This document shows, in pieces, positions 1 to 52,135 of a stretch of 52,135 nt of DNA. Origin of the DNA: a virus. The translations under genes were made by a program, and so were the position numbers. The notes under the pieces are model-generated. The model saw nothing but the letters and a program-made list of their open reading frames with translations, had not been told where the DNA came from and did not search any database. How positions within the stretch are numbered: position 1 is the stretch's first letter; every line of letters begins with the position of its first letter. The stretch lies in IMG/VR virus record IMGVR_UViG_3300044675_006493, positions 1 through 52,135 of that record. The stretch is one strand, 5' to 3'.

Positions 1-1192
1 TCCTCAGGGTGCCGCTGGCCCTCAGGGGGCAACGGGTCCACAGGGTCCACAGGGGGCACAAGGGCCACAAGGCGCTGTCGGGGCTACTGGACCTACCGGC
101 CCGCAAGGGGCGCAAGGCCCGCAGGGGCCACAGGGGGCCATCGGTCCTCAGGGACCGCAGGGCGACACAGGGGACACGGGTCCTGCTGGCCCTCAGGGTT
201 CGGTCGGTCCGCAGGGCGCTGTCGGCGCTACAGGCGATACGGGACCTCAGGGTGCCGTTGGCCCACAAGGTACAACGGGCGCTCAGGGTGCTGTCGGCCC
301 ACAAGGGTCTACCGGGCCACAGGGTCCGCAGGGTGCGGTTGGTCCTCAGGGCGCTCACGGTGCGACGGGCGACACGGGTGCCGCAGGTCCGCAAGGTCCG
401 CAAGGAGCGCAAGGCCCGCAAGGTGCTATCGGTGCCACGGGCGCTGTCGGTGACACGGGTGCAACTGGACCGCAGGGTGCGACCGGTGCGAATGGTGCGA
501 CTGGTGCTGTAGGGCCTACGGGTGCGACAGGGCCGCAAGGTGCGACTGGTGCCAACGGCGCTACAGGACCGCAGGGTGCTGACGGGTCGTTCATCTCAAC
601 TTGGGAAGGCGAATGGGACTCGGGGACCACCTACTCGGTTGGTGACATTGTTGTTTATAGCGACACGATCACCGGTGTCGGTTTCACGGTCGGGTCGTAC
701 ATCGCGACGGCAGGTTCCACGAATGAGCCTCCGGTCGTGGGCGGCACGGTCAACACCGCTTATTGGGATTACATTGCGGCTGGTGTTCAAGGTCCGACAG
801 GCGATACGGGACCGCAAGGCGACACAGGCCCGCAAGGTCCCACTGGGCCGCAAGGTGCTACCGGTGCGACTGGTGCTGCTGGCGATTGGGCGACGGCTCA
901 GACACTCAATGCTCGGACCGCTGCGTACACGTTGCTTACTGCCGATGCCGGGAAGTTGGTCACGGTTGATTCTGTCAGCAACCTTGACGTTACTGTCAAC
1001 GGATCACTGGACCTGAGCAACGGGCAACGCATTGACATTCTCAGGCTTGGGCTTGGTGAAGTAACTGTTGTTGCGAGCGGTGCAACCGTCAACGGCACGC
1101 CGGGTTTGAAGTTGCGTGCCCGCTACTCTGCTGCAACCCTGCTGTGCGTGGCGGCTGACACCTACGTTTTGCTTGGCGACTTGAAGGCTTGA
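1..1192 (+). CDS. Collagen-like tail fibre protein, C-terminal part (5' end missing)
   Basis: Reading frame 2 is open from the window edge to the TGA at 1190-1192 (396 codons). The first ~195 residues are uninterrupted Gly-X-Y triplets, mostly GPQ, GAT and GDT. A globular insert follows at about nt 590-785: a W..G..Y..GD.V.Y pattern and a trailing YWDYIA resemble small CBM5/12-type carbohydrate-binding modules. A short second collagen stretch (about 790-885) and a ~100-residue C-terminal domain complete it. Such proteins form trimeric triple-helical fibres that reach the host surface. The N-terminal half is very probably the gene at 50920-52135, split by the window ends. Family assignment is firm from the repeat; the receptor-binding role is inferred from the CBM-like insert and from the Gly-rich fibre gene that follows 1 nt later. 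Confidence 0.88.
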
Positions 1193-1193
1193 T

Positions 1194-2042
1194 ATGCCGT
1201 CCACGTTGGGTGTTGTGGCGTCCGGAGTTGGTCCGCAGGTGACGGTTACGGGTGCAAGCACAGATGTTGTCACTACCATTTCTGGCGCTAACTATCGGGT
1301 TGTGACTTGGCTTGGGTCCGGCTCGTTGGTTGTTGCAGCAGGCGAGATTCTGTCGGTGGATTACCTCGTGGTTGCTGGTGGGGCAGGTGGTGGCGCTCAG
1401 GTCGGGTTGACTAATCCGCCCGGTGGCGGTGGCGCAGGCGGTGTGTTGTCCGGTAGCACCAACTTGGCTGTCAACACCTACAACGTTGTTGTTGGGCAAG
1501 GTGGAGTCGGTAAGACGTATGCGGGTACTCAGGTGCGGGGCGACAACGGCAACAACTCGTCGTTTGGTGCAAGCATCACGGCTACTGGTGGCGGTGCTGG
1601 CGGTGTGCCGGGTTTGGACGCTGGTGTGGCTGGCGGTTCGGGCGGCGGAGCGTGCCGCACGGGAGCAGTTGGCACAGGCACAGCGGGTCAAGGCAACAAC
1701 GGTGGTGCAGGTATCGATGTGGCACCTCGGGCGGGTGGCGGTGGTGGCGGTGCGGGTGCTGCGGGTGCGGCAGCGGCGTCCAGTGTTGGCGGCAACGGCG
1801 GCGCTGGTGTGCAAAGTTCGATCACCGGCACGGCAATCTTTTATGGCGGTGGAGCGGGTGGCGGTTCGAACGGCGGCACCGCTGGTACAGGTGGCAGCGG
1901 TGGCGGTGCTGCTGGCATTACGGCGCTCGGCAATGGCAACAGCGGGACCGATGGCCTCGGCGGTGGGGCGAGTGGCAGCGCCGGAAACTTTAAGGGTGGC
2001 GACGGCGGTGACGGAGTTGTGATCGTAAGGTGGCGAGTGTGA
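1194..2042 (+). CDS. Glycine-rich tail fibre/adhesin protein
   Basis: 282 residues, ATG one base after the collagen-like gene's stop, so translation is probably coupled. Residues ~1-55 are beta-like. From ~60 to the end the protein is dominated by Gly-rich runs (GGGGAGG, GGSGGG, GNGGAG) with conserved-looking VVAGGAGGG and a final GGDGGDGVVIVRW. This end signature is typical of the glycine-rich domain of phage receptor-recognition and fibre-tip proteins, which pack as polyglycine-II helices. It sits directly behind the fibre gene, so it is most likely a fibre tip or adhesin. The exact partner is inference. Confidence 0.72.
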   Translation: MPSTLGVVASGVGPQVTVTGASTDVVTTISGANYRVVTWLGSGSLVVAAGEILSVDYLVVAGGAGGGAQVGLTNPPGGGGAGGVLSGSTNLAVNTYNVVVGQGGVGKTYAGTQVRGDNGNNSSFGASITATGGGAGGVPGLDAGVAGGSGGGACRTGAVGTGTAGQGNNGGAGIDVAPRAGGGGGGAGAAGAAAASSVGGNGGAGVQSSITGTAIFYGGGAGGGSNGGTAGTGGSGGGAAGITALGNGNSGTDGLGGGASGSAGNFKGGDGGDGVVIVRWRV

Positions 2043-2323
2043 TGGATCGATCGTATGCGGCAGAGTTGAATGAACACAACGAAGTTATTCGCATTATCGT
2101 GGGTTCTGCGGAATGGGCATCAGATAATTTGGGGGGCATCTGGACAGATTCCGACGAAAAGGTTGGAGCGGGTTGGATTTTGTTTTCTGACGGGCTTAGG
2201 CCCCCCCAGCCCTTCAATTCTTGGAATTGGGTCAACGGCGAATGGGTTCCTCCCTTGCCCATGCCCGAGACGGGGCAATGGCTTTGGGACGAAAACCGTC
2301 TATCTTGGTCAGAAATTGTTTAA
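2042..2323 (+). CDS. Small tail-fibre-associated protein
   Basis: 93 residues. The ATG overlaps the upstream TGA (TGATG), which decides this start over an in-frame GTG at 2030. The sequence has the layout I associate with small proteins beside fibre genes in aquatic phages: an N-terminal YAAELNEHNEVI strand, a GAGW segment, PPQPFNSW, and a C-terminal PETGQWLWDENRLSW. No catalytic motif is visible. A fibre-assembly or fibre-attachment role is inferred from position and resemblance only. Confidence 0.6.
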   Translation: MDRSYAAELNEHNEVIRIIVGSAEWASDNLGGIWTDSDEKVGAGWILFSDGLRPPQPFNSWNWVNGEWVPPLPMPETGQWLWDENRLSWSEIV

Positions 2324-2373
2324 TCGTCGTACACACGTTGAAACAACTTCCGTTTTTCTAAACACAAATACTC

Positions 2374-2379
2374 TATAAT
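2374..2379 (+). promoter_or_regulatory. -10 box (TATAAT) just before the portal gene
   Basis: A perfect TATAAT lies 8 nt before the portal ATG, in a 64-nt gap after the fibre genes. No good -35 box is seen 15-19 nt upstream. Transcription would start about at the start codon, giving a very short or absent leader, although a GAGG Shine-Dalgarno-like stretch also lies between the box and the ATG. Confidence 0.4.
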
Positions 2380-2387
2380 GAGGAATT

Positions 2388-4841
2388 ATGCCTCCTTCCT
2401 TTAAAAACAGGAAATTTGCTGCGCGCTCACTCGCGACACGCGCCATTACCGCCTCTGCTCAAAGGGTCCTTCATCCCAACGGAGGGTTGGCGTATCGACC
2501 TGAAGACCACAAAGTTGTTGAATGGCAGCAACAGGCATGGAACTTTTACGACCTCATCGGAGAACTTCGTTACGGTGCCCGTTACTACGGAAACAGTCTT
2601 TCACAGTTGCGTCTTGAAATCGGTTGGAAGGTAAATTCTGGAACTGCTCCACAGCCCATCGATTTGGACAATCCGCCAGAAGGTTTCAATAGGCAGCAAT
2701 ATGATATCGCTGTAGAAACACTTGATCGTCTTCATTCCTATGACGGATCGGTTGCAGAGATCCTGCGACAATTCGGTGTGAATCTATTTGTGGCGGGCGA
2801 AGGATACTTGGTGGGTCGAATTGACCGCGACACTGGTATGGAGCGATGGGATTTTTATTCGACCGAACAACTTATTTGGTTGAATGGTGGATGGTACCTC
2901 AAAGAAAATCTTCTTTGGCGCACAGATCAACTCATCAAACTTTCTGACGAAGATTATGTAATTCGGATCTGGCAATCACATCCACGCTATTCAGACGAAC
3001 CCGATTCTCCTCTTCGTTCCATCCTTGGGCTGTGCGAAGAACTTCTTCTTTTGTCAGCAAACGTGAGAGCGACGGCGTTGTCTCGCATTCCCGCTGGCAT
3101 TCTTCTTATGCCCGACACGATGCTTGACGCTGGACCTGATTACGAACCAGAAAACCTGAACGACGATTCGAAGAGGGAACAGCAAACACAATCGGCCCTT
3201 GAAGACATTTACCAACATTTCATTACGCCAATTGAGGATCCAAACTCTGCTGCTTCGGTCGCCCCGTTCATTTTGACTGGAGACCCAGAAGACATCGAAC
3301 GGGTTCGTGTCCTTGAATTTGCGCGCGACATGGATGAAATTGCTGCGCAGCAAAGACAAGAGATCATTACTCGTATCGCCCACGGAGTCGATCTTCCCAG
3401 CGAAATCCTTAACGGGATGGGTTCCGTCAACCATTGGACTGCTTGGCAGATTGAAGAATCTTCTTACAAGTCACATATTCGCCCTGCCGCTGTTCTTTTC
3501 TGCGGGGCGATCACTTCTTCTTTGATTTGGCCTGCGATCCAAGTTGGTACTGGCGGCGAAGTCGATCAGCGTCTCGTTGTCACTTTCGATCCCATTGATC
3601 TCATTTCTCATATCGATAGGCGTTTGAACGCTAAGGATGGTCACGCCTCTCTTGTTATTTCTGATGCGACCTACCGCAAGGCTCTTGGGTTCTCAGAAGA
3701 AGACGCTCCCGGGGAATTGGAATACAAGCGTCGGATGGCGTTGCAGCAGGCCGCTCTGTCTCTTACCCCTGTTGCTGCTGGCGAATTGGATTCTGTTACT
3801 GAGGCTTTGGACGAATCGGTTGCCCGTGTTCGTCCCGGTGTCCCAACACCTGAATCGATTACGTCAGATCCCGATCCTCGTGGACGCACTCCTGACGTAG
3901 AACGTGATGTGGAAACGGGTGAGGTTGCAGATGTCGCTCCCTCCGTTCCTGAAATCACTGCGTCGGCCTCTCCTGATAGTACTTCTGGCTTGGGGCGGCG
4001 TTTGGTGGATATCGATCAGCGCTTGATGGATCGTCTGGAAATTCTTGCTACTTCTGCGATGCGACGCGTTATGGAAAAGGCTGGGGCGAAGATTCGTTCT
4101 AAGGCTTCTAAAGATTCGTCTTTGACTGCTGCCATTAATGACACGAAGAACATTGATGTTGCTTCTGCTTTGGGTGAAAGCATTGTTGCTTCGCTGTTTG
4201 CAGATAACTCTTTGATCACCGAAGAGCAGTTTGATGATTTTGCTGAGCAATACGATCTTTTGACTTCTAGGGCACAGAAACAGGTGCGTCAGATCGCAAA
4301 GGAATACGGTCTTGACCCGTACAACCTGACGGCTTTGGAATTGCAGCAAGAGGTCGAAAGGAACGCAGGCAAAATTGTTTTGGTGGGTCTTCTGGTGGCT
4401 GCTGCGTCAAAGTTGCTTTACAAGCCGAAGGCCTCTTCCGAGCAGATCAACGGATCTTCACTGGGCGAATTTGACGACATTTCTCTCGTTCCTGCGAGAG
4501 TTATTCGCGCAGGTCTTTCTGCTGCTGGAGGAAACATGGGTATTTCTGTTTCCAGTGGCGCTATCGTCGATTTGCAGGACAATCCTCTTGGGTTGTTGGC
4601 AACGGGAGAAACTTCACTGACGTATCTGGGCGAAGCGGGTGTAAATGTCGCAGGTTACCGTTGGGTTTATGGTGAGGATGATCGTAAGGAATTCGAACCG
4701 CACTTAAATCTTGATGGCTACGAGTTTTCTTCGTGGGAAGATCCTCAGTTGACGAATGTTTCAGATTTCCCTGATTCTTCGTTCTATTTCCCCGGCGACC
4801 ATAACGGGTGTCGGTGCCTTATCGAATACTTGTTTGCATAG
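2388..4841 (+). CDS. Portal protein fused to a C-terminal MuF-like domain
   Basis: 817 residues, far longer than a usual portal (450-550). Residues ~1-480 look like an SPP1/HK97-type portal: an N-terminal region with YDLIGELRYGARYYGN, a wing/clip region, and the GVDLPSEILNGMGSVNHWTAWQ segment typical of portals of actinobacterial phages. Residues ~480-570 are a polar linker. Residues ~570-817 are helical and end in PGDHNGCRCLIEYL, the Cys-containing end seen in MuF/SPP1 gp7 head-morphogenesis domains. The portal forms the dodecameric DNA gateway at one capsid vertex, and MuF-type domains are minor head proteins. Oddly, it lies at the end of the fibre block, 5.9 kb from the terminase genes and on the opposite strand from the capsid gene. 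Confidence 0.82.
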   Translation: MPPSFKNRKFAARSLATRAITASAQRVLHPNGGLAYRPEDHKVVEWQQQAWNFYDLIGELRYGARYYGNSLSQLRLEIGWKVNSGTAPQPIDLDNPPEGFNRQQYDIAVETLDRLHSYDGSVAEILRQFGVNLFVAGEGYLVGRIDRDTGMERWDFYSTEQLIWLNGGWYLKENLLWRTDQLIKLSDEDYVIRIWQSHPRYSDEPDSPLRSILGLCEELLLLSANVRATALSRIPAGILLMPDTMLDAGPDYEPENLNDDSKREQQTQSALEDIYQHFITPIEDPNSAASVAPFILTGDPEDIERVRVLEFARDMDEIAAQQRQEIITRIAHGVDLPSEILNGMGSVNHWTAWQIEESSYKSHIRPAAVLFCGAITSSLIWPAIQVGTGGEVDQRLVVTFDPIDLISHIDRRLNAKDGHASLVISDATYRKALGFSEEDAPGELEYKRRMALQQAALSLTPVAAGELDSVTEALDESVARVRPGVPTPESITSDPDPRGRTPDVERDVETGEVADVAPSVPEITASASPDSTSGLGRRLVDIDQRLMDRLEILATSAMRRVMEKAGAKIRSKASKDSSLTAAINDTKNIDVASALGESIVASLFADNSLITEEQFDDFAEQYDLLTSRAQKQVRQIAKEYGLDPYNLTALELQQEVERNAGKIVLVGLLVAAASKLLYKPKASSEQINGSSLGEFDDISLVPARVIRAGLSAAGGNMGISVSSGAIVDLQDNPLGLLATGETSLTYLGEAGVNVAGYRWVYGEDDRKEFEPHLNLDGYEFSSWEDPQLTNVSDFPDSSFYFPGDHNGCRCLIEYLFA

Positions 4842-4868
4842 GGTAATTGTTGTGATACACTGAATCTG

Positions 4869-4900
4869 CTGGTGGGAGTTTCGCTCCTTTCGCCCACCAG
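4869..4900 (+). other. Hairpin downstream of portal
   Basis: Perfect 8-bp inverted repeat (CTGGTGGG/CCCACCAG) with a 16-nt loop, 27 nt after the portal stop and just before a strong terminator. It could protect the 3' end of the portal mRNA or be a first, weaker stop. It has no T-run of its own. Confidence 0.5.
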
Positions 4901-4913
4901 CGCCTCCTATAGT

Positions 4914-4957
4914 GAAACCCCCCAGAGGCTCCCGCTACCTCTGGGGGGTTTCTTTTT
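4914..4957 (+). terminator. Strong rho-independent terminator after the fibre/portal unit
   Basis: 15-bp perfect stem (GAAACCCCCCAGAGG paired with its complement at 4938-4952), 9-nt loop, then TTTTT. It closes the plus-strand transcription unit that ends with the portal and separates it from the replication operon. Confidence 0.9.
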
Positions 4958-4960
4958 GTG

Positions 4961-4988
4961 TTGCAAAGCGTGTGAGGGTTGATAGACT
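4961..4988 (+). promoter_or_regulatory. Promoter for the replication operon
   Basis: TTGCAA (4961-4966), 16-nt spacer, TAGACT (4983-4988), right behind the terminator. The first gene starts at 5007 with an excellent Shine-Dalgarno (AAAGGAGG). Placement between a terminator and a run of overlapping genes supports a genuine promoter. Confidence 0.6.
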
Positions 4989-5006
4989 GTTGTGAAAGGA
5001 GGAAGA

Positions 5007-5279
5007 ATGCCTAAGAAACTTGAAAAGCCTAAACATCTGGTTTATCTAGATTCCGTAGAAGTAGAAGGAGAAATATTCTGTGTTGGAGAAAGTGTTTGGT
5101 TGGAAGGTTACACAAAGTCTCCTTCATCCAATAATCTCTTGGCGCAAATCGTTCACAACACTCGCAGTGACGAGATCTACGTCAATGTTTTCAGGGAACA
5201 TAGGGGACGGGCGGGATGGCATTCCTTTGCCCCCCAAAGACTGATTAAGCGCAAGACCAAAGCAAAGAGAAAGGTTTAA
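5007..5279 (+). CDS. Hypothetical small basic protein
   Basis: 90 residues with a lysine-rich start (MPKKLEKPK) and a strongly basic tail (KRKTKAKRKV). The ATG at 5007 is chosen over an in-frame GTG at 4992 because of the AAAGGAGG just upstream. The centre is beta-like. First gene of the replication operon. No family recognised; the charge suggests nucleic-acid contact, which is inference. Confidence 0.6.
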   Translation: MPKKLEKPKHLVYLDSVEVEGEIFCVGESVWLEGYTKSPSSNNLLAQIVHNTRSDEIYVNVFREHRGRAGWHSFAPQRLIKRKTKAKRKV

Positions 5280-5282
5280 GTT

Positions 5283-5825
5283 GTGACTGAAATCGAAAAA
5301 GTCAATCAAGCGGTAGATATTCAGGAATCTGATGTTGTACTAGCGATTCGTGTCGCCATCGCAGGAATGATGGATCAGATTGATCAACTTGCCGAGGCAG
5401 GCGATTGGGAATCTTTGGTTCGTGGATTGGCTCCACTCCGAGACGTTATTGGTGATTTGCGCATCATCCAAACAAAAGCAACGAACGCAATCATCGACAC
5501 AATGCCAGAGCGAATGGTGACGGTGGAGGGTGTGGGCACCGTGGAACGCCTGAAGAAAACGACTCGCAAGAATTGGGACTCTGAAGAGTTGTTGCGTTTC
5601 GTTGTTCGACATGCTCTTGTGGACGAAGAAACTGGTGAGATTCCTTCTTCGCCCATGGAGGCTGTAGATAAAGTTATCCGAGAGGTTCGTGCCGTTGTTC
5701 CATTTACGGGATCTACTGGCTGGCGTGTTGGCGAGTTAAAGAAACGTGGAATCGATCCTGATGAATGGTGCGAACAGAACACAGATGGTTATTCGTTGAA
5801 AGTAACTGGAATGGGAGGGCTTTGA
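5283..5825 (+). CDS. Hypothetical protein of the replication/recombination block
   Basis: 180 residues, GTG start 3 nt after the previous stop. The N-terminal half is helical and acidic (MMDQIDQLAEAGDWESLV). A middle segment VEGVGTVERLKKTTRKNWDSEEL and a C-terminal YSLKVTGMGGL resemble proteins found next to single-strand annealing proteins or exonucleases in phages of Actinobacteria. No catalytic residues can be named. It lies four genes upstream of the ERF annealing protein, so a role in recombination or replication is a contextual guess. Confidence 0.62.
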   Translation: MTEIEKVNQAVDIQESDVVLAIRVAIAGMMDQIDQLAEAGDWESLVRGLAPLRDVIGDLRIIQTKATNAIIDTMPERMVTVEGVGTVERLKKTTRKNWDSEELLRFVVRHALVDEETGEIPSSPMEAVDKVIREVRAVVPFTGSTGWRVGELKKRGIDPDEWCEQNTDGYSLKVTGMGGL

Positions 5826-6077
5826 ATGTCTGTTGTTGAGTTTGGCCGTTTTCCCGGTCCTACCCCTAAAAGTAATTCGTGTCTTTATACAAAGATCACT
5901 GAAGAATTGCGTCTCCATCCAAAGAAGTGGGGAAAGGTCGCAGAGGTTGACGGCGAGAAAGATTTGGCTAGGTGGGCTGCCGCTATGCGTTCACGCGGAA
6001 TGCGTTTTGCGCAGAGAAAGATTGGCGAGAACTCATGGGCTTTGTGGTGTATGTATGACCCCGAGATTCAGCCATGA
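5826..6077 (+). CDS. Hypothetical small protein
   Basis: 83 residues beginning directly after the preceding TGA. The tract RWAAAMRSRGMRFAQRKIGENSWALWCMYDPE resembles small operon-mates at 6074 and 6291: all three have a basic helix followed by a short beta strand ending in a tyrosine- or tryptophan-rich piece. They may be distant paralogues built on one small fold. Function unknown. Confidence 0.55.
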   Translation: MSVVEFGRFPGPTPKSNSCLYTKITEELRLHPKKWGKVAEVDGEKDLARWAAAMRSRGMRFAQRKIGENSWALWCMYDPEIQP

Positions 6078-6289
6078 ACGGAAAACAGAAATTCGATCCA
6101 TCTTTGATGGATTATCAGAATGTTGTTGATCGTTTGAAGGCAAAAAAAGGAACGTGGTTTAGGGTTTATGAAGGTGACGTTGTTGGCGGAAAAACAGTGA
6201 AGCGTCAATTGAAGAAGCGCGGTTGTGTTGTTCACACGGAACGCATCGACGATGACGCGATTCTTAAGGCCATGTGGCCTGATTGGTGA
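6074..6289 (+). CDS. Hypothetical small basic protein
   Basis: 71 residues; the ATG overlaps the upstream stop (ATGA). Pattern: a helix with KAKKGTWFRVYEG, then KTVKRQLKKRGCVVHTERID. The K-R-x-L-K-K-R-G-C piece matches A-x-Q-M-K-R-R-G-C in the next gene (6291), suggesting related folds. Function unknown. Confidence 0.55.
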   Translation: MNGKQKFDPSLMDYQNVVDRLKAKKGTWFRVYEGDVVGGKTVKRQLKKRGCVVHTERIDDDAILKAMWPDW

Positions 6290-6290
6290 A

Positions 6291-6551
6291 ATGGGCTTCG
6301 TACTTTTTCCTGACATTTTTTTGACTGACTGGGACGTTCCTTGGCTGGTGTTTTATGAGGAATGTGTCGCTTTGGCCAAAGAAGATGAGATGGAGTGGAA
6401 GCAGATTTATCGTGGTTTCAGTCAGAAGCGTGCTGAAGGAATAGCAGCACAGATGAAAAGAAGGGGTTGCTTGTCAGCGACCCACAAGTATAGTGATGGC
6501 ACTTACGGCACTTATGCCGCTTACTGGAGGTTAGAAGATGAAGATTCATGA
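6291..6551 (+). CDS. Hypothetical small protein
   Basis: 86 residues. The ATG at 6291 lies 1 nt after the previous stop and fits the tight operon better than an upstream ATG at 6225. Contains WKQIYRGFSQKRAEGIAAQ and QMKRRGCLSATHKY, similar in layout to the two genes before it. The C-terminus overlaps the ERF gene start by 14 nt. Function unknown. Confidence 0.5.
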   Translation: MGFVLFPDIFLTDWDVPWLVFYEECVALAKEDEMEWKQIYRGFSQKRAEGIAAQMKRRGCLSATHKYSDGTYGTYAAYWRLEDEDS

Positions 6552-7191
6552 AGCACTTGCTCACGTTATGGAAGATGTGCGGGCTGTTGCAAAGAGCGAA
6601 CGTAATTCGCATCAGAACTACAATTTTCGAGGCATTGACGCTGTTGTGAATGCAGTGGGTCCCGCTTTTAGGCGTCACCAGATTGTTGTGATGCCAAAGG
6701 TCCTACACGTCGAAGCCGAGAATGTGTCAGTTGGTCGGAACAACACGCAGATGCGTTCGGTGACTATTACTGTCGAATACACTTTTGTTGGGCCTGAGGG
6801 CGATTCATTGGTGGCCACTAGCGTTGGCGAGTCGATGGATAGCGGCGACAAGGCTGTGCCAAAGGCCATGAGTGTTGCATTGCGCACCTGCCTTCTTCAG
6901 GCACTCTTGCTGCCAACTGATGAACCGGACCCAGACGAGTTTTCGTATGATCGTTCCGCGACGCAGGCAGTAAAGTTTGATGCTGCGGATCGTGGTACTT
7001 GGCCAGATGAGATCAATGTCGCTCAGGCCAAGAAGATCTTCCTTGTGGCTTGTGGCGGGGACAAGAGCGCTGCTGTTACTGCTTGGGAGCAGGCAGAAGT
7101 TGGTGAGGGGCCTTTTGCCCCTGACGAGATGGACGCCATCGTTAAGGTAGCATCGGAGTTTTTCATTACTGGTGAAGGGAGGCCGTTCTGA
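6538..7191 (+). CDS. erf: ERF-family single-strand annealing protein
   Basis: 217 residues. The N-terminal ~130 residues show the ERF-family pattern: MKIHEALAHVMEDV, YNFRGIDAVVNAV, a beta strand with VTVEY-like content, then DSGDKAVPKAMSVALRTCLLQALLLPTDE. The family anneals complementary single strands and promotes recA-independent recombination and replication restart. Residues ~150-217 are variable, as is usual, and may carry partner contacts. It lies mid-operon with 14-nt and 1-nt overlaps to its neighbours. A cognate SSB is encoded far away at 28893-29291. Confidence in the family is high; the precise role is from family knowledge. Confidence 0.88.
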   Translation: MKIHEALAHVMEDVRAVAKSERNSHQNYNFRGIDAVVNAVGPAFRRHQIVVMPKVLHVEAENVSVGRNNTQMRSVTITVEYTFVGPEGDSLVATSVGESMDSGDKAVPKAMSVALRTCLLQALLLPTDEPDPDEFSYDRSATQAVKFDAADRGTWPDEINVAQAKKIFLVACGGDKSAAVTAWEQAEVGEGPFAPDEMDAIVKVASEFFITGEGRPF

Positions 7192-7415
7192 TGGAACGGG
7201 ATTTTTTGGAGGACATCCGCGCTGTTATTGGCGTGGGTTTGGGAACGTCGAAACTTGATCGTGAACTGATTCGCGATGCTTTCGTTCTTGGGGCTGGAGC
7301 GGCTTCTGGTATCGCTACTCGTTTCTTGGATTTGGGTGACGAACAAGCGGAAGAACTTGCTGCTTATTCTTTGGAACTTGTGACGCAAATCGTAGAGCCG
7401 TATGAAGATGTTTGA
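7191..7415 (+). CDS. Hypothetical small acidic protein
   Basis: 74 residues, start overlapping the ERF stop (TGATG). Helical, with a Gly/Ala-rich centre (VLGAGAASGIATRFLDLGDEQAEELAAYSLELV). Conserved position between an annealing protein and an initiator suggests a replication accessory factor. No domain recognised. Confidence 0.55.
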   Translation: MERDFLEDIRAVIGVGLGTSKLDRELIRDAFVLGAGAASGIATRFLDLGDEQAEELAAYSLELVTQIVEPYEDV

Positions 7416-7417
7416 TT

Positions 7418-8176
7418 ATGAGTGTTCAAGCGATTTCTTGGGTTCTTGAACATTCCAAATCCTCAAATACTGCTCGCTGCGTTCTGATCTCTATTGCCAA
7501 TCACATGGGCGGCGATGGTTCGGGTTGGGTGTATGTGGACAGGATTTGTCGTGAGGCAAACTGTTCTTTGAATTCGTATCATCGTGCAGTGCAGTGGGCT
7601 GTAGAGAACGGCGAACTGGAACGGGTGTCCCATTCTGGTGGCAGTGAACGTGTGCATGTCCGACATCGCCCGAACATGTTTCGGTTTCCGTTTCTTGAAG
7701 AGCGACCTACTCAGATTGGGGGGGAGGGAGGTACTCAGTTTGGGGACCACCCTCCTACCCAAAATGGGGAGGTCAATATAGGAGCCGTCAGTAGAGCCGT
7801 CAGTAGAGCCTCTAATGACGGGGATGTTCGTAAAGTTTTTGTTGCTTGGTGCGAGGCAACTGGTAGAAACGAAAGTCGGGTGAAGTTAACTAAGGAGCGT
7901 TTGGGGAAGATCAAGGCCCGTTTGCAGGAGGGCTACACAGTGGAAGATCTCATTGATGCTGTGAAGGGTGTCACTTTGTCCAGTTTTCATATGGGCGATA
8001 ACGATCAGAAGCAGCGTTACGACGATCTGACTACTGTTCTTCGAACTGGTTCTCAGGTGGAGAAGTTCAGCAGTTTGTGGAGGAACCCTCCGACTTCAGG
8101 GCCTTCTTCTCCTAAGGCTTTTGATGTGATCAGATCTGTCATAGGTGAACAGGAGCAGCAGTATGAACTCTCGTGA
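7418..8176 (+). CDS. Winged-helix replication initiator-like protein with internal iterons
   Basis: 252 residues. The ATG at 7418 is preferred over an in-frame TTG at 7412. Residues 1-92 form a helix-turn-helix_36-like DNA-binding domain (ISWVLEHSKSSNTARCVLISIANH...). Residues ~97-120 are three 8-residue repeats of the form xTQxGxxx, and a linker with SRAVSRAS follows. Residues ~140-230 form a helical C-terminal domain typical of phage O/DnaD-like initiators. The repeats are encoded by DNA iterons (see 7706-7810), as in lambda O where the origin lies inside the gene. The next gene resembles a helicase loader. Likely job: bind iterons and recruit the replicative helicase, which must come from the host because none is encoded here. 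Confidence 0.72.
   Translation: MSVQAISWVLEHSKSSNTARCVLISIANHMGGDGSGWVYVDRICREANCSLNSYHRAVQWAVENGELERVSHSGGSERVHVRHRPNMFRFPFLEERPTQIGGEGGTQFGDHPPTQNGEVNIGAVSRAVSRASNDGDVRKVFVAWCEATGRNESRVKLTKERLGKIKARLQEGYTVEDLIDAVKGVTLSSFHMGDNDQKQRYDDLTTVLRTGSQVEKFSSLWRNPPTSGPSSPKAFDVIRSVIGEQEQQYELS
7706..7810 (+). repeat. Iteron cluster A (origin-like) inside the initiator gene
   Basis: Three imperfect 15-bp palindromes of the form TAC(T/C)CANNNTGGGG(G/A) start at 7708, 7732 and 7756, exactly 24 nt apart. They are followed by GTCAATA and two perfect tandem 12-mers GAGCCGTCAGTA (7782-7793, 7794-7805) plus a partial third. The same arrangement occurs inverted at 40678-40784. Iterons within an initiator gene are the known layout of lambda-type origins; binding by this gene's own product is inference. 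Confidence 0.75.
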
Positions 8177-8576
8177 GGTTGGTGAGATTCTGGGTTACCT
8201 GTCGGCCGCTTGGCCTAAGTACGAATTGTTTCCGGAGACGGTCAAGGTTTGGATCGACCAGTTTTCTGAGACGGATTTTGAGGTTGCTCAGAAGGCGGCG
8301 AGGAAGGTTGTCGCTGAAGACAACTGGTTTCCATCTGTTTCTAGATTTATCGGAATTTGTAAAACTGAGTCTAGAATGTCCGAAAGGCCGCTAGGCTGCG
8401 ATCACTGCGATAACGGTTTCGTTATCTCGGAAAGCGGAGTTGCGAGTTTCTGCGGATTTTGTAGGCAAGCGCCTAGGAGTATCCACAGGCCGCGGGTTCG
8501 TGAACTGCATTCCCCTCAGGGCAACTGGGAGGAATGTTTAGAACAAACCAGAAAGAAACTTAAGGAGACGAAATGA
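8163..8576 (+). CDS. Helicase-loader-like protein with zinc-binding motif
   Basis: 137 residues; the ATG at 8163 has AGGAG 7 nt upstream and overlaps the initiator gene by 14 nt. The N-terminal ~75 residues (EVGEILGYLSAAWPKYELF... FEVAQKAARKVVAEDNWFPSVSRFI) resemble the N-terminal domain of G39P-type loaders/inhibitors of replicative helicases. A CDHCDNG...CGFC zinc-ribbon pattern follows at ~80-105, then a basic tail. Position directly behind the initiator supports a loader role, although an ATPase domain is absent. Confidence 0.6.
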   Translation: MNSREVGEILGYLSAAWPKYELFPETVKVWIDQFSETDFEVAQKAARKVVAEDNWFPSVSRFIGICKTESRMSERPLGCDHCDNGFVISESGVASFCGFCRQAPRSIHRPRVRELHSPQGNWEECLEQTRKKLKETK

Positions 8577-8764
8577 TGCAGATGACACAGGAAGTCCTGA
8601 TTGAGCAGTTGGCTGACAGCGTTGCTGCGACGATGTTGGTCCTAAAGCGAATTCAGCGTGATGGTGACGATTCCATTTCTGTCGGCAATGCCATTGAGGT
8701 CGCTGAGAACGCTCTGGAGCAATACTTCGTTTGGGAAGGCAAGCAGATCGGTGTTATTGACTGA
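8573..8764 (+). CDS. Hypothetical small helical protein
   Basis: 63 residues, ATGA overlap with the previous stop, acidic and predicted helical (EQLADSVAATMLVLKRIQRDGDD). No family recognised. It lies between a loader-like gene and a DNA methylase in a tight operon. Confidence 0.5.
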   Translation: MMQMTQEVLIEQLADSVAATMLVLKRIQRDGDDSISVGNAIEVAENALEQYFVWEGKQIGVID

Positions 8765-8766
8765 TC

Positions 8767-9669
8767 ATGCCTCGCATTAACAATCTCTCACCGCTATCCG
8801 TTTACCCGGGTTCCAAACGCAAAGTAGTTGATCTGATTTGGGAACGATTCGGAACTGTTAATCGTTATGTCGAATCTTTCCTAGGCTCAGGTGCAGTTTG
8901 GCTAGGACGGCCCGGAGAAAATCTGAACGGATACGGTGAGATTGTTAATGATCGATCAGGTTTGATTGTTAATGTTTGGCGTTCAATGGTTCAAGATCCA
9001 GAGCAGTTAGCAACGATTGTTGATTGGCCGGGAACAACCAATGATTTGGAAGCAAGGCAAAAGGCTTGTTTTAACGCCGCCGAAGGTTTGTCGCAAAAGT
9101 TGGAAGAAGACCCAACTTATTGCGATGTTCAACTTGCCGCATGGACTGTTTACGGTTTGAGTTGGGCTACGCACGCAAGATCTTTTATGAACGATGGCCA
9201 TTGTCGTGTTGGACGACCTTCTGCTACACCTGCTGGGGCGCACGCGGTTAGCAGGCCACCTATGCACGAATGGTTTGCAGAAATTAAAGAGCGCACCAAA
9301 AAGGCCGTCATTCTTTGCGACGACTGGAAAAAGTCTGTGACGCCAGCGTTGTTACACAGCGGCAAGAACGACATTTGCGCTGTTTTCCTTGATCCTCCTT
9401 ATGGGGAAGATCGACGCACGAACCTTTATCAGGTTGATTCAAAAACTGTTTACATGGAAGTTCTTGAATGGGCCATCGCAAACGCTGAGAACAACCGCAT
9501 CAGGATTTGTGTGGCAGGTTATGACGGCGAACATAACGTTTTAGAGGAAATGGGTTGGGAAGTTCTTGCTTGGTCTTCTGCCCAAGGCGGAGAAAGTCGC
9601 CACAAGGAACGTTTGTGGTTTTCCCCTTCTTGCATTAATGCCTCGGCAGGAGGCTTGTTTGATGGGTGA
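8767..9669 (+). CDS. DNA adenine-N6 methyltransferase (D12/Dam-like)
   Basis: 300 residues. SAM-binding motif region FLGSGAV at ~38-44, preceded by YPGSKRK at ~13-19; catalytic motif IV DPPY at 209-212 in the context VFLDPPYGED. These mark the D12 class of N6-adenine methylases that act on double-stranded DNA. The target-recognition segment is ~100-180. No restriction endonuclease is encoded beside it, so it is probably an orphan enzyme that protects phage DNA from host restriction or marks replication. The target site cannot be deduced. The stop overlaps the next gene by 8 nt. Confidence 0.85.
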   Translation: MPRINNLSPLSVYPGSKRKVVDLIWERFGTVNRYVESFLGSGAVWLGRPGENLNGYGEIVNDRSGLIVNVWRSMVQDPEQLATIVDWPGTTNDLEARQKACFNAAEGLSQKLEEDPTYCDVQLAAWTVYGLSWATHARSFMNDGHCRVGRPSATPAGAHAVSRPPMHEWFAEIKERTKKAVILCDDWKKSVTPALLHSGKNDICAVFLDPPYGEDRRTNLYQVDSKTVYMEVLEWAIANAENNRIRICVAGYDGEHNVLEEMGWEVLAWSSAQGGESRHKERLWFSPSCINASAGGLFDG

Positions 9670-10138
9670 AGAGGAACAACTTCCTTATCAGGGGCCTCAA
9701 AAAGGTGCCTGTGAGGGCAACACTGCAAAATGTAGTCGTGACGACTGTCCCCTATTTGGCACTTTGCTAAAACCCAATAAAGACGGCAAGCGCCGCATTC
9801 GTGGATGTGGAGATGCTGTTGCTAGGGGAAAGCGCGCTAGGACTAAAGGCAAACGGGCGCAGCGTAAGGTCGCCAACAAGTTGGGCATTCCTTCCGGAAT
9901 CGACGGGGGGAACGAAGAGACTTGGCGTTCTTCTTTGAGGATCGAAGTTAAGGAAGGCAAGCAGGTTCAGGCTGCTGTTACTGCCTTTCGTAGGACAAGA
10001 GATCAATCAGAATTGGCGCGCCCTATAGGCGACAACAGACCTTTCATGGGTGTTGTCGTTCATGAAGGTCTTGAAGTGTGCTTGATTGCTTTGGATGATT
10101 TGCATACGGTCGCTGCACACGTTTTGTTGCAAGATTGA
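9662..10138 (+). CDS. Putative PDDEXK-type nuclease / resolvase-like protein
   Basis: 158 residues; the ATG at 9662 overlaps the methylase stop. The N-terminal ~45 residues hold five cysteines (CEG, KCSRDDC, RGC), a likely zinc knuckle. The core GKRAQRKVANKLGI...EETWRSSLRIEVKEGKQVQAAVTAF has an acidic residue before a strand with E-x-K, as in phage Holliday-junction resolvases and other PDDEXK nucleases. A resolvase would fit the recombination block and precede terminase packaging. The assignment is moderate because the catalytic Asp is not certain. Confidence 0.5.
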   Translation: MGEEEQLPYQGPQKGACEGNTAKCSRDDCPLFGTLLKPNKDGKRRIRGCGDAVARGKRARTKGKRAQRKVANKLGIPSGIDGGNEETWRSSLRIEVKEGKQVQAAVTAFRRTRDQSELARPIGDNRPFMGVVVHEGLEVCLIALDDLHTVAAHVLLQD

Positions 10139-10158
10139 TTCTGGGGGAATGTGGGGAG

Positions 10159-10500
10159 ATGCATGAATGGATGGAAAGGGCGGCGTGCAAAAATTCAGAT
10201 CCCGACGATTGGTTCCCTTTGGAATATTCCATGCGTCACGAAAACAACATGACGCGAATTTGTATTGAGCAATGCGAAGTTCAGGAACAATGCCTTGAAT
10301 ACGCATTGGTGTCCAAAGAAACGCTCGGGATTTGGGGTGGCTTCAGTCCTGCTGAACTTAAAGGCATCAGGACAAAACGGTACAGCAGATGTTGTAAATG
10401 TGGTCAGAGATGGCCGAAGGCACGCTTGACGTATGAAACAACGTGTAGACCTTGCAAGATCAAAGAAATGGACGAAAGGGACGCGAGGAAAAGAAAATGA
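10159..10500 (+). CDS. WhiB-family iron-sulfur regulator with C-terminal zinc ribbon
   Basis: 113 residues from ATG 10159; a TTG at 10135 is an alternative start. WhiB signatures: WMERAAC, then CIEQCEVQEQC, and the GIWGG turn that contacts sigma-A region 4. The usual C-x2-C spacing is C-x3-C here (TGT ATT GAG CAA TGC), which is unusual for 4Fe-4S binding. A second cysteine set follows (CCKCGQRW...CRPCK), a possible zinc ribbon not found in standard WhiB. Phage WhiB proteins are known to alter host WhiB-controlled genes. Location in front of the terminase genes hints at a switch to late transcription. Confidence 0.82.
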   Translation: MHEWMERAACKNSDPDDWFPLEYSMRHENNMTRICIEQCEVQEQCLEYALVSKETLGIWGGFSPAELKGIRTKRYSRCCKCGQRWPKARLTYETTCRPCKIKEMDERDARKRK

Positions 10501-10700
10501 TAATCATTCTCATTTTTGCCATGCTGTTTGTATCGGTTGCGGCGTTTTTGCTGGGTCAAAGTTTTTTCGCTGAATACATTGAGGCAGTCGAATGGAACCG
10601 CGAATCACTTAATTCCATGTTGATTTCAAGTCTGCTTTTTGCTGTTTCTGGGCTTTCGTTCTTGGGTGCAGTTCTATACTCAATTAGTTTTATGCTGTAG
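10497..10700 (+). CDS. Small two-span membrane protein
   Basis: 67 residues, ATGA overlap with the WhiB stop. Two hydrophobic segments (~1-20, IIILIFAMLFVSVAAFLLG; ~43-66, LLFAVSGLSFLGAVLYSISF) flank a short polar loop. It is holin-sized and shaped, but far from the endolysin. Function open. Confidence 0.6.
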   Translation: MIIILIFAMLFVSVAAFLLGQSFFAEYIEAVEWNRESLNSMLISSLLFAVSGLSFLGAVLYSISFML

Positions 10701-10703
10701 AAT
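10698..10703 (+). promoter_or_regulatory. Leaderless-type promoter before terminase small subunit
   Basis: TAGAAT ends exactly 6 nt before the ATG at 10710 and no Shine-Dalgarno is present. In Actinobacteria, TANNNT with a 6-7 nt gap to ATG/GTG marks leaderless mRNAs. An identical arrangement occurs before 12601. Confidence 0.55.
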
Positions 10704-10709
10704 CTTAGT

Positions 10710-11156
10710 ATGAGCGCAGGAAAACTCAACGATAAAGTCCATGAGGCGATTGTTGAATCGGTTCGCCACGGGTCCTACATAACTGTTGCCGCCCAAAGCG
10801 CAGGCATCAACGTGACCACATTTCGCAATTGGCTGGAACGTGGAGAAATGGAGGAGGCGCGAATCGCCGAAGGGTTTGACGCCGATCCTAACGAAGCCAA
10901 ATATCTTGCTTTTAAACGAGACGTGGATTCAGCAAGGTCGCAGGCAGAGATTGAATCTGTCAAGGCAGTGAGAATGGCTTCTCGAAACGGTACTTGGCAG
11001 GCAGCGGCGTGGTATCTTGAACGCAGTTTCCCCCAGCGTTGGGGCAGGAACCGCATCGAAGAGATCATCGAAGAAAAGGAAGAAGCCGATCCAGATCTTG
11101 CGTTGACAAAACTTCTCGCAAAACTGGAATCGCTAGACAACAGCAATGAGCATTAG
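10710..11156 (+). CDS. terS: Terminase small subunit-like protein
   Basis: 148 residues. The N-terminal helix-turn-helix (YITVAAQSAGINVTTFRNWLERGE, ~22-48) resembles helix-turn-helix domains of phage terminase small subunits and phiKZ-type transposase-like TerS. The middle (YLAFKRDVDSARSQAEIESVKAVRMASRNGTWQAAAWYLERSFPQRWGR) is the typical helical oligomerisation part. The acidic C-terminus overlaps the large-subunit start by 11 nt. TerS recognises phage DNA for packaging and regulates TerL. Confidence 0.85.
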   Translation: MSAGKLNDKVHEAIVESVRHGSYITVAAQSAGINVTTFRNWLERGEMEEARIAEGFDADPNEAKYLAFKRDVDSARSQAEIESVKAVRMASRNGTWQAAAWYLERSFPQRWGRNRIEEIIEEKEEADPDLALTKLLAKLESLDNSNEH

Positions 11157-12591
11157 TCCTGCACAAAAAATTGCACTTCTTTCTCCAGAAGAGAAACTCC
11201 AACTTCTAAATGAATTGTCTGACGAAGAACGTCAGGCCCTAGAAGATTACTGGCCCTTTTGGGCGCGTGAAGAGCAATTGCCTCCAGAAGGCTCTTGGTC
11301 TGTTTGGCTTTTCATGGCAGGTCGTGGTGCTGGCAAAACTCGTTCTGGTGCTGAATGGGTCAAACATCGATGCTCAACTTTGGACGTTCCGGGTGGAGTT
11401 CCTCGTGGTGCTTTGGTTGCACCAACACTTGAAAACGTCAGATTGGTTATGGTGGAAGGCGAGTCAGGTCTTCTGCGCGTTTTGCCGCCGTCCATGCTGG
11501 TGAACGGTTCGGTAGAAGATTCTTGGAACCGTGTTGCTTGCGAATTGACGTTGGCGAACGGTGCAAAGATGAAGGGATTCAGCGCTGAGAAGGCGGCTAG
11601 GTTGCGCGGCCCGCAGCACCACTTTGTTTGGTTGGACGAACCAGCAGAGTTCCGTGACGCTCATCTTGGCCTTAAAGAAGACACTACTTTTGCTATGGCT
11701 TTGATTGGTTGTCGTTTGCCTCCAGATCCTCGTTTGATGGCTACGGGTACACCAAAGAACGTTCGTTTAATTCATGATCTTTTGGGTGACTCTGGGACTG
11801 TGGTTACTAGAGGAACCACTTACGACAATCTGATTAACCTTGGTTCTGAATATCGTCAACGAATCCTTGAACGCTACGAGGGGACGAGGCTGGGTCGTCA
11901 GGAATTGATGGCTGAACTTTTGACAGACGCAGGAGCGGTTTTTACGCGTTCTTGGTTTCCTCAAACGACTGTTCCCCTTCAGGGTCCTAGCGTGAAAAGG
12001 ATTCGTGCTTGGGACTTGGCTGCGACAGAACCATCGGACGGCAATCCTGATCCTGACTGGACGGTTGGCGCTATGGTCGCTTGGGATCCTCTGAAAATGG
12101 TTGAGGGTTCAGAAGTGCCGGGTGTGTTGCAAATCCAAGACATTGCCCGTTGGAGATTGGGTCCGGGTGCAACACAGGACAAAGTTTTGCGCCATACAAA
12201 AGTTGATGCCTTGCCGCGTGTCCTCATTGAAAAAGAACCGGGTTCTGCTGGCAAGTCGTTGATTTCCGCTTATGGAAGAGCGATGTCAGGTCTGGCCAGA
12301 GTTGAAGGCATCGCCCCTAGCGGAGATAAGCAGACGAGGGCGGAGGTCTGGTCGCTTTTGGCCGAGCAGGGGCGTGTCACCGTTTTGGAAGGTGACTGGA
12401 TTCCAGATTTTTACAACGAGTTGGAAGAATTCCCTATGGGTGCGCACGATGACCAAATCGACGCTGTTTCTTTGGCGGCGGCTTGGTTGACAGGTAGACG
12501 TGCTGCTCGGAGACGCCAAAAGGTTCCTGCTTCGAAACTTCAATTAGGAAAAACTCGCATCTCCAGTAAACCAATTGCTAGATTGCGCTAG
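11146..12591 (+). CDS. terL: Terminase large subunit
   Basis: 481 residues. N-terminal ATPase: Walker A GRGAGKT (59-65), Walker B VWLDEPAE (161-168) with the catalytic Glu, and a coupling motif ATGTP at ~199-203. C-terminal RNase H-like nuclease: first Asp in RAWDLAAT (~287-294), later PDPDW, and HDDQIDA near 437-443 as the last metal-binding Asp. It powers DNA translocation into the prohead through the portal and cuts concatemers. Full length for the family. It stands on the plus strand among replication genes rather than beside the capsid genes. Confidence 0.96.
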   Translation: MSISPAQKIALLSPEEKLQLLNELSDEERQALEDYWPFWAREEQLPPEGSWSVWLFMAGRGAGKTRSGAEWVKHRCSTLDVPGGVPRGALVAPTLENVRLVMVEGESGLLRVLPPSMLVNGSVEDSWNRVACELTLANGAKMKGFSAEKAARLRGPQHHFVWLDEPAEFRDAHLGLKEDTTFAMALIGCRLPPDPRLMATGTPKNVRLIHDLLGDSGTVVTRGTTYDNLINLGSEYRQRILERYEGTRLGRQELMAELLTDAGAVFTRSWFPQTTVPLQGPSVKRIRAWDLAATEPSDGNPDPDWTVGAMVAWDPLKMVEGSEVPGVLQIQDIARWRLGPGATQDKVLRHTKVDALPRVLIEKEPGSAGKSLISAYGRAMSGLARVEGIAPSGDKQTRAEVWSLLAEQGRVTVLEGDWIPDFYNELEEFPMGAHDDQIDAVSLAAAWLTGRRAARRRQKVPASKLQLGKTRISSKPIARLR

Positions 12592-12594
12592 AAT
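12589..12594 (+). promoter_or_regulatory. Leaderless-type promoter
   Basis: TAGAAT overlaps the terminase stop codon and lies exactly 6 nt before the ATG at 12601. No Shine-Dalgarno is visible. It may drive the following sugar-modification cluster. Confidence 0.55.
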
Positions 12595-12600
12595 CTAACC

Positions 12601-12837
12601 ATGACTACAATTAACGGTTGTACAGTTACTTCTGAAGACGGTTCTGTTATTTTCAAGCGTCAAAGGGTTGCTGTCGAAGATGGTGGAAGATTCACGTCTG
12701 TTGATCGCAGGACAGGGCGTGTCCGTTTGGATGCGTCGAATGCTTCCTTGGAAAAGACTGGAAAGAATCGTTGGGTTCTTTCTTCCCCTGAAGGGAATTT
12801 TGTGATTACGAAATCAGGGTGTGGGTGTGGCCGCTAA
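12601..12837 (+). CDS. Hypothetical small beta-rich protein
   Basis: 78 residues with alternating polar/hydrophobic strands (VTSEDGSVIFKRQRVAV, GRVRLDASNASLEKTG, NRWVLSSPEGNFVITKSG) and a terminal CGCGR. Possibly a small structural or decoration protein, since it directly follows the terminase. The stop overlaps the next gene. Not recognised. Confidence 0.6.
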   Translation: MTTINGCTVTSEDGSVIFKRQRVAVEDGGRFTSVDRRTGRVRLDASNASLEKTGKNRWVLSSPEGNFVITKSGCGCGR

Positions 12838-13759
12838 AGCCAAAGTTGCTGTTGTAGGCAACCCCAATTGGAAATGGAACGCTGAATCTGATTGGATCGA
12901 CGCTTTTCGCAATGAGGGGCACCAAGCAAAAATTGTTGATGAGGTTCTTTCTCCAAAAGACATTCTCGCTTCTGTAAAGGATTGCGACGTTGTTTTGTGG
13001 ATCTCATCTAGGGGCAATCACACCAAAGAATTTGTCAGGGACATTTCTTCCAAGAGGCGCACGGTTGCTTGGCACGCCGATTTGTTTTGGGGTTTGAGCC
13101 GTCCCAATTGGCAGGATTCCTGTATGTGGGCCTGCGATTTGGTTTTTACCGCCGATGGGGGTCACGAAAAAGAATGGGAAGAAATGGGCGTGAACCATTT
13201 CTGGATGCTTCCCGCCGTGAGAGAAGTCTGGACGAAATCCAACGGCATCCTTAAACAGAAATTTGATTGCGATGTTGCTTTTGTTGGCAACGATGGTCGT
13301 TCCTATCACAAGGAATGGCCTTATCGTTCAGAATTGATTTCTGCTTTGAGGGACATGTGTCTGAAAAACGGTTGGAGTTTCAGAAACCCGGGTGGTTCTT
13401 CTCCTAGGGTGGAACGCAACCGCCAAATGAATGATTTTTATAGATCTGCCCGCGTCACTGTTGGGGATAGCCTTTGTCTAGATTATGACAAATCTCTATA
13501 TTGGTCGGATCGTGTCTACGAAGCGTGTGGTAGGCGAGGTTTTCTGATCATGCCCCACATTGACGCCCTAGAGGCCCAAAGCGAAAATAGAGTCCCTTCC
13601 TACCAGTGGGGGGACTGGAACGGCTTAGAGAGCAAAATAGGGGCCTTTCTGGGCAATCCTGACGAACGTTCTACGATTAGCGGGAACTGCCGTGCTTGGG
13701 TGGCGGAAAACCATACCTATAATCATCGTGTGCGTTCTTTGTTGGCGATGCTGCCTTAA
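12827..13759 (+). CDS. Glycosyltransferase-like protein (CgeB/GT4-like)
   Basis: 310 residues from GTG 12827 (AGGG 7 nt upstream); GTG 12821 is the alternative. The first half has Rossmann-like strands (KVAVVGNPNWKWN, DVVLWISSRGN, RRTVAWHADLFWGL). The second half has VAFVGNDGRSYHKEW, then SARVTVGDSLCLDYDKSLYWSDRVYEACGRRGFLIMPHIDAL, where the Y-E-A-C-G-R-R-G-F pattern is the nucleotide-sugar binding region of glycosyl transferase family 1_2/CgeB proteins. Probably adds a sugar to a phage or host component. First enzyme of a five-gene modification cluster. Confidence 0.75.
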   Translation: MAAKAKVAVVGNPNWKWNAESDWIDAFRNEGHQAKIVDEVLSPKDILASVKDCDVVLWISSRGNHTKEFVRDISSKRRTVAWHADLFWGLSRPNWQDSCMWACDLVFTADGGHEKEWEEMGVNHFWMLPAVREVWTKSNGILKQKFDCDVAFVGNDGRSYHKEWPYRSELISALRDMCLKNGWSFRNPGGSSPRVERNRQMNDFYRSARVTVGDSLCLDYDKSLYWSDRVYEACGRRGFLIMPHIDALEAQSENRVPSYQWGDWNGLESKIGAFLGNPDERSTISGNCRAWVAENHTYNHRVRSLLAMLP

Positions 13760-13788
13760 CAACGTGAAATAGGAATTTGGGGAAACAA

Positions 13789-14799
13789 ATGCGGCTAGGA
13801 ATGCTCGTCAGGGACGACAACGGCGGATTGGGAAATCTTACCTATGACGCTTTTTCTAATTTGAGGCCAGACGTTACTGTCATAGTTCAGTCACGACCCT
13901 GTAGGGGAGAACCAAGACCCCACCTGTTCGAAGAAGCATGGACAGAAACAATCTGTGTCGAAAACCCAATTACTGACGCCCAGTGGGAGACAATCGCCCC
14001 TAAAGCAGACATTTGGTGGACAGCAGAAACTTGGTACAACGACAACGCAGAATCAATTATTAAAAAGGCTGGAGGGAAAACCGTTCTTTATGCGATGCCA
14101 GAACTGTTTTCTGGTTCGTCAGCAGATCAAATTTGGAACCCAACCCAATATCTTCAAAACAGGCTTCCCCTTAATTCCAAAGTCGTTCCTTGGCCAACAT
14201 CACCGCCAGAAAATTGGTTCCCTAAAACCAAAGTATCCAAAATCCTCCATATCTCAGGCGGCGCACAATACGACCGAAACGGGACAGAGATCTTTCTTGA
14301 TTCTTTGCAATACGTTGAAGGTGAATGCGAAATTATTCTTCATCAACCCGATGGAAAGAATCTCACCACGAATCTTCATCGCAGGAAATTCGCAAAAGGA
14401 ATCAAGATCAACCACAGCACGGACTACGAAAAGTCTCTCAACTCTTACATGAGATGGGCAGACGCGCTTGTCCTACCTCGTCGTTACGCCGGTCTTTGTC
14501 TCCCAGCATTTGAAGCGTTCGGCTATGGATGCCTTGTGGCAATGCCTGAAGTTGATCCGCAGGCGTTTTGGCCCATCATTGGTTTTCAGGCGATAAAGGA
14601 ACGTCCTCGCTTGATGAAGGGTGGGAAAATCCCCATGTGGAACATGGAACCCTTTGTTCTCGCCAAACAAATAAATGTCATGCTTGAATGGGACGTTCCA
14701 ACAGTCGTAAGGCTCTCAGAGGAAGGGCGAACTTGGGCTGAAAAGAACTCTTGGGAAAACCTTCTTGAAACATGGAAGACGGCTTTCCAGAATGTTTAG
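13789..14799 (+). CDS. Glycosyltransferase-like protein (GT-B fold)
   Basis: 336 residues; the ATG at 13789 follows GGGGA by 7 nt and is preferred over TTG 13777. N-terminal Rossmann half with GMLVRDDNGGLGNLTYDAFSN; C-terminal half with KILHISGGAQYDRNG, a YEKSLNSYMRWADALVLPRRYAGLCLPAFEAFGYGCLVAMPEVD segment. The acidic Glu in PAFEAFGYG matches the E-x7-E-like donor-binding motif of GT4-type enzymes. A second glycosyltransferase with a different sequence suggests stepwise building of a glycan. Confidence 0.75.
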   Translation: MRLGMLVRDDNGGLGNLTYDAFSNLRPDVTVIVQSRPCRGEPRPHLFEEAWTETICVENPITDAQWETIAPKADIWWTAETWYNDNAESIIKKAGGKTVLYAMPELFSGSSADQIWNPTQYLQNRLPLNSKVVPWPTSPPENWFPKTKVSKILHISGGAQYDRNGTEIFLDSLQYVEGECEIILHQPDGKNLTTNLHRRKFAKGIKINHSTDYEKSLNSYMRWADALVLPRRYAGLCLPAFEAFGYGCLVAMPEVDPQAFWPIIGFQAIKERPRLMKGGKIPMWNMEPFVLAKQINVMLEWDVPTVVRLSEEGRTWAEKNSWENLLETWKTAFQNV

Positions 14800-15340
14800 A
14801 TACCGGGATAAAACGCTTCGACATTTTTGGCATCCGTACAACTGGACCCACACAAACGAGAGGCAAGTAGAACTTCCCGTTGTTTTTGATTGGTTGAGCA
14901 GGCGTTCGGGTTCAGGGCTTGAAGTAGGAAACGTAACGCCCAACTACATTTCAACAAACCATCATGTAATCGACATTGTTGAAAAGCATGATCACGTTGA
15001 TAACACAAATCTATTCGATATTGAAGGAACTTACGATTGGATTCTGGCAATCTCAACAATTGAACATGTTGGATGGGACAACGAAATAGGTAAGCGAAAT
15101 CCGTTTGAAGCCATTTGTCATCTGCTTTCACTACTCGCTCCAAATGGGTCCATGATGGTTACCGTCCCCGTTGGCTACAACTGGACGTTGGATCAAGACC
15201 TAACAGAGGGGACTGGTGCAGATAGATGGGGTTGCGTTTATCGCAGTCAAGGAGAATGGGAATACAAAGAAGGCTTCAAATGGGAGCCGTACACAATTGG
15301 GGCTTGCTCCGTGTGGTTTGGTGAATGGGGACCAGAATGA
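14792..15340 (+). CDS. SAM-dependent methyltransferase-like protein
   Basis: 182 residues; ATG 14792 overlaps the previous stop by 8 nt. Motif I is degenerate (SGLEVGNVTPNY instead of LDxGxGxG). Later strands fit class I methyltransferases: YDWILAISTIEHVGWDNE and LLSLLAPNGSMMVTVPVGYN. These short methyltransferases occur within sugar and polysaccharide clusters. The substrate is unknown, perhaps the sugar placed by the neighbours. The stop overlaps the next ATG (ATGA). Confidence 0.68.
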   Translation: MFRYRDKTLRHFWHPYNWTHTNERQVELPVVFDWLSRRSGSGLEVGNVTPNYISTNHHVIDIVEKHDHVDNTNLFDIEGTYDWILAISTIEHVGWDNEIGKRNPFEAICHLLSLLAPNGSMMVTVPVGYNWTLDQDLTEGTGADRWGCVYRSQGEWEYKEGFKWEPYTIGACSVWFGEWGPE

Positions 15341-15777
15341 AAGTCAATTTGGGTTGCGGGAAAGACATTAAAAAGAACTGGGTTAACTGCGATCAGCATC
15401 CCCTAGAGGGCGTAAACGTCGTAATGAACCTTGACGAGTTCCCATGGCCGTTCGAAGACTCGTCCGTTGACGAAATCTTTGCTTCCCACGTATTCGAACA
15501 TGTTGGCAAACCAATTGAGTTCGTTTTGGAGTGTTGGAGAATCCTGAAAAAGGGGGGTAAGGCAACCATTGTTTGTCCTCACTGGACTTCAGAAAACGCC
15601 TTTACCGATCCGACACACGTTAGATTCGTGACAGATCGCACCTTTGATTACTGGTGTGAAGGAGAAATGTTGAACGGGCCTTTGGGGGCACAGTTCCTAG
15701 GCGACACATTTAAATTCAGAAAACAAAATGTTCGTCGCAACGGAGGCGACATCATCTTTTTCCTCAGGAAAATTTGA
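15337..15777 (+). CDS. SAM-dependent methyltransferase (class I)
   Basis: 146 residues. KVNLGCGKDIKKNWVNCD is motif I with the LGCG loop. PWPFEDSSVDEIFASHVFEHV gives the acidic and EH motifs, then CWRILKKGGKATIVCPHW. This is the compact Methyltransf_11 type common in glycan-modification operons. Start overlaps the preceding methyltransferase stop. Two adjacent methyltransferases suggest methylation of two positions or of two sugars. Confidence 0.8.
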   Translation: MKVNLGCGKDIKKNWVNCDQHPLEGVNVVMNLDEFPWPFEDSSVDEIFASHVFEHVGKPIEFVLECWRILKKGGKATIVCPHWTSENAFTDPTHVRFVTDRTFDYWCEGEMLNGPLGAQFLGDTFKFRKQNVRRNGGDIIFFLRKI

Positions 15778-15779
15778 AA

Positions 15780-16840
15780 TGAAGATTCACGCTCTTGCTT
15801 CCTTCAAACACTACATCGACCATATAGCCCCAATCTGGCGTTCGCTTGATCCTGACCTCACGGGAAATTTCGTAGTTAACAATTTGGCGATGAGCAGGTA
15901 CGCGGAATCCCTAGGGATCTACGCCCAACCCATGAAGCAGGCAGGTCGCCTCAACTTTGCCCTCAGGACACAAGACCCAATTTTGGTTGCTGGTTATACC
16001 GACCTTCAAAAGGTCCACAAGCGCCCCATCGTTTTTATCGAACACGGGGCGGGACAAACATACATTAGGAATGATGGCAGCATCCACGGCGGATACTCGG
16101 GTGGAGTCAACAGGGACAAGATTGGCTTCTACGTTTGCCCCAACGAAACGGTCTTGCAACGCAACTTGAAGGCTTATCCTGATGCACAAGGCATCGCTGT
16201 TGGAAGTCCCCGCTTAGATGATCTGTCTTTCGAACGAAAACTGGCAGCGCCTAGAAACGAACTAAACATAGGCATTGCTTTCCACTGGGATTGCAACATC
16301 GCTCCAGAGGCAGGCTCAGCGTTCTCCGACTTCTATTACAAGATTCCAGAATTTGTGAAATACGCCCAGACATGCGGAATGAACATTGTGGGGCACGGCC
16401 ATCCTCGTGCATGGTCCTATCTTTACGGTTGGTGGAAGGACCAAAAAGTCAGAACTGAATCTGACTGGTTGAAGGTGAGTTCAGAAATCGATTTGCTTAT
16501 CATCGACAACAGTTCCATTCTTTTTGAAGCGGCGGCATTGGACATTCCGGTTGTTTTGATGGAATCAAGCAAGTGGCGTAAGAACGTTCATCACGGACTG
16601 AGATTCTGGGATTACGCAGATATAGGGCCGTCAGTCACCAAAGACGACGATCTTGGCGAAGCGATATCTGAAGCGTTCCACAAAAAATACGCAAAACGCA
16701 GAAAAGAAGCCTCGTCTGCCGTGTATGCATGTCCGCCAATGCTGGATAGAATGTACCAATACTCATCCACTCAGGATAGGTTGTCCTCGCGCAGAGCCGC
16801 TGCCGAGATCATTCATTGGTGTCAGAAAGGAAAACGTTAG
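15780..16840 (+). CDS. CDP-glycerol/TagF-like glycero- or glycosyl-phosphotransferase
   Basis: 353 residues, ATG 2 nt after the previous stop. Segments typical of the CDP-glycerol glycerophosphotransferase/GT-B superfamily: RPIVFIEHGAGQTYI, a middle FHWDCNIAPEAG, KYAQTCGMNIVGHGHPRAW, then the C-terminal DLLIIDNSSILFEAAALDIPVVLMESSKW, which matches the D-Y-S-S-x-x-F-E-x-x-x family motif. Such enzymes build teichoic-acid-like polymers. Here it probably adds a polyol-phosphate or sugar to a phage structure, or alters the host wall. The stop overlaps the next gene's GTG. Confidence 0.72.
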
Positions 16841-17226
16841 TGGGAAACTGCGGGCAGATGAAGGGATACAACTCAGGTTGCCGTTGCGAAGAATGCACAG
16901 AAGCAAACCGTGTATACATGAGGGCCTACAGGGAACGTCAAAGAAAAGACTTTGACAAGGCTGTTATCAACTTTGAGAGTATCGACGAAGGAGATACTTC
17001 TTGGGTTAAGTTTGCGGCTTGCCAAAAAGAGGATACAGAAACCTTTTTCCCTCAACGGGGAGATTGGAAAATGGTCCAAAAAGCATTAGACATTTGTAAA
17101 ACCTGCACAGTTGTCGATGATTGTTTGGCTTATGCTCTTCGAACAGATCAGACGGTAGGTGTGTGGGGAGGAAAATCAGGAAGGGAACGTAGGGCCATGT
17201 CAGTTCTTATGAGGGAAACAGCATGA
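16840..17226 (+). CDS. WhiB-family regulator with N-terminal zinc-knuckle-like segment
   Basis: 128 residues from GTG 16840 (AAAGGAAA 6-8 nt upstream). N-terminal part: YNSGCRCEECTEANRVYMRAYRERQRKD, a small Cys cluster plus basic helix common in phage proteins of Actinobacteria. WhiB core: FAAC, then CKTCTVVDDC (canonical C-x2-C-x5-C) and GVWGGKS. Four cysteines for one 4Fe-4S cluster are present. Second WhiB gene of the window, with better-conserved ligands than the one at 10159. Stop overlaps the next gene. Confidence 0.85.
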   Translation: MGNCGQMKGYNSGCRCEECTEANRVYMRAYRERQRKDFDKAVINFESIDEGDTSWVKFAACQKEDTETFFPQRGDWKMVQKALDICKTCTVVDDCLAYALRTDQTVGVWGGKSGRERRAMSVLMRETA

Positions 17227-17732
17227 ACTTGAACGATGATAGATCCTTGATGAGGGCTGCCTATTTGCAGGCTGCGACATCCCCAGACGTATCCACTCAA
17301 AATGGTGCTGTTCTAGTCGCTTGGGACGGAAGTGTTGTTTTTGGATGCAACAGTCTCCCCATGGGCGTTAGCCCAACGGAAGCACGATTGCAGGGAAGCG
17401 CCAAATACGACTGGACTGTTCACGCAGAACACGCCGTTCTTCTTCACGCGGCATCGCAAGGGGTTTCCACATTTGGGGCAACCGTATACGCCCCTTGGTT
17501 TGCCTGTGTTCGATGCGCTGTTTCCATGATCCATTCTGGAGTAACACGCGTTGTGGGACACGCCTCTTACCATCATGCAGCAGCATCACTCAATTCAAAA
17601 TGGAACGATTCCATCGAAATGGGAATTGACGCGCTGCAAGAAGCGGGAGTGGTGACCGAGTGGCTAGAAGGTCCCATCGAATACGCCCCACCTGTTCTTG
17701 TGGCAGGACGACTCTTTGATCCATGTCTGTAG
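17223..17732 (+). CDS. Cytidine/dCMP deaminase-family enzyme
   Basis: 169 residues. Zinc motif HAEHAVL (His and catalytic Glu) at ~65-71 and the second motif PWFACVRCA at ~97-105, a variant of PCxxC used by some phage dCMP deaminases. An N-terminal VSTQNGAVLVAWDGSVVFGCNSLP matches the family start. Likely converts dCMP to dUMP for dTTP supply. No thymidylate synthase is encoded here, so the host enzyme would take over. A modified-base role is possible but not supported. Confidence 0.83.
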   Translation: MNLNDDRSLMRAAYLQAATSPDVSTQNGAVLVAWDGSVVFGCNSLPMGVSPTEARLQGSAKYDWTVHAEHAVLLHAASQGVSTFGATVYAPWFACVRCAVSMIHSGVTRVVGHASYHHAAASLNSKWNDSIEMGIDALQEAGVVTEWLEGPIEYAPPVLVAGRLFDPCL

Positions 17733-18097
17733 GAGAAATGAATCAAAACGGCGAAGAAATGCGCAGGCTTTCATCCTTAATCGATGACGCCCTTGAAGAA
17801 TTGAAACGGTTTGCTGTAGATCTGGCAGAATCAGAAAACCGTTATCGGCACAGCAGAAGCAAAGCATGGGGAATGGTTTCCAAAACCACCGATGACGGTG
17901 TGAAAAGGCTTGCAGCAGAAATAGAAGCCGAGGTTGACGAACTGACAGCAGATCTCAGATTCGCACGAGATCGTGCAGATTACCTTAGGCAAGTTGCTCT
18001 AGAGGCTGTTCGATCACGCAGGCAGCAATTGTCGGCTTGGCAGTCGTGGGTCGCCGCCGAACGCGCAGAAGCAGAGTTTGTGAGAACGTCCCCATGA
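17723..18097 (+). CDS. Hypothetical coiled-coil protein
   Basis: 124 residues starting inside the deaminase's last codons; a later ATG at 17738 with AGGAG immediately before it is an alternative. Almost wholly helical with heptad-like spacing (LIDDALEELKRFAVDLAESE, RLAAEIEAEVDELTADLRFARDRADYLRQ). Charged and without cysteine. Function unknown. Confidence 0.6.
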   Translation: MSVGEMNQNGEEMRRLSSLIDDALEELKRFAVDLAESENRYRHSRSKAWGMVSKTTDDGVKRLAAEIEAEVDELTADLRFARDRADYLRQVALEAVRSRRQQLSAWQSWVAAERAEAEFVRTSP

Positions 18098-18399
18098 ACA
18101 CTTTTATCATCGACGCGCTAGCCGTTTACAGGCTTACCAGACTGGCGACAAGAGACACCATCACAGAGCAAATCAGAGAAGTAATCGCCAGCGAATTAGA
18201 CACGGCGCAAACATCTGGTTTAATAAGCAAAAACACCAGAGAAAAAATTGATTACCTTATGTCCTGCGATTGGTGCATGTCCATTTGGATCGCAGCAGTA
18301 GTAGTGGCATTAAAAAAATACGTGCCTGACGTGTGGAATAACCTAAGGTACGTTTTGGCAACGTCAGCAGTAACAGGTTTGATTGCGAGCAACGAATAA
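18094..18399 (+). CDS. DUF1360-like membrane protein
   Basis: 101 residues; the ATG overlaps the upstream stop. An N-terminal ALAVYRLTRLATRDTI and central CDWCMSIWIAAVVVALKKY give the R-L-T-R-L...C-x-x-C-x-x-x-W pattern of DUF1360, with one or two membrane segments after the cysteines. Found in many phages of Gram-positive bacteria. Function unknown. Confidence 0.68.
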   Translation: MNTFIIDALAVYRLTRLATRDTITEQIREVIASELDTAQTSGLISKNTREKIDYLMSCDWCMSIWIAAVVVALKKYVPDVWNNLRYVLATSAVTGLIASNE

Positions 18400-18605
18400 T
18401 GCCCGGACCAAGACCAACAGCACCACTAGGAACAGTAAGTAGTTACAAGAGGGCCATCAGAAACGGCCTTCAACCAACCCCAGCCTGCAAAGCGGCATGG
18501 GCCGCATATCACAGAGATCTTTACCGCCGCCGCAAAATGCGTGCAACGCTACTCACGCAAGCCAATTCGGTCAGTTCCGAGAGCAGTCGTCAGGCGAGCG
18601 ATTGA
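18399..18605 (+). CDS. Hypothetical small basic protein
   Basis: 68 residues, 1-nt overlap with the preceding stop. Basic, with Pro-rich start (PGPRPTAPLG) and CKAAWAAYHRDLYRRRKMR. Its 3' end overlaps the convergent holin-like gene by 57 nt, and no terminator is seen between the two transcription units. Function unknown. Confidence 0.5.
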   Translation: MPGPRPTAPLGTVSSYKRAIRNGLQPTPACKAAWAAYHRDLYRRRKMRATLLTQANSVSSESSRQASD

Positions 18606-18821
18606 ATTTTCAAGATGCCGAACATTGTTCGACTCTTCCAACATATGATTTCTAAGATCCGTGGACAACGAATTCAAATCGTTTTGAATTTCGGTTAACG
18701 CTTTTTCAAGGTCGGAAACACGATCAAAAAGTTTCAAAAGAGCGCGAATGCCACCCACCACCATGGAGAACATCGCGGCATAAGTCGCCACGACAAGCGG
18801 ATGAGACCAAATATCTTCCAT
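18549..18821 (-). CDS. Holin-like membrane protein
   Basis: 90 residues. One N-terminal membrane span (VVATYAAMFSMVVGGIRALLKLF, ~9-31) followed by a long coiled-coil-like helix (VSDLEKALTEIQNDLNSL). It starts 5 nt after the endolysin gene in the same direction, the usual lysis-cassette layout. Single-span proteins with a cytoplasmic coiled coil are known holin or antiholin types. It is the last gene of the late minus-strand operon. Confidence 0.62.
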   Translation of the reverse strand: MEDIWSHPLVVATYAAMFSMVVGGIRALLKLFDRVSDLEKALTEIQNDLNSLSTDLRNHMLEESNNVRHLENSIARLTTALGTDRIGLRE

Positions 18822-18826
18822 GACTA

Positions 18827-19615
18827 TTACCCGGTCTTAACCCACTGCGTATTGCGAATCTTCTGAGCGCCGAACTCTGCGTTAGGGAAATCGCCCCTAA
18901 ACGGAACACCGGCCGCTTGATACGCCTTAACATCTTCCTGATTCTTCAAACCTGTGCGCCAAGGCCCTGTCCAAAACAGCCAAATAGACCCGTCCTTGGG
19001 GTCACGCCACATTTCTACAGGCTTCATCTCATCGTCCTCGGGACTAGGTGGATTTACATTTTCCAGAATACCGCGGATCAACATGTTCTCTAGTTGACCT
19101 CGCTGAGGATGCTTTGTCCAAGCATCGCTGCGGTTATACGGCTGGGCATCGCCGTGAGTTGTCATGCCAGCAGCAAATAGTGTTTGTTGTGGTGGAATGA
19201 ATCTTGCTGCGGCCACTGGGTCGAAACCGTTTCGTTTCCAAAACGCATAGATTTCGTTTGCGGCGCGCTTAATCGCTGCTTGTGTCCAAGCGTTAGCAAC
19301 GTCAAGATCGGTGCTTTTGCAAGCAAGGGAAATACCCCAAGTGCGACTATTGAAATCCTTTACCTCACAATGAAACGCCGTGTAAGTATCCGGCATCAAA
19401 GCAACTGTCGAATCGGAGTCAACGATCACATGGTACGAGCCGTGTTCGGTGCGTCGGGCGATGTAAGCGGCAACGTTTTCTGCCCCGGTGTCAGGCCCCA
19501 CGTTGTCCATAATGGATTCGGTGGTGTGAACTAGAACTCCACCTGTCATGGGGTTGATGCGTGAGGGGTGGAATTGTTGGATCGCCGGTGGATGATCAAG
19601 GAGATAATACTGCAT
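18827..19615 (-). CDS. Endolysin: N-acetylmuramoyl-L-alanine amidase
   Basis: 262 residues. Residues ~1-180 have the amidase_2/PGRP layout: GVLVHTTES with the first zinc His, GSYHVIVDSDS, AFHCEVKDFNSRTWGISLA, and a later THGDAQP carrying another His. The C-terminal ~60 residues (MWRDPKDGSIWLFWTGPWRTGL... VPFRGDFPNAEFG) look like a separate wall-binding or capping domain. It cleaves the amide bond between MurNAc and the stem peptide to release progeny. It follows the tail genes and precedes the holin candidate. The start overlaps the upstream gene by 20 nt. Confidence 0.85.
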   Translation of the reverse strand: MQYYLLDHPPAIQQFHPSRINPMTGGVLVHTTESIMDNVGPDTGAENVAAYIARRTEHGSYHVIVDSDSTVALMPDTYTAFHCEVKDFNSRTWGISLACKSTDLDVANAWTQAAIKRAANEIYAFWKRNGFDPVAAARFIPPQQTLFAAGMTTHGDAQPYNRSDAWTKHPQRGQLENMLIRGILENVNPPSPEDDEMKPVEMWRDPKDGSIWLFWTGPWRTGLKNQEDVKAYQAAGVPFRGDFPNAEFGAQKIRNTQWVKTG

Positions 19616-20294
19616 CTGACAATTCTACCGTTGGACCAGCATCCGTGATTACCGCTTCAAACCATCCGGTATATGAAACATCTGCAGTGGGATACAGGTA
19701 TACGTCTAGGGTTTCAAAACTTGTTTCTTCCGGCTCAAGAATTCGGAAAGAGGTCACCGTCGCAAAACTTGTAGGACCACCGGGGCTGATGCCAACAAAA
19801 AAATCTTCACTTCCGGGCAATATAAGCCCTTCGGCATTTTCATTGTAAATAGCACCATATACCCATGAAGGATCAGCAGGAGATCCAGCAACAAGTGTCA
19901 AAGTGAAATCAATTCGATAAAGACGACCAAAGCAAAAAGTTGCGCTCAATTGTGCTTGCGATGTCAAGTCCTCTGCCTCAAAGGGATTTTCTTCACCGTA
20001 TACTCTGCGCGTTCTTGCAATGATTTGACCAGCGTCAGCAAAGCGGGCAATTGTTCCGATGATATAAATTCCTCGTGGTGGATCGAACAGGACCATTACT
20101 CGGTCCCCTTCGCTCAAATCGGCAAAAAGCATGGATGCCTCAACAGAACTATTCTCAGGGTCGCCGTCCATTAGCAATGTCGCCGTTCTGCGATTTTCTG
20201 CGACGGTCACAATTGTCCCCGGCAAAACTGAAGTCGTGCTTGCCGGTCGCGCTTCTATCGACTGCACCAACAGTCGAACGTCATCCACATTCAT
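19596..20294 (-). CDS. Baseplate/tail protein with OB-fold-like N-terminus
   Basis: 232 residues. The N-terminal VLPGTIVTVAENRRTATLLMDGD... LSEGDRVMVLFDPPRGIYIIG pattern is the OB-fold domain seen in phage baseplate hub proteins (gpV/gp5-like). The C-terminal half is beta-rich, with FATVTSFRILEPEETSFETLDVYLYPTADVSYTGWF. Directly after the hub-like gene at 20297. Probably a tail-tip component. Confidence 0.6.
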   Translation of the reverse strand: MNVDDVRLLVQSIEARPASTTSVLPGTIVTVAENRRTATLLMDGDPENSSVEASMLFADLSEGDRVMVLFDPPRGIYIIGTIARFADAGQIIARTRRVYGEENPFEAEDLTSQAQLSATFCFGRLYRIDFTLTLVAGSPADPSWVYGAIYNENAEGLILPGSEDFFVGISPGGPTSFATVTSFRILEPEETSFETLDVYLYPTADVSYTGWFEAVITDAGPTVELSDAVLSP

Positions 20295-20296
20295 TA

Positions 20297-21310
20297 TTAA
20301 ATCCTTAATTCAGAAGCAACGCGATGCGACATAACGCCGCCAATTGTCATATCGAAATCCCATGACATTTCTCTATAAATGACATTGTTCACAGAAACCA
20401 AATCAAAACAATCGTGATTTGGGTTTGGAACTGCCCCAAAGGAAATCGTCTGATATCCAGCAACCGCTGTATTGGCAATCAATTGAACTAGGCGTTGAGC
20501 CTGTGCAACGCTTTCAATACCTTGTTCTCGGATGATTTGAGCAATTCTGCGGCCATTGCGTTTAAACAAACTATTGGGAGCATTTACCGGAATTTCTGCA
20601 GTGGCGATAATTGGGGCATCTGTCGCCCCCGATCCAACAACAACAAAAACATTTGGCGCATCCAAATAATCTGAATCTTCTACACGAGTGTCGTAAAGAA
20701 TATTTGTTGAATCGTAAAAAGCGGCGGGTTGTGCATCATCTGGAAGTAGTGGCCTCAGTTGCAAAATACCGTTTCTGTCGAAATGGGGAGGAAGGAACCC
20801 CGCCAAAGAACAGAAGCCGTTCAAAGCCGTTGCAAAAGTTGTTCCAACTTGATAGGCAACGGGTTCACCGAATATTTCGCCGGTCGGTTCAATCATTCTG
20901 CGCTCAATACCAGCAGCATCACAAACACGCTCTAAGGCATCGGAAACTGATTCTGCGCTGCGACCAGAAAGATTGTAAGGAGAGGGAGTGGCCAAAAACG
21001 ATCCTCCGTCCACCAGATATGGTTCAACCGGTGCCCTCAAATTGTTTGCTAGGTATCGTGCGGGGTCGGAGGCAATGGAAAACATTCCCAGACGCAAAGA
21101 AGTTCCATCAGAACGACGAAAAATTGGTACAAGCCAATCATTCAATTTATCTAATTGATTCCAATCAGAAATTTCAAATTGAGTTCCGCGAACAACTCTC
21201 TGAATAGTTGCGTTAGCGTCCCAAGACAGTGTTCCACCACTACCCAAAATTGTTCCAATTAAAGCACCGGAACTGTCAGCGACGGCCCATTCAACAGCGA
21301 AAGCAGTCAT
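20297..21310 (-). CDS. Minor tail protein, baseplate-hub-like
   Basis: 337 residues. Beta-rich N-terminus (LSWDANATIQRVVRGTQFEIS), a helical insert SAESVSDALERVCDAAGIE, then FATALNGFCSLAGFLPPHFDRNGILQLRPL and YDTRVEDSDYLDAPNVFVVVG. This fits the gp27/tail-associated-hub fold found after Dit-like proteins in siphoviruses of Gram-positive bacteria. Overlaps its upstream neighbour by 4 nt. Confidence 0.65.
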   Translation of the reverse strand: MTAFAVEWAVADSSGALIGTILGSGGTLSWDANATIQRVVRGTQFEISDWNQLDKLNDWLVPIFRRSDGTSLRLGMFSIASDPARYLANNLRAPVEPYLVDGGSFLATPSPYNLSGRSAESVSDALERVCDAAGIERRMIEPTGEIFGEPVAYQVGTTFATALNGFCSLAGFLPPHFDRNGILQLRPLLPDDAQPAAFYDSTNILYDTRVEDSDYLDAPNVFVVVGSGATDAPIIATAEIPVNAPNSLFKRNGRRIAQIIREQGIESVAQAQRLVQLIANTAVAGYQTISFGAVPNPNHDCFDLVSVNNVIYREMSWDFDMTIGGVMSHRVASELRI

Positions 21311-24096
21311 GATGACGGTACAAACGGGGCCGGAGGCTCAGGCGGAGAAACAGCGGGAGCCAAAAGGGAAAGTAGTTCAAGGGAAATAAGTGTTCCGTCG
21401 CCAGAATCAAATACAGGCACCGGATAAGGCGTTCGTGTGAGTTCCTTGATCGTCGTTTGAATCCGATATTGACTTCCGGGTTCGGTATCTACGCCTGTAG
21501 GTGTTTGAATGCTGGCAAACCAACGATTTCCGTTGTTGTCAGTTACGCACACATACGCCAAACGCAAAAGATCATCAATAAGGTCGGCAACGATTCTTTT
21601 ATTACCCGTTAGGAACAAAAGTCTGTCAAATACTCTACGTCCCAAATTGTCCAACGTAGAACTTTCTACTGTTCCTCCAGCGGCACCCGCGGCAGCCAGA
21701 AGGAAATCGACGGAGAATTCGTCCAATCGATCAGTCAAACCTCTTGCTTCAACTGATCCGTCTGTTCCTTCAAATTCGTAATAGGACACGGTTTCCAAGA
21801 AGTTATAAGAACGAACACCTACATCATCAAACCACACATTAAAAATTGGAAGTTGATTGGTTGAAAGGAAATAACCGCATCTTCCATCAACGGGGATTGA
21901 AACTTCGACCTCGTTAGACCAAGCAGAATTGAAATCTATATCGCTGACCAAACGAATGCGATATGTGTTCAAAGAATCGCCTAGCGCTCCGCGGTTGGCT
22001 TCATAATCCATGATGCTGTACGTTTCGGCCGTGCCATCAACATACGCGTAATAGATGGTCTGCCAATCACTGTCCCAAGTCGAATCAACAACAGTTGTTT
22101 TACGTTGAATCTCGTAATATCCAAGACCCGAACAGGCATCGGGGCTTACTTGCCCATCCCAACTCAATAGAACAGATGGACCGTAAACGCCAGTGTCGAA
22201 ATCAACATAAGTTGCTGTGAAACCTGACGGCGTTTCCGGCGTGGCACCAATAACCACTGAAACATCAGCATCTTCTCGAACAATCCACGGATCCTGCGGA
22301 AGTGTTTCGGTCGGGTCACCACCAGAGGCGCAATCAATAATTCCGCCAAAAGTTGTGTATTCCATTTCGGTGGACGTTGGGGAGACAACATCCTGCCGCG
22401 TAACGCCAGTATTCAACGTTAAAACCTGCCAACCGTTCGATCCACCCCCATACACGACAAACATGATGGTGTGTTGAGTTTCGCTTTCATTCCACCCGTC
22501 TTGCGTCAATGGCAAATCAAATTTCTGCCAAGTTCCGGGGTATTCCAAATCGTTCGGTCGGATAATTGTTGAAGTTGCTTCTAGCGTGTAAGAGGAATCA
22601 ACAACGTAAACAACCATGAAACTATCCGGCTGAGATTCATTGCTTGATTTGGCCCAAAACCTGATTCGATAATCAACGTCTGAATCTGCGGTGAAGGAAA
22701 CCGTTTGCCACAATTGAGGGCGATCCGGATCACGCACAACGCCAAGTTCGCCGTCACCATCAGTTATATATGCATAAGGCTGGCTGTCCGTCAAAAAATA
22801 ACCAGAAACACCGTCATCAAAAAGAACTGTTGGCGCGTAATTTATTTCAGTTCCAACATTGCGAGGAATATCATGCAAAAATTCTGGCACAGTTTCATAA
22901 ATGCCATTTTGCGTTCCTTGGCCGCCGCCCAAAGCCCGCACAGATAATCCTTGTGTGGACAAAGCGGGACGGCGATCAACCGTTTGTTGCTGGTAAATGC
23001 GCTGATTGAACAAATACTTTTCATTGCCAGTAGCCGTCCAAGAACCACCGGCAATTGTTTCAACAGACCATTCGTTCCAACCGAAAACTTGTTGAGGCGA
23101 AACACGAATGGCTTCTGCAACACGCGTTTCGGTTACATGCTCAACGTCTGCCCATGCCTCATAAATTGCCCCCCCTGTTACTTTCCTTATTTCTACCCCG
23201 TTCGCACCACCCGGACGGGACATAAGCCACATAACAGCATTGTCCTGAATCGTGCTGTTGAAATCTTCCAATTCAGAAGTCGTCCACGAACGACCCGTAA
23301 TTGGGTTTTGATACCAAGTGTAAGAAACAACCTGCGGAGTAATTGGCATAATTTGTGCTTGACCCAACACAATTTGCCCATTCATAGAAATCGCTGGACG
23401 GATCCTATATGGAACGTCCCATTCCCCGCCGATGGCACCCGGATCAATATAACGCTGACACAAGCACGCTACCGTCAAACCAATAATACGGTCTGTTCCA
23501 ACATTTGATTCCAAATCGTCAACGTGGAATGCCCACTGAGAATAAAGCGAATCGTAAGAGCGGTCTGGGGAAGGATCGGGAATAGTTTTGAACCACGGAA
23601 CGAGTCCTAAAAATTGCCGATTGATTACCGGGACGGGATTTACAAAAACCGGACCAACAGTATTCACATAGCCCTGATAAATGCCGGATACCGAAGGATC
23701 GCCCAAAAGTTCGTACCATGACAATGCCGAAGGGCTGTAATCATCCATGCGTTGCTGATCGACAGACTCGACACGGCTTGGCGTCGGATACCAAGCAGCG
23801 CCTACTGGGCGGATGAAAAGCGAAGTGTCTGCGTCGGCACTGTATTGATATCTGTCAACTGTCCGATTCACCGGAGAAATATTTGCAACATCATAAATGT
23901 CAATAACGTCATAGGCATTAGGAACAGCGACCGAAGAAAAATTCCACATATTCTCAACAGTTAGTGTCGTACTGGCCTGCCATGTCCAAGAATATGAAGC
24001 CTCACCAACGCCGCCAACTGGACGATCAACCTCACGCAAAGGTGCCCATTCCAAACCAAAAGCACAATCGGTGTCAGCGTTCGGGTTCCAACTCAT
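21307..24096 (-). CDS. Large minor tail protein (Dit-like start, FN3 and carbohydrate-binding-like domains)
   Basis: 929 residues directly after the tape measure (4-nt overlap). Beta-rich throughout. Residues ~440-560 resemble a jelly-roll carbohydrate-binding module (WQTVSFTADSDVDYRIRFWAKS... FDLPLTQDGWNE). Residues ~615-715 form a fibronectin type III domain (PSGFTATYVDFD...VLLSWDGQ... YEIQRKT). The C-terminal ~150 residues resemble the tail of actinophage minor tail proteins (DLLRLAYVCVTDNNGNRWFASIQTPTGV). It probably forms the distal tail and tip and contacts the cell envelope. Confidence 0.75.
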   Translation of the reverse strand: MSWNPNADTDCAFGLEWAPLREVDRPVGGVGEASYSWTWQASTTLTVENMWNFSSVAVPNAYDVIDIYDVANISPVNRTVDRYQYSADADTSLFIRPVGAAWYPTPSRVESVDQQRMDDYSPSALSWYELLGDPSVSGIYQGYVNTVGPVFVNPVPVINRQFLGLVPWFKTIPDPSPDRSYDSLYSQWAFHVDDLESNVGTDRIIGLTVACLCQRYIDPGAIGGEWDVPYRIRPAISMNGQIVLGQAQIMPITPQVVSYTWYQNPITGRSWTTSELEDFNSTIQDNAVMWLMSRPGGANGVEIRKVTGGAIYEAWADVEHVTETRVAEAIRVSPQQVFGWNEWSVETIAGGSWTATGNEKYLFNQRIYQQQTVDRRPALSTQGLSVRALGGGQGTQNGIYETVPEFLHDIPRNVGTEINYAPTVLFDDGVSGYFLTDSQPYAYITDGDGELGVVRDPDRPQLWQTVSFTADSDVDYRIRFWAKSSNESQPDSFMVVYVVDSSYTLEATSTIIRPNDLEYPGTWQKFDLPLTQDGWNESETQHTIMFVVYGGGSNGWQVLTLNTGVTRQDVVSPTSTEMEYTTFGGIIDCASGGDPTETLPQDPWIVREDADVSVVIGATPETPSGFTATYVDFDTGVYGPSVLLSWDGQVSPDACSGLGYYEIQRKTTVVDSTWDSDWQTIYYAYVDGTAETYSIMDYEANRGALGDSLNTYRIRLVSDIDFNSAWSNEVEVSIPVDGRCGYFLSTNQLPIFNVWFDDVGVRSYNFLETVSYYEFEGTDGSVEARGLTDRLDEFSVDFLLAAAGAAGGTVESSTLDNLGRRVFDRLLFLTGNKRIVADLIDDLLRLAYVCVTDNNGNRWFASIQTPTGVDTEPGSQYRIQTTIKELTRTPYPVPVFDSGDGTLISLELLSLLAPAVSPPEPPAPFVPSS

Positions 24097-27000
24097 GCCA
24101 TTCTCGCTTCCAACTGCAACACACGACGCAACTCAACAGCAGCCGCACGACCAATCTGCGCGCCCATAGCAGGATCAGCGTTGCCATTGATCGTCACAGG
24201 AACATTAACAGAAATGCTGGTATTCCCACCAGAGGCAAGAGGAACAGAATTGACTCGCTGCATCAAAGAACTCGCAGCACCAAACGCGGCTGGCGTCCCA
24301 GTTTCCAAACCGCGAGTCAAACCAGATACCAGATCCTTACCGATATTCTCCCAAACCCTAGAAGGCGAATCGGACTGCGCTTCGTCACGAGCCTTTTGTT
24401 CAGCACCAGCAATAATCTCGGCGGCGATCTGACCGACCTCTCCAGCACCGTCCCTCAGCCCACGCTTCAAACCTTCGATCAAAGCGTCACCCAAATACCA
24501 GCCGGTCATATCTGCTTCGTCGCTGTAATTCTCAACAACGAAAGTGAACGCATTGACAACCTCATCACCAATAACAGTTCTGGAATTGAAGACGCCTCGC
24601 CCTATACCAGTTGCAATAATGAATCCAACGTAAGCGGGAGCAAAAATTAGATTTGACGCCAAGAAAAGAAGAGCAGAGTTAATGGTCTGCAACATGTCAT
24701 CTTGGGCTTCGGTAATTTCCAGATTGAAAGTATTGACAAATCGTTGACCAAGCAATCCACCTTGCAACCCCGAATTGGGAAGAGCGGAACTTCCAATCAC
24801 AGAAAGTTGGAAAATCAAGTTAGCGGCAACATTTGTTGCCCCAGAAGTGATAGCCCCGTTAATGGCAGCCAAAAGGGCTGTAGCGGCTTCCGTGCCTGCC
24901 TGAGGAGCAGCACCCGCGACTCCGCCAGTAATGCCCTTCGCCCATTCCTGACCTGCCTCAGTTACACCACCAGCAATTGCACCAGTCGCATTAGTTGTCC
25001 ACGCATTACCAGCGTCCGTTGCGCCAGTAGCAACGCCATCAACAATTGCAGGAAGGGTCGTTTCTACTTCTTGAAGAGCGGCAGCCAAATCTTCCCGAGT
25101 GATAGAACCAAAAGGTGCTTTATCCCTAAGAATTTGGGCGAGGGCTTCATAATTACCGGCGTACAAACCTCTCTGTTGAAGGAAAGAAATTTTTGCTGCG
25201 ACCTCAGCCTCAACTCTGGCGGCAGCCTCCAACAAAAGCATCTGCCTCAAATGTGCATCCAAGGCTGCTTCATCTCCACCGTAAGCATTCAACAAGATCG
25301 CTGTACGTTCAGCACCGACCTGCGTAGCAACAGTCAAAATGCCAGTTTTGTTTTCCTGTGCCAAACGGACAAGCGTTGTTGACCAGTTGCGGGTATCTTC
25401 CAGATTCTTTTCAAGATCGGCTGCAATCTGATCGAAAGAGCCTCCCTCTTCCTGCCCAAGATTTTGAAATGCTTCAGTAACAGACGGAACGTTATTCAAA
25501 ACTGTGGAAGTGAAGTCTTCAATGGCGGCAGTTACTTCTTCAATAGTTTTCTTAGCCTGCTCTTCTGTCAAACTTGAATTAAGAAGTGCTTCAGCAAAAT
25601 TGTCTTGAGTTGTAATCCCCAAAGCAACTTCAAGACTTAATTCTTTTTGTGCTTCCGCCAACGCCCTCAAATCGGCTGCGGCTTTACCGCTTTGAATGTC
25701 AGCCTTTTTTTGAATCTCTTCCTGTCTTGCTACTTCATCATTGGCGAGTCGCAACAAGTACGTGTAATCAATGATCCCATCGTTACTGCTAGCCCTTGCA
25801 ATCGCTTGTTGTTTCCATTCTTCCGACAACTTGCCAGAAGCAGCAATCTGCTCGTATTGCAATTGAACGCTCTTTTGAGCGTTTTGACTTTGACGCTCCA
25901 ATTCGTCGGCAACCAAATTGGCGGCACCTGCCGTGTTTCTGTTATTGAACGCATACAACAACGTTGCCTCGTCCAAATTTTTGATTGCGTCAGCAGTAAG
26001 AGCGATTCTTTCTCCACCAACAGTGAAATAACCCCAATCTTGCGTATCCAGCATTGCTGTTTGAATCATGTATTGGCGGATGCCCTCAGTCCCCTGAGTA
26101 ACAAACCTAGAAAAATCGTCAATGGTTACACCGACTTCACCGAGGGAACGCACAAGATCTTCATTATTCAAAACTTGATTCACGCGCACATAATCTTCAA
26201 GTTTCGAAATAAGAAGATCTACGGACATCGCTGTATCAGAAGCGACTCCAGAACCTTCTTCCAATTGTTGATTGAAATCTTTAAAACCTTCGACACTTTG
26301 ATTGACATATCCAGAAAGTGTTGCGATTGCTGCACCAGCAATACCTATAACTGTCAACCATCCCTTCAAACCCTTTCCGGGTGCAAGAAGGGTCGTTAAA
26401 ACACCATCAAGAAGTTTAAAGCCTCTATAGACTGCAAAAATGGCAATGAGCCAAGGGCCGATCATGTTGTCTGCGATGCCCCCGATTAGAGAGGCGATGA
26501 CCGCAAGGGAGTCGGCAAAACCAATTGTTAGGAAACCTGCTAGTTCTGCAAGAACGTTCAAAGTGGGCGTTGCGGCCTCCAACAACTGCACCAAGGCATA
26601 ACCGAATGCTTCAAAAGCGGGATTTGTCTCGTCAATGATCTTTGCAACAATGTCAGTGAACGTTGTAAGAATTGGTAAAAATGCCGCCACAACATTCTCT
26701 GCCAAAGGAACGACTTGTTGCGCAAAATCTCCGAATGCTGTGGTGAGTGATAGTGCAATGGGAAAAAGTTCTCTAATCAGTTCCAGTACTGGAGCAACAA
26801 TCGGTGCGCCCAGTTCTTCCGTTAAGTTTGCGAAGATTTGACGGAGATTAGCGAGAGCGATAACTGGGTTGTCAAGGGCCGCATCAATATTTGTTTCGAT
26901 AGAACTGCCCAATTGCTGAACCGCAAGATCTGCACCAGCAGCAGCCAATTCGAACTGATTGAAAGTATCAGTTGTGGCTTTGCCAGTCATCTGTGCAGCC

Positions 27001-28127
27001 CTCAACTTGATTTCTGTTGAAGTCAACGCAATGCCAGTACCCGCCAAAGCGCGACCACCGCGAGCAAAACCAGTGGACAGACGATTAGCGATGTCAGCCA
27101 ATTCCCCCGCATTAGGATTCAAAGATCGGATATTTGCTGCGACGGCAAAAAGATTGCTATTCGCTTCAGCAATATCCTGTGCTGCTGCACCAGAAGACTT
27201 GCCCAACATTGCGAAACGTTGAGCGGCAAGCAAAGCGGCTTCATCATCAGAACCTAAATTCTCGGCCAATTGCTCCAACTGGATATTCAAACCAGCAGCA
27301 TCAATATTGGCGATAGCGGGAGCAAGACTGCCCAAAGACCGTTGAAACCCAATAGCAACAGATTCAGACTCAACGGCGGCAGCGAAGAAAGCGGAGATCG
27401 CCGCGAACGCCGCTGTGCCAGCAGCAGCAGCACCTTTCAAACCAAAAGCAAGACCAGTAGCAACAACAGTGGTCGCACTAATCTCCTCTTTCGCTTTTTT
27501 AGCGTTTTCAGCAGTATCTCCCAAACTTTTGCTGATCGCCGCGCTTTCCGCAGATTCGCGCCCTCCAAAAACGGGTTCAGTTCCCCCTTGCACTTGTTCA
27601 GCGAAAGCCGAATACTCTTCCTTAACCAAAGAAAGATCGGCTGTCGGAGTGACAGTGAAATCCTCTTCTTCTAAAGCAGCCTTCACCTCGTCGGCGGGTT
27701 GAGTCGGATTCACGGACTCCAAGAAAATGTTGGCGATAAGTTCATCGCCACTAGCACCCTGAATTCCCTCTGAAACCGCTTCCCCTAAAGCAGACGCATC
27801 ACCATCAATAGGAATCTGAATAGGATCAGGAGTAACAGAATCCAAAGAATCCTGAGTGCCTTCACGCACAGCGTCAGCATCAACATCGGTGAAAGTAAGA
27901 GAAGTTTCTTGCTCATCACCAATAGCAGCCTGAACAAGATCGCCACCCTCAACTTCAGTGAAAGCAGCCTCAATCGGCAACGCAACAGGATTCGCGGAGA
28001 TCGCTTTAAGCGCATCATCCATCGCCACAAAAAACGTAGTGGCGGCATCAGTAAGGCTTTTAGCCACCTGATCAATAGCGGCTAACGCATCCTCAATACG
28101 TAGAGAGAGTTCTTCTTCAATTGCCAC
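24093..28127 (-). CDS. Tape measure protein
   Basis: 1344 residues from GTG 28127, the longest gene in the window. Alternating helical, Ala-rich sections with several hydrophobic stretches in the middle (GLKGAAAAGTAAFAAISAF, IGPWLIAIFAVYRG, AWVTNATG-type repeats later), and a C-terminal domain with SPSRVWENIGKDLVSGLTRGLE, a recurrent tape-measure signature. It sets tail length, about 200 nm at 0.15 nm per residue, and may help DNA entry. It follows the frameshifted chaperone pair with a 10-nt overlap, as in most siphoviruses. Confidence 0.93.
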   Translation of the reverse strand: MAIEEELSLRIEDALAAIDQVAKSLTDAATTFFVAMDDALKAISANPVALPIEAAFTEVEGGDLVQAAIGDEQETSLTFTDVDADAVREGTQDSLDSVTPDPIQIPIDGDASALGEAVSEGIQGASGDELIANIFLESVNPTQPADEVKAALEEEDFTVTPTADLSLVKEEYSAFAEQVQGGTEPVFGGRESAESAAISKSLGDTAENAKKAKEEISATTVVATGLAFGLKGAAAAGTAAFAAISAFFAAAVESESVAIGFQRSLGSLAPAIANIDAAGLNIQLEQLAENLGSDDEAALLAAQRFAMLGKSSGAAAQDIAEANSNLFAVAANIRSLNPNAGELADIANRLSTGFARGGRALAGTGIALTSTEIKLRAAQMTGKATTDTFNQFELAAAGADLAVQQLGSSIETNIDAALDNPVIALANLRQIFANLTEELGAPIVAPVLELIRELFPIALSLTTAFGDFAQQVVPLAENVVAAFLPILTTFTDIVAKIIDETNPAFEAFGYALVQLLEAATPTLNVLAELAGFLTIGFADSLAVIASLIGGIADNMIGPWLIAIFAVYRGFKLLDGVLTTLLAPGKGLKGWLTVIGIAGAAIATLSGYVNQSVEGFKDFNQQLEEGSGVASDTAMSVDLLISKLEDYVRVNQVLNNEDLVRSLGEVGVTIDDFSRFVTQGTEGIRQYMIQTAMLDTQDWGYFTVGGERIALTADAIKNLDEATLLYAFNNRNTAGAANLVADELERQSQNAQKSVQLQYEQIAASGKLSEEWKQQAIARASSNDGIIDYTYLLRLANDEVARQEEIQKKADIQSGKAAADLRALAEAQKELSLEVALGITTQDNFAEALLNSSLTEEQAKKTIEEVTAAIEDFTSTVLNNVPSVTEAFQNLGQEEGGSFDQIAADLEKNLEDTRNWSTTLVRLAQENKTGILTVATQVGAERTAILLNAYGGDEAALDAHLRQMLLLEAAARVEAEVAAKISFLQQRGLYAGNYEALAQILRDKAPFGSITREDLAAALQEVETTLPAIVDGVATGATDAGNAWTTNATGAIAGGVTEAGQEWAKGITGGVAGAAPQAGTEAATALLAAINGAITSGATNVAANLIFQLSVIGSSALPNSGLQGGLLGQRFVNTFNLEITEAQDDMLQTINSALLFLASNLIFAPAYVGFIIATGIGRGVFNSRTVIGDEVVNAFTFVVENYSDEADMTGWYLGDALIEGLKRGLRDGAGEVGQIAAEIIAGAEQKARDEAQSDSPSRVWENIGKDLVSGLTRGLETGTPAAFGAASSLMQRVNSVPLASGGNTSISVNVPVTINGNADPAMGAQIGRAAAVELRRVLQLEARMA

Positions 28128-28590
28128 GTAGATGCCTAGTCAGATTAGCCGTTTCTAACGGACTCATGGGTCTAACCTCAGGAGGAGGCCCTTCCCCCTT
28201 GGAAGCAGCAACCCTCTGAGCAAGAATGTCTTGCCCATATTTTACATTAGGGGTTAGACCCTCTGGAGTGTCTGACTGCTCATATTCCCTCTCCAAACGG
28301 GAATATTCTGTGTGCCATTCTTCCAAATCCTTGGTTGCTTCCCCCAAAGACGAGGCAACAACCCACAGTTCCATGTCGTCCACCTGTACAGGTGTCCAAC
28401 CAAAATTAACTGCGCAGCGGCGATATAAAAGAGCAAACCATTCGAACCATTCACCCCTCAAAAGGGTTTCAGGAGGGGCAGGCAGCCCAAAAAACTCTGG
28501 AGGGTGCCGCTCTACTACCCCCCAGAGGCCCAAGGGACCTCGCGCCAATGATTCTGAATCTTGACCATAAGGTCGGTGTTCATCATCCAC
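28117..28590 (-). CDS. Tail assembly chaperone, T part (reached by -1 frameshift)
   Basis: Open frame of 157 codons that begins inside the preceding chaperone gene. It is unlikely to have its own start: the useful part begins after the slippery run at 28518-28523 (residue ~25, VVERHPPEFFG) and gives 133 residues. The sequence FEWFALLYRRCAVNFGWTPVQVDDMELW resembles GT-type tail chaperones of actinophages. The expected frameshift product is about 255 residues. It coats the tape measure before tube polymerisation. The stop overlaps the tape measure start. Confidence 0.78.
   Translation of the reverse strand: MDDEHRPYGQDSESLARGPLGLWGVVERHPPEFFGLPAPPETLLRGEWFEWFALLYRRCAVNFGWTPVQVDDMELWVVASSLGEATKDLEEWHTEYSRLEREYEQSDTPEGLTPNVKYGQDILAQRVAASKGEGPPPEVRPMSPLETANLTRHLRGN
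28515..28523 (-). other. Programmed -1 frameshift site (G6 before TAG)
   Basis: On the minus strand the end of the G gene reads TCT GGG GGG TAG. A tRNA on the second GGG can shift back one base and still pair with GGG; the next codon becomes GTA and reading continues as VVERHPP in the T frame. The geometry (run of six G, immediate stop) is a classic slippery arrangement for G/GT tail chaperones. Confidence 0.75.
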
Positions 28591-28883
28591 GTGGGGAAAT
28601 CATCCAGATCTGAAGGGGCGGGAAGATTGTCTTCGTCCCTCAAACCATCAATAACGTCTGACCACCACTGCAACGTAGCAGAAACAACAGAATCAATATC
28701 CAAATCAGAAGTCTCAGGAGACGAATCCCTCTGCTCCCGAGCGATATCAAGGAGCATCTGATTGAACTTCTTCAACTGACCAATCGTGGGGCGATTAAGG
28801 ATGCGCTCAGCACCCCCAAACACCAACTTGACGCGACCATCATCAAGAAAATCGCAAACATCGGACTTGCGCTTTGCAGCCAT
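28515..28883 (-). CDS. Tail assembly chaperone, G part
   Basis: 122 residues from ATG 28883 (AGGAG 6 nt upstream). Content typical of gpG-like chaperones: VKLVFGGAERILNRPTIGQLKKFNQMLLD and a C-terminal half with SATLQWWSDVIDGL...DDFPTWM. It ends at TAG directly after a run of six G residues, where ribosomes can slip by -1 into the T frame. The position just before the tape measure supports the assignment. Confidence 0.82.
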   Translation of the reverse strand: MAAKRKSDVCDFLDDGRVKLVFGGAERILNRPTIGQLKKFNQMLLDIAREQRDSSPETSDLDIDSVVSATLQWWSDVIDGLRDEDNLPAPSDLDDFPTWMMNTDLMVKIQNHWREVPWASGG

Positions 28884-28892
28884 CAATATCTC

Positions 28893-29291
28893 CTAAAAAG
28901 GCTCTTCGTCAACGAACTTCGGCTTACGAGCAGGGATGGAAACCTCACCCTGAACAATAGGATCCCACTTCAAAGAAGGACCAACCTCATCAGCAACAAT
29001 CTCAATCTTGCTGCGCTTCTGGCCATCCTTTTCCCATGAAGACTGCTTCAAAGTGCCAGAAACAATAACACGCTGACCCTTAGTAACAGAATCCCCAATG
29101 TTTTCTGCAAGACGCCCAAAAGCAGTCACATCAAAAAACGAGGTATCGCCGTTCTCCCAAGAACCGTCAGCGGCCTTCCTGCGAGCCGTAACAGCCACAG
29201 AAAAAGAAGCAACAGCCATCTCGGACGCAGTGAAACGCATCTCGGGTTCGCGCGTGCAGTTGCCAACAATAACAACAGATGTATCGCTCAT
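28893..29291 (-). CDS. ssb: Single-stranded DNA-binding protein
   Basis: 132 residues. OB-fold pattern of bacterial/phage SSB: VVIVGNCTREPEMRFTASEMAVASFSVAVTARR, WENGDTSFFDVTAFGRLAENI, VTKGQRVIVSGTLKQSSW, KIEIVADEVG, and an acidic tail ending DEEPF that recalls the DDDIPF interaction tip. It protects ssDNA in replication and works with annealing proteins such as the ERF protein. It is oddly placed between tail terminator and tail chaperone genes on the late strand, 22 kb from the replication block. Confidence 0.9.
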   Translation of the reverse strand: MSDTSVVIVGNCTREPEMRFTASEMAVASFSVAVTARRKAADGSWENGDTSFFDVTAFGRLAENIGDSVTKGQRVIVSGTLKQSSWEKDGQKRSKIEIVADEVGPSLKWDPIVQGEVSIPARKPKFVDEEPF

Positions 29292-29300
29292 TTTTACCTT

Positions 29301-29789
29301 TCAATCAAAGGAAGGAATAACGCCATTCAGGCCAACAGTCACCGGCATGCGCCAGCCTGCCATACCCCCCAAAGGACCCAAGGTGCGAACTTCTTGATAT
29401 TGAACCAGTTCGCAACCAACGACCCTAGAAAGGTTCTCCTGAATGCCGTTCACGAGGCACCAAGCATCGATGTGAAGCATTTTAACAGCATCCTGAATGG
29501 TTTCAAGGGATGGTGGGATATGCGTTCCAATCGGCCAGCAACGCCAAATATCAATAAAGAAAGTCACAACCAATTGGGTTTGACCTGCGTCATTGCGGCC
29601 AACCTGCCTTGTTTGAATCACATCATGCCAAAGCGAAAGAACCCCGCCATCGCAGAACTCCACAACTGGTTGACCATGATGCACATAACGCACATCAGGA
29701 AGATCAATCCCAGTTCTCGTTGGATCCAAAGCATCTTCCGCCAAAACAAGAAGATCTTCAGCCAAACGCCACAAATAGTCTGGAGCCAT
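29301..29789 (-). CDS. Putative tail terminator/tail completion protein
   Basis: 162 residues. Alpha/beta with MAPDYLWRLAEDLLVLAEDAL at the start, a strand DVRYVHHGQPVVEFCDGGVLSLW, and QTQLVVTFFIDIWRCWP, then a conserved-looking VQYQEVRTLGPLGGMAGWRMPVTVGL ending. Size and position (after the gp10-like gene, before chaperones) match tail terminator proteins that cap the tube at the head-tail junction. Two genes of the normal set are thus in expected order, apart from the SSB that follows. Confidence 0.55.
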   Translation of the reverse strand: MAPDYLWRLAEDLLVLAEDALDPTRTGIDLPDVRYVHHGQPVVEFCDGGVLSLWHDVIQTRQVGRNDAGQTQLVVTFFIDIWRCWPIGTHIPPSLETIQDAVKMLHIDAWCLVNGIQENLSRVVGCELVQYQEVRTLGPLGGMAGWRMPVTVGLNGVIPSFD

Positions 29790-29798
29790 AAAAGGATT

Positions 29799-30338
29799 CT
29801 ACCTAAAAATGCCGTCTCTGGATTGCTCTAGAGCATCAGCCCATGCTTTGTCAGTAACATTATTCGACCACCAACCCAAATTTTTGCTGAATCCAGTGCC
29901 CGGGTGAATGACAAAAGGTTCACGACGAATCTTTCCCTTTCTATCAACAAACAAAAGGTATTCTTCCCCGGGTTCAAAAGTTTTTTCTGCGGTCCACTGC
30001 CCCTTTTTATTTCTCACCGTAGAACCCCTACCTCGGCGATCCCTTGTGGTGCTGCCAGCAGAAATGCGATAGAAAGAATCCGTGGCTTTATCGCTCCACA
30101 AAGCCTGAGGAGCAGAAAAACCTAACTTTGAACGAACCACACCATCAGAATCGAGATATGGGGAAACCGCAACCATGGTTTCATTCAATTTAGGGAAACG
30201 ACGAGGGCGATCCAATGGATCCTCCTTGCCGCTGGGAACAGCCTCCTCAACATTTTTGCGAATGATCGCAAAAGCCTCCGTCGCCCTATTTAAAGCGGCG
30301 CGCTCCAAAAGACGTTTAGCGTCCTCAACCTTTGCCAC
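29799..30338 (-). CDS. HK97 gp10-like neck protein
   Basis: 179 residues from GTG 30338. N-terminal long helix (EDAKRLLERAALNRATEAFAIIRKNVEEAVP), then a beta region (YLLFVDRKGKIRREPFVIHPGTGFSKNLGWW) in the style of HK97 gp10/minor tail neck proteins, which often end with a helix such as KAWADALEQ. Overlaps its upstream neighbour by 14 nt. Probably joins stopper and tail terminator. Moderate confidence. Confidence 0.55.
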   Translation of the reverse strand: MAKVEDAKRLLERAALNRATEAFAIIRKNVEEAVPSGKEDPLDRPRRFPKLNETMVAVSPYLDSDGVVRSKLGFSAPQALWSDKATDSFYRISAGSTTRDRRGRGSTVRNKKGQWTAEKTFEPGEEYLLFVDRKGKIRREPFVIHPGTGFSKNLGWWSNNVTDKAWADALEQSRDGIFR

Positions 30339-31170
30339 AGAACCGATTCACCCCACGCAACGGATACGCGTAATAATCAACACCCAAACGGGCAGCAGAC
30401 ATAGGGGGCCTACAAGACGCATCAGGAACATTTCTACCTGAAACCATCATAGAACGCTTGCGGCGACCCTTGGGATTAACGGCCCTGATCCAAGCATCCA
30501 CAGGAGGCAAACCAACCATGCCCCTGAAAATCACGTTCAAAGGATCAACCATGATGGTCGAAATCCCCTGACGGGTCATGTATTGGGTTCGCATGGGCAG
30601 AGCGCAATCCAAGTTGCAGAAAGATTTCGCCAACTCTGCCGCGTACAAAGCGCACGACAACTTGCCCGCCTCGGGAGGCTCAATCCCATGAACAATACGA
30701 ACCTCAAACGTATCAGCAACCGTTACAGGCAAAGAAAGATTCTGGTCGCAAGGCCAATCATTCCCGTCTACACGCACCAAATAACGCTCATCTTGCAACT
30801 GATAAGCACTAGGAGAAAGCGTCACACCATCAATTTTGACGTGAAGAACACTCTGAACAGGGAAAAATCCCAACTCAATCTTATTGGTAGGCGTGCAAAC
30901 ACCAGTTGCGGAATCGAACTCCCCCCAAGAAGGAACCCAACCCGGAACCTTAAAAGGAGTAGAAGTATCCTCAGCGCAAGGACGTACAGAAGAAGTCTGA
31001 GAACCAGACCACCGCCGTCCCGTCATTTCATACAGGACGGCAGTGGCAATATCAATACCGGCTTGCGCCGCGACATCATTAACGGCCTCAGGAAGAGGGC
31101 AGAGAACGTCTTGATAGTCCTCGTCCGTCAAATCCTCAATCGTGATCCACGGTCTTGGTTCGATAGTCAT
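30325..31170 (-). CDS. Head-tail adaptor (connector) protein
   Basis: 281 residues; strong AAAAGGAGG before ATG 31170. The start PWITIEDLTDEDYQDVLCPLPEAVNDVAAQAGIDIATAVLYEMTGRRW is the helical pattern of actinophage adaptor proteins that dock under the portal. The middle is beta-rich (FPVQSVLHVKIDGVTLSPSAYQLQD). A Cys-rich region follows (LSCALYAAELAKSFCNLDCALPMR), then a basic C-terminus. It seals the portal-tail interface. It comes after the tail tube gene, which is not the usual order. Confidence 0.68.
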   Translation of the reverse strand: MTIEPRPWITIEDLTDEDYQDVLCPLPEAVNDVAAQAGIDIATAVLYEMTGRRWSGSQTSSVRPCAEDTSTPFKVPGWVPSWGEFDSATGVCTPTNKIELGFFPVQSVLHVKIDGVTLSPSAYQLQDERYLVRVDGNDWPCDQNLSLPVTVADTFEVRIVHGIEPPEAGKLSCALYAAELAKSFCNLDCALPMRTQYMTRQGISTIMVDPLNVIFRGMVGLPPVDAWIRAVNPKGRRKRSMMVSGRNVPDASCRPPMSAARLGVDYYAYPLRGVNRFCGKG

Positions 31171-31188
31171 CGAACCTCCTTTTATTTA

Positions 31189-31890
31189 TCAGGAGGCGAT
31201 GGCAGGAACTTCGATGTAACCACACTGAGCAGCAGGCAGCGTATCGTCAAGGAACCAGCCACCAGCAGTGGTGATACCACCAGCCGACACCACAGGCGTC
31301 GGGAAGTCCTGATACGGACCATCAGCGGGCATCTCGCTGTTTTCCTGAGCGTAACCAGTCACAGGAATACGGAGAATGTCGTTCTGGAGGGTCAGGGCAC
31401 CCATCTGGAAACGAACCGAGGGGAAGAACCAGCGGAAGTAAAGAACGTCGCTGGAAGAACCACCGATGAGCGAAGCGTTCGCCTGCTGGTTGCTGTCCCA
31501 AGCCTTCGTCCACAGTTCCATCGCCACACCATTCGGCGGAGTGTCAGTCGAAGAGGGAAGAGAGGCACCAATCGTGACCTCTTCCACGTTGTCGTAGAAG
31601 GTGTCAGCGCCAACCAGAAGACCAACCAACTCGGAATCCAACTGGCAGAATTCCATGTCGATGTTGATTCGCTTAAGACGATCCGCATCCTTGAAGGTCT
31701 GGCAAAGAGCGCCACAACCGTTCTTAAGAACGAAGTCGTCACCAGCCTCCAACTCCACAGTCAGGTTCGCCTGAACAATGGCATCGGAGATGTAACCGGT
31801 ATCAAGACCAGCGTCAGGAAGGCCACCAGAGGTCAACTGAGCGACCCGGATTCGACACACCTGAAGTGAACCAACACAATTTGCGGACAT
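31189..31890 (-). CDS. Major tail (tube) protein
   Basis: 233 residues, GAGG 8 nt before ATG 31890. Beta-rich, with ADRLKRINIDMEFCQLDSELVGLLVGA, the recurring tube-protein pattern in actinophages, and the C-terminal FRWFFPSVRFQMGALTLQNDILRIPVTGYAQEN. Tube proteins stack as hexameric rings to form the tail. Normally this gene follows the connector genes; here it precedes them in transcription, right after a capsid-associated gene. Confidence is good but not absolute. Confidence 0.72.
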   Translation of the reverse strand: MSANCVGSLQVCRIRVAQLTSGGLPDAGLDTGYISDAIVQANLTVELEAGDDFVLKNGCGALCQTFKDADRLKRINIDMEFCQLDSELVGLLVGADTFYDNVEEVTIGASLPSSTDTPPNGVAMELWTKAWDSNQQANASLIGGSSSDVLYFRWFFPSVRFQMGALTLQNDILRIPVTGYAQENSEMPADGPYQDFPTPVVSAGGITTAGGWFLDDTLPAAQCGYIEVPAIAS

Positions 31891-31929
31891 TTAAAATACC
31901 TCGTATTTCCTTAAATGAATAATAGCAGA

Positions 31930-32808
31930 CTATGAGACACCAGAGCAGTCGGTTTCACACACATCAATTTCAACAGCCAATTGAGCGCAGCCCTTCCAAT
32001 ACGCTGCAACAATTCGCTCCGCCCTCCACTCCACGAGATTCGTATCACGATCCATCGCGGACGTGTAATCATCAGGTGAAGGAAGAACAGTGATTTGTGC
32101 GTCACGACGAATCTGAACAGGATCCGTCCCGAAGATGAAAGCGGTGGTGTCAGTACGAGGATCGCCAGCAGGACTCATCCCCGAATAGCCGCTATCCGCA
32201 ACAACAATATTGTCAAAAGCATCAAGAAGAAAAACGCCTTCCCGACGAATAAGCCCTGCCATGTACCAGAACGAAGCAACATCACGAGTAGCGTGAATCA
32301 TGCCTCGGCCGGGAAGCGCAAGCGCAAGTTCTCTCTGCAAAGCAATCAGGCCGTAGACGGGTGAATGCAAACCAGAAATAACAGTCGCGTTCCCGTCAGT
32401 CAAATACGGGTTAGGCAAACCTGCTTCCTGAGCAACATTGCCTTCCCACAGTTCCTTCGCCATAATCGCCGATTCGGCAAGTTCATACGCTGCCGTGGCA
32501 CGACCAACAAAATCGCGGCTCCTGAACGTAGCAGGAGAACACTTATCGCCAGCGTAAGCCACGTAAGGGCTGTATTCGATTACCCAGTTCTCAGGAAAAT
32601 CGTTCTTGGGATCTGGGACAGGAATTTCTTCATCGACGGGAGGGCAGAAGAAATGAGTGCCACCGTATTCGGTGCAACCCATCGCATCAAACGTAATACC
32701 AGCAATCCAACGATCGGTATCACGAACCTCTTCCGAAGAGGCAATCAAACTATGGCGGGGGGGAGTGGACCGAGGCCCATCAACCGGAACATACGACATA
32801 TCAGCCAC
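31930..32808 (-). CDS. Unrecognised structural-type protein downstream of capsid
   Basis: 292 residues from GTG 32808. Moderately hydrophobic with six or more cysteines (GCTEYGG, CPP, DKCSP, KGCAQ, VCETDCSG). A central helical stretch FVGRATAAYELAESAIMAKELWEGN, then YGLIALQRELALALPGRGMIHATRDVASFWYMAGLIRREG. Lies between the major capsid and tail tube genes and is surely late-expressed. Candidates are a capsid-associated or minor head protein. No family can be named with certainty. Confidence 0.55.
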   Translation of the reverse strand: MADMSYVPVDGPRSTPPRHSLIASSEEVRDTDRWIAGITFDAMGCTEYGGTHFFCPPVDEEIPVPDPKNDFPENWVIEYSPYVAYAGDKCSPATFRSRDFVGRATAAYELAESAIMAKELWEGNVAQEAGLPNPYLTDGNATVISGLHSPVYGLIALQRELALALPGRGMIHATRDVASFWYMAGLIRREGVFLLDAFDNIVVADSGYSGMSPAGDPRTDTTAFIFGTDPVQIRRDAQITVLPSPDDYTSAMDRDTNLVEWRAERIVAAYWKGCAQLAVEIDVCETDCSGVS

Positions 32809-32845
32809 GATCCACCCTATCCCCTACCTAGTCGATAACCTGCGC

Positions 32846-34552
32846 TCAGGATGCGCAGAAATCGGAAGCGTCGATCCCAGCAGCAGAAGCGCCGTCAGGA
32901 CACACCGTGGAAGTGATCCACAGCGACTCAACACCCCGATGGGCGAGACCCTCAAAGGTCTCCACGAACGTCTCGTAATCGTTCGTGCTGTTCAGCGTAG
33001 CGTCACGCACGATCCCAAGATCAAGGGTGCCACCATCAAGGAACAGGTGATGGCCCTCGTCGTAGAGACCCCACTGGACGGTGCTGGGGAATGGGTTCAG
33101 AGCGCCAGCGCCCTGCGCACCAAACACCTGCGAAGTGCCAGTGGTGGGAGTGTCGTCGTAGAACGTGATGTTCACGCCTGCGACAGCAACCGCGCGACGG
33201 AAGATCGACTCGCCCTCAGCCACAAAAGCAGCCTCGCTCTGAAGACCACGCATGAGGTCCACATCGCCAAGGGTGGTGATCCACCGAGGAACCAGCGCAC
33301 GAAGCACCACGCCCGGGGCACGATGACGGCTCCGGTACGCAGCAGCCGCACGCTTGATCGCCTCAGCGAGATCGCGCGAAGCGCCAAACGACTGGCCAAC
33401 AGTGACAGCAGTCGAAGCGCCCTTGATCCCGTCAAGGAGCATCGTCTCACCAACACGCGCGTGAGCAGCAAGCGCGAGTTCGTTGAAGTTCGCAACGTTC
33501 TCGGGGAACGCCCGCGACCCCATGTTGCCAAAGCGAAGACGCTTCACAATGGCCTGCGTGAGGTACTCAGTGAACTCGGGGCAATCGATGGCCTGCACAC
33601 CCTTGGTGGCACCATCGGGATCTTCGTCAGTGGCGTTGTCCCACACCGAAATGGCTGCATCAGCGTCAGACGCATCATAGGCAACCGTGATATCGGCAAG
33701 CGTGGGGGAAGTCGCAACCCGAAGGCCACCGCGAGTCGCGGCAAACCCGGGAAGCGAATCACGCACCGGACGACCTGCCTCGCTGATCTGCACAAGGCCG
33801 TAATCCACATCGGTGGGGGCGCACCAGCCGCCAGAAGCGACGATGCTTTCCGTCCAAGACGAGGGGTTCTGGCCAGCAGCAACAACAGCCTCAATCTTGC
33901 CTTCGGTGCTGCTTCCGTCCATCTCCGACAGAACGCGATCCTCGGAGTACTCGGCAGCGATGCGAGCAACACGCACACGGTTGCCATACACCCCAGCGGT
34001 ACCTGAGTTCCAAGCGTCAGCCATTTCCTTGGCCAGACCCTTGAAGCCATCAATCTCGCCGTTCTGACCCATGATCCGGTAGTTCTTCGCCGGAGCAGCG
34101 GGACGTGGACGCGACTTCACTGGAGCAACCTTGGCGATGTCTGCGAGAGCAGGAGCAGCAGCCACAACAGCAGCCTCAACCTCTGCCTCAACAACAGCCT
34201 CAGCCTCAGCGATAACCTCAGCGACCTCAGCCTCAGTCGGCTCAGCGGTCTCGGCCTCCACGGTCTCGGCAGGAGCCTCAACCTCGGCAACCACAAGGCG
34301 CGCTTCAAGCGCAGCGATCTCGGCAGCAGCGGCCTCGGCCTGAGCAAAACGCTCAGCGGCAGCGACAGCGAGAAGTTCGGTGGTCTCAACGATCACGCGA
34401 AGGGTGTCAAGGTCGGTGGCGTCGATGCCCTCAACCTCGCCACCACGAACAGCGGTGAAAAGATCGGTGAGTTCGATGTGAAGGTCACCGATCTGGCCAT
34501 CGGTCAGATCACCACTCTCCACGGTCTCAAGAATTTCAGTAATGCGAGTCAT
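32846..34552 (-). CDS. Major capsid protein with N-terminal scaffold-like domain
   Basis: 568 residues. Residues ~1-150 are acidic and Ala/Glu/Val-rich, strongly helical (ALEARLVVAEVEAPAETVEAE and further EAEVAEVIAEAEAVV), like the delta/scaffold region removed by prohead proteases. Residues ~160-568 have HK97-type capsid features: a conserved-looking SWTESIVASGGWCAPTDVDY, ARVGETMLLDGIKGAS, LRALVPRWITTLGDVDLMRGL and FYDDTP near the C-terminus. The maturation protease is encoded upstream at 37198-38943. The Shine-Dalgarno is weak for such an abundant protein; a structured leader (34626-34664) may compensate. Confidence 0.88.
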   Translation of the reverse strand: MTRITEILETVESGDLTDGQIGDLHIELTDLFTAVRGGEVEGIDATDLDTLRVIVETTELLAVAAAERFAQAEAAAAEIAALEARLVVAEVEAPAETVEAETAEPTEAEVAEVIAEAEAVVEAEVEAAVVAAAPALADIAKVAPVKSRPRPAAPAKNYRIMGQNGEIDGFKGLAKEMADAWNSGTAGVYGNRVRVARIAAEYSEDRVLSEMDGSSTEGKIEAVVAAGQNPSSWTESIVASGGWCAPTDVDYGLVQISEAGRPVRDSLPGFAATRGGLRVATSPTLADITVAYDASDADAAISVWDNATDEDPDGATKGVQAIDCPEFTEYLTQAIVKRLRFGNMGSRAFPENVANFNELALAAHARVGETMLLDGIKGASTAVTVGQSFGASRDLAEAIKRAAAAYRSRHRAPGVVLRALVPRWITTLGDVDLMRGLQSEAAFVAEGESIFRRAVAVAGVNITFYDDTPTTGTSQVFGAQGAGALNPFPSTVQWGLYDEGHHLFLDGGTLDLGIVRDATLNSTNDYETFVETFEGLAHRGVESLWITSTVCPDGASAAGIDASDFCAS

Positions 34553-34625
34553 TGAATTTCAGGTGCTTTCTCGTTTAGCCCTTGTAGGCTTCGCAACAAC
34601 AAAAGTTATGGCGAGTCCGAGGCCA

Positions 34626-34664
34626 CCTGCTATGCAGGATTGCCTGCTGCAACGCTATGCGTTG
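34626..34664 (-). promoter_or_regulatory. Two TAT-loop hairpins in the capsid mRNA leader
   Basis: The 155-nt gap before the capsid gene holds two perfect hairpins with the same 3-nt loop: CCTGC-TAT-GCAGG (34626-34638) and CAACGC-TAT-GCGTTG (34650-34664), read on the plus strand; the minus-strand RNA folds equally. No T-run follows, so termination is unlikely. They may act in mRNA processing or stability. Confidence 0.45.
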
Positions 34665-34707
34665 TTTAACTCAACAAAAGTGTAACACACATTTTAAAGC
34701 GGGTGTG

Positions 34708-34869
34708 TCAGCCAAAGATGCGGAGTGCTTTGCCTGTTTGCTTGCCCACAATGCGCCTTGCAATGCGAGGAACAACGGTGCCCTTCGACAACGCATTCAC
34801 GTCTCCAAGAAACTTGGAAAACGCGTAAGCGGATGTTCGGACGTTTGTGATTGAAAGTCCCTTGGCCAT
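34708..34869 (-). CDS. Small basic protein upstream of capsid gene
   Basis: 53 residues, ATG 34869 to TGA 34708-34710. MAKGLSITNVRTSAYAF... then FLGDVNALSKGTVVPRIARRIVGKQTGKALR. The FLGDVNAL-x-KG...R.ARR..GK..G.ALR pattern matches a very short conserved protein that I recall from many actinophages near structural genes. Strongly basic; function unknown. No good Shine-Dalgarno is seen. Confidence 0.65.
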   Translation of the reverse strand: MAKGLSITNVRTSAYAFSKFLGDVNALSKGTVVPRIARRIVGKQTGKALRIFG

Positions 34870-34881
34870 TTCTTTATTATC

Positions 34882-35022
34882 TCACACCTGAACGTAACGG
34901 CCGCATCTTGGACAATGGCCTCGCACAACATTTTTTAGCGTTAAATCCCAATCACATGCTTTGCATTTGGTGACAATTGTCACAGGATATTCGGTGGGAA
35001 GGGATTTTTCTACAAGAGCCAT
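34882..35022 (-). CDS. Tiny zinc-ribbon protein
   Basis: 46 residues, ATG 35022 to TGA 34882-34884. MALVEKSLPTEYPVTIVTKCKACDWDL...GHCPRCGRYVQV: two CxxC pairs (CKAC, CPRC) form a zinc ribbon. It lies between the metallophosphoesterase and the 53-residue gene in the late operon. Possibly a regulator or nucleic-acid-binding factor. Confidence 0.62.
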   Translation of the reverse strand: MALVEKSLPTEYPVTIVTKCKACDWDLTLKNVVRGHCPRCGRYVQV

Positions 35023-35082
35023 AGGGCTGACTATCCTAACGGGTTTTAAGGGGACGCGCGCTTGGGTTAGAAGTGTCTAATG

Positions 35083-36255
35083 TCACAACACACGCAAATT
35101 GTCCCAACCGTCACCATCAATGGTGTAAGTAAGAATCCCAGAACGCGACTTTCCGCCTCCCCTGTTCTCCCACCAAACACTCCCACCATCCATCGCTGGA
35201 CACTGGAAATGGACACGGGGACCGTGGTCCACAACGGAAAGATGATGATAATGCGCAGTAGTCAAATACTCTGCATCACCAATAGGTGACTGCATGAACG
35301 CATGATCCTTCCACCAATTCTGCTGCTTTTGCTGAGGAGTGGAACCGCGACCTGCGATATGCCCGTGAGCGAATCCGCACAGTTTGTCATAGATATCAAA
35401 AACGACATGAAGGCGATCATCGGGGATGTGGAAATTCACATGCCCAAACGCTTCTGGATTAGTCGCAAGGGTTTCAGCAACCATTTCAAACACTGCAACA
35501 TCGTCGTTGTCGCTCGGCGTGGTGAACGATTTGCCGTCCTTGCGGTTTTCCCCATGATTTCCGGCAACACCAGAGACAACCAGTGGGATACCCAAACGAG
35601 AAAGACCAATAACCAGATCACGAAGAAGCCGTCGAACGACACGAACTTGTTGCCTTCGGTCCAATTCGACCGTAAAAGTTTGTTGGGCATAATGACCGTC
35701 GCAGTTTTCTACTAAGTCTCCCATGCCAACAATATAAATCTGTGCAGGTTTAGTTTTGCGTGCGTGTTCAATAATTCTTTGCCAAGAATCCAAGACGCGC
35801 AGAACAGTTCCTTCTGTCCCATCTCCATCAGCCTTTCCTATCTGGAGATCTGACGGGCAGATAATAAGCGCCGAATCGGAAAGGGGCTTTACAGATTTGA
35901 CCGGTTTGTAACGGCTAATGCCAGATAGCAACTCATCGACATCCACTCGTTGCGAAAATCTTCGTTTAAGACGAGCCTTATATTGATAACGCCATTCGCC
36001 ATCTCCGCCTTCCCAGCGATTGACGTACAAGGTGCCCGGTTCAATTTCCCATTGATCGGGATCCATGTGCCAACCGTTAAGAAGTTCGACCTCATCAGCA
36101 TCCCTAGAAAAAACTTCTGAGATCGCTGAAGCCTCATTGTCGGACTGGACGACATGAGGTTCCCAACCCGTTGGATAACCAGATCGTTTGCGTCGATTGC
36201 CTTCTGGATGTTGAACGCCCTCGTTGGGGGGCAAATACTCGTTAAGAGACGACAC
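35083..36255 (-). CDS. Calcineurin-like metallophosphoesterase
   Basis: 390 residues from GTG 36255. Metal-site motifs in order: CPSDLQIG (D-x-Q/H-like first site) at ~130, GMGDLVEN (GD) at ~175, AGNHGE (GNH) at ~230, FAHGHI near ~290 and TAHYHH near ~335. The N-terminal ~120 residues are family-specific (WHMDPDQWEIEPGTLYVNRW). This subtype is widespread in phages of Actinobacteria and is often called a phosphoesterase or DNA repair-like nuclease; the substrate is unknown. It overlaps the previous gene by 14 nt. Confidence 0.85.
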   Translation of the reverse strand: MSSLNEYLPPNEGVQHPEGNRRKRSGYPTGWEPHVVQSDNEASAISEVFSRDADEVELLNGWHMDPDQWEIEPGTLYVNRWEGGDGEWRYQYKARLKRRFSQRVDVDELLSGISRYKPVKSVKPLSDSALIICPSDLQIGKADGDGTEGTVLRVLDSWQRIIEHARKTKPAQIYIVGMGDLVENCDGHYAQQTFTVELDRRQQVRVVRRLLRDLVIGLSRLGIPLVVSGVAGNHGENRKDGKSFTTPSDNDDVAVFEMVAETLATNPEAFGHVNFHIPDDRLHVVFDIYDKLCGFAHGHIAGRGSTPQQKQQNWWKDHAFMQSPIGDAEYLTTAHYHHLSVVDHGPRVHFQCPAMDGGSVWWENRGGGKSRSGILTYTIDGDGWDNLRVL

Positions 36256-36484
36256 TATGGCCCTTCCTCAGAAACCACGAGTCCAACATGGTTTTCGTAA
36301 TGTGCAGATATTGACCATCAAAATCTTCGTCGTGAAGCCACGCAATCATCTGAGAAGACGAGTGTGTTCTTTTTGTGCGCGCCTCTATCAACTGATCAAC
36401 AACGTCCTGAGGAAGGAGATCAATTGCAGACTTCTTGTGGCTTGAACCACCCTGCACATCAGCAAGTCGTTTAGGTTTCGACAC
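36242..36484 (-). CDS. Hypothetical small protein, possible DNA-binding
   Basis: 80 residues from GTG 36484, AAAGGGGAA upstream. Helical: SAIDLLPQDVVDQLIEARTKRTHSSSQMIAWLHDEDFDGQYLHIT. The pattern of LPxxVxxxLxxxR plus a short helix-turn-helix resembles small DNA-binding phage proteins paired with the metallophosphoesterase. Function inferred from size and position only. Confidence 0.55.
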   Translation of the reverse strand: MSKPKRLADVQGGSSHKKSAIDLLPQDVVDQLIEARTKRTHSSSQMIAWLHDEDFDGQYLHITKTMLDSWFLRKGHSVVS

Positions 36485-36486
36485 TT

Positions 36487-36639
36487 TTATTCCCCTTTAC
36501 TGTTTACAACCGTAATCAGCACAAGCGAAGTCATAAAAAGCCATATCAGAGAAAAAGTCTGATAGCCCATCGACGACCACGAAAGAGCGGCAAGGAAATT
36601 AATGACGAGCAAAATGCTTGCTGTCAGGCGCACGTCCAT
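36487..36639 (-). CDS. Small two-span membrane protein
   Basis: 50 residues, ATG 36639, TAA 36487-36489. Two hydrophobic helices (LTASILLVINFLAALSW and FSLIWLFMTSLVLITVV) separated by SSMGYQT. It overlaps the end of the transglycosylase gene by 16 nt and ends 2 nt before the next GTG, so it fits the operon well. Holin-like in form, but no proof. Confidence 0.6.
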   Translation of the reverse strand: MDVRLTASILLVINFLAALSWSSMGYQTFSLIWLFMTSLVLITVVNSKGE

Positions 36640-37160
36640 GGTCCCCACCCTGCTCTTGCGTACAGGTCATAAGCGTAGGCGATATTGGCTTGTGGGTCAA
36701 ACATGGCGTCCCAAGTCAATCCGCGTTCTTGAAGGTAAGGAATGTGGACTGGATGAATTTGAAAAAGGCCGCGCTCTCCAGCGGATCCAACCGTTGAAGG
36801 ATTGAATCTGGATTCGCAATAGACAACTGATAGTGCCTTATCGCAATCCCCCGCAAAGGTATCGCAAATCATTTTTTCGATGCCCACCAAATCGGCTGGT
36901 GGCGCAACGGGTTCCTCAACAATTGGCTCAGGGGCCGCAGCCATAGTCGTTGGCACCGGAATAACAATTGTTGAAGTGGTGCTAGTAGTGGTACTAGATG
37001 TAGTTGTTGTTGAAATAACAGTAGTAGGTGTAGTGGTTGTTGCGTACTCAACGACATTCGCAGGAGATTCCTGCGGGGTCGCACAGGCAACCAAAACAAA
37101 AAGGCCCAACACAAAAAATGGGGCGAATGCGACAAACGGCCGCTTTAAAAATTTACTCAT
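36624..37160 (-). CDS. Lipoprotein with transglycosylase domain on a Thr-rich stalk
   Basis: 178 residues. Lipoprotein signal: KR, hydrophobic 10-23, lipobox LVAC with Cys26. Residues ~40-75 are a Thr/Ser-rich stalk (TTTT, TTSSTTTST-type), then Pro/Glu-rich to ~90. The C-terminal ~85 residues are a lysozyme-like transglycosylase core: VVYCESRFNP with catalytic Glu116, GERGLFQIHP (128-137), and AYAYDLYARAGWGPW. Predicted outside the membrane, anchored by lipid, cutting peptidoglycan glycan strands. A phage lipoprotein of this kind may serve lysis, wall remodelling at infection, or superinfection exclusion. Confidence 0.8.
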   Translation of the reverse strand: MSKFLKRPFVAFAPFFVLGLFVLVACATPQESPANVVEYATTTTPTTVISTTTTSSTTTSTTSTIVIPVPTTMAAAPEPIVEEPVAPPADLVGIEKMICDTFAGDCDKALSVVYCESRFNPSTVGSAGERGLFQIHPVHIPYLQERGLTWDAMFDPQANIAYAYDLYARAGWGPWTCA

Positions 37161-37197
37161 AGTGTTCTCCCTTCGGCTTGAAAGCCAAGGGTAACCG

Positions 37198-38943
37198 CTA
37201 CTTGTTGATTCGTGCGCCCAACTTCAAAACGGCTTCGTCGGAGAAGCCAAGAATGTCAACAATCGCCTCTAATTTAGCGATTCTTGCCTTCAAAAGATCG
37301 TTTGTGACATTCGACTCACCACAGCCGCAATCGTCGTCAATTACGCCAGCAGCAACCAAAGCGACCTGATTGCCTGAAGCAGTAACGCCCGCTTGCACCC
37401 CGCGAGGAACCGGGAAACCGGGAACATTTACAGCCAAAGCAGCAACAAGTTCAAGATTGCCCTTCAGGCTTCGCCAGTCACCAGAAAGTGAAGCACCCCT
37501 GAATTCGCGAACCTGTTCGGCGTTAATGCCCGGGCGAAGCGCGCCAGCAACCCAAATTCCGTAATCGTCTTCACCACAAACAACGTCTGCAACAGCAAAA
37601 CCGGTGTGTTCGTAGTGGGCGATAGCAGCAGCAGCCGAAACGCCCGGACGAGTCGAAGCATGTCCAGTACTCATCGTAATCGACCCAACCGCAACATTTT
37701 CACCGTTTTCGCAAACAATGTAACCGGTGCGGAAATACGAATAATCGGTTGCGCTACGAGGAGGCATCAAACAAATGTCGCTACGACCCGTATGGCAGGT
37801 GTTCCACAGCGCAAGATGCCCATAAACATACCCTTGATCTGAAATGAACAGAGGGGTAGGCGCATCAAGATCAGGGTTTTCAAACCAATCTGAAGGAGGA
37901 GCAGTGGGGGCTGACGAAGCAATCAAAGCGTGATACGTCGCGTCGTCAAGGTTTTCGGGGCCACCCCAAATATTCGCGGAGGCCACCTGAACCACTTTGG
38001 CTGATTCAATCGCTTGAAACGGGGCGAGTGTCACGGCCCCAATCTTTCCTTCGACGAGATGCATAATCTCTTCGTTGTCGTATTCGATAACTTCGTCACC
38101 GACCTCCATGCTGACACCAGTCAAGAAGCCATCACGAACCTCTGCGGCGACCTGACGACCAAAGTCCGTGTTCAGATTGAATGTCGCTGACGCAACAAGA
38201 ATCGGGCCGGTGCCATCACCTGAAGAAGCATCGATCGAATCGACAGTAACGCCGTCCAGCGACATGACACGCAAGAAGTTATCGATACGGCCTGCACGCT
38301 GATTGGGGTCATGATTGACCGTCAACGAAAGAGGCGGGTTACGCCAAGACAACGATCCTAGATCGGCAACACGCCCATCTGAAGTGACTTCGCCTTCAGT
38401 GGCAACAACAATAACGGCGCGAGTAGGAAGATCAAAATCGGTGACAACCATAACGTCTTCGTTGTCGTCCTCTTCGTCCTCTTCGTCTTCAACCCCCGGC
38501 ACGATCTGAGGATCAGACATTTCCTCGTCGTCCTCGTCGTCCTTAGGGCCTTTGTAACCCAGTTCGTTCTCGGCACGCATGGAAACAATTGTAGCCGAAG
38601 CCTCACCCTCGCGCTCCAACCTAGCCGCGGTTCGTTCCGCCCAACGCATTGCGCGTTCAGAAACGGGTTTTGTTACGCCGCCACCCCACAAAAGGTGAGC
38701 GACCTGACCCGGTGACGGATAATCCTTGTCGCCCCGTTGAGGCGCTGTATCCAAATCAACCATGTGACGGGCGAACCATGCAGCCATACGCTTAGGTTTG
38801 TTGTCAGGAAGGTCGCCGTCTTCTACGGCTTGACGGGCCTCACGCACCGTTTGGGGCATCATGCCGTCGCCTGATTGACCTGCCTCATGGTAGGCAAGGC
38901 CACGACGAAAGTTGTCACGCATCCATTCAGGAACCCGGGGCAT
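37198..38943 (-). CDS. Prohead (capsid maturation) protease
   Basis: 581 residues. N-terminal ~130 residues: MPRVPEWMRDNFRRGLAYHEAGQSGDG, a PAAR-unlike helical domain seen in actinophage proteases; an acidic stretch DDEDDEE follows. Protease core at ~165-310: TRAVIVVATEGEVTSDGRV, SLTVNHDPNQRAGRID with the conserved His, then GFLTGVSMEVGD with the catalytic Ser, and VTLAPFQAIESAKV. Catalytic type is the HK97-like Ser/His protease, which removes the capsid scaffold domain. The C-terminal ~250 residues (GYVYGHLALWNTCHTG and beyond) are an extension. It lies two kb from the capsid gene with accessory genes in between. Confidence 0.82.
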   Translation of the reverse strand: MPRVPEWMRDNFRRGLAYHEAGQSGDGMMPQTVREARQAVEDGDLPDNKPKRMAAWFARHMVDLDTAPQRGDKDYPSPGQVAHLLWGGGVTKPVSERAMRWAERTAARLEREGEASATIVSMRAENELGYKGPKDDEDDEEMSDPQIVPGVEDEEDEEDDNEDVMVVTDFDLPTRAVIVVATEGEVTSDGRVADLGSLSWRNPPLSLTVNHDPNQRAGRIDNFLRVMSLDGVTVDSIDASSGDGTGPILVASATFNLNTDFGRQVAAEVRDGFLTGVSMEVGDEVIEYDNEEIMHLVEGKIGAVTLAPFQAIESAKVVQVASANIWGGPENLDDATYHALIASSAPTAPPSDWFENPDLDAPTPLFISDQGYVYGHLALWNTCHTGRSDICLMPPRSATDYSYFRTGYIVCENGENVAVGSITMSTGHASTRPGVSAAAAIAHYEHTGFAVADVVCGEDDYGIWVAGALRPGINAEQVREFRGASLSGDWRSLKGNLELVAALAVNVPGFPVPRGVQAGVTASGNQVALVAAGVIDDDCGCGESNVTNDLLKARIAKLEAIVDILGFSDEAVLKLGARINK

Positions 38944-39241
38944 TGTGCTTCAACCATTCCTCGGCGTCTTCTGGGACAGGCATGAAAAGTCCGCGATTGA
39001 AACCTGCTGAAAACGCTTCGTCGCTGATGTCGGAAACTTCCTGCTGGAACTGGTTGATCGTAATAACCTTTTTGCGAATCAACGGTGCGATAACAGCAGA
39101 AAGCGCGGTAACAAGACCAATAATGGCTGCGATCTGATCGGTTGACCAGTCAATCCAACCAAACGTTTGCGCCAAGCCGATAGCGGCGGCGACAAGGACA
39201 TTTAGGCTCGCAAAACCGGTAACTACTGGTTCGTTACGCAT
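38927..39241 (-). CDS. Two-span membrane protein upstream of protease
   Basis: 104 residues from ATG 39241 (MRNEPVVTG); a longer start at 39271 would overlap the methylase stop. Two hydrophobic helices (SLNVLVAAAIGLAQTFGWI and IAAIIGLVTALSAVIAPLI) around WSTDQ, then a basic hinge RKK and a polar tail. This is the DUF7439/holin-like form seen in phages. It could be a second lysis membrane protein. No Shine-Dalgarno; a TATTCT box lies 6 nt before the ATG. Confidence 0.65.
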   Translation of the reverse strand: MRNEPVVTGFASLNVLVAAAIGLAQTFGWIDWSTDQIAAIIGLVTALSAVIAPLIRKKVITINQFQQEVSDISDEAFSAGFNRGLFMPVPEDAEEWLKHNAPGS

Positions 39242-39247
39242 CGCATA

Positions 39248-39253
39248 AGAATA
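39248..39253 (-). promoter_or_regulatory. Leaderless-type extended -10 promoter for the late structural operon
   Basis: On the minus strand TGGTATTCT (extended -10) is followed by TATGCG and then ATG, a 6-nt gap from TATTCT to the start codon at 39241. This repeats the geometry at 10698 and 12589. Confidence 0.45.
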
Positions 39254-39267
39254 CCAGATAATTATTA

Positions 39268-40329
39268 TCAATTTTCTGATGTGGCTTGCTGCGCCAAGAT
39301 GCGAAAAGCGTGGGCGGCTTGTTGTGGAACTACCCCATTACCCAAAAGTTTTAACTGTGCAGTTCTAGAATCAACAATGTCGGTTACCCAACCTTCGGGC
39401 AGCCCCATCATCCACTCAACAAACGAAGCGTTCAGTCTTCCGGAGGCATCAACGGCATCTGGAGCGCATCGCCCAACCACGAACTCCCATCGGGCAATCG
39501 CTGGTCCGTACTGTCCAAATCGGTCATGACCATCACTACAGCGTTTAAAGGCAGGGTGTTTCGTTTCATCTGCGCAGGACCGCCCGTGTTGGACGCGTCC
39601 TGACAGGTAGGAGTCGGCAAAAGATGGGGAATATCCCATAAGTTCCTGCCAAAAGCATTCGCCCCCACATCCGGTGTCGCCCCATGTTTGCTTGCTTGCG
39701 CTGTTGGGGTCGGCATGAGACGCATCGCTTCGATTTCCAAACTGCGTCCGTGACCGTTCCCGTTCCCGTGTTTCGCTTTCATTTCTGATGTCCAAGCGTC
39801 CCACTGTTCCACAGTTTTGCGGGCACCCATGTCCACCACTGTCGGTGTAGGCAAGACAGAACCAGCGAAGTCTGTTATGAGGCGCTCCGACTTCTGCCGC
39901 TGGTAAATGTGTCCATTCCGCAGAGAACCCGTTTTCGGCCAAAGCAGAAACAACTCTGGAAAAAGCATGTCCACCGTTAGCGGTACAAATGCCTGAGACG
40001 TTTTCGAGGAGGAGGAATTTGGCTCCAGCCTCGCGACCAATTCTGCAAACATCGTCAATCAACCAGCGTTCGTCTTCCATCCCGAGCCGTTTACCGGCCT
40101 GAGACACCGGTTGACATGGGAAACCTGCTGTTACCACATCCACCGAAGGTGGATTCGAAATTTTTGTTAAATCACCTAAACCGACCGATGTCTTGAACCG
40201 TGTGGACATGACATGGTTTGCGTGGTTGTCGGTGTCTGAAAACCATGCTAGTTCGGTTTGTGTGCCGATGTGTTGCAAAGCGAGTTCTAACCCGCCGTAG
40301 CCTGCGCACAATGCACCAATTTTGATCAT
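39268..40329 (-). CDS. DNA (cytosine-5) methyltransferase
   Basis: 353 residues. Motif I GALCAGYGGLE (5-15), motif IV GFPCQPVS (69-76) with catalytic Cys72, motif VI ENV (109-111), motif VIII GAPHNRLRWF (148-157), and motif X LLGNGVVPQQA near 330. The region ~165-300 is the variable target-recognition domain with repeated AYTDS/HADPNS/FADSYLS pieces. An orphan C5 methylase with no restriction partner, presumably for self-protection. Its first base overlaps the next upstream gene (ATGA). Confidence 0.93.
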   Translation of the reverse strand: MIKIGALCAGYGGLELALQHIGTQTELAWFSDTDNHANHVMSTRFKTSVGLGDLTKISNPPSVDVVTAGFPCQPVSQAGKRLGMEDERWLIDDVCRIGREAGAKFLLLENVSGICTANGGHAFSRVVSALAENGFSAEWTHLPAAEVGAPHNRLRWFCLAYTDSGGHGCPQNCGTVGRLDIRNESETRERERSRTQFGNRSDASHADPNSASKQTWGDTGCGGECFWQELMGYSPSFADSYLSGRVQHGRSCADETKHPAFKRCSDGHDRFGQYGPAIARWEFVVGRCAPDAVDASGRLNASFVEWMMGLPEGWVTDIVDSRTAQLKLLGNGVVPQQAAHAFRILAQQATSEN

Positions 40330-40637
40330 GAGGTTGTTGTTAGCAGCACTTCGAACTTGATGGGTTCGTTATCAAAACGGTCCTGAACCCAAACGTCGTC
40401 ATAGCCTTCTTCAACCCATTCCATCGCCAAATTTAAAGCCTCTGACGCCGACAACAAACAAAGGTTTACTTCTCCGCCACCAACCCAAACAGACCAGTTT
40501 TCGTCCTTGCTATGCGAAAACCAATCCTCAACAAACGTGTTTACGCCCAACTTTGCAACCTCCAAAAACAAAAACAACAACACCAACACACTACCAACCC
40601 AAACCCCAAACAACAACCCCACCCACCCAGCCAACAA
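40326..40637 (-). CDS. Membrane-anchored hypothetical protein
   Basis: 103 residues if TTG 40637 is used; no ATG or GTG gives a better start and the N-terminus is uncertain. One strong membrane span (~8-27, LLFGVWVGSVLVLLFLFLE). The rest is acidic, with SASEALNLAMEWVEEGYDDVWVQDRFDNEPIKFEV, a helix-strand pattern seen in small phage proteins. First gene of the minus-strand late unit, directly beside the origin-like region. Confidence 0.5.
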   Translation of the reverse strand: MLAGWVGLLFGVWVGSVLVLLFLFLEVAKLGVNTFVEDWFSHSKDENWSVWVGGGEVNLCLLSASEALNLAMEWVEEGYDDVWVQDRFDNEPIKFEVLLTTTS

Positions 40638-40652
40638 CCATGGATAGAACCA
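40635..40652. repeat. 18-bp repeat CAACCATGGATAGAACCA, copy 1
   Basis: Perfectly repeated at 40863-40880; the first 13 bases recur at 48475-48487. The core CTATCC-ATGGATAG-like symmetry suggests an operator. Copies 1 and 2 flank the iteron cluster. Confidence 0.5.
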
Positions 40653-40654
40653 GC

Positions 40655-40786
40655 GAAACCGACATATAAATAATAATTACTTACGGCTCTACTTACGGCT
40701 CTTTATTGACCCCCCCAAACTGGGGAGGAGGGAGGTACCCAAAATGGGGAGGTCACAACCAACCTGACCTACCCAAAATGAGTACC
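40655..40786 (-). other. Origin-like region: iteron cluster B next to AT-rich DNA
   Basis: Read on the minus strand: three imperfect palindromes (around 40784-40770, 40750-40736 and 40726-40712), then GTCAATA, then two tandem 12-mers GAGCCGTAAGTA (40701-40678), then an AT-only stretch ending in ATATG at 40679-40663. The plus-strand 20-mer TACCCAAAATGGGGAGGTCA at 40736-40755 is identical to 7756-7775. Iterons beside an easily melted tract are what an origin of replication needs. The same order occurs in cluster A inside the initiator gene. Confidence 0.68.
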
Positions 40787-40862
40787 ACACAATTAACACA
40801 AAAATAACAAAACCCAAAAACAGAATCTAACCATAGATTGAAAAAACACCGAACAAAATCCG

Positions 40863-40880
40863 CAACCATGGATAGAACCA
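40863..40880. repeat. 18-bp repeat CAACCATGGATAGAACCA, copy 2
   Basis: Identical to 40635-40652 and located 228 nt away on the other side of the origin-like iterons. Between them and up to 41121 I find no credible gene; the stretch 40881-41100 is G-run-rich with a TAGAAT box at 41010-41015 lacking a clear -35. Confidence 0.5.
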
Positions 40881-41121
40881 AAAAACGTACAAACAACAAA
40901 CCATGACGTCCGAATAGGGGCCAGAGGCCCGCGGTCCGAAACCGAGAACGATTCCCAACCCGCGGGCAGGGGTAAGGGGGCAAAGGTGGGGCATGCCCTG
41001 AGAGGGTCCTAGAATGCCCTGTGTCGAGGTTGGGGGGATCCTGGGGTACTTACCCCCTAGTTGGGGGGTGGATCGCAGTAGGGGGCCTTGTGGGGGCCTT
41101 AGAGGGAATCTGAGAAAATGC

Positions 41122-41149
41122 TTGACTTCCGCGGTGGGATCCCTAGAAT
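41122..41149 (+). promoter_or_regulatory. Promoter for the rightward accessory gene
   Basis: TTGACT (41122-41127), 16-nt spacer, TAGAAT (41144-41149), followed by GGTCTC. The -10 and following bases resemble the minus-strand promoter at 46855-46883 (TAGAATGGGGTCTC). The transcript would have a ~100-nt leader before the gene at 41259. Confidence 0.65.
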
Positions 41150-41258
41150 GGTCTCTGTCAGGGGCTAGCCACGATGGCGCCGCTGGCCTGAGATCCTTGA
41201 AAACCGAGCATGTCGTCTAGTGGGGGCCATGGCCGCACCTACCTACAGAGGAGCAACC

Positions 41259-41582
41259 ATGTCCATTTCCATTACCACTGTCCCGATGTCCATCATGACC
41301 GAGCGGGCCGCGTCATCGTCTTTCGATTTCGCGGCGGTCCTAGCGGCGGCCCTTGCGGCCGCGGCGGATTCCCAAGCCATCACTGTGAACACTGATGACG
41401 GCGAGGGTTGGGTCACGAGCACGGCCAACGGCCATGTCAGGGGGCTACAGGAGCGCCACGGTCCGGCATTCCTGACGGCGCAAGGCTTGACCGATCAATA
41501 CGTGGTCAAGGCAGGCGTGACGGGTCAGGGCATGCCTGACGGCCGCAAAGCGGTCAAGGTGGCCCTTGTCCCCAAGCCATAG
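41259..41582 (+). CDS. Hypothetical GC-rich accessory protein
   Basis: 107 residues; AGAGGAG 5 nt before ATG 41259 decides the start over ATG 41220/41229. Starts Ser/Ile/Thr-rich (MSISITTVPMSIM), then an Ala-rich stretch (FAAVLAAALAAAADSQ), then DDGEGWVTSTANGHVRGLQERHGPAFLTAQG. Codons are markedly GC-rich compared with the rest of the phage, suggesting recent transfer. Good promoter and Shine-Dalgarno point to strong early expression. No family recognised. Confidence 0.65.
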   Translation: MSISITTVPMSIMTERAASSSFDFAAVLAAALAAAADSQAITVNTDDGEGWVTSTANGHVRGLQERHGPAFLTAQGLTDQYVVKAGVTGQGMPDGRKAVKVALVPKP

Positions 41583-41767
41583 CACTAGCGGAGAATCTAG
41601 AACCTAGAACCTAGTCCCGCGGTCGTGGCCCCCACTAGGCGACATGCTCGACGGCGCCACGCTGCCATCGGGTCCCCGACAGGGGACGCGGTGACGGTAC
41701 GGCGCGGACCGCTACGGCCGACGGCCGTCAGGCGGGTACCGCGTGCCGCCCAGGTGCCAGAACATAT

Positions 41768-41832
41768 GTTCGACGAACACCCGTTCGACTCCGCCACGGA
41801 TCGAACACCCGTTCGACGAACACCCGTTCGAC
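41768..41832 (+). repeat. Tandem TTCGAC/CGAACACCCG repeats
   Basis: CGAACACCCGTTCGAC occurs three times (41774-41789, 41802-41817, 41817-41832); a 22-bp unit starting GTTCGACG is perfect at 41768-41789 and 41811-41832, 43 nt apart. The 463-nt region 41583-42045 holds no convincing gene. Repeats with GTTCGAC/GTCGAAC symmetry could be protein-binding sites. Confidence 0.6.
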
Positions 41833-41851
41833 GCCGCGCGGCGCGCGGACC

Positions 41852-41940
41852 GAGGCGGGGAGCGGCCATGGGCGGCCGGCTCCAATGGGCGGAAAGTTTT
41901 CGGGTTGGGCTTTGACGGTCCGCGGAAATTTTTTTTTCGG
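41852..41940 (+). repeat. Direct repeat R1, upstream flank of accessory gene
   Basis: Similar to R2 at 47243-47340: both start GAGGCGGG, share GCTCCAATGGGC (41879-41890 and 47269-47280), then G(G/A)AAGTTT, and end in long T-runs. Each lies about 110-170 nt before a plus-strand gene (42046 and 47505). Confidence 0.6.
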
Positions 41941-42045
41941 CGAAAACTTTTTGTTCGGGTTGCCCAGTTTTTTGTGTGTGTTGTTTCGGTTATGTGTTTC
42001 ATGAGTTGTCGAACGGTTTTGTTCGGCTTTGAGAATGGAGCGGTT

Positions 42046-42444
42046 ATGGATAGAGAAGTGCGGTTTTGTTTTCCTATCGGAGATGATGATGTTTCGGTTG
42101 GGGGGGAGGTTCGGATCTTTCCTCACGACGCGGATTGCGACGGAATGGTTCGGTTGGAGTTCGTTGACGGTTCTGAGCGGTCTGTGTTGGTACTGACTGA
42201 CACGGAAGCGAAACGGATTGCTGACGGATTTGATGCGGTGTTTAGCGGTTTGTTGGAATCGCAGTTTTGTGCGGGTGTGTTGATCGTTGAGGCGGGCTGG
42301 ACATCTAGCGGAGCCAAGCGGGTGTTGTTGTTTTCGGACGATCACGACGAGAGAGTTTGTTTTCGGATTGAGTGCGGGATTATGTTCTCGCATTCTTTGC
42401 GGAACATGGCGACACTTATCGGATACTGGGAACAGTTCGGGTAG
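42046..42444 (+). CDS. Hypothetical accessory protein (cassette cargo 1)
   Basis: 132 residues from ATG 42046 with TGGAG 5 nt upstream. Acidic and beta-rich, with VRLEFVDGSERSVLVLTDTEAKRIADGFDAVFSGLL and SGAKRVLLFSDDHDERVCFRIECG. No family recognised. It is framed by repeats R1 and R1', which also frame the unrelated gene at 47505. High use of CGG/CGGA codon contexts differs from the replication and structural genes. Confidence 0.62.
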   Translation: MDREVRFCFPIGDDDVSVGGEVRIFPHDADCDGMVRLEFVDGSERSVLVLTDTEAKRIADGFDAVFSGLLESQFCAGVLIVEAGWTSSGAKRVLLFSDDHDERVCFRIECGIMFSHSLRNMATLIGYWEQFG

Positions 42445-42477
42445 GTTGCCGTAAGTTTCCATCGGACATGGACGGGG

Positions 42478-42524
42478 AAACCCCCAGTCGTTACCTGTAC
42501 GGGTTTCGGCTGGGGGTTTTTTCG
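42478..42524 (+). terminator. Rho-independent terminator
   Basis: 10-bp perfect stem AAACCCCCAG (42478-42487) paired with CTGGGGGTTT (42510-42519), followed by TTT. It ends the accessory plus-strand transcript 33 nt after the gene at 42046-42444. Confidence 0.8.
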
Positions 42525-42573
42525 TACCCTTTTTGCGCGGACTTTAACGGGGTTTTTGCGGGGCTTTTTCGGA

Positions 42574-42635
42574 GACCCCCCCTAATGTTTTTTCGGACCC
42601 CCGGTACCCCCCCCTACCCTTTCGGGAAGCGAACT
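42574..42635 (+). repeat. Direct repeat R1', downstream flank
   Basis: Begins with GACCCCCCCTAATGTTTTTT, identical to 47970-47989, and ends with CCCTTTCGGGAAGCGAACT, closely similar to the end of R2' at 48031. Together with R1 it frames a gene cassette. The stretch 42445-42793 otherwise holds only terminators. Confidence 0.65.
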
Positions 42636-42738
42636 ATACGGTGCTACGGAAACGAAGTGTTTGCCGTGCGGTTGCCGTCCGCCGCGTCTCGTCGCGCTGG
42701 CGGACATCGGAACCGTGTGGTTTCCGAAAGGAATGGTG

Positions 42739-42770
42739 AAGGCCCGCCCCCCGTGTGAGGAGCGGGCCTT
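42739..42770. terminator. Bidirectional terminator between convergent units
   Basis: 9-bp perfect stem AAGGCCCGC (42739-42747) / GCGGGCCTT (42762-42770), 14-nt loop, between plus-strand 42046-42444 and minus-strand 42794-43042. Confidence 0.6.
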
Positions 42771-42793
42771 CCGTTGTAGGGGCTACTGATCCG

Positions 42794-43042
42794 TTAGAAC
42801 ATGTGTTCCGCTACTGCTGGTCCGCCACCCGAACCAAAGTTGATGACCGCTTGACTCAACAACCGTTCTAACTCTTCGTTGTCCGAACAATCCGCCCAGT
42901 CGCGAGTAACCGAAACGATTGTACATCCGTGAAGTTCCGTGTAGGTTTCGCCATCCGCGAGAACCATGTAATACCGTTTGTTGGGTTGCTGCCATCCGTC
43001 TGGCAGGTCAACCGTGTCCCACCATGTTTGTTTCCGTTTCAT
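42794..43042 (-). CDS. Hypothetical small protein of the amidoligase block
   Basis: 82 residues; GGAGGAAAC before ATG 43042 fixes the start. Sequence has TWWDTVDLPDGWQQPNKRYYMVLADGETYTELHG and an acidic C-terminus CSDNEELERLL. Possibly a small alpha/beta partner or substrate. It is the last gene of the minus-strand block. No family recognised. Confidence 0.6.
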   Translation of the reverse strand: MKRKQTWWDTVDLPDGWQQPNKRYYMVLADGETYTELHGCTIVSVTRDWADCSDNEELERLLSQAVINFGSGGGPAVAEHMF

Positions 43043-43103
43043 GTTTCCTCCGTTGTTTAGTAGGGGGTCCGACCACCACGACAATGGCCGAACCCCCCGA
43101 TGT

Positions 43104-43958
43104 TTATGGGCCTTCCGAACCTAGGGAAAGTTCCGCGATGGCCCTGTAGTGGTCGTCAAGCCGAGCAAACTCCGATGCTTGTGCGTGTTCCGTGGGCTGC
43201 CAACACATACAGTTTTCCGCGCTTTCTTCGCACAGCCAACAGAATCCGCACTCTTCGCAGTCCGTGTTGGAGTAGTCCGACTCTGCCCGCCAGATGTGTA
43301 GACAGTTTTTACAGGACATGTAATCGTCCGTTGCCCGCGGTGTGGACATGGTGGACGTAATACCGCTAAGGCTGTAGATACCGCTAGCGCTGTACCGCGA
43401 TGGACGCCAAGCCTCGTAACTCCGATTGGACCACCACACTCCGTCATCCCAATGTCCGAGATGTTCGTTCATGATGTAAATGCCGTATTCCGTGTCAGGG
43501 TGCGCAGACAGAAAAGCCGCTTTGCTGGTGCCCAACCACTTTTCCGTTTTGGCCCACCACTCGTCGTCGTCGATCCGCGATGGCTCAACCGACTTGAGGT
43601 TCTCTTCCGTCCAAATCCGTGTGTCCGACTTGCGTCGTCCGGGCTTGATGGGCAGAACTCCGTTGTGAGCGATAGCGATCCGCTCATCGTGCGCCCAAGT
43701 GAACGGGTGACAGTTTTGAACCGTCTCTCCGCCACCTGTGGAGAACCGATGATGGAAGATGCCCCAACAATCCGTGTGGGCCTCCCACACCGATCTGAAC
43801 TCTGTCCACGCTTCCGTGAAATCCATGGACCGAAATCGTGCGATGTGACCGTCAAGGAGGATGGCCCAACCGAACCCGTCAGGGTTGTTGTGCGCCGCTT
43901 CCAACATCCGCTCGTCGTTTAGTTCCGCTTCGTTTGAAAAAACCGTAAGTAGACACAT
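43104..43958 (-). CDS. Class II glutamine amidotransferase (GAT-II) with Cys-rich tail
   Basis: 284 residues. Starts MCLLTVF, so removal of Met leaves the Cys2 nucleophile of N-terminal-nucleophile glutaminases; this fixes ATG 43958 (GGAGAG upstream). Family motifs: PDGFGW (26-31), HHRFSTGG (69-76, the R-x-S/A-T-x-G substrate loop), NCHPF (82-86), AHNG (97-100). The C-terminal third has a cluster of cysteines (SCKNC, DCEECGFCWLCEESAENCMC), likely zinc-binding. It would release ammonia from glutamine or cleave a gamma-glutamyl amide. It follows the amidoligase gene after 1 nt (TGATATG), so the two are co-translated and probably form one complex. Confidence 0.85.
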   Translation of the reverse strand: MCLLTVFSNEAELNDERMLEAAHNNPDGFGWAILLDGHIARFRSMDFTEAWTEFRSVWEAHTDCWGIFHHRFSTGGGETVQNCHPFTWAHDERIAIAHNGVLPIKPGRRKSDTRIWTEENLKSVEPSRIDDDEWWAKTEKWLGTSKAAFLSAHPDTEYGIYIMNEHLGHWDDGVWWSNRSYEAWRPSRYSASGIYSLSGITSTMSTPRATDDYMSCKNCLHIWRAESDYSNTDCEECGFCWLCEESAENCMCWQPTEHAQASEFARLDDHYRAIAELSLGSEGP

Positions 43959-43959
43959 A

Positions 43960-45723
43960 TCAGTTGCTCTCCGTTTCGTAGACTCGCCCGTCAATCCGAT
44001 TGATGGCGTTGCTGTACTTTTCCGCTCGTTCTCCGTCTTTCAGCCATTCGTAGAATGTGCCGAAGTCCGAAGCATTTCCGTATACGATTTCTTGTGACTT
44101 CATGACCCGCGAGTAGTTGACGAGTCCGTGAAGGAACTCTAGGTACGCCGCGAGTGTTGTTGGCAGTAGCGATGACCGAAACATCCGCACTTCGATAGTG
44201 TTCCGATTTTGGTAGTTGACGGCTGAACCGCGATCAGGCCAGCCGCGTCCCGTGGCGTAGGTGATAGCGTTCGCCATTCCGCGCATGGCGTCACCGTGTC
44301 GTCCGTACGATGAACAGTTGCGTCCCGCAAACCGTTCAAGTTCTGTACGCCACTCACCGAAGTAGTATTGGAACCGCGCGATGTGCGCCGCACTTTTGAA
44401 CGCTTTCCGACTGATGTGAACATGAATGCCCGCGTTGGCTCCACGCCAACCCGACCATTTGTGTTCGTTCCGCAGTTCGTCCCATGGGAACGTTTTCCAC
44501 AACTCCGCGTGGGCCGCGAGTGTGGCTGGGTGACTGACCATTTCAGGACCGCTAACCGTGCAGTCCGATTTGGCGTACAGGAAACCGTTGTTGTAGATGT
44601 CCGATACTGCGATTGCGTTTCCGCCCTCACGATAGTTTCCTCCGCTTAGGACGTTGAGTTCCAACTCAACTCCGAGGAAGATTGGGTCGTCAGAGTCGCC
44701 GCTGGCTATCCGTCGAACTCCCTCATCCGTTACTCCGTGGAACTCCGGGCTTGGCTTGTAACTGTACGACTGAACATACAAATCTCCGAAGTTTCCGTCG
44801 TGATCCGAAATGCTGCCGTGAGGCCACGCACCGCACGAAGGGCATGCTTCGTCCGTCCAAGAGACTTCACCGCATTCGTCGCAATCCCGAATGTATTCCG
44901 AGGTACAGTCTTGACAATATGGATCTCCGTTGGGGGCTTCCACCGTATTGTCTCCGTGGACGACACAACCGCAGTGACCGCAGGATGTGAAGTCGCCCGA
45001 GTCGTCACAACCGTGGCAAACAGGGTTCCCCGCATAAGACACCATATCGCCCCGTTGGAACGGACCGCCGCACGCCTCGCACCAAGTCCAGTCACGCCGA
45101 CTTGTGTCGTAGAGTCTGTATAGCCGACTTCTCCACGCACCCCGAATATCCGCGTAAAGGGATTCGATGGAAAACCGTTGGCCCGCGTAATCTGCGCAGA
45201 AAACCGAAAGGAAAACAGCAACCGCCCCAGCGTGTTCCGCGTTCCACTCAATCAAATCTTCCGCGTTGCCCGTCTCCCGCAGCAACTGGTACTGTAACCG
45301 CAACCCGAGGATATCTTCCGCCTGAGACAGCGCAGCGTTCATGAGCCGTTCATTGCCCTCATATCCGTGGGGCCACCGAGGAAGCCATACGTCCCGCCAA
45401 GCGTCCCTAGCCGCTTGACGCCGCATGAAAAGGTTGGTATCCGAAATGTTGTTGAGTGCCCGCAACCGATTGTCGTCCTCGGTCAACCAGCCCGCGTCAT
45501 CGTTGTATGCGGCCGTTTGTTCCCGCAAGGCATCTTCGCCCCGCCTATTGAGGAGAACTCCGAAAAAGCGAATGAGGCCGCTTGCCGTCATGGCGGGATA
45601 GGAAACTCCGAGTTCCGTCAACCGCTGGTGATACAGGAACGCAGGCGCATCTCCGCGCAGCGTTTCTATACAATGCGTAATCCGCATTGCCGCGGATTCT
45701 AGTTCTTCCGATGATGTTGGCAT
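43960..45723 (-). CDS. Zinc-ribbon amidoligase (GS-like amidoligase_2 family)
   Basis: 587 residues; ATG 45723 has AAAAGGAGCGG upstream. Residues ~1-210 are helical. Residues ~212-300 hold about six CxxC/CxxxC pairs (CEAC, CHGC, CGHCGC, CQDC, CDEC, CPSC), treble-clef-like zinc ribbons. Residues ~345-540 match the GS-like amidoligase core: GVELELN (351-357), SDCTVSGPEMVSHP (386-399; usual form D-G-S-x-G-x-E-x-V-S), GIHVHIS (432-438), QNRNTIEVRMFRSSL (505-519). The conserved Glu, Asp and His residues bind ATP/Mg, and the family joins a carboxylate to an amine. The zinc ribbons may bind a nucleic acid or protein target. Driven by its own promoter (45764-45792). Confidence 0.85.
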   Translation of the reverse strand: MPTSSEELESAAMRITHCIETLRGDAPAFLYHQRLTELGVSYPAMTASGLIRFFGVLLNRRGEDALREQTAAYNDDAGWLTEDDNRLRALNNISDTNLFMRRQAARDAWRDVWLPRWPHGYEGNERLMNAALSQAEDILGLRLQYQLLRETGNAEDLIEWNAEHAGAVAVFLSVFCADYAGQRFSIESLYADIRGAWRSRLYRLYDTSRRDWTWCEACGGPFQRGDMVSYAGNPVCHGCDDSGDFTSCGHCGCVVHGDNTVEAPNGDPYCQDCTSEYIRDCDECGEVSWTDEACPSCGAWPHGSISDHDGNFGDLYVQSYSYKPSPEFHGVTDEGVRRIASGDSDDPIFLGVELELNVLSGGNYREGGNAIAVSDIYNNGFLYAKSDCTVSGPEMVSHPATLAAHAELWKTFPWDELRNEHKWSGWRGANAGIHVHISRKAFKSAAHIARFQYYFGEWRTELERFAGRNCSSYGRHGDAMRGMANAITYATGRGWPDRGSAVNYQNRNTIEVRMFRSSLLPTTLAAYLEFLHGLVNYSRVMKSQEIVYGNASDFGTFYEWLKDGERAEKYSNAINRIDGRVYETESN

Positions 45724-45738
45724 TTCCGCTCCTTTTCC

Positions 45739-45759
45739 GTGTCCCCCCGCTGGGGACAC
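45739..45759 (-). promoter_or_regulatory. Leader hairpin of the amidoligase mRNA
   Basis: 8-bp perfect stem GTGTCCCC/GGGGACAC with a 5-nt loop directly at the predicted 5' end, 16 nt before the start codon and next to the Shine-Dalgarno. Such a 5' hairpin may stabilise the mRNA or control ribosome access. The sister promoter at 46855 also has a GCCCC-CTTT-GGGGC hairpin in its leader. Confidence 0.6.
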
Positions 45760-45763
45760 TCCC

Positions 45764-45792
45764 ATCTTACTATGCGAATAGAACCGAATCAA
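45764..45792 (-). promoter_or_regulatory. Promoter A: amidoligase operon
   Basis: Minus strand: TTGATT (45792-45787), 17-nt spacer, TAAGAT (45769-45764). The spacer CGGTTCTATTCGCATAG differs by one base from that of promoter B at 46855-46883, and the homology continues ~25 nt upstream of the -35 box. Typical sigma-70/sigma-A promoter. Confidence 0.82.
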
Positions 45793-45818
45793 TACCTTGT
45801 AAATACTTTTTTATTCCG

Positions 45819-46097
45819 TCACAAAACAACAAACCGAGGACACTCCATTTCCGTTACCTCCGCCAAAAGCATCTTCAAAGCCGAATCAAACTTTTCCGAT
45901 GTTCCGACGATTCTTATCTCCTCATCGAAGGCATCCAAACCGCGATGCGCCGTCTCCACGATGTAATGATTCAATCCACCGTGAACCGCTCCAAGCCACA
46001 TCAACCCGACTGGAAGCCCAGTATCCGTTCTTTTCCACGAATGGCCGTCGAAAACGTCAGCGTCACCGTTTTCTGTTTTCCGAACGTAGATAGTCAT
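45819..46097 (-). CDS. Hypothetical small protein
   Basis: 92 residues, GGAGGG 7-9 nt before ATG 46097, overlapping the next-upstream gene by 4 nt. Beta-like start (TIYVRKTENGDADVFDGHSWKRTD), then a helix-rich end (EKFDSALKMLLAEVTEMECPRFVVL). Last gene of the promoter-B unit. Promoter A lies just past its 3' end. No family recognised. Confidence 0.6.
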   Translation of the reverse strand: MTIYVRKTENGDADVFDGHSWKRTDTGLPVGLMWLGAVHGGLNHYIVETAHRGLDAFDEEIRIVGTSEKFDSALKMLLAEVTEMECPRFVVL

Positions 46098-46582
46098 GGC
46101 AGGACCCTCCGCTCAACCGACTTGTGACCGTTGGCAAACATGTTGTTTGTGACATTGACCGCACTTTTTTCATGGTGTAGTAACGTCCGCCTAACCGCAT
46201 CTGCCCAAGGCATCCGCGCAGTAGGACGCGCCGTGTCAATGTATGCTTCGTAGTTGCCGAAGTCAGGTGAATCCGCGGATTTCTGTGCTTCCGACAAAAG
46301 GATCTCCGCACCTAACGTGTAACCGAAACGAAACGTTTCCGCGGCTTGCTTCAACACCGTTTCAGCATTCACGTTGGCCCGCGCATCGTTTCCTAGGAAC
46401 TCGTCGTCCGCACCAACAACGTCATACAGCCATTCCCCGACTAGGCAATGGTCACCGTTGTCGTCCACGTAACGACAGTAACCACCGACCCCCAAAGGAT
46501 TCCGTTTGTGGCCGTTGAACACAACGATTCGCCGCATCCATTCCGCGACATCCTCGCCCGTGAAAACCCGCGCATTGTTCAT
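46094..46582 (-). CDS. Hypothetical protein of the accessory block
   Basis: 162 residues. AAGGAGG 7 nt before ATG 46582 decides the start; an ATG at 46606 overlapping the previous stop (TGATG) is possible. Contains VAEWMRRIVVFNGHKRNP, then GGYCRYVDDNGDHCLVGEWLYDVVGADDEFL, a pattern found in small phage/bacterial proteins of unknown function with a histidine/cysteine pair. A helical centre follows, then MPWADAVRRTLLHHEKSA. May be a partner of the amidoligase set. Confidence 0.6.
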   Translation of the reverse strand: MNNARVFTGEDVAEWMRRIVVFNGHKRNPLGVGGYCRYVDDNGDHCLVGEWLYDVVGADDEFLGNDARANVNAETVLKQAAETFRFGYTLGAEILLSEAQKSADSPDFGNYEAYIDTARPTARMPWADAVRRTLLHHEKSAVNVTNNMFANGHKSVERRVLP

Positions 46583-46605
46583 GTTGATTCCTCCTTTTTC
46601 CGACA

Positions 46606-46797
46606 TCACTCGCACTCCGCGAACAACTCTGACGCCGTGCCATTCCAACCCAACTCAATACCGTTTTCTACGCACTCCGCTGTGGCGTTAGAACCGTAAA
46701 CCGCATTCAACCGAAAATGGGTGCCTATCAGGGCCGCAATCAGCAACGCCGACAGAACAACCCAAACTCCGAAAGCAAACCGCTGTGAAATGTACAT
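46606..46797 (-). CDS. Small membrane protein, first gene after promoter B
   Basis: 63 residues, AAAAAGGAGCGGAA before ATG 46797, almost identical to the start region of the amidoligase gene. One membrane span (VWVVLSALLIAALIGTHF, ~11-28), then a short outer domain with cysteines (TAECVENG and FAECE). Function unknown; an envelope-located role is likely. Confidence 0.65.
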   Translation of the reverse strand: MYISQRFAFGVWVVLSALLIAALIGTHFRLNAVYGSNATAECVENGIELGWNGTASELFAECE

Positions 46798-46854
46798 TTC
46801 CGCTCCTTTTTGTTACGACCCGCTGGCCGTCGCCCCCTTTGGGGCCGAGACCCC

Positions 46855-46883
46855 ATTCTACTATGCGAATACAACCGAATCAA
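46855..46883 (-). promoter_or_regulatory. Promoter B: accessory minus-strand operon
   Basis: Minus strand: TTGATT (46883-46878), 17-nt spacer CGGTTGTATTCGCATAG, TAGAAT (46860-46855). Nearly identical to promoter A for ~50 nt. The leader carries a GCCCC/GGGGC hairpin and a strong Shine-Dalgarno. Confidence 0.85.
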
Positions 46884-47504
46884 TACCTTTTAGATACTTT
46901 TTTATTCCGCTGCCGCTGCCCGCTTTTCGTCGCGCTAACGGAAAACGGGCAACGGACCGATAGGGTCGATATCGTCCGAAATGCGCCGAATCACGACAAA
47001 AAACAGGCTCCGATGAGGTTGTTTTGTTCGTTTGGTGCCGATAACCTCCCCTTAGATAGCGAGAACCTTGACAATCCGCCAACAACGACACCCGCGATAA
47101 GGCCAGCGCGTCAGCGCGATTGCCCGCGATCCGCACACCGCAAAAGCGGTTTCGGAAACGGAAAACGGCTCGACCTCTCGCGGAATGTCGGGTTTTAGTC
47201 GGGCGCGCGGCTCGAACTCATAGTGCTCGGCCAAGCCCGCCTGAGGCGGGAGGCGGAAGGGCGCGGGCGCTCCAATGGGCTGGAAGTTTCTTGGGTCCCG
47301 CCGAGTTGAAGCCAAAATTTTTTTGAAATTTTTTTGATTTTTTTTTGCGGTTGGAAATATTTTTGCTGATGAGAATATTTTTGTTGGATTTTGGTTGTTG
47401 TGGCTATAACATGTTCTTTGCTGCTACAAGCGTTTGATGCGAGCAGAAGCAAAGATCAAATGTTGGCCATACTAAAAGCATTGGCACAGATAAAGGAGTC
47501 AAGC
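46884..47504. other. Divergent intergenic region with repeat R2
   Basis: About 620 nt without a convincing gene. It holds the upstream part of promoter B, a GC-rich stretch, a perfect hairpin CCCGCC-TGA-GGCGGG (47236-47250), direct repeat R2 (47243-47340, with GCTCCAATGGGC), T-runs to 47346, and a possible TTGTTG...TATAAC promoter (about 47382-47410) for the plus-strand gene at 47505. It separates leftward and rightward transcription. Confidence 0.6.
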
Positions 47505-47951
47505 ATGCAGGAAAATAATCGAACAATGTTTTTTGAGGCCGCAGATGTTTACGGTCTTTCTTATTGTCTTGATTTTGTTGCTTCCTATATTTCTTGTGAA
47601 TTGGATATCCATCTTTTTGCATCGATGTTTGACGGAAAAGTTTGCAAGGAACCTTTCACGTTTTCTTCGCAAGGAAAAACCAATGAAGATCTCAGCGAAA
47701 ATTGTTTGGATTCAATTTTTGAGGATTGTTCCAAGTTTCTTTTGGAGAAATCTTCCTTACTTCTTCATTGCAAAGCCTTTGGTTTGGACGGCAACAAAGC
47801 AGGTATGACATTTTCCTTGGGGAGAAATGAGAGGCCCAATCCTCTGGAGTTTTCTTTCCCGGGTGACGCAATACATATTTTGGAACTTTCTTCCTTCATG
47901 TACGGGCGCACTTCTTATTGCGAAAAAGAAGGAAAGATTTGTATTGGTTGA
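47505..47951 (+). CDS. Hypothetical accessory protein (cassette cargo 2)
   Basis: 148 residues; AAAGGAG 6 nt before ATG 47505. Several cysteines and Phe/Ser-rich strands (LSYCLDFVASYISCELDIHLFASMFDGKVC, KSSLLLHCKAFGLDGNKAGMTFSLG). No family recognised. Framed by R2 upstream and R2' downstream, as the unrelated gene 42046-42444 is by R1 and R1'. The AT-rich codon use is unlike cargo 1. Confidence 0.6.
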   Translation: MQENNRTMFFEAADVYGLSYCLDFVASYISCELDIHLFASMFDGKVCKEPFTFSSQGKTNEDLSENCLDSIFEDCSKFLLEKSSLLLHCKAFGLDGNKAGMTFSLGRNERPNPLEFSFPGDAIHILELSSFMYGRTSYCEKEGKICIG

Positions 47952-47969
47952 TTGAAAAACATTTTTGCC

Positions 47970-48031
47970 GACCCCCCCTAATGTTTTTTTGAGATTTTTA
48001 GACCCCCCCCACCCCTTTGGGGAAACGAACT
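47970..48031 (+). repeat. Direct repeat R2', downstream flank and leader of the AIG2-like gene
   Basis: GACCCCCCCTAATGTTTTTT (47970-47989) is identical to 42574-42593; the end ACCCCTTTGGGGAAACGAACT matches R1' closely and forms a CCCC-TTT-GGGG hairpin. It ends 12 nt before the AIG2-like gene. Confidence 0.65.
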
Positions 48032-48042
48032 TTTGGAGCATC

Positions 48043-48456
48043 ATGAATTTCGAAGATTGTCATTTGCCTTACGCTGTGTACGGTTCTTTGCGGCCTGATT
48101 GTGGGAACGATGGGTTGTGGAGAAACCGTGCGAATGTCAGAGATGGGAAGTGGTTCGTTGATGGTTACAGGCTCGTTGCGCATCGCAGTGGCATGTTTCC
48201 TTTTGCTTTGCCTTCTCCCTTTGGACATATCTGCGTCGATTTAATTGATCCACTTTCTCATCTTCAGGAGGATCTGCGTATTGATTTTGATCTTCTGGAG
48301 GGTTACCCCAATTTTTACAATCGCATCAAGGTCGATGTGTACGGCGAGAACTCTCAGTGTGTTGCTTGGCTTTACACACCTAACGATTCTGAAAGTTATG
48401 AGCATTTGCCTCGCGTGTCTGGTGGGAACTGGAAAAATTATCTAATCAATGTTTGA
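48043..48456 (+). CDS. AIG2/gamma-glutamylcyclotransferase-like protein
   Basis: 137 residues, TTTGGAG 5 nt before ATG 48043. YAVYGSLR (10-17) is the glycine loop Y-G-T/S-L-R of the GGCT/AIG2 fold. IDFDLLEGYPNFYNR carries Glu86, the likely general acid/base, in the family motif L-D-x-x-E-G-x-x-x-x-Y-x-R, then VDVY...CVAWLY as the last strands. Family enzymes cyclise gamma-glutamyl amines to 5-oxoproline, freeing the amine. In phages and bacteria they co-occur with amidoligases and GAT-II enzymes, both encoded 2.3-5 kb away here. Confidence 0.8.
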   Translation: MNFEDCHLPYAVYGSLRPDCGNDGLWRNRANVRDGKWFVDGYRLVAHRSGMFPFALPSPFGHICVDLIDPLSHLQEDLRIDFDLLEGYPNFYNRIKVDVYGENSQCVAWLYTPNDSESYEHLPRVSGGNWKNYLINV

Positions 48457-48474
48457 GTAGGTTGTTTTTTAAAC

Positions 48475-48487
48475 CAACCATGGATAG
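48475..48487. repeat. CAACCATGGATAG, third partial copy of the origin-flanking repeat
   Basis: Thirteen bases identical to 40635-40647 and 40863-40875. It overlaps a possible promoter (TTGTTT at 48462-48467, 17-nt spacer, TAGCAT at 48485-48490) of the next gene, which would suit an operator. Confidence 0.45.
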
Positions 48488-48523
48488 CATGTATTCATGG
48501 AGTCCAACAGGAAAGGAAATGAA

Positions 48524-48766
48524 ATGAGTGACAGCAATTCCACAGAGAAGCGTGCCCTTCACGCCTACCTTGACGTAGGCGCTTACGAACGTTTTTCTGA
48601 CTTTGCCTCTAATGGGGGCGTCTCGGTGTCCGGTTTGCTGCAAGCCATTGGCCAGAACCTTGATGGCAAGAGTGAAAACATCAACCTCAATAGTTTGCTG
48701 CTTGATGCACGTTCGGTTGATTCTGATCGACGCAAGCGGCCCATGTTGCGAAAGGGAAACAAGTAA
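48524..48766 (+). CDS. Ribbon-helix-helix-like DNA-binding protein
   Basis: 80 residues; AAAGGA about 6 nt before ATG 48524 favours this start over ATG 48497. Residues ~10-45: KRALHAYLDVGAYERFSDFA then GVSVSGLLQAIGQNL, the strand-helix-helix of Arc/CopG-type regulators. Basic C-terminus (DRRKRPMLRKGNK). It lies right after the possible operator/promoter at 48475-48490, so it may regulate itself. The stop overlaps the DUF932-like gene by 1 nt. Confidence 0.62.
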   Translation: MSDSNSTEKRALHAYLDVGAYERFSDFASNGGVSVSGLLQAIGQNLDGKSENINLNSLLLDARSVDSDRRKRPMLRKGNK

Positions 48767-49782
48767 TGCCTCACAATTTGGAACAGTACGGCGAGGGAAC
48801 TTCTTTCGCCTATAACGGTGCTGAGAACCCTTGGCATCGTCTTGGTGTGAAGATGGATGGTCTTTCGACGGCTGAAGAGATGCTTTTGGCGGCGCGCGCA
48901 GACTATTTGGTGAGTTCTGAACCTCTCTATGTCATGACTGAGAATGGGGCAGTTCAAATCGAAGGTCGTCGCGCCACTGTGCGCAGCGTGCGCGAAGACG
49001 ATGATCGTGATCCTTCGGATCGTATTCTGGGTGTTGTCGGTGAGTCGTATGGCATTGTCCAGAATCGTGATGTTCTGAATCGTGCGTTGGCAGTTGTGAA
49101 CGCTGACGGTAAGGCTGTTGTTGATACTTGTGGCGTTCTAGGCAAGGGCGAACGTTTCTTTGCTTACATTGATTTGGGTCACATGAGCATTGATCCAAAC
49201 GGTATCGACGACAAAATCACTCGTGGTTTGGGTGTTTTGACTTCGCATGATGGGACTGCTGCTGTCACTTATGCGATGAGCAATATCCGTTGGGTTTGCC
49301 AGAACACTGTGACTGCCGGTTTGAACGCTGCCACTCGCATGTTTCGCGCTCGTCACACAACGAATGTTGAATCTATGCTTGTTGACGCTCAAAGAGTTTT
49401 GGGTATTGCCGACACGTGGGAACAAACTTTTTCTCAGTTGGCTGAGCGTCTTCTGCGAGTAAACGACGGGTCGAATTCCGCTAAGGCGCATGACATCATG
49501 AGTCGTGTGGAGGGAATTCTGTGGCCCATGGGTGATGAGCCTTCACGCCATGCAGAAACAATTTCTGAGACTCGCAGCATGGAGTTGCATTCTTTGTTGG
49601 ATTCAGATACTTGTGGCAATGGTTTCGGTTACAACGGTTGGGCAATTTACAATGCGTTCGTTGAATACTCTGATCATGTTCGCCCGCGTTTGTCTGACGA
49701 GCGTCGTGCAGAGGCAACAATTCTTGGCTTGACCGATGATTGGAAGAATAAGGTCGCTAACCTTGTTCTTGCAGGAAGTTAG
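48766..49782 (+). CDS. DUF932-like phage/plasmid protein
   Basis: 338 residues. Family marks: PWHRLGVKMDG near the start, VVGESYGIVQNRDVL, FFAYIDLG, LTSHDGTAAVTYAMSNIRWVCQNTV, and a late NGWAIYNAFVEYSDH. DUF932 proteins (phage/plasmid-like TIGR03299 group) are frequent in phages and conjugative plasmids. They are usually early and of unknown biochemical role. Full length for the family; coupled to the RHH-like gene. Confidence 0.88.
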   Translation: MPHNLEQYGEGTSFAYNGAENPWHRLGVKMDGLSTAEEMLLAARADYLVSSEPLYVMTENGAVQIEGRRATVRSVREDDDRDPSDRILGVVGESYGIVQNRDVLNRALAVVNADGKAVVDTCGVLGKGERFFAYIDLGHMSIDPNGIDDKITRGLGVLTSHDGTAAVTYAMSNIRWVCQNTVTAGLNAATRMFRARHTTNVESMLVDAQRVLGIADTWEQTFSQLAERLLRVNDGSNSAKAHDIMSRVEGILWPMGDEPSRHAETISETRSMELHSLLDSDTCGNGFGYNGWAIYNAFVEYSDHVRPRLSDERRAEATILGLTDDWKNKVANLVLAGS

Positions 49783-49830
49783 GGCTTGCAACGCAGTTTG
49801 AGGTTTGTCGTGGCCTCCCTGCGTTGCGTT

Positions 49831-49864
49831 GGGGGCGACTCGTTGGGCATGGCGAGTCGCCCCC
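49831..49864 (+). terminator. Stable hairpin after the DUF932-like gene
   Basis: 12-bp perfect stem GGGGGCGACTCG / CGAGTCGCCCCC with a 10-nt loop, followed by TCTCATTTG rather than a strong T-run. Probably partial terminator or mRNA stabiliser between the early gene and the next one at 49893. Confidence 0.6.
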
Positions 49865-49892
49865 CTCTCATTTGTATCTTTGGAGGATGATG

Positions 49893-50246
49893 ATGGGTGT
49901 GATGGAGTTTTGCAGGATTATTGATACCGACGATTCCAAAATTCTGTGGACGGTGCTTTACGCAGATGTCGAAAACGATAAATGGAATATTGTTGAAGAA
50001 GATCGAATGAGGATGACGAGTAGGGTGCCTCTTAGCGCATTTCACGAGTGGATCCCCGGTGTTAATCTGTTGGAAAATATGTCCTCTGAGGCAGCAGGAC
50101 TAACTTGGCACGGTTTTGTTTGCATGTGTGCTGTCGCCGCTTACGGTTTGGGGCAGGAGGGTTGGGAGACGCGCGCTTGGTGGATTACGGTTCTTGATCA
50201 AGCGTCAGAGTATCGTGATGAGATTCGCGCTATGCAAAACCTTTGA
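49893..50246 (+). CDS. Hypothetical protein
   Basis: 117 residues. Three consecutive ATGs (49887, 49890, 49893) follow GGAGG at 49882-49886; the third has the best spacing. N-terminal EFCRIIDTDDSKILWTVLYADVENDKWNIVEED is beta-hairpin-like; the C-terminus is helical with several Trp and Cys (LTWHGFVCMCAVAAYGLGQEGWETRAWWITVLDQ). Function unknown. Confidence 0.6.
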   Translation: MGVMEFCRIIDTDDSKILWTVLYADVENDKWNIVEEDRMRMTSRVPLSAFHEWIPGVNLLENMSSEAAGLTWHGFVCMCAVAAYGLGQEGWETRAWWITVLDQASEYRDEIRAMQNL

Positions 50247-50261
50247 TTGATTGGAATTTGA

Positions 50262-50531
50262 ATGTCTAATTGTGGAAATTGTTCTTCTTGCGGGTGTGGC
50301 AAGAGAGAGTCTTTGACTGGAAGTTTTTCCAGTGCGGAAGGTGAGGGTTTTGCTCTTTTCCTGAGTGAGGTTGGTGGCATTGATTTGGGATCTGAAGATG
50401 ATTTCTTTTGGAGTTTGGCCGTTTCTCAGATTCCTGTAGATCCATCTCAACCTACTGATGTGTGGGAAAAGAAGGTTGCTGAAAGATTTTCTTACCTTAA
50501 AGAGGTCGCCAACCAAATCGAAGAAGGTTAG
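50262..50531 (+). CDS. Small protein with Cys-rich N-terminus
   Basis: 89 residues. The N-terminus MSNCGNCSSCGCGKRES has five cysteines within 13 residues, a likely metal or disulfide cluster. The rest is acidic (SAEGEGFALFLSEVGG, GSEDDFFWSLAV) and ends in a helix (VWEKKVAERFSYLKEVANQIEEG). Its stop lies in a 7-bp hairpin (GAAGGTT/AACCTTC, 50523-50541). Function unknown. Confidence 0.58.
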   Translation: MSNCGNCSSCGCGKRESLTGSFSSAEGEGFALFLSEVGGIDLGSEDDFFWSLAVSQIPVDPSQPTDVWEKKVAERFSYLKEVANQIEEG

Positions 50532-50547
50532 ATAAACCTTCTCTGTG

Positions 50548-50553
50548 TATAAT
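50548..50553 (+). promoter_or_regulatory. -10 box (TATAAT) for the tail-fibre unit
   Basis: A perfect TATAAT 7 nt after a 7-bp hairpin and 35 nt before the first gene of the fibre operon (50588). The -35 region is poor (AGGTTA). A late-type promoter dependent on a phage activator is possible. Confidence 0.45.
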
Positions 50554-50587
50554 GTCGGGTTGAGACAATCCTAACTTTTGAGGTTTT

Positions 50588-50923
50588 GTGGTGGCAGCCC
50601 GACGCGATCTAGAGGTTTATCAGGGCGACACGTTCACCCATGAGATTCGCATTGTTGATGCGGATGGTGATCCGATCAATGTGACGGGTAGAACGTTTGA
50701 GTCGCAGGTAAGGCGTCGTACTTCTTACGACACTATCGAAGCAACGTTTTCTGTAGATACGTCTCAGGCCGCGACTGGTGTTGTGGTTTTCACCATTGAT
50801 GCTGCCACTTGCGCCGATTTGGAGACAGGCGTTCATCGTTACGATGTTCACCAAATTGTTGGCGGTGTGGTTTTGACTTTGGTTTATGGTCGGGTCAACA
50901 TTCGTGGTGAGGTCACCCGTTGA
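50588..50923 (+). CDS. Small structural protein upstream of fibre (baseplate-like N-terminal domain)
   Basis: 111 residues from GTG 50588; GTG 50591 (AGG 7 nt upstream) is equally likely. [38 protein letters not shown] is the beta-sandwich start seen in BppU-like and fibre N-terminal attachment domains: D.G.P.N.TG..F..QVR. It ends with [14 protein letters not shown]. Its stop overlaps the TTG start of the collagen-like gene by 3 nt, so it is translated with it. Likely connects the fibre to the tail. Confidence 0.65.
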
Positions 50924-52135
50924 GCAGCGAACAAACAACTGTTGTTGTTGATTCTGGTGCTGTCACAACTGTTGAGGTTGTAGACGAGCAGGTCACAATC
51001 GTTTCGATTGAGGATCGTGCTGTCACCATTATTGGTACTGGCGAGATTGGTCCTGCTGGCCCGCAAGGTGCGACAGGGCCGCAGGGTGTAACAGGGCCGC
51101 AGGGGGCTGCTGGGCCTACGGGTGCGACAGGTGTTCAAGGTCCTACAGGGCCGCAGGGTTCCACCGGTCCTCAGGGTCAGATCGGTCCCCATGGCCCGAC
51201 TGGTCCGACCGGCCCCATCGGGCCGCAGGGCGCTACGGGCGCTATCGGGGCGACGGGCGCTGTTGGCCCAACTGGGGCTACGGGTGTTCAGGGGGCCACG
51301 GGTGCTGTTGGCGCTACCGGAGCGGTTGGTCCTACGGGTGCGACCGGGGCGGTTGGTGCGACAGGACCGCAAGGTGCTGTGGGTGCGACGGGGGCGACCG
51401 GTCCGCAGGGCGCTCAGGGGCCGGTAGGCGATACAGGTCCGCAGGGTCAGACAGGACCTCAGGGCGCTATTGGACCGCAGGGTGCGACGGGTGCGGTTGG
51501 TGCGACTGGGGACACCGGCCCGCAAGGTCCGCAAGGTCCGACAGGTTCGCAGGGCGACACGGGGGATACCGGCCCTCAGGGTCCTACCGGTCCGCAGGGT
51601 GTGACAGGTCCTCATGGTGACACGGGGGCGACAGGTCCTCAGGGACCTCAGGGTGCCACAGGTCCGCAGGGTGCGACCGGCTCGCAAGGACCGACCGGCC
51701 CTCAGGGACCTCAGGGGGCAATTGGCCCGCAGGGTGATACGGGTGCGACTGGCGACACCGGCGCGACTGGCGACACCGGACCTACCGGTCCGCAGGGTGT
51801 TATAGGTCCGCAGGGTCCTGTAGGAGCGACTGGTCCGCAGGGCGATACCGGACCGACTGGTCCGCAGGGTTCAGTTGGCGCTACTGGTCCGCAGGGCGAC
51901 ACTGGCCCTCAGGGTTCTACCGGTCCACAAGGGGCCGTTGGCCCGCAAGGGGCGACTGGTGCGACTGGTTCGCAAGGCCCGACTGGCCCGCAGGGGGATA
52001 CAGGCCCAACCGGGCCGCAAGGCGCGATTGGGGCGACCGGTCCGCAAGGCGACACAGGACCGCAGGGTGCTATTGGCCCTCAGGGCGCTACAGGTGCGCA
52101 AGGGCCGCAAGGCGCTACGGGAGCGACGGGTGTTC
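50920..52135 (+). CDS. Collagen-like tail fibre protein, N-terminal part (runs off the window)
   Basis: TTG start at 50920 inside TTGA, overlapping the previous stop. Residues ~1-43 are a non-collagen head ([38 protein letters not shown]). From residue ~44 to the window end (405 codons plus one base) every third residue is Gly ([13 protein letters not shown] style). No stop is met. Content and frame match the C-terminal part at 1-1192, but a direct join of window ends would be out of frame by one base class (1 leftover base + 1 base). Full protein probably about 800 residues or more. Confidence 0.85.

Follow-up and report, generated by a model that had tools for sequence, protein, structure and literature searches.

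In phage SPP1, oriL lies within gene 38 and oriR is non-coding, G38P binds both of them, the gene for the G39P loader is located next to gene 38, and each origin has an AT-rich element (PMC6316719, PMC3485210). Near-perfect inverted repeats are the targets of phage lambda O, which binds them as a dimer, whereas plasmid iterons bind monomers, a feature that is important for how these iterons are regulated (PMC5043065). Plasmids that carry ectopic lambda origins block the replication of lambda (PMC4488673), and a phage with two sites of its own must therefore tolerate or use the second one. Here, we analyzed a viral DNA stretch of 52,135 nucleotides (IMG/VR record IMGVR_UViG_3300044675_006493; hereafter the window) carrying two copies of a module composed of palindromic iterons, a GTCAATA element, and two tandem 12-mers. 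Site A (7708-7805, plus strand) is inside the gene for an O-like initiator, and site B (40664-40785) is intergenic, inverted relative to site A, and located about 33 kb from it.

The window contains terminase, portal, tail tape-measure, major head, Erf, exonuclease, and WhiB-like genes; because of the WhiB-like gene, the host is probably an actinobacterium. Two separate ORFs (2388-4841 and 37198-38943) matched portal-type PHROG families (phrog_776, phrog_859). Both ends of the window (1-1100 and 51100-52135) lie in a region of collagen-like G-X-Y repeats, and the genome maps circularly, since a contig of a relative, G001, runs across the two ends. A tRNA search of the whole window and an Rfam search of 40-43 kb gave no match, and no plasmid maintenance genes were recognized among the ORFs scanned, which were a subset of all ORFs. 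The preliminary description had proposed GC skew over the circularized genome as a check on the origin. The skew followed the coding strand and the third-position skew had no consistent sign, so that GC skew gives no origin signal here.

The initiator gene (7418-8176, plus strand; the most likely start is the ATG at 7418) encodes 252 amino acids comprising an N-terminal winged-helix domain, a linker, and a C-terminal domain of the phage replication-initiation type. The N-terminus matched phrog_8540 (E=2.6e-10) and phrog_391 (E=3.6e-6), and the C-terminus matched phrog_16167 (E=2.7e-16), a replication-initiation family. In an AlphaFold2 model, residues 95-132, which correspond exactly to nucleotides 7700-7813 (plus strand) around site A, had a pLDDT below 50 and stood between two more confident domains, and this linker is thus predicted to be disordered. 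A Foldseek search with the model returned weak winged-helix chains among its matches, none of them significant alone. In two distant initiators (L160 and L167, both 9515-10312), the linkers end in DPSVEPSENH or a similar sequence, and the site A 12-mers read in another frame as EPSV repeats, so that linkers of initiators may commonly carry a DNA element of this kind.

The end of the initiator gene is overlapped by a gene for a G39P-family helicase loader (8163-8576, plus strand), identified through PF11417 (Inhibitor_G39P; 29.8-31 bits against a cut-off of 22). A tblastn search with this G39P-like protein gave no phage-record match and there was no relevant solved chain; its structure model was poor (pLDDT 54), and a fold search with that model yielded nothing usable. 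Just upstream of the initiator gene lies the gene for an Erf-type single-strand annealing protein (6538-7191, plus strand; PF04404, E=5e-21), and a phage exonuclease that is a possible partner of Erf is encoded at 35083-36255 on the minus strand (phrog_284, E=3.7e-57). A DnaB-type helicase (PF03796) was not found in the window or in the related genomes G001 and G008, with the control search positive in 14 of 14 genomes.

The duplication claimed in the preliminary description, with palindromes, GTCAATA, and tandem 12-mers at both sites, was borne out. Site A consists of three iterons, TACTCAGATTGGGGG (7708-7722), TACTCAGTTTGGGGA (7732-7746), and TACCCAAAATGGGGA (7756-7770), spaced by 24 and 24 nt and followed by GTCAATA (7772-7778), of which CAATA is invariant in an alignment, and by two identical 12-mers, GAGCCGTCAGTA (7782-7793 and 7794-7805), all on the plus strand. 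The iterons are imperfect palindromes of the form CCCAAxTTGGG, with a 24-nt spacing at the in-gene sites. On the minus strand, site B reads as a degenerate outer iteron (40771-40785), a middle iteron (40737-40750), an iteron adjoining GTCAATA (40712-40726), GTCAATA itself (40704-40710), and two copies of GAGCCGTAAGTA (40701-40690 and 40689-40678). Its iteron spacing is 34 and 24 nt, and the 24-nt spacing described earlier thus holds for all of site A and for the inner pair of site B, while the outer iteron of site B is 34 nt from its neighbor. The exact 20-mer said to be common to both sites, TACCCAAAATGGGGAGGTCA, was found at 7756-7775 and 40736-40755, on the plus strand in both, and includes the third iteron of site A and the middle iteron of site B.

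Two further features had been ascribed to site B, and both were present. The 12-mers adjoin an AT-only run, ATATAAATAATAATTA (40664-40679, assigned to no strand), which resembles a DNA unwinding element (DUE); nowhere else in the window does an AT-only run reach 13 nt, and the flanks of site A have no comparable stretch. Transcription diverges around the site, with a minus-strand ORF at 40326-40637 and a plus-strand gene starting from the ATG at 41259, preceded by GGAG. An exact direct repeat, CCATGGATAGAACC (40638-40651 and 40866-40879, 228 bp apart), flanks site B, and GGTTCTAT, its reverse, also occurs within a dispersed repeat at 45.8 kb, a short motif that is not above chance. A 32-bp inverted repeat (41205-41236 and 41619-41650, 91%) surrounds the plus-strand gene to the right of site B.

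The match between the coding site A and the non-coding site B was 83% over 70 bp (E=7e-15). When 1000 random 106-bp stretches of the window were scored, values as high came only from stretches holding site B and from one other repeat pair (45.76/46.85 kb). Five iteron matches were seen against 0.53 expected, a number reached in none of 100 shuffles. Another 25 genomes that encode a related initiator domain were searched, and none of them had a second copy at E<1e-3 (best 0.002, versus 3.7e-14 in the window), a weak base rate since most of these genomes share only one domain with the window initiator and several of the contigs may be partial. The other repeat pair is a 58-bp dispersed repeat (45761-45818 and 46852-46909, 91% identical) located close to where minus-strand ORFs begin, which may be a shared promoter or operator. 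The window also contains a 70-bp dispersed repeat (42566-42635 and 47962-48031, 77% identical).

Three near-identical contigs carried site A, and one of them carried both sites. In the more distant contigs G001 and G002, the initiator is 54% identical to that of the window and the same composite module lies inside its gene, where three palindromes spaced by 24 nt are accompanied by two tandem 12-mers (AAGCCGTAAGTA) of the type seen at site B. Third-position identity between the window and G001/G002 initiator genes reached 0.65 within the module, compared with 0.44 across the two flanking domains (Fisher p=0.02), whereas amino-acid identity in the module (0.59) was no higher than that in the N-terminal domain (0.66). 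The PF11417 loader scored above the gathering threshold in G001 as well as in the window. Since the G001 and G002 contigs stop short of the counterpart of site B (the equivalent of 36-47 kb is missing), the combination of A and B is observed in the window and one near-identical contig only. No prophage relatives were found in a scan of genome contigs. Looser pattern scans gave matches only in phages with this initiator, plus chance hits. Among the hits set aside as chance were those in L153-L155 and one in L103, where the 12-mer is repeated within the coding sequence of an FtsK-like gene that is apparently unrelated.

In a further relative, G008, a single module was found, lying between genes, immediately upstream of the gene for the major head protein and at a gene junction different from that of site B. 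This genome (43,440 bases) is almost complete, about 1.3 kb short inside coding genes when compared with the window, and has a fragmentary cousin, G007. The G008 module has four iterons at 24-nt spacing, the element GGGGGTCAATAAAG, and tandem GAACCGTCCTA repeats; neither a second copy nor an in-gene module was found in G008. Its initiator, with an identity of about 50-55%, lacks most of the linker that encodes the iterons elsewhere. Because this initiator is without the linker and the module is intergenic, the protein seems able to do without the linker peptide and it is apparently as DNA that the module is maintained, and conservation as DNA among the relatives is likewise suggested by the third-position comparison. 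The palindrome core, C(C/T)CA...TGGGG in the other phages, is changed to GCA..TTGCGG in G008, and the predicted recognition helix of the G008 initiator also differs, a single event that fits an initiator and its site evolving together. The G39P domain (PF11417) is absent in G008. At its end, the G008 initiator (L150 3417-4133) has a CxxC...CxxC stretch that resembles the C-terminus of the G39P-like loader in the window, and this may reflect a fusion that followed a deletion. When the tandem-repeat places were compared (7782-7805, 40678-40701, L022:11265-11288, and L148:14163-14185), the 12-mers (11-mers in G008) were identical within each site and different between sites, as if homogenized per site.

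The arrangement resembles that of SPP1 in several respects. The initiators are similar in size (256 amino acids for G38P and 252 for the window protein), one putative site, here a sequence cluster, lies in the initiator gene and a second is non-coding and distant, the next gene overlaps the initiator gene and encodes a G39P-family loader, an AT-rich element is present at the non-coding site, and an annealing protein and an exonuclease are encoded. In contrast, an AT-rich DUE is present at both SPP1 origins and at site B only in the window; SPP1 encodes a DnaB-type helicase, gp40, and none was found in the window; SPP1 repeats are described as direct, whereas the window iterons are lambda-like inverted repeats; and the window's two modules have opposite orientations. 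Since site A has no AT-rich DUE and no phage DnaB-type helicase was found, we did not class the phage as a strict SPP1-type member, SPP1 being compared here by its published description. The inverted-repeat iterons inside the initiator gene and the O-like PHROG families matched by the N-terminus recall lambda O and ori-lambda. In lambda, however, the origin in O is followed by AT-rich DNA and the second replication gene is P, whereas site A has no AT-rich flank and the second gene in the window belongs to the G39P family. Repeated putative initiator sites in two clusters are also reminiscent of iteron plasmids, but plasmid iterons are non-palindromic and monomer-bound, whereas the window repeats are imperfect palindromes in a phage genome.

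We consider it probable that the O-like initiator encoded by this phage binds and assembles at both modules, A and B, in an arrangement like that of SPP1. The N-terminal winged-helix domain would bind the palindromic iterons, probably as a dimer, and the side with GTCAATA and the 12-mers would mark where strands open and where the G39P-type loader and the C-terminal domain of the initiator load the helicase. Because no DnaB was found, this helicase would come from the host. Given the AT-only run next to it, site B would be the likeliest of the two to act as primary origin. Site A would also be bound by the initiator and may act as a second origin or as one that fires late; alternatively, it may serve as a fork barrier at which the synthesis of concatemers by Erf and the exonuclease begins, in a switch from theta to concatemeric replication, the role proposed for the other site of SPP1, or as a titration or autoregulatory site. 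Binding, strand opening, and which site fires are thus what we infer from the sequences. The proposal in the preliminary description that these are origin-type modules, with B the better candidate, agrees with the DNA conservation in the 54% identical relative, the intergenic-only module of G008, the AT-only run at B alone, and the G39P-family neighbor; the plasmid-style handcuffing proposed along with it gains no specific support, and SPP1 oriL/oriR is a closer precedent than plasmids.

It is rather unlikely that only site B is an origin and that site A is either a redundant relic of a lambda-style in-gene origin or an autoregulatory operator, at most damping initiator expression or titrating the initiator. 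This would account for the AT-only run being solely at B and for G008 having an intergenic module and no in-gene one. On the other hand, the in-gene module of G001 is intact with raised third-position conservation, and site A of the window keeps all elements and the 24-nt spacing, which would be expected to be lost in a relic. Less probable still is the converse, that replication truly starts at site A, as in lambda and at SPP1 oriL, and that site B is a regulatory operator or a late fork barrier for a concatemer switch, as SPP1 oriR. The in-gene site is the early origin in both lambda and SPP1, and Erf and the exonuclease are available for recombination-dependent replication; yet no AT-rich DUE lies beside A, and G008 presumably replicates without an in-gene site. 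Handcuffing as in plasmids, in which A and B would pair via bound initiator and limit copy number, is very improbable. Two arrays of one iteron type in opposite orientation would suit such pairing and do not support it specifically, whereas the palindromic, lambda-like iterons suggest dimer binding as by lambda O, unlike the monomer-bound iterons of plasmids (PMC5043065), and the terminase, portal, and tail genes, together with the lack of recognized plasmid maintenance genes among the scanned ORFs, indicate a phage. A chance or selfish dispersed repeat with no replication function is scarcely credible, even though the window has other short dispersed repeats (45761-45818/46852-46909) and the 12-mer recurs in the L103 gene, since the ordered three-element composite occurs with near-constant geometry in three phage groups whose initiators are about 55% identical.

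With A and B taken as two initiator modules in an SPP1-like arrangement, the states observed among the relatives appear to be in-gene, intergenic, and double, the in-gene-only state not being proven. We tentatively suggest, as a reading that could well prove wrong, a lineage of actinobacterial phages whose origin module shifts between the initiator linker and intergenic DNA, where the palindrome and the recognition helix change together and the two-copy state is an intermediate. The two-origin kind itself is already known; what would be new here is the loss or relocation of the in-gene site. In-gene origins occur in several well-studied phages, and the related genomes described here have the module inside the gene, outside it, or both, so that what the in-gene position costs or gains, and what a second site (SPP1 oriR) does, can be tested by comparison and site swaps. 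The SPP1-type layout, described for a Firmicutes phage, would also be extended to a phage that carries a WhiB-like gene and is probably an actinobacterial one. If true, the module-moving reading would catch an origin leaving, or entering, its initiator gene.

Follow-up and report, generated by a model that had tools for sequence, protein, structure and literature searches.

What does a bacterial virus do with three enzymes of amide and gamma-glutamyl chemistry encoded at a single locus? The question is raised by a 52,135-base virus record (IMGVR_UViG_3300044675_006493, positions 1 to 52,135; referred to here, over its full length, as the window), in which a gene scan recognized portal, terminase, capsid, tape-measure, and endolysin genes. 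The host of this bacterial virus is probably actinobacterial, judging by two WhiB-type genes in the window and by the kinship of its amidoligase and class II glutamine amidotransferase (GAT-II) to those of mycobacteriophage Marvin. A role for phage amidoligase/GAT-II cassettes has reportedly been conjectured since 2009, and the concept of a peptidoglycan modification cassette is said to go back to Iyer et al. in that year.

The three open reading frames are located exactly where a sequence-only reading of this DNA had placed them, and all three of its family assignments have been borne out. The minus strand encodes a zinc-ribbon amidoligase of 587 aa (43960..45723) and, downstream of it, a GAT-II of 284 aa (43104..43958); as that reading had it, a single base separates the amidoligase stop from the GAT-II start codon (TGA-T-ATG). 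The third gene, for a GGCT/AIG2-like protein of 137 aa (GGACT, PF06094; 48043..48456), is on the plus strand, ~2.3 kb from this pair, and has a G+C content of 0.45 versus 0.56 for the pair, which places it outside the pair's transcription unit. What the three enzyme families have in common is chemistry on amide bonds or the gamma-glutamyl group.

The amidoligase and GAT-II were identified through their relatives, profile searches, conserved catalytic residues, and predicted folds. The amidoligase combines a unique N-terminal region of ~210 aa, which has little counterpart among 70 relatives, with a zinc-ribbon or LIM-like array (residues ~215 to 297) and a GS/GCS-fold ligase domain (residues ~332 to 587). 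The anticipated profile match was obtained for its relatives and not for the protein itself: the window protein shows no match to Amidoligase_2 (PF12224) at E<1, whereas this profile scores above its curated cut-off in 19 of 23 records that contain the pair or its relatives, and proteins of three relatives (L004, L005, and L008) exceed the cut-off directly. In the AlphaFold model, residues 332 to 587 (pLDDT mostly 86 to 98) best match YbdK (Z score of 12.8, rmsd of 4.1, 225 aligned residues), with further matches to plant glutamate-cysteine ligase (Z score of 12.0), glutamine synthetase (11.7), and the depupylase Dop (10.9). The Glu, Asp, and His residues whose loss would have spoken against an amidoligase are invariant, together with two arginines, in the 70 sequences (E353, E355, D387, E394, H434, H436, R468, E511, and R513), and by analogy these positions can be assigned to putative metal and ATP sites. 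On sequence and predicted structure, the 43960-45723 product is confirmed as a GS/GCS-fold carboxylate-amine ligase behind a zinc-ribbon array.

The array contains six CxxC pairs (C215/C218, C236/C239, C248/C251, C270/C273, C281/C284, and C294/C297), in line with the earlier description of zinc ribbons fused to the ligase; its core, C248/C251/C270/C273, is conserved in 93 to 100% of the 70 relatives, and the ribbons weakly resemble LIM-type domains (E value of ~0.001). The ligases of bacterial loci carry CxxC motifs as well (median of 6), and none was found in seven amidoligases of the phiEco32/LUZ24/RIO-1 type, so that the zinc-ribbon fusion marks a lineage and not this phage alone.

In GAT-II, the recognizable active-site residues are the Cys2 nucleophile, R71, H98-N99-G100, and D112. 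The nucleophile noted earlier is found in 56 of 57 relatives (the remaining one has a gap), and R71, N99, G100, and D112 are found in all 57. Here, too, the profile check worked by way of a relative: the window protein reaches 16.2 bits against the Pfam GATase_4 domain, below the cut-off of 23, whereas its ctgrD200 relative reaches 26.7 bits. A profile match to GlmS has an E value of 2.4e-8, and the predicted fold matches the GlmS glutaminase domain (Z score of 13.1) and EgtC, a gamma-glutamyl amidohydrolase that is also a top fold match (Z score of 12.8, a tie, at a sequence identity below 20%). Sequence and fold prediction thus confirm that 43104-43958 encodes a class II glutamine amidotransferase whose active site is intact. 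The cysteine cluster that had been attributed to this protein is a set of eight C-terminal Cys residues (positions 216 to 252), each conserved in 98 to 100% of the 57 relatives; the GATs of the bacterial loci mostly lack CxxC motifs (median of 0). The cysteine patterns suggest that both the ligase and the GAT-II clusters bind zinc, and the conserved ribbons could serve in target binding, as had been considered likely, or equally in joining the two subunits.

The two genes form a unit far beyond this virus. A single window protein retrieved no matches from virus contigs, and broad alignments were too diverse to serve as search queries; a three-sequence alignment did retrieve relatives. IMG/VR was scanned twice, independently, with a ligase query and with a GAT query, and each scan yielded 80 loci from among more than 500 relatives. 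The partner gene is adjacent and co-oriented, with the ligase gene leading, in 78 of the 80 ligase-anchored and 78 of the 80 GAT-anchored loci (156/160), and all four unpaired loci are at contig ends. Removal of near-duplicates reduced 170 loci to 89 groups. The two genes are likewise adjacent in 74 of 79 loci from bacterial genomes, mostly of Oscillospiraceae and related Clostridia but also of two actinobacteria and Ignavibacteriae. The distance matrices of ligase and GAT are correlated (r=0.83; partial r=0.73 once a DnaB control is factored out). The neighborhood survey therefore substantiates the proposed co-occurrence of ligase and GAT-II: they co-diverge and form an obligate module. A single-ORF fusion of ligase and GAT was looked for and not seen, and in two bacterial loci (L195 and L234) the ligase has no adjacent GAT, away from contig ends; both observations count against the two-subunit enzyme proposed below.

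The GGCT gene behaves differently. Its product matches PF06094 with 50.7 bits (cut-off of 22.8) over profile positions 2 to 119 of 120, and an LLEGYP motif, read by eye, provides a Glu as the candidate catalytic residue; a sequence search of the PDB gave no match. Among 50 records of the window's lineage, GGCT was detected in 2, the window itself and a Rhizobium phage, a count that is a lower bound because many of these records are fragments. It might accordingly have been an unrelated passenger gene, an explanation that was overturned by the reverse test, starting from GGCT. In 20 phage records chosen by the presence of GGCT (hand-picked from the match list for variety, with several interrelated and a few already known as cassette carriers), Amidoligase_2 is present in 20, GAT-II in 19, and PF14395 in 17, against a background of 269 among 50,697 phage records (~0.5%) with an amidoligase of that type. 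Eight phage relatives of the window GGCT were inspected with wide flanks, and all eight lie in cassettes with amidoligase or GAT-II genes, usually along with COOH-NH2 ligase and ATP-grasp genes. The dependence is thus one-way: GGCT needs the pair, which for its part can do without GGCT. The claim that the three families occur together holds when approached from GGCT but not as a regular feature of the window's lineage. The simplest reading of 20/20 versus 2/50 is that GGCT acts on the product of the pair, which suggests a downstream position for it and provides a testable order of steps.

Parts of this arrangement are already known: Marvin and OM43 phages have the pair, and proteobacterial phages have the trio. 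Marvin gp105-gp106 and their cluster relatives share with the window the adjacency and order of the two genes, a Cys-rich N terminus of the amidoligase, and a C-terminal Cys cluster of GAT-II. However, the Marvin proteins are only ~28% identical to those of the window, in alignments that cover 56% (ligase) and 95% (GAT) of the latter; the window ligase has the additional ~210-aa N terminus, the intergenic gap is 79 nt in Marvin and 1 nt in the window, and GGCT was looked for in Marvin and not found. The amidoligase and GATase genes are also adjacent in OM43 phages MEP401 and MEP402, where a role in superinfection has been proposed for them (PMC10580990), but the MEP401/402 GAT-II lacks the eight-Cys cluster, and no GGCT was found in MEP401. 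Podoviruses of the RIO-1/phiEco32/LUZ24/CW02 type have a cassette that, as in the window, includes Amidoligase_2, GAT-II, and GGCT (PMC5498523, PMC3890496) and is located in the early or replication gene region, another shared trait. In contrast to the window, the phiEco32/RIO-1-type cassette includes a second COOH-NH2 ligase (PF14395), which was found in none of the 50 records of the window's lineage, the window included (the 17/20 GGCT-chosen records served as a positive control), and an ATP-grasp enzyme. The RimK profile (PF08443) was discarded as a probe for the latter, since it gave 0/50 and so failed to detect even the ATP-grasp gene annotated in the Rhizobium phage; a custom profile built from seven phage genes was used in its place and found nothing in the window while recovering the held-out positives L252 and L255. 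New, then, are a quantitative account of the obligate pairing, the finding of conserved Cys clusters on both subunits, and the separation of two cassette architectures, with the window representing a zinc-ribbon pair joined by GGCT, a slimmed version of the known cassette. The larger one has been named a “peptidoglycan modification cassette” with a possible role in preventing superinfection (PMC5498523), a conjecture repeated elsewhere (PMC10580990, PMC11318856); no biochemical test of a role in wall or nitrogen metabolism was found in the literature searched.

Our preferred reading, to which as a whole we assign a probability of roughly 45%, is that the products of the two minus-strand genes are the subunits of a single amide ligase that depends on ATP and glutamine. 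The GAT-II subunit would split glutamine by means of its N-terminal cysteine, and the GS/GCS-fold subunit would use ATP to convert a carboxylate into an activated acyl phosphate, which would react with the released ammonia (or a glutamine-derived amine) to give an amide on a cytoplasmic host molecule. Zinc ribbons of both subunits would keep the complex together or place it on its target, and GGCT would act afterwards, releasing 5-oxoproline from gamma-glutamylated products or by-products. If the phiEco32/RIO-1-type cassettes are a guide, the leading guess for the target is cytoplasmic wall precursors, most likely a peptidoglycan precursor peptide, which would be altered early in infection, with a possible benefit to the phage. 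That the wall target is the literature's own conjecture is counted against this model, as is the fact that GAT-II matches EgtC in fold as well as it matches GlmS, so GAT-II may hydrolyze a gamma-glutamyl conjugate instead of supplying ammonia.

The latter possibility leads to the main rival of the two-subunit amide ligase, from which sequence cannot separate it: the ligase may join the gamma-carboxyl of glutamate to an amine, with GAT-II and GGCT as alternative erasers. Such adding and trimming is known from EgtA/EgtC in ergothioneine synthesis and, as general knowledge, from BtrJ/BtrG in that of butirosin. EgtA/EgtC resembles the window pair in that a class II Ntn amidohydrolase acts alongside a ligase, in that case a gamma-glutamylcysteine synthetase; a difference from the window GAT-II is that EgtC has a small-molecule substrate and lacks a zinc cluster. 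Several of the closest ligase folds (YbdK, glutamate-cysteine ligase, glutamine synthetase, and gamma-glutamylmethylamide synthetase being among the matches) activate the gamma-carboxyl of glutamate, phage GGCT in our sample occurs only alongside an amidoligase, and the GGCT of phage tf is annotated as BtrG-like, all of which fits this scheme, as does the EgtC tie. However, one would sooner expect a single two-subunit enzyme than an obligate one-to-one combination of writer and eraser encoded by nearly overlapping genes, and GGCT never replaces GAT-II in the sampled virus loci. We consider this scheme, with a protein lysine, a polyamine, or a wall diamine or thiol precursor as the candidate amine, possible but doubtful.

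LIM-like ribbons occur on the ligases of both virus and bacterial loci and, in the virus lineage, on GAT-II as well; they raise the prospect that the ribbons direct the chemistry to a protein (of host or phage) or to phage DNA and that it serves host takeover or anti-defense. Many relatives have the pair close to replication genes, and in bacteria recombinase genes are often nearby, which is compatible with such targets; nevertheless, the neighbors share no candidate protein substrate, and two methyltransferases and a dCMP deaminase are the only DNA modification candidates recognized among the scanned window genes, with no hypermodification genes beyond them, so this alternative appears unlikely. 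Quite improbable in our view is its broader version, a widespread two-protein conjugation machine whose ribbons select a host macromolecule and whose occasional eraser is GGCT, amounting to phage-encoded, reversible glutamylation or amidation tagging and not to wall modification. An auxiliary role in nitrogen or glutamate metabolism, in which phage growth would draw on glutamine and gamma-glutamyl compounds recycled by the enzymes, has been proposed for phage ZRK32, whose genes include those for an amidoligase, a glutamine amidotransferase, and GGCT and which promoted growth when nitrate or ammonium was supplied (PMC10945688). We find such a role very hard to credit here, as it leaves the fixed two-gene module and the conserved cysteine clusters unexplained and the hosts already have their own GS and GATs.

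Whichever target the two-subunit ligase may have, no form smaller than the zinc-ribbon version has been seen, with its two genes and neither a second ligase nor an ATP-grasp enzyme; public virus contigs contain more than 500 relatives of it, and bacterial genomes contain others. These features make it the simplest system for finding the substrate.

The pair probably also has a transcript of its own. A promoter-like element, TTGATT-N17-TAAGAT, can be read on the minus strand at 45764..45792, 41 to 69 bases upstream of the amidoligase ATG, and a search for duplicated elements and a scan revealed a second, almost identical one at 46855-46883, upstream of the 46606-46797 gene (2 matches of the flanking element, with 0 expected by chance). 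The transcript of the pair would thus start apart from the one serving the small genes at 45819-46797. The suggestion that small neighboring genes encode substrates or adaptors was not upheld, as no relatives of them were found in the sampled related loci and nothing marks such a role. An Rfam search gave no matches. The amidoligase 5' leader contains, by direct reading, a minus-strand palindrome, GTGTCCCC...GGGGACAC (approximately 45731..45751), that sits immediately before the ribosome-binding site.

A duplicated promoter-region element lies at positions 45782-45818 and 46873-46909 of the window, each copy ahead of a minus-strand unit: the first precedes the amidoligase and class II glutamine amidotransferase (GAT-II) pair, and the second precedes the gene at 46606-46797. 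The chance expectation for this element is 0 matches, and its first copy is followed by the palindrome GTGTCCCC/GGGGACAC.

Among the 89 related virus groups, GAT-II is followed by a WhiB-related gene in about 47. The window itself encodes two WhiB-type genes (10168-10356 and 17002-17199), as well as a DUF932/TIGR03299 gene (48766-49782) close to the pair. A gene resembling DUF932/TIGR03299 is also found in a Flavonifractor locus (L195, 9197-10132), directly after the amidoligase, where GAT-II would stand. In Actinocatenispora comari (L172, 5003-8966), a single GAT-II is located between two amidoligase-type open reading frames (ORFs).

The gene for the GGCT/AIG2-like protein (48043-48456) adjoins a stretch of low G+C content (0.39; 47505-48044), together with which it may have been acquired; searches for family matches of the ORF in this stretch returned none.

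Elsewhere in the window, there are two portal-like genes, assigned by phrog matches to the phrog_776 portal (2388-4841) and to the portal/head maturation protease, phrog_859 (37198-38943). The block at 12821-16840, adjoining the terminase gene, has matches to a glycosyltransferase and a methyltransferase. Collagen-like reading frames with a G-P-Q repeat, each open at a record end (2-1189 and 50920-52134), may represent one gene that was split when a circular genome was linearised.
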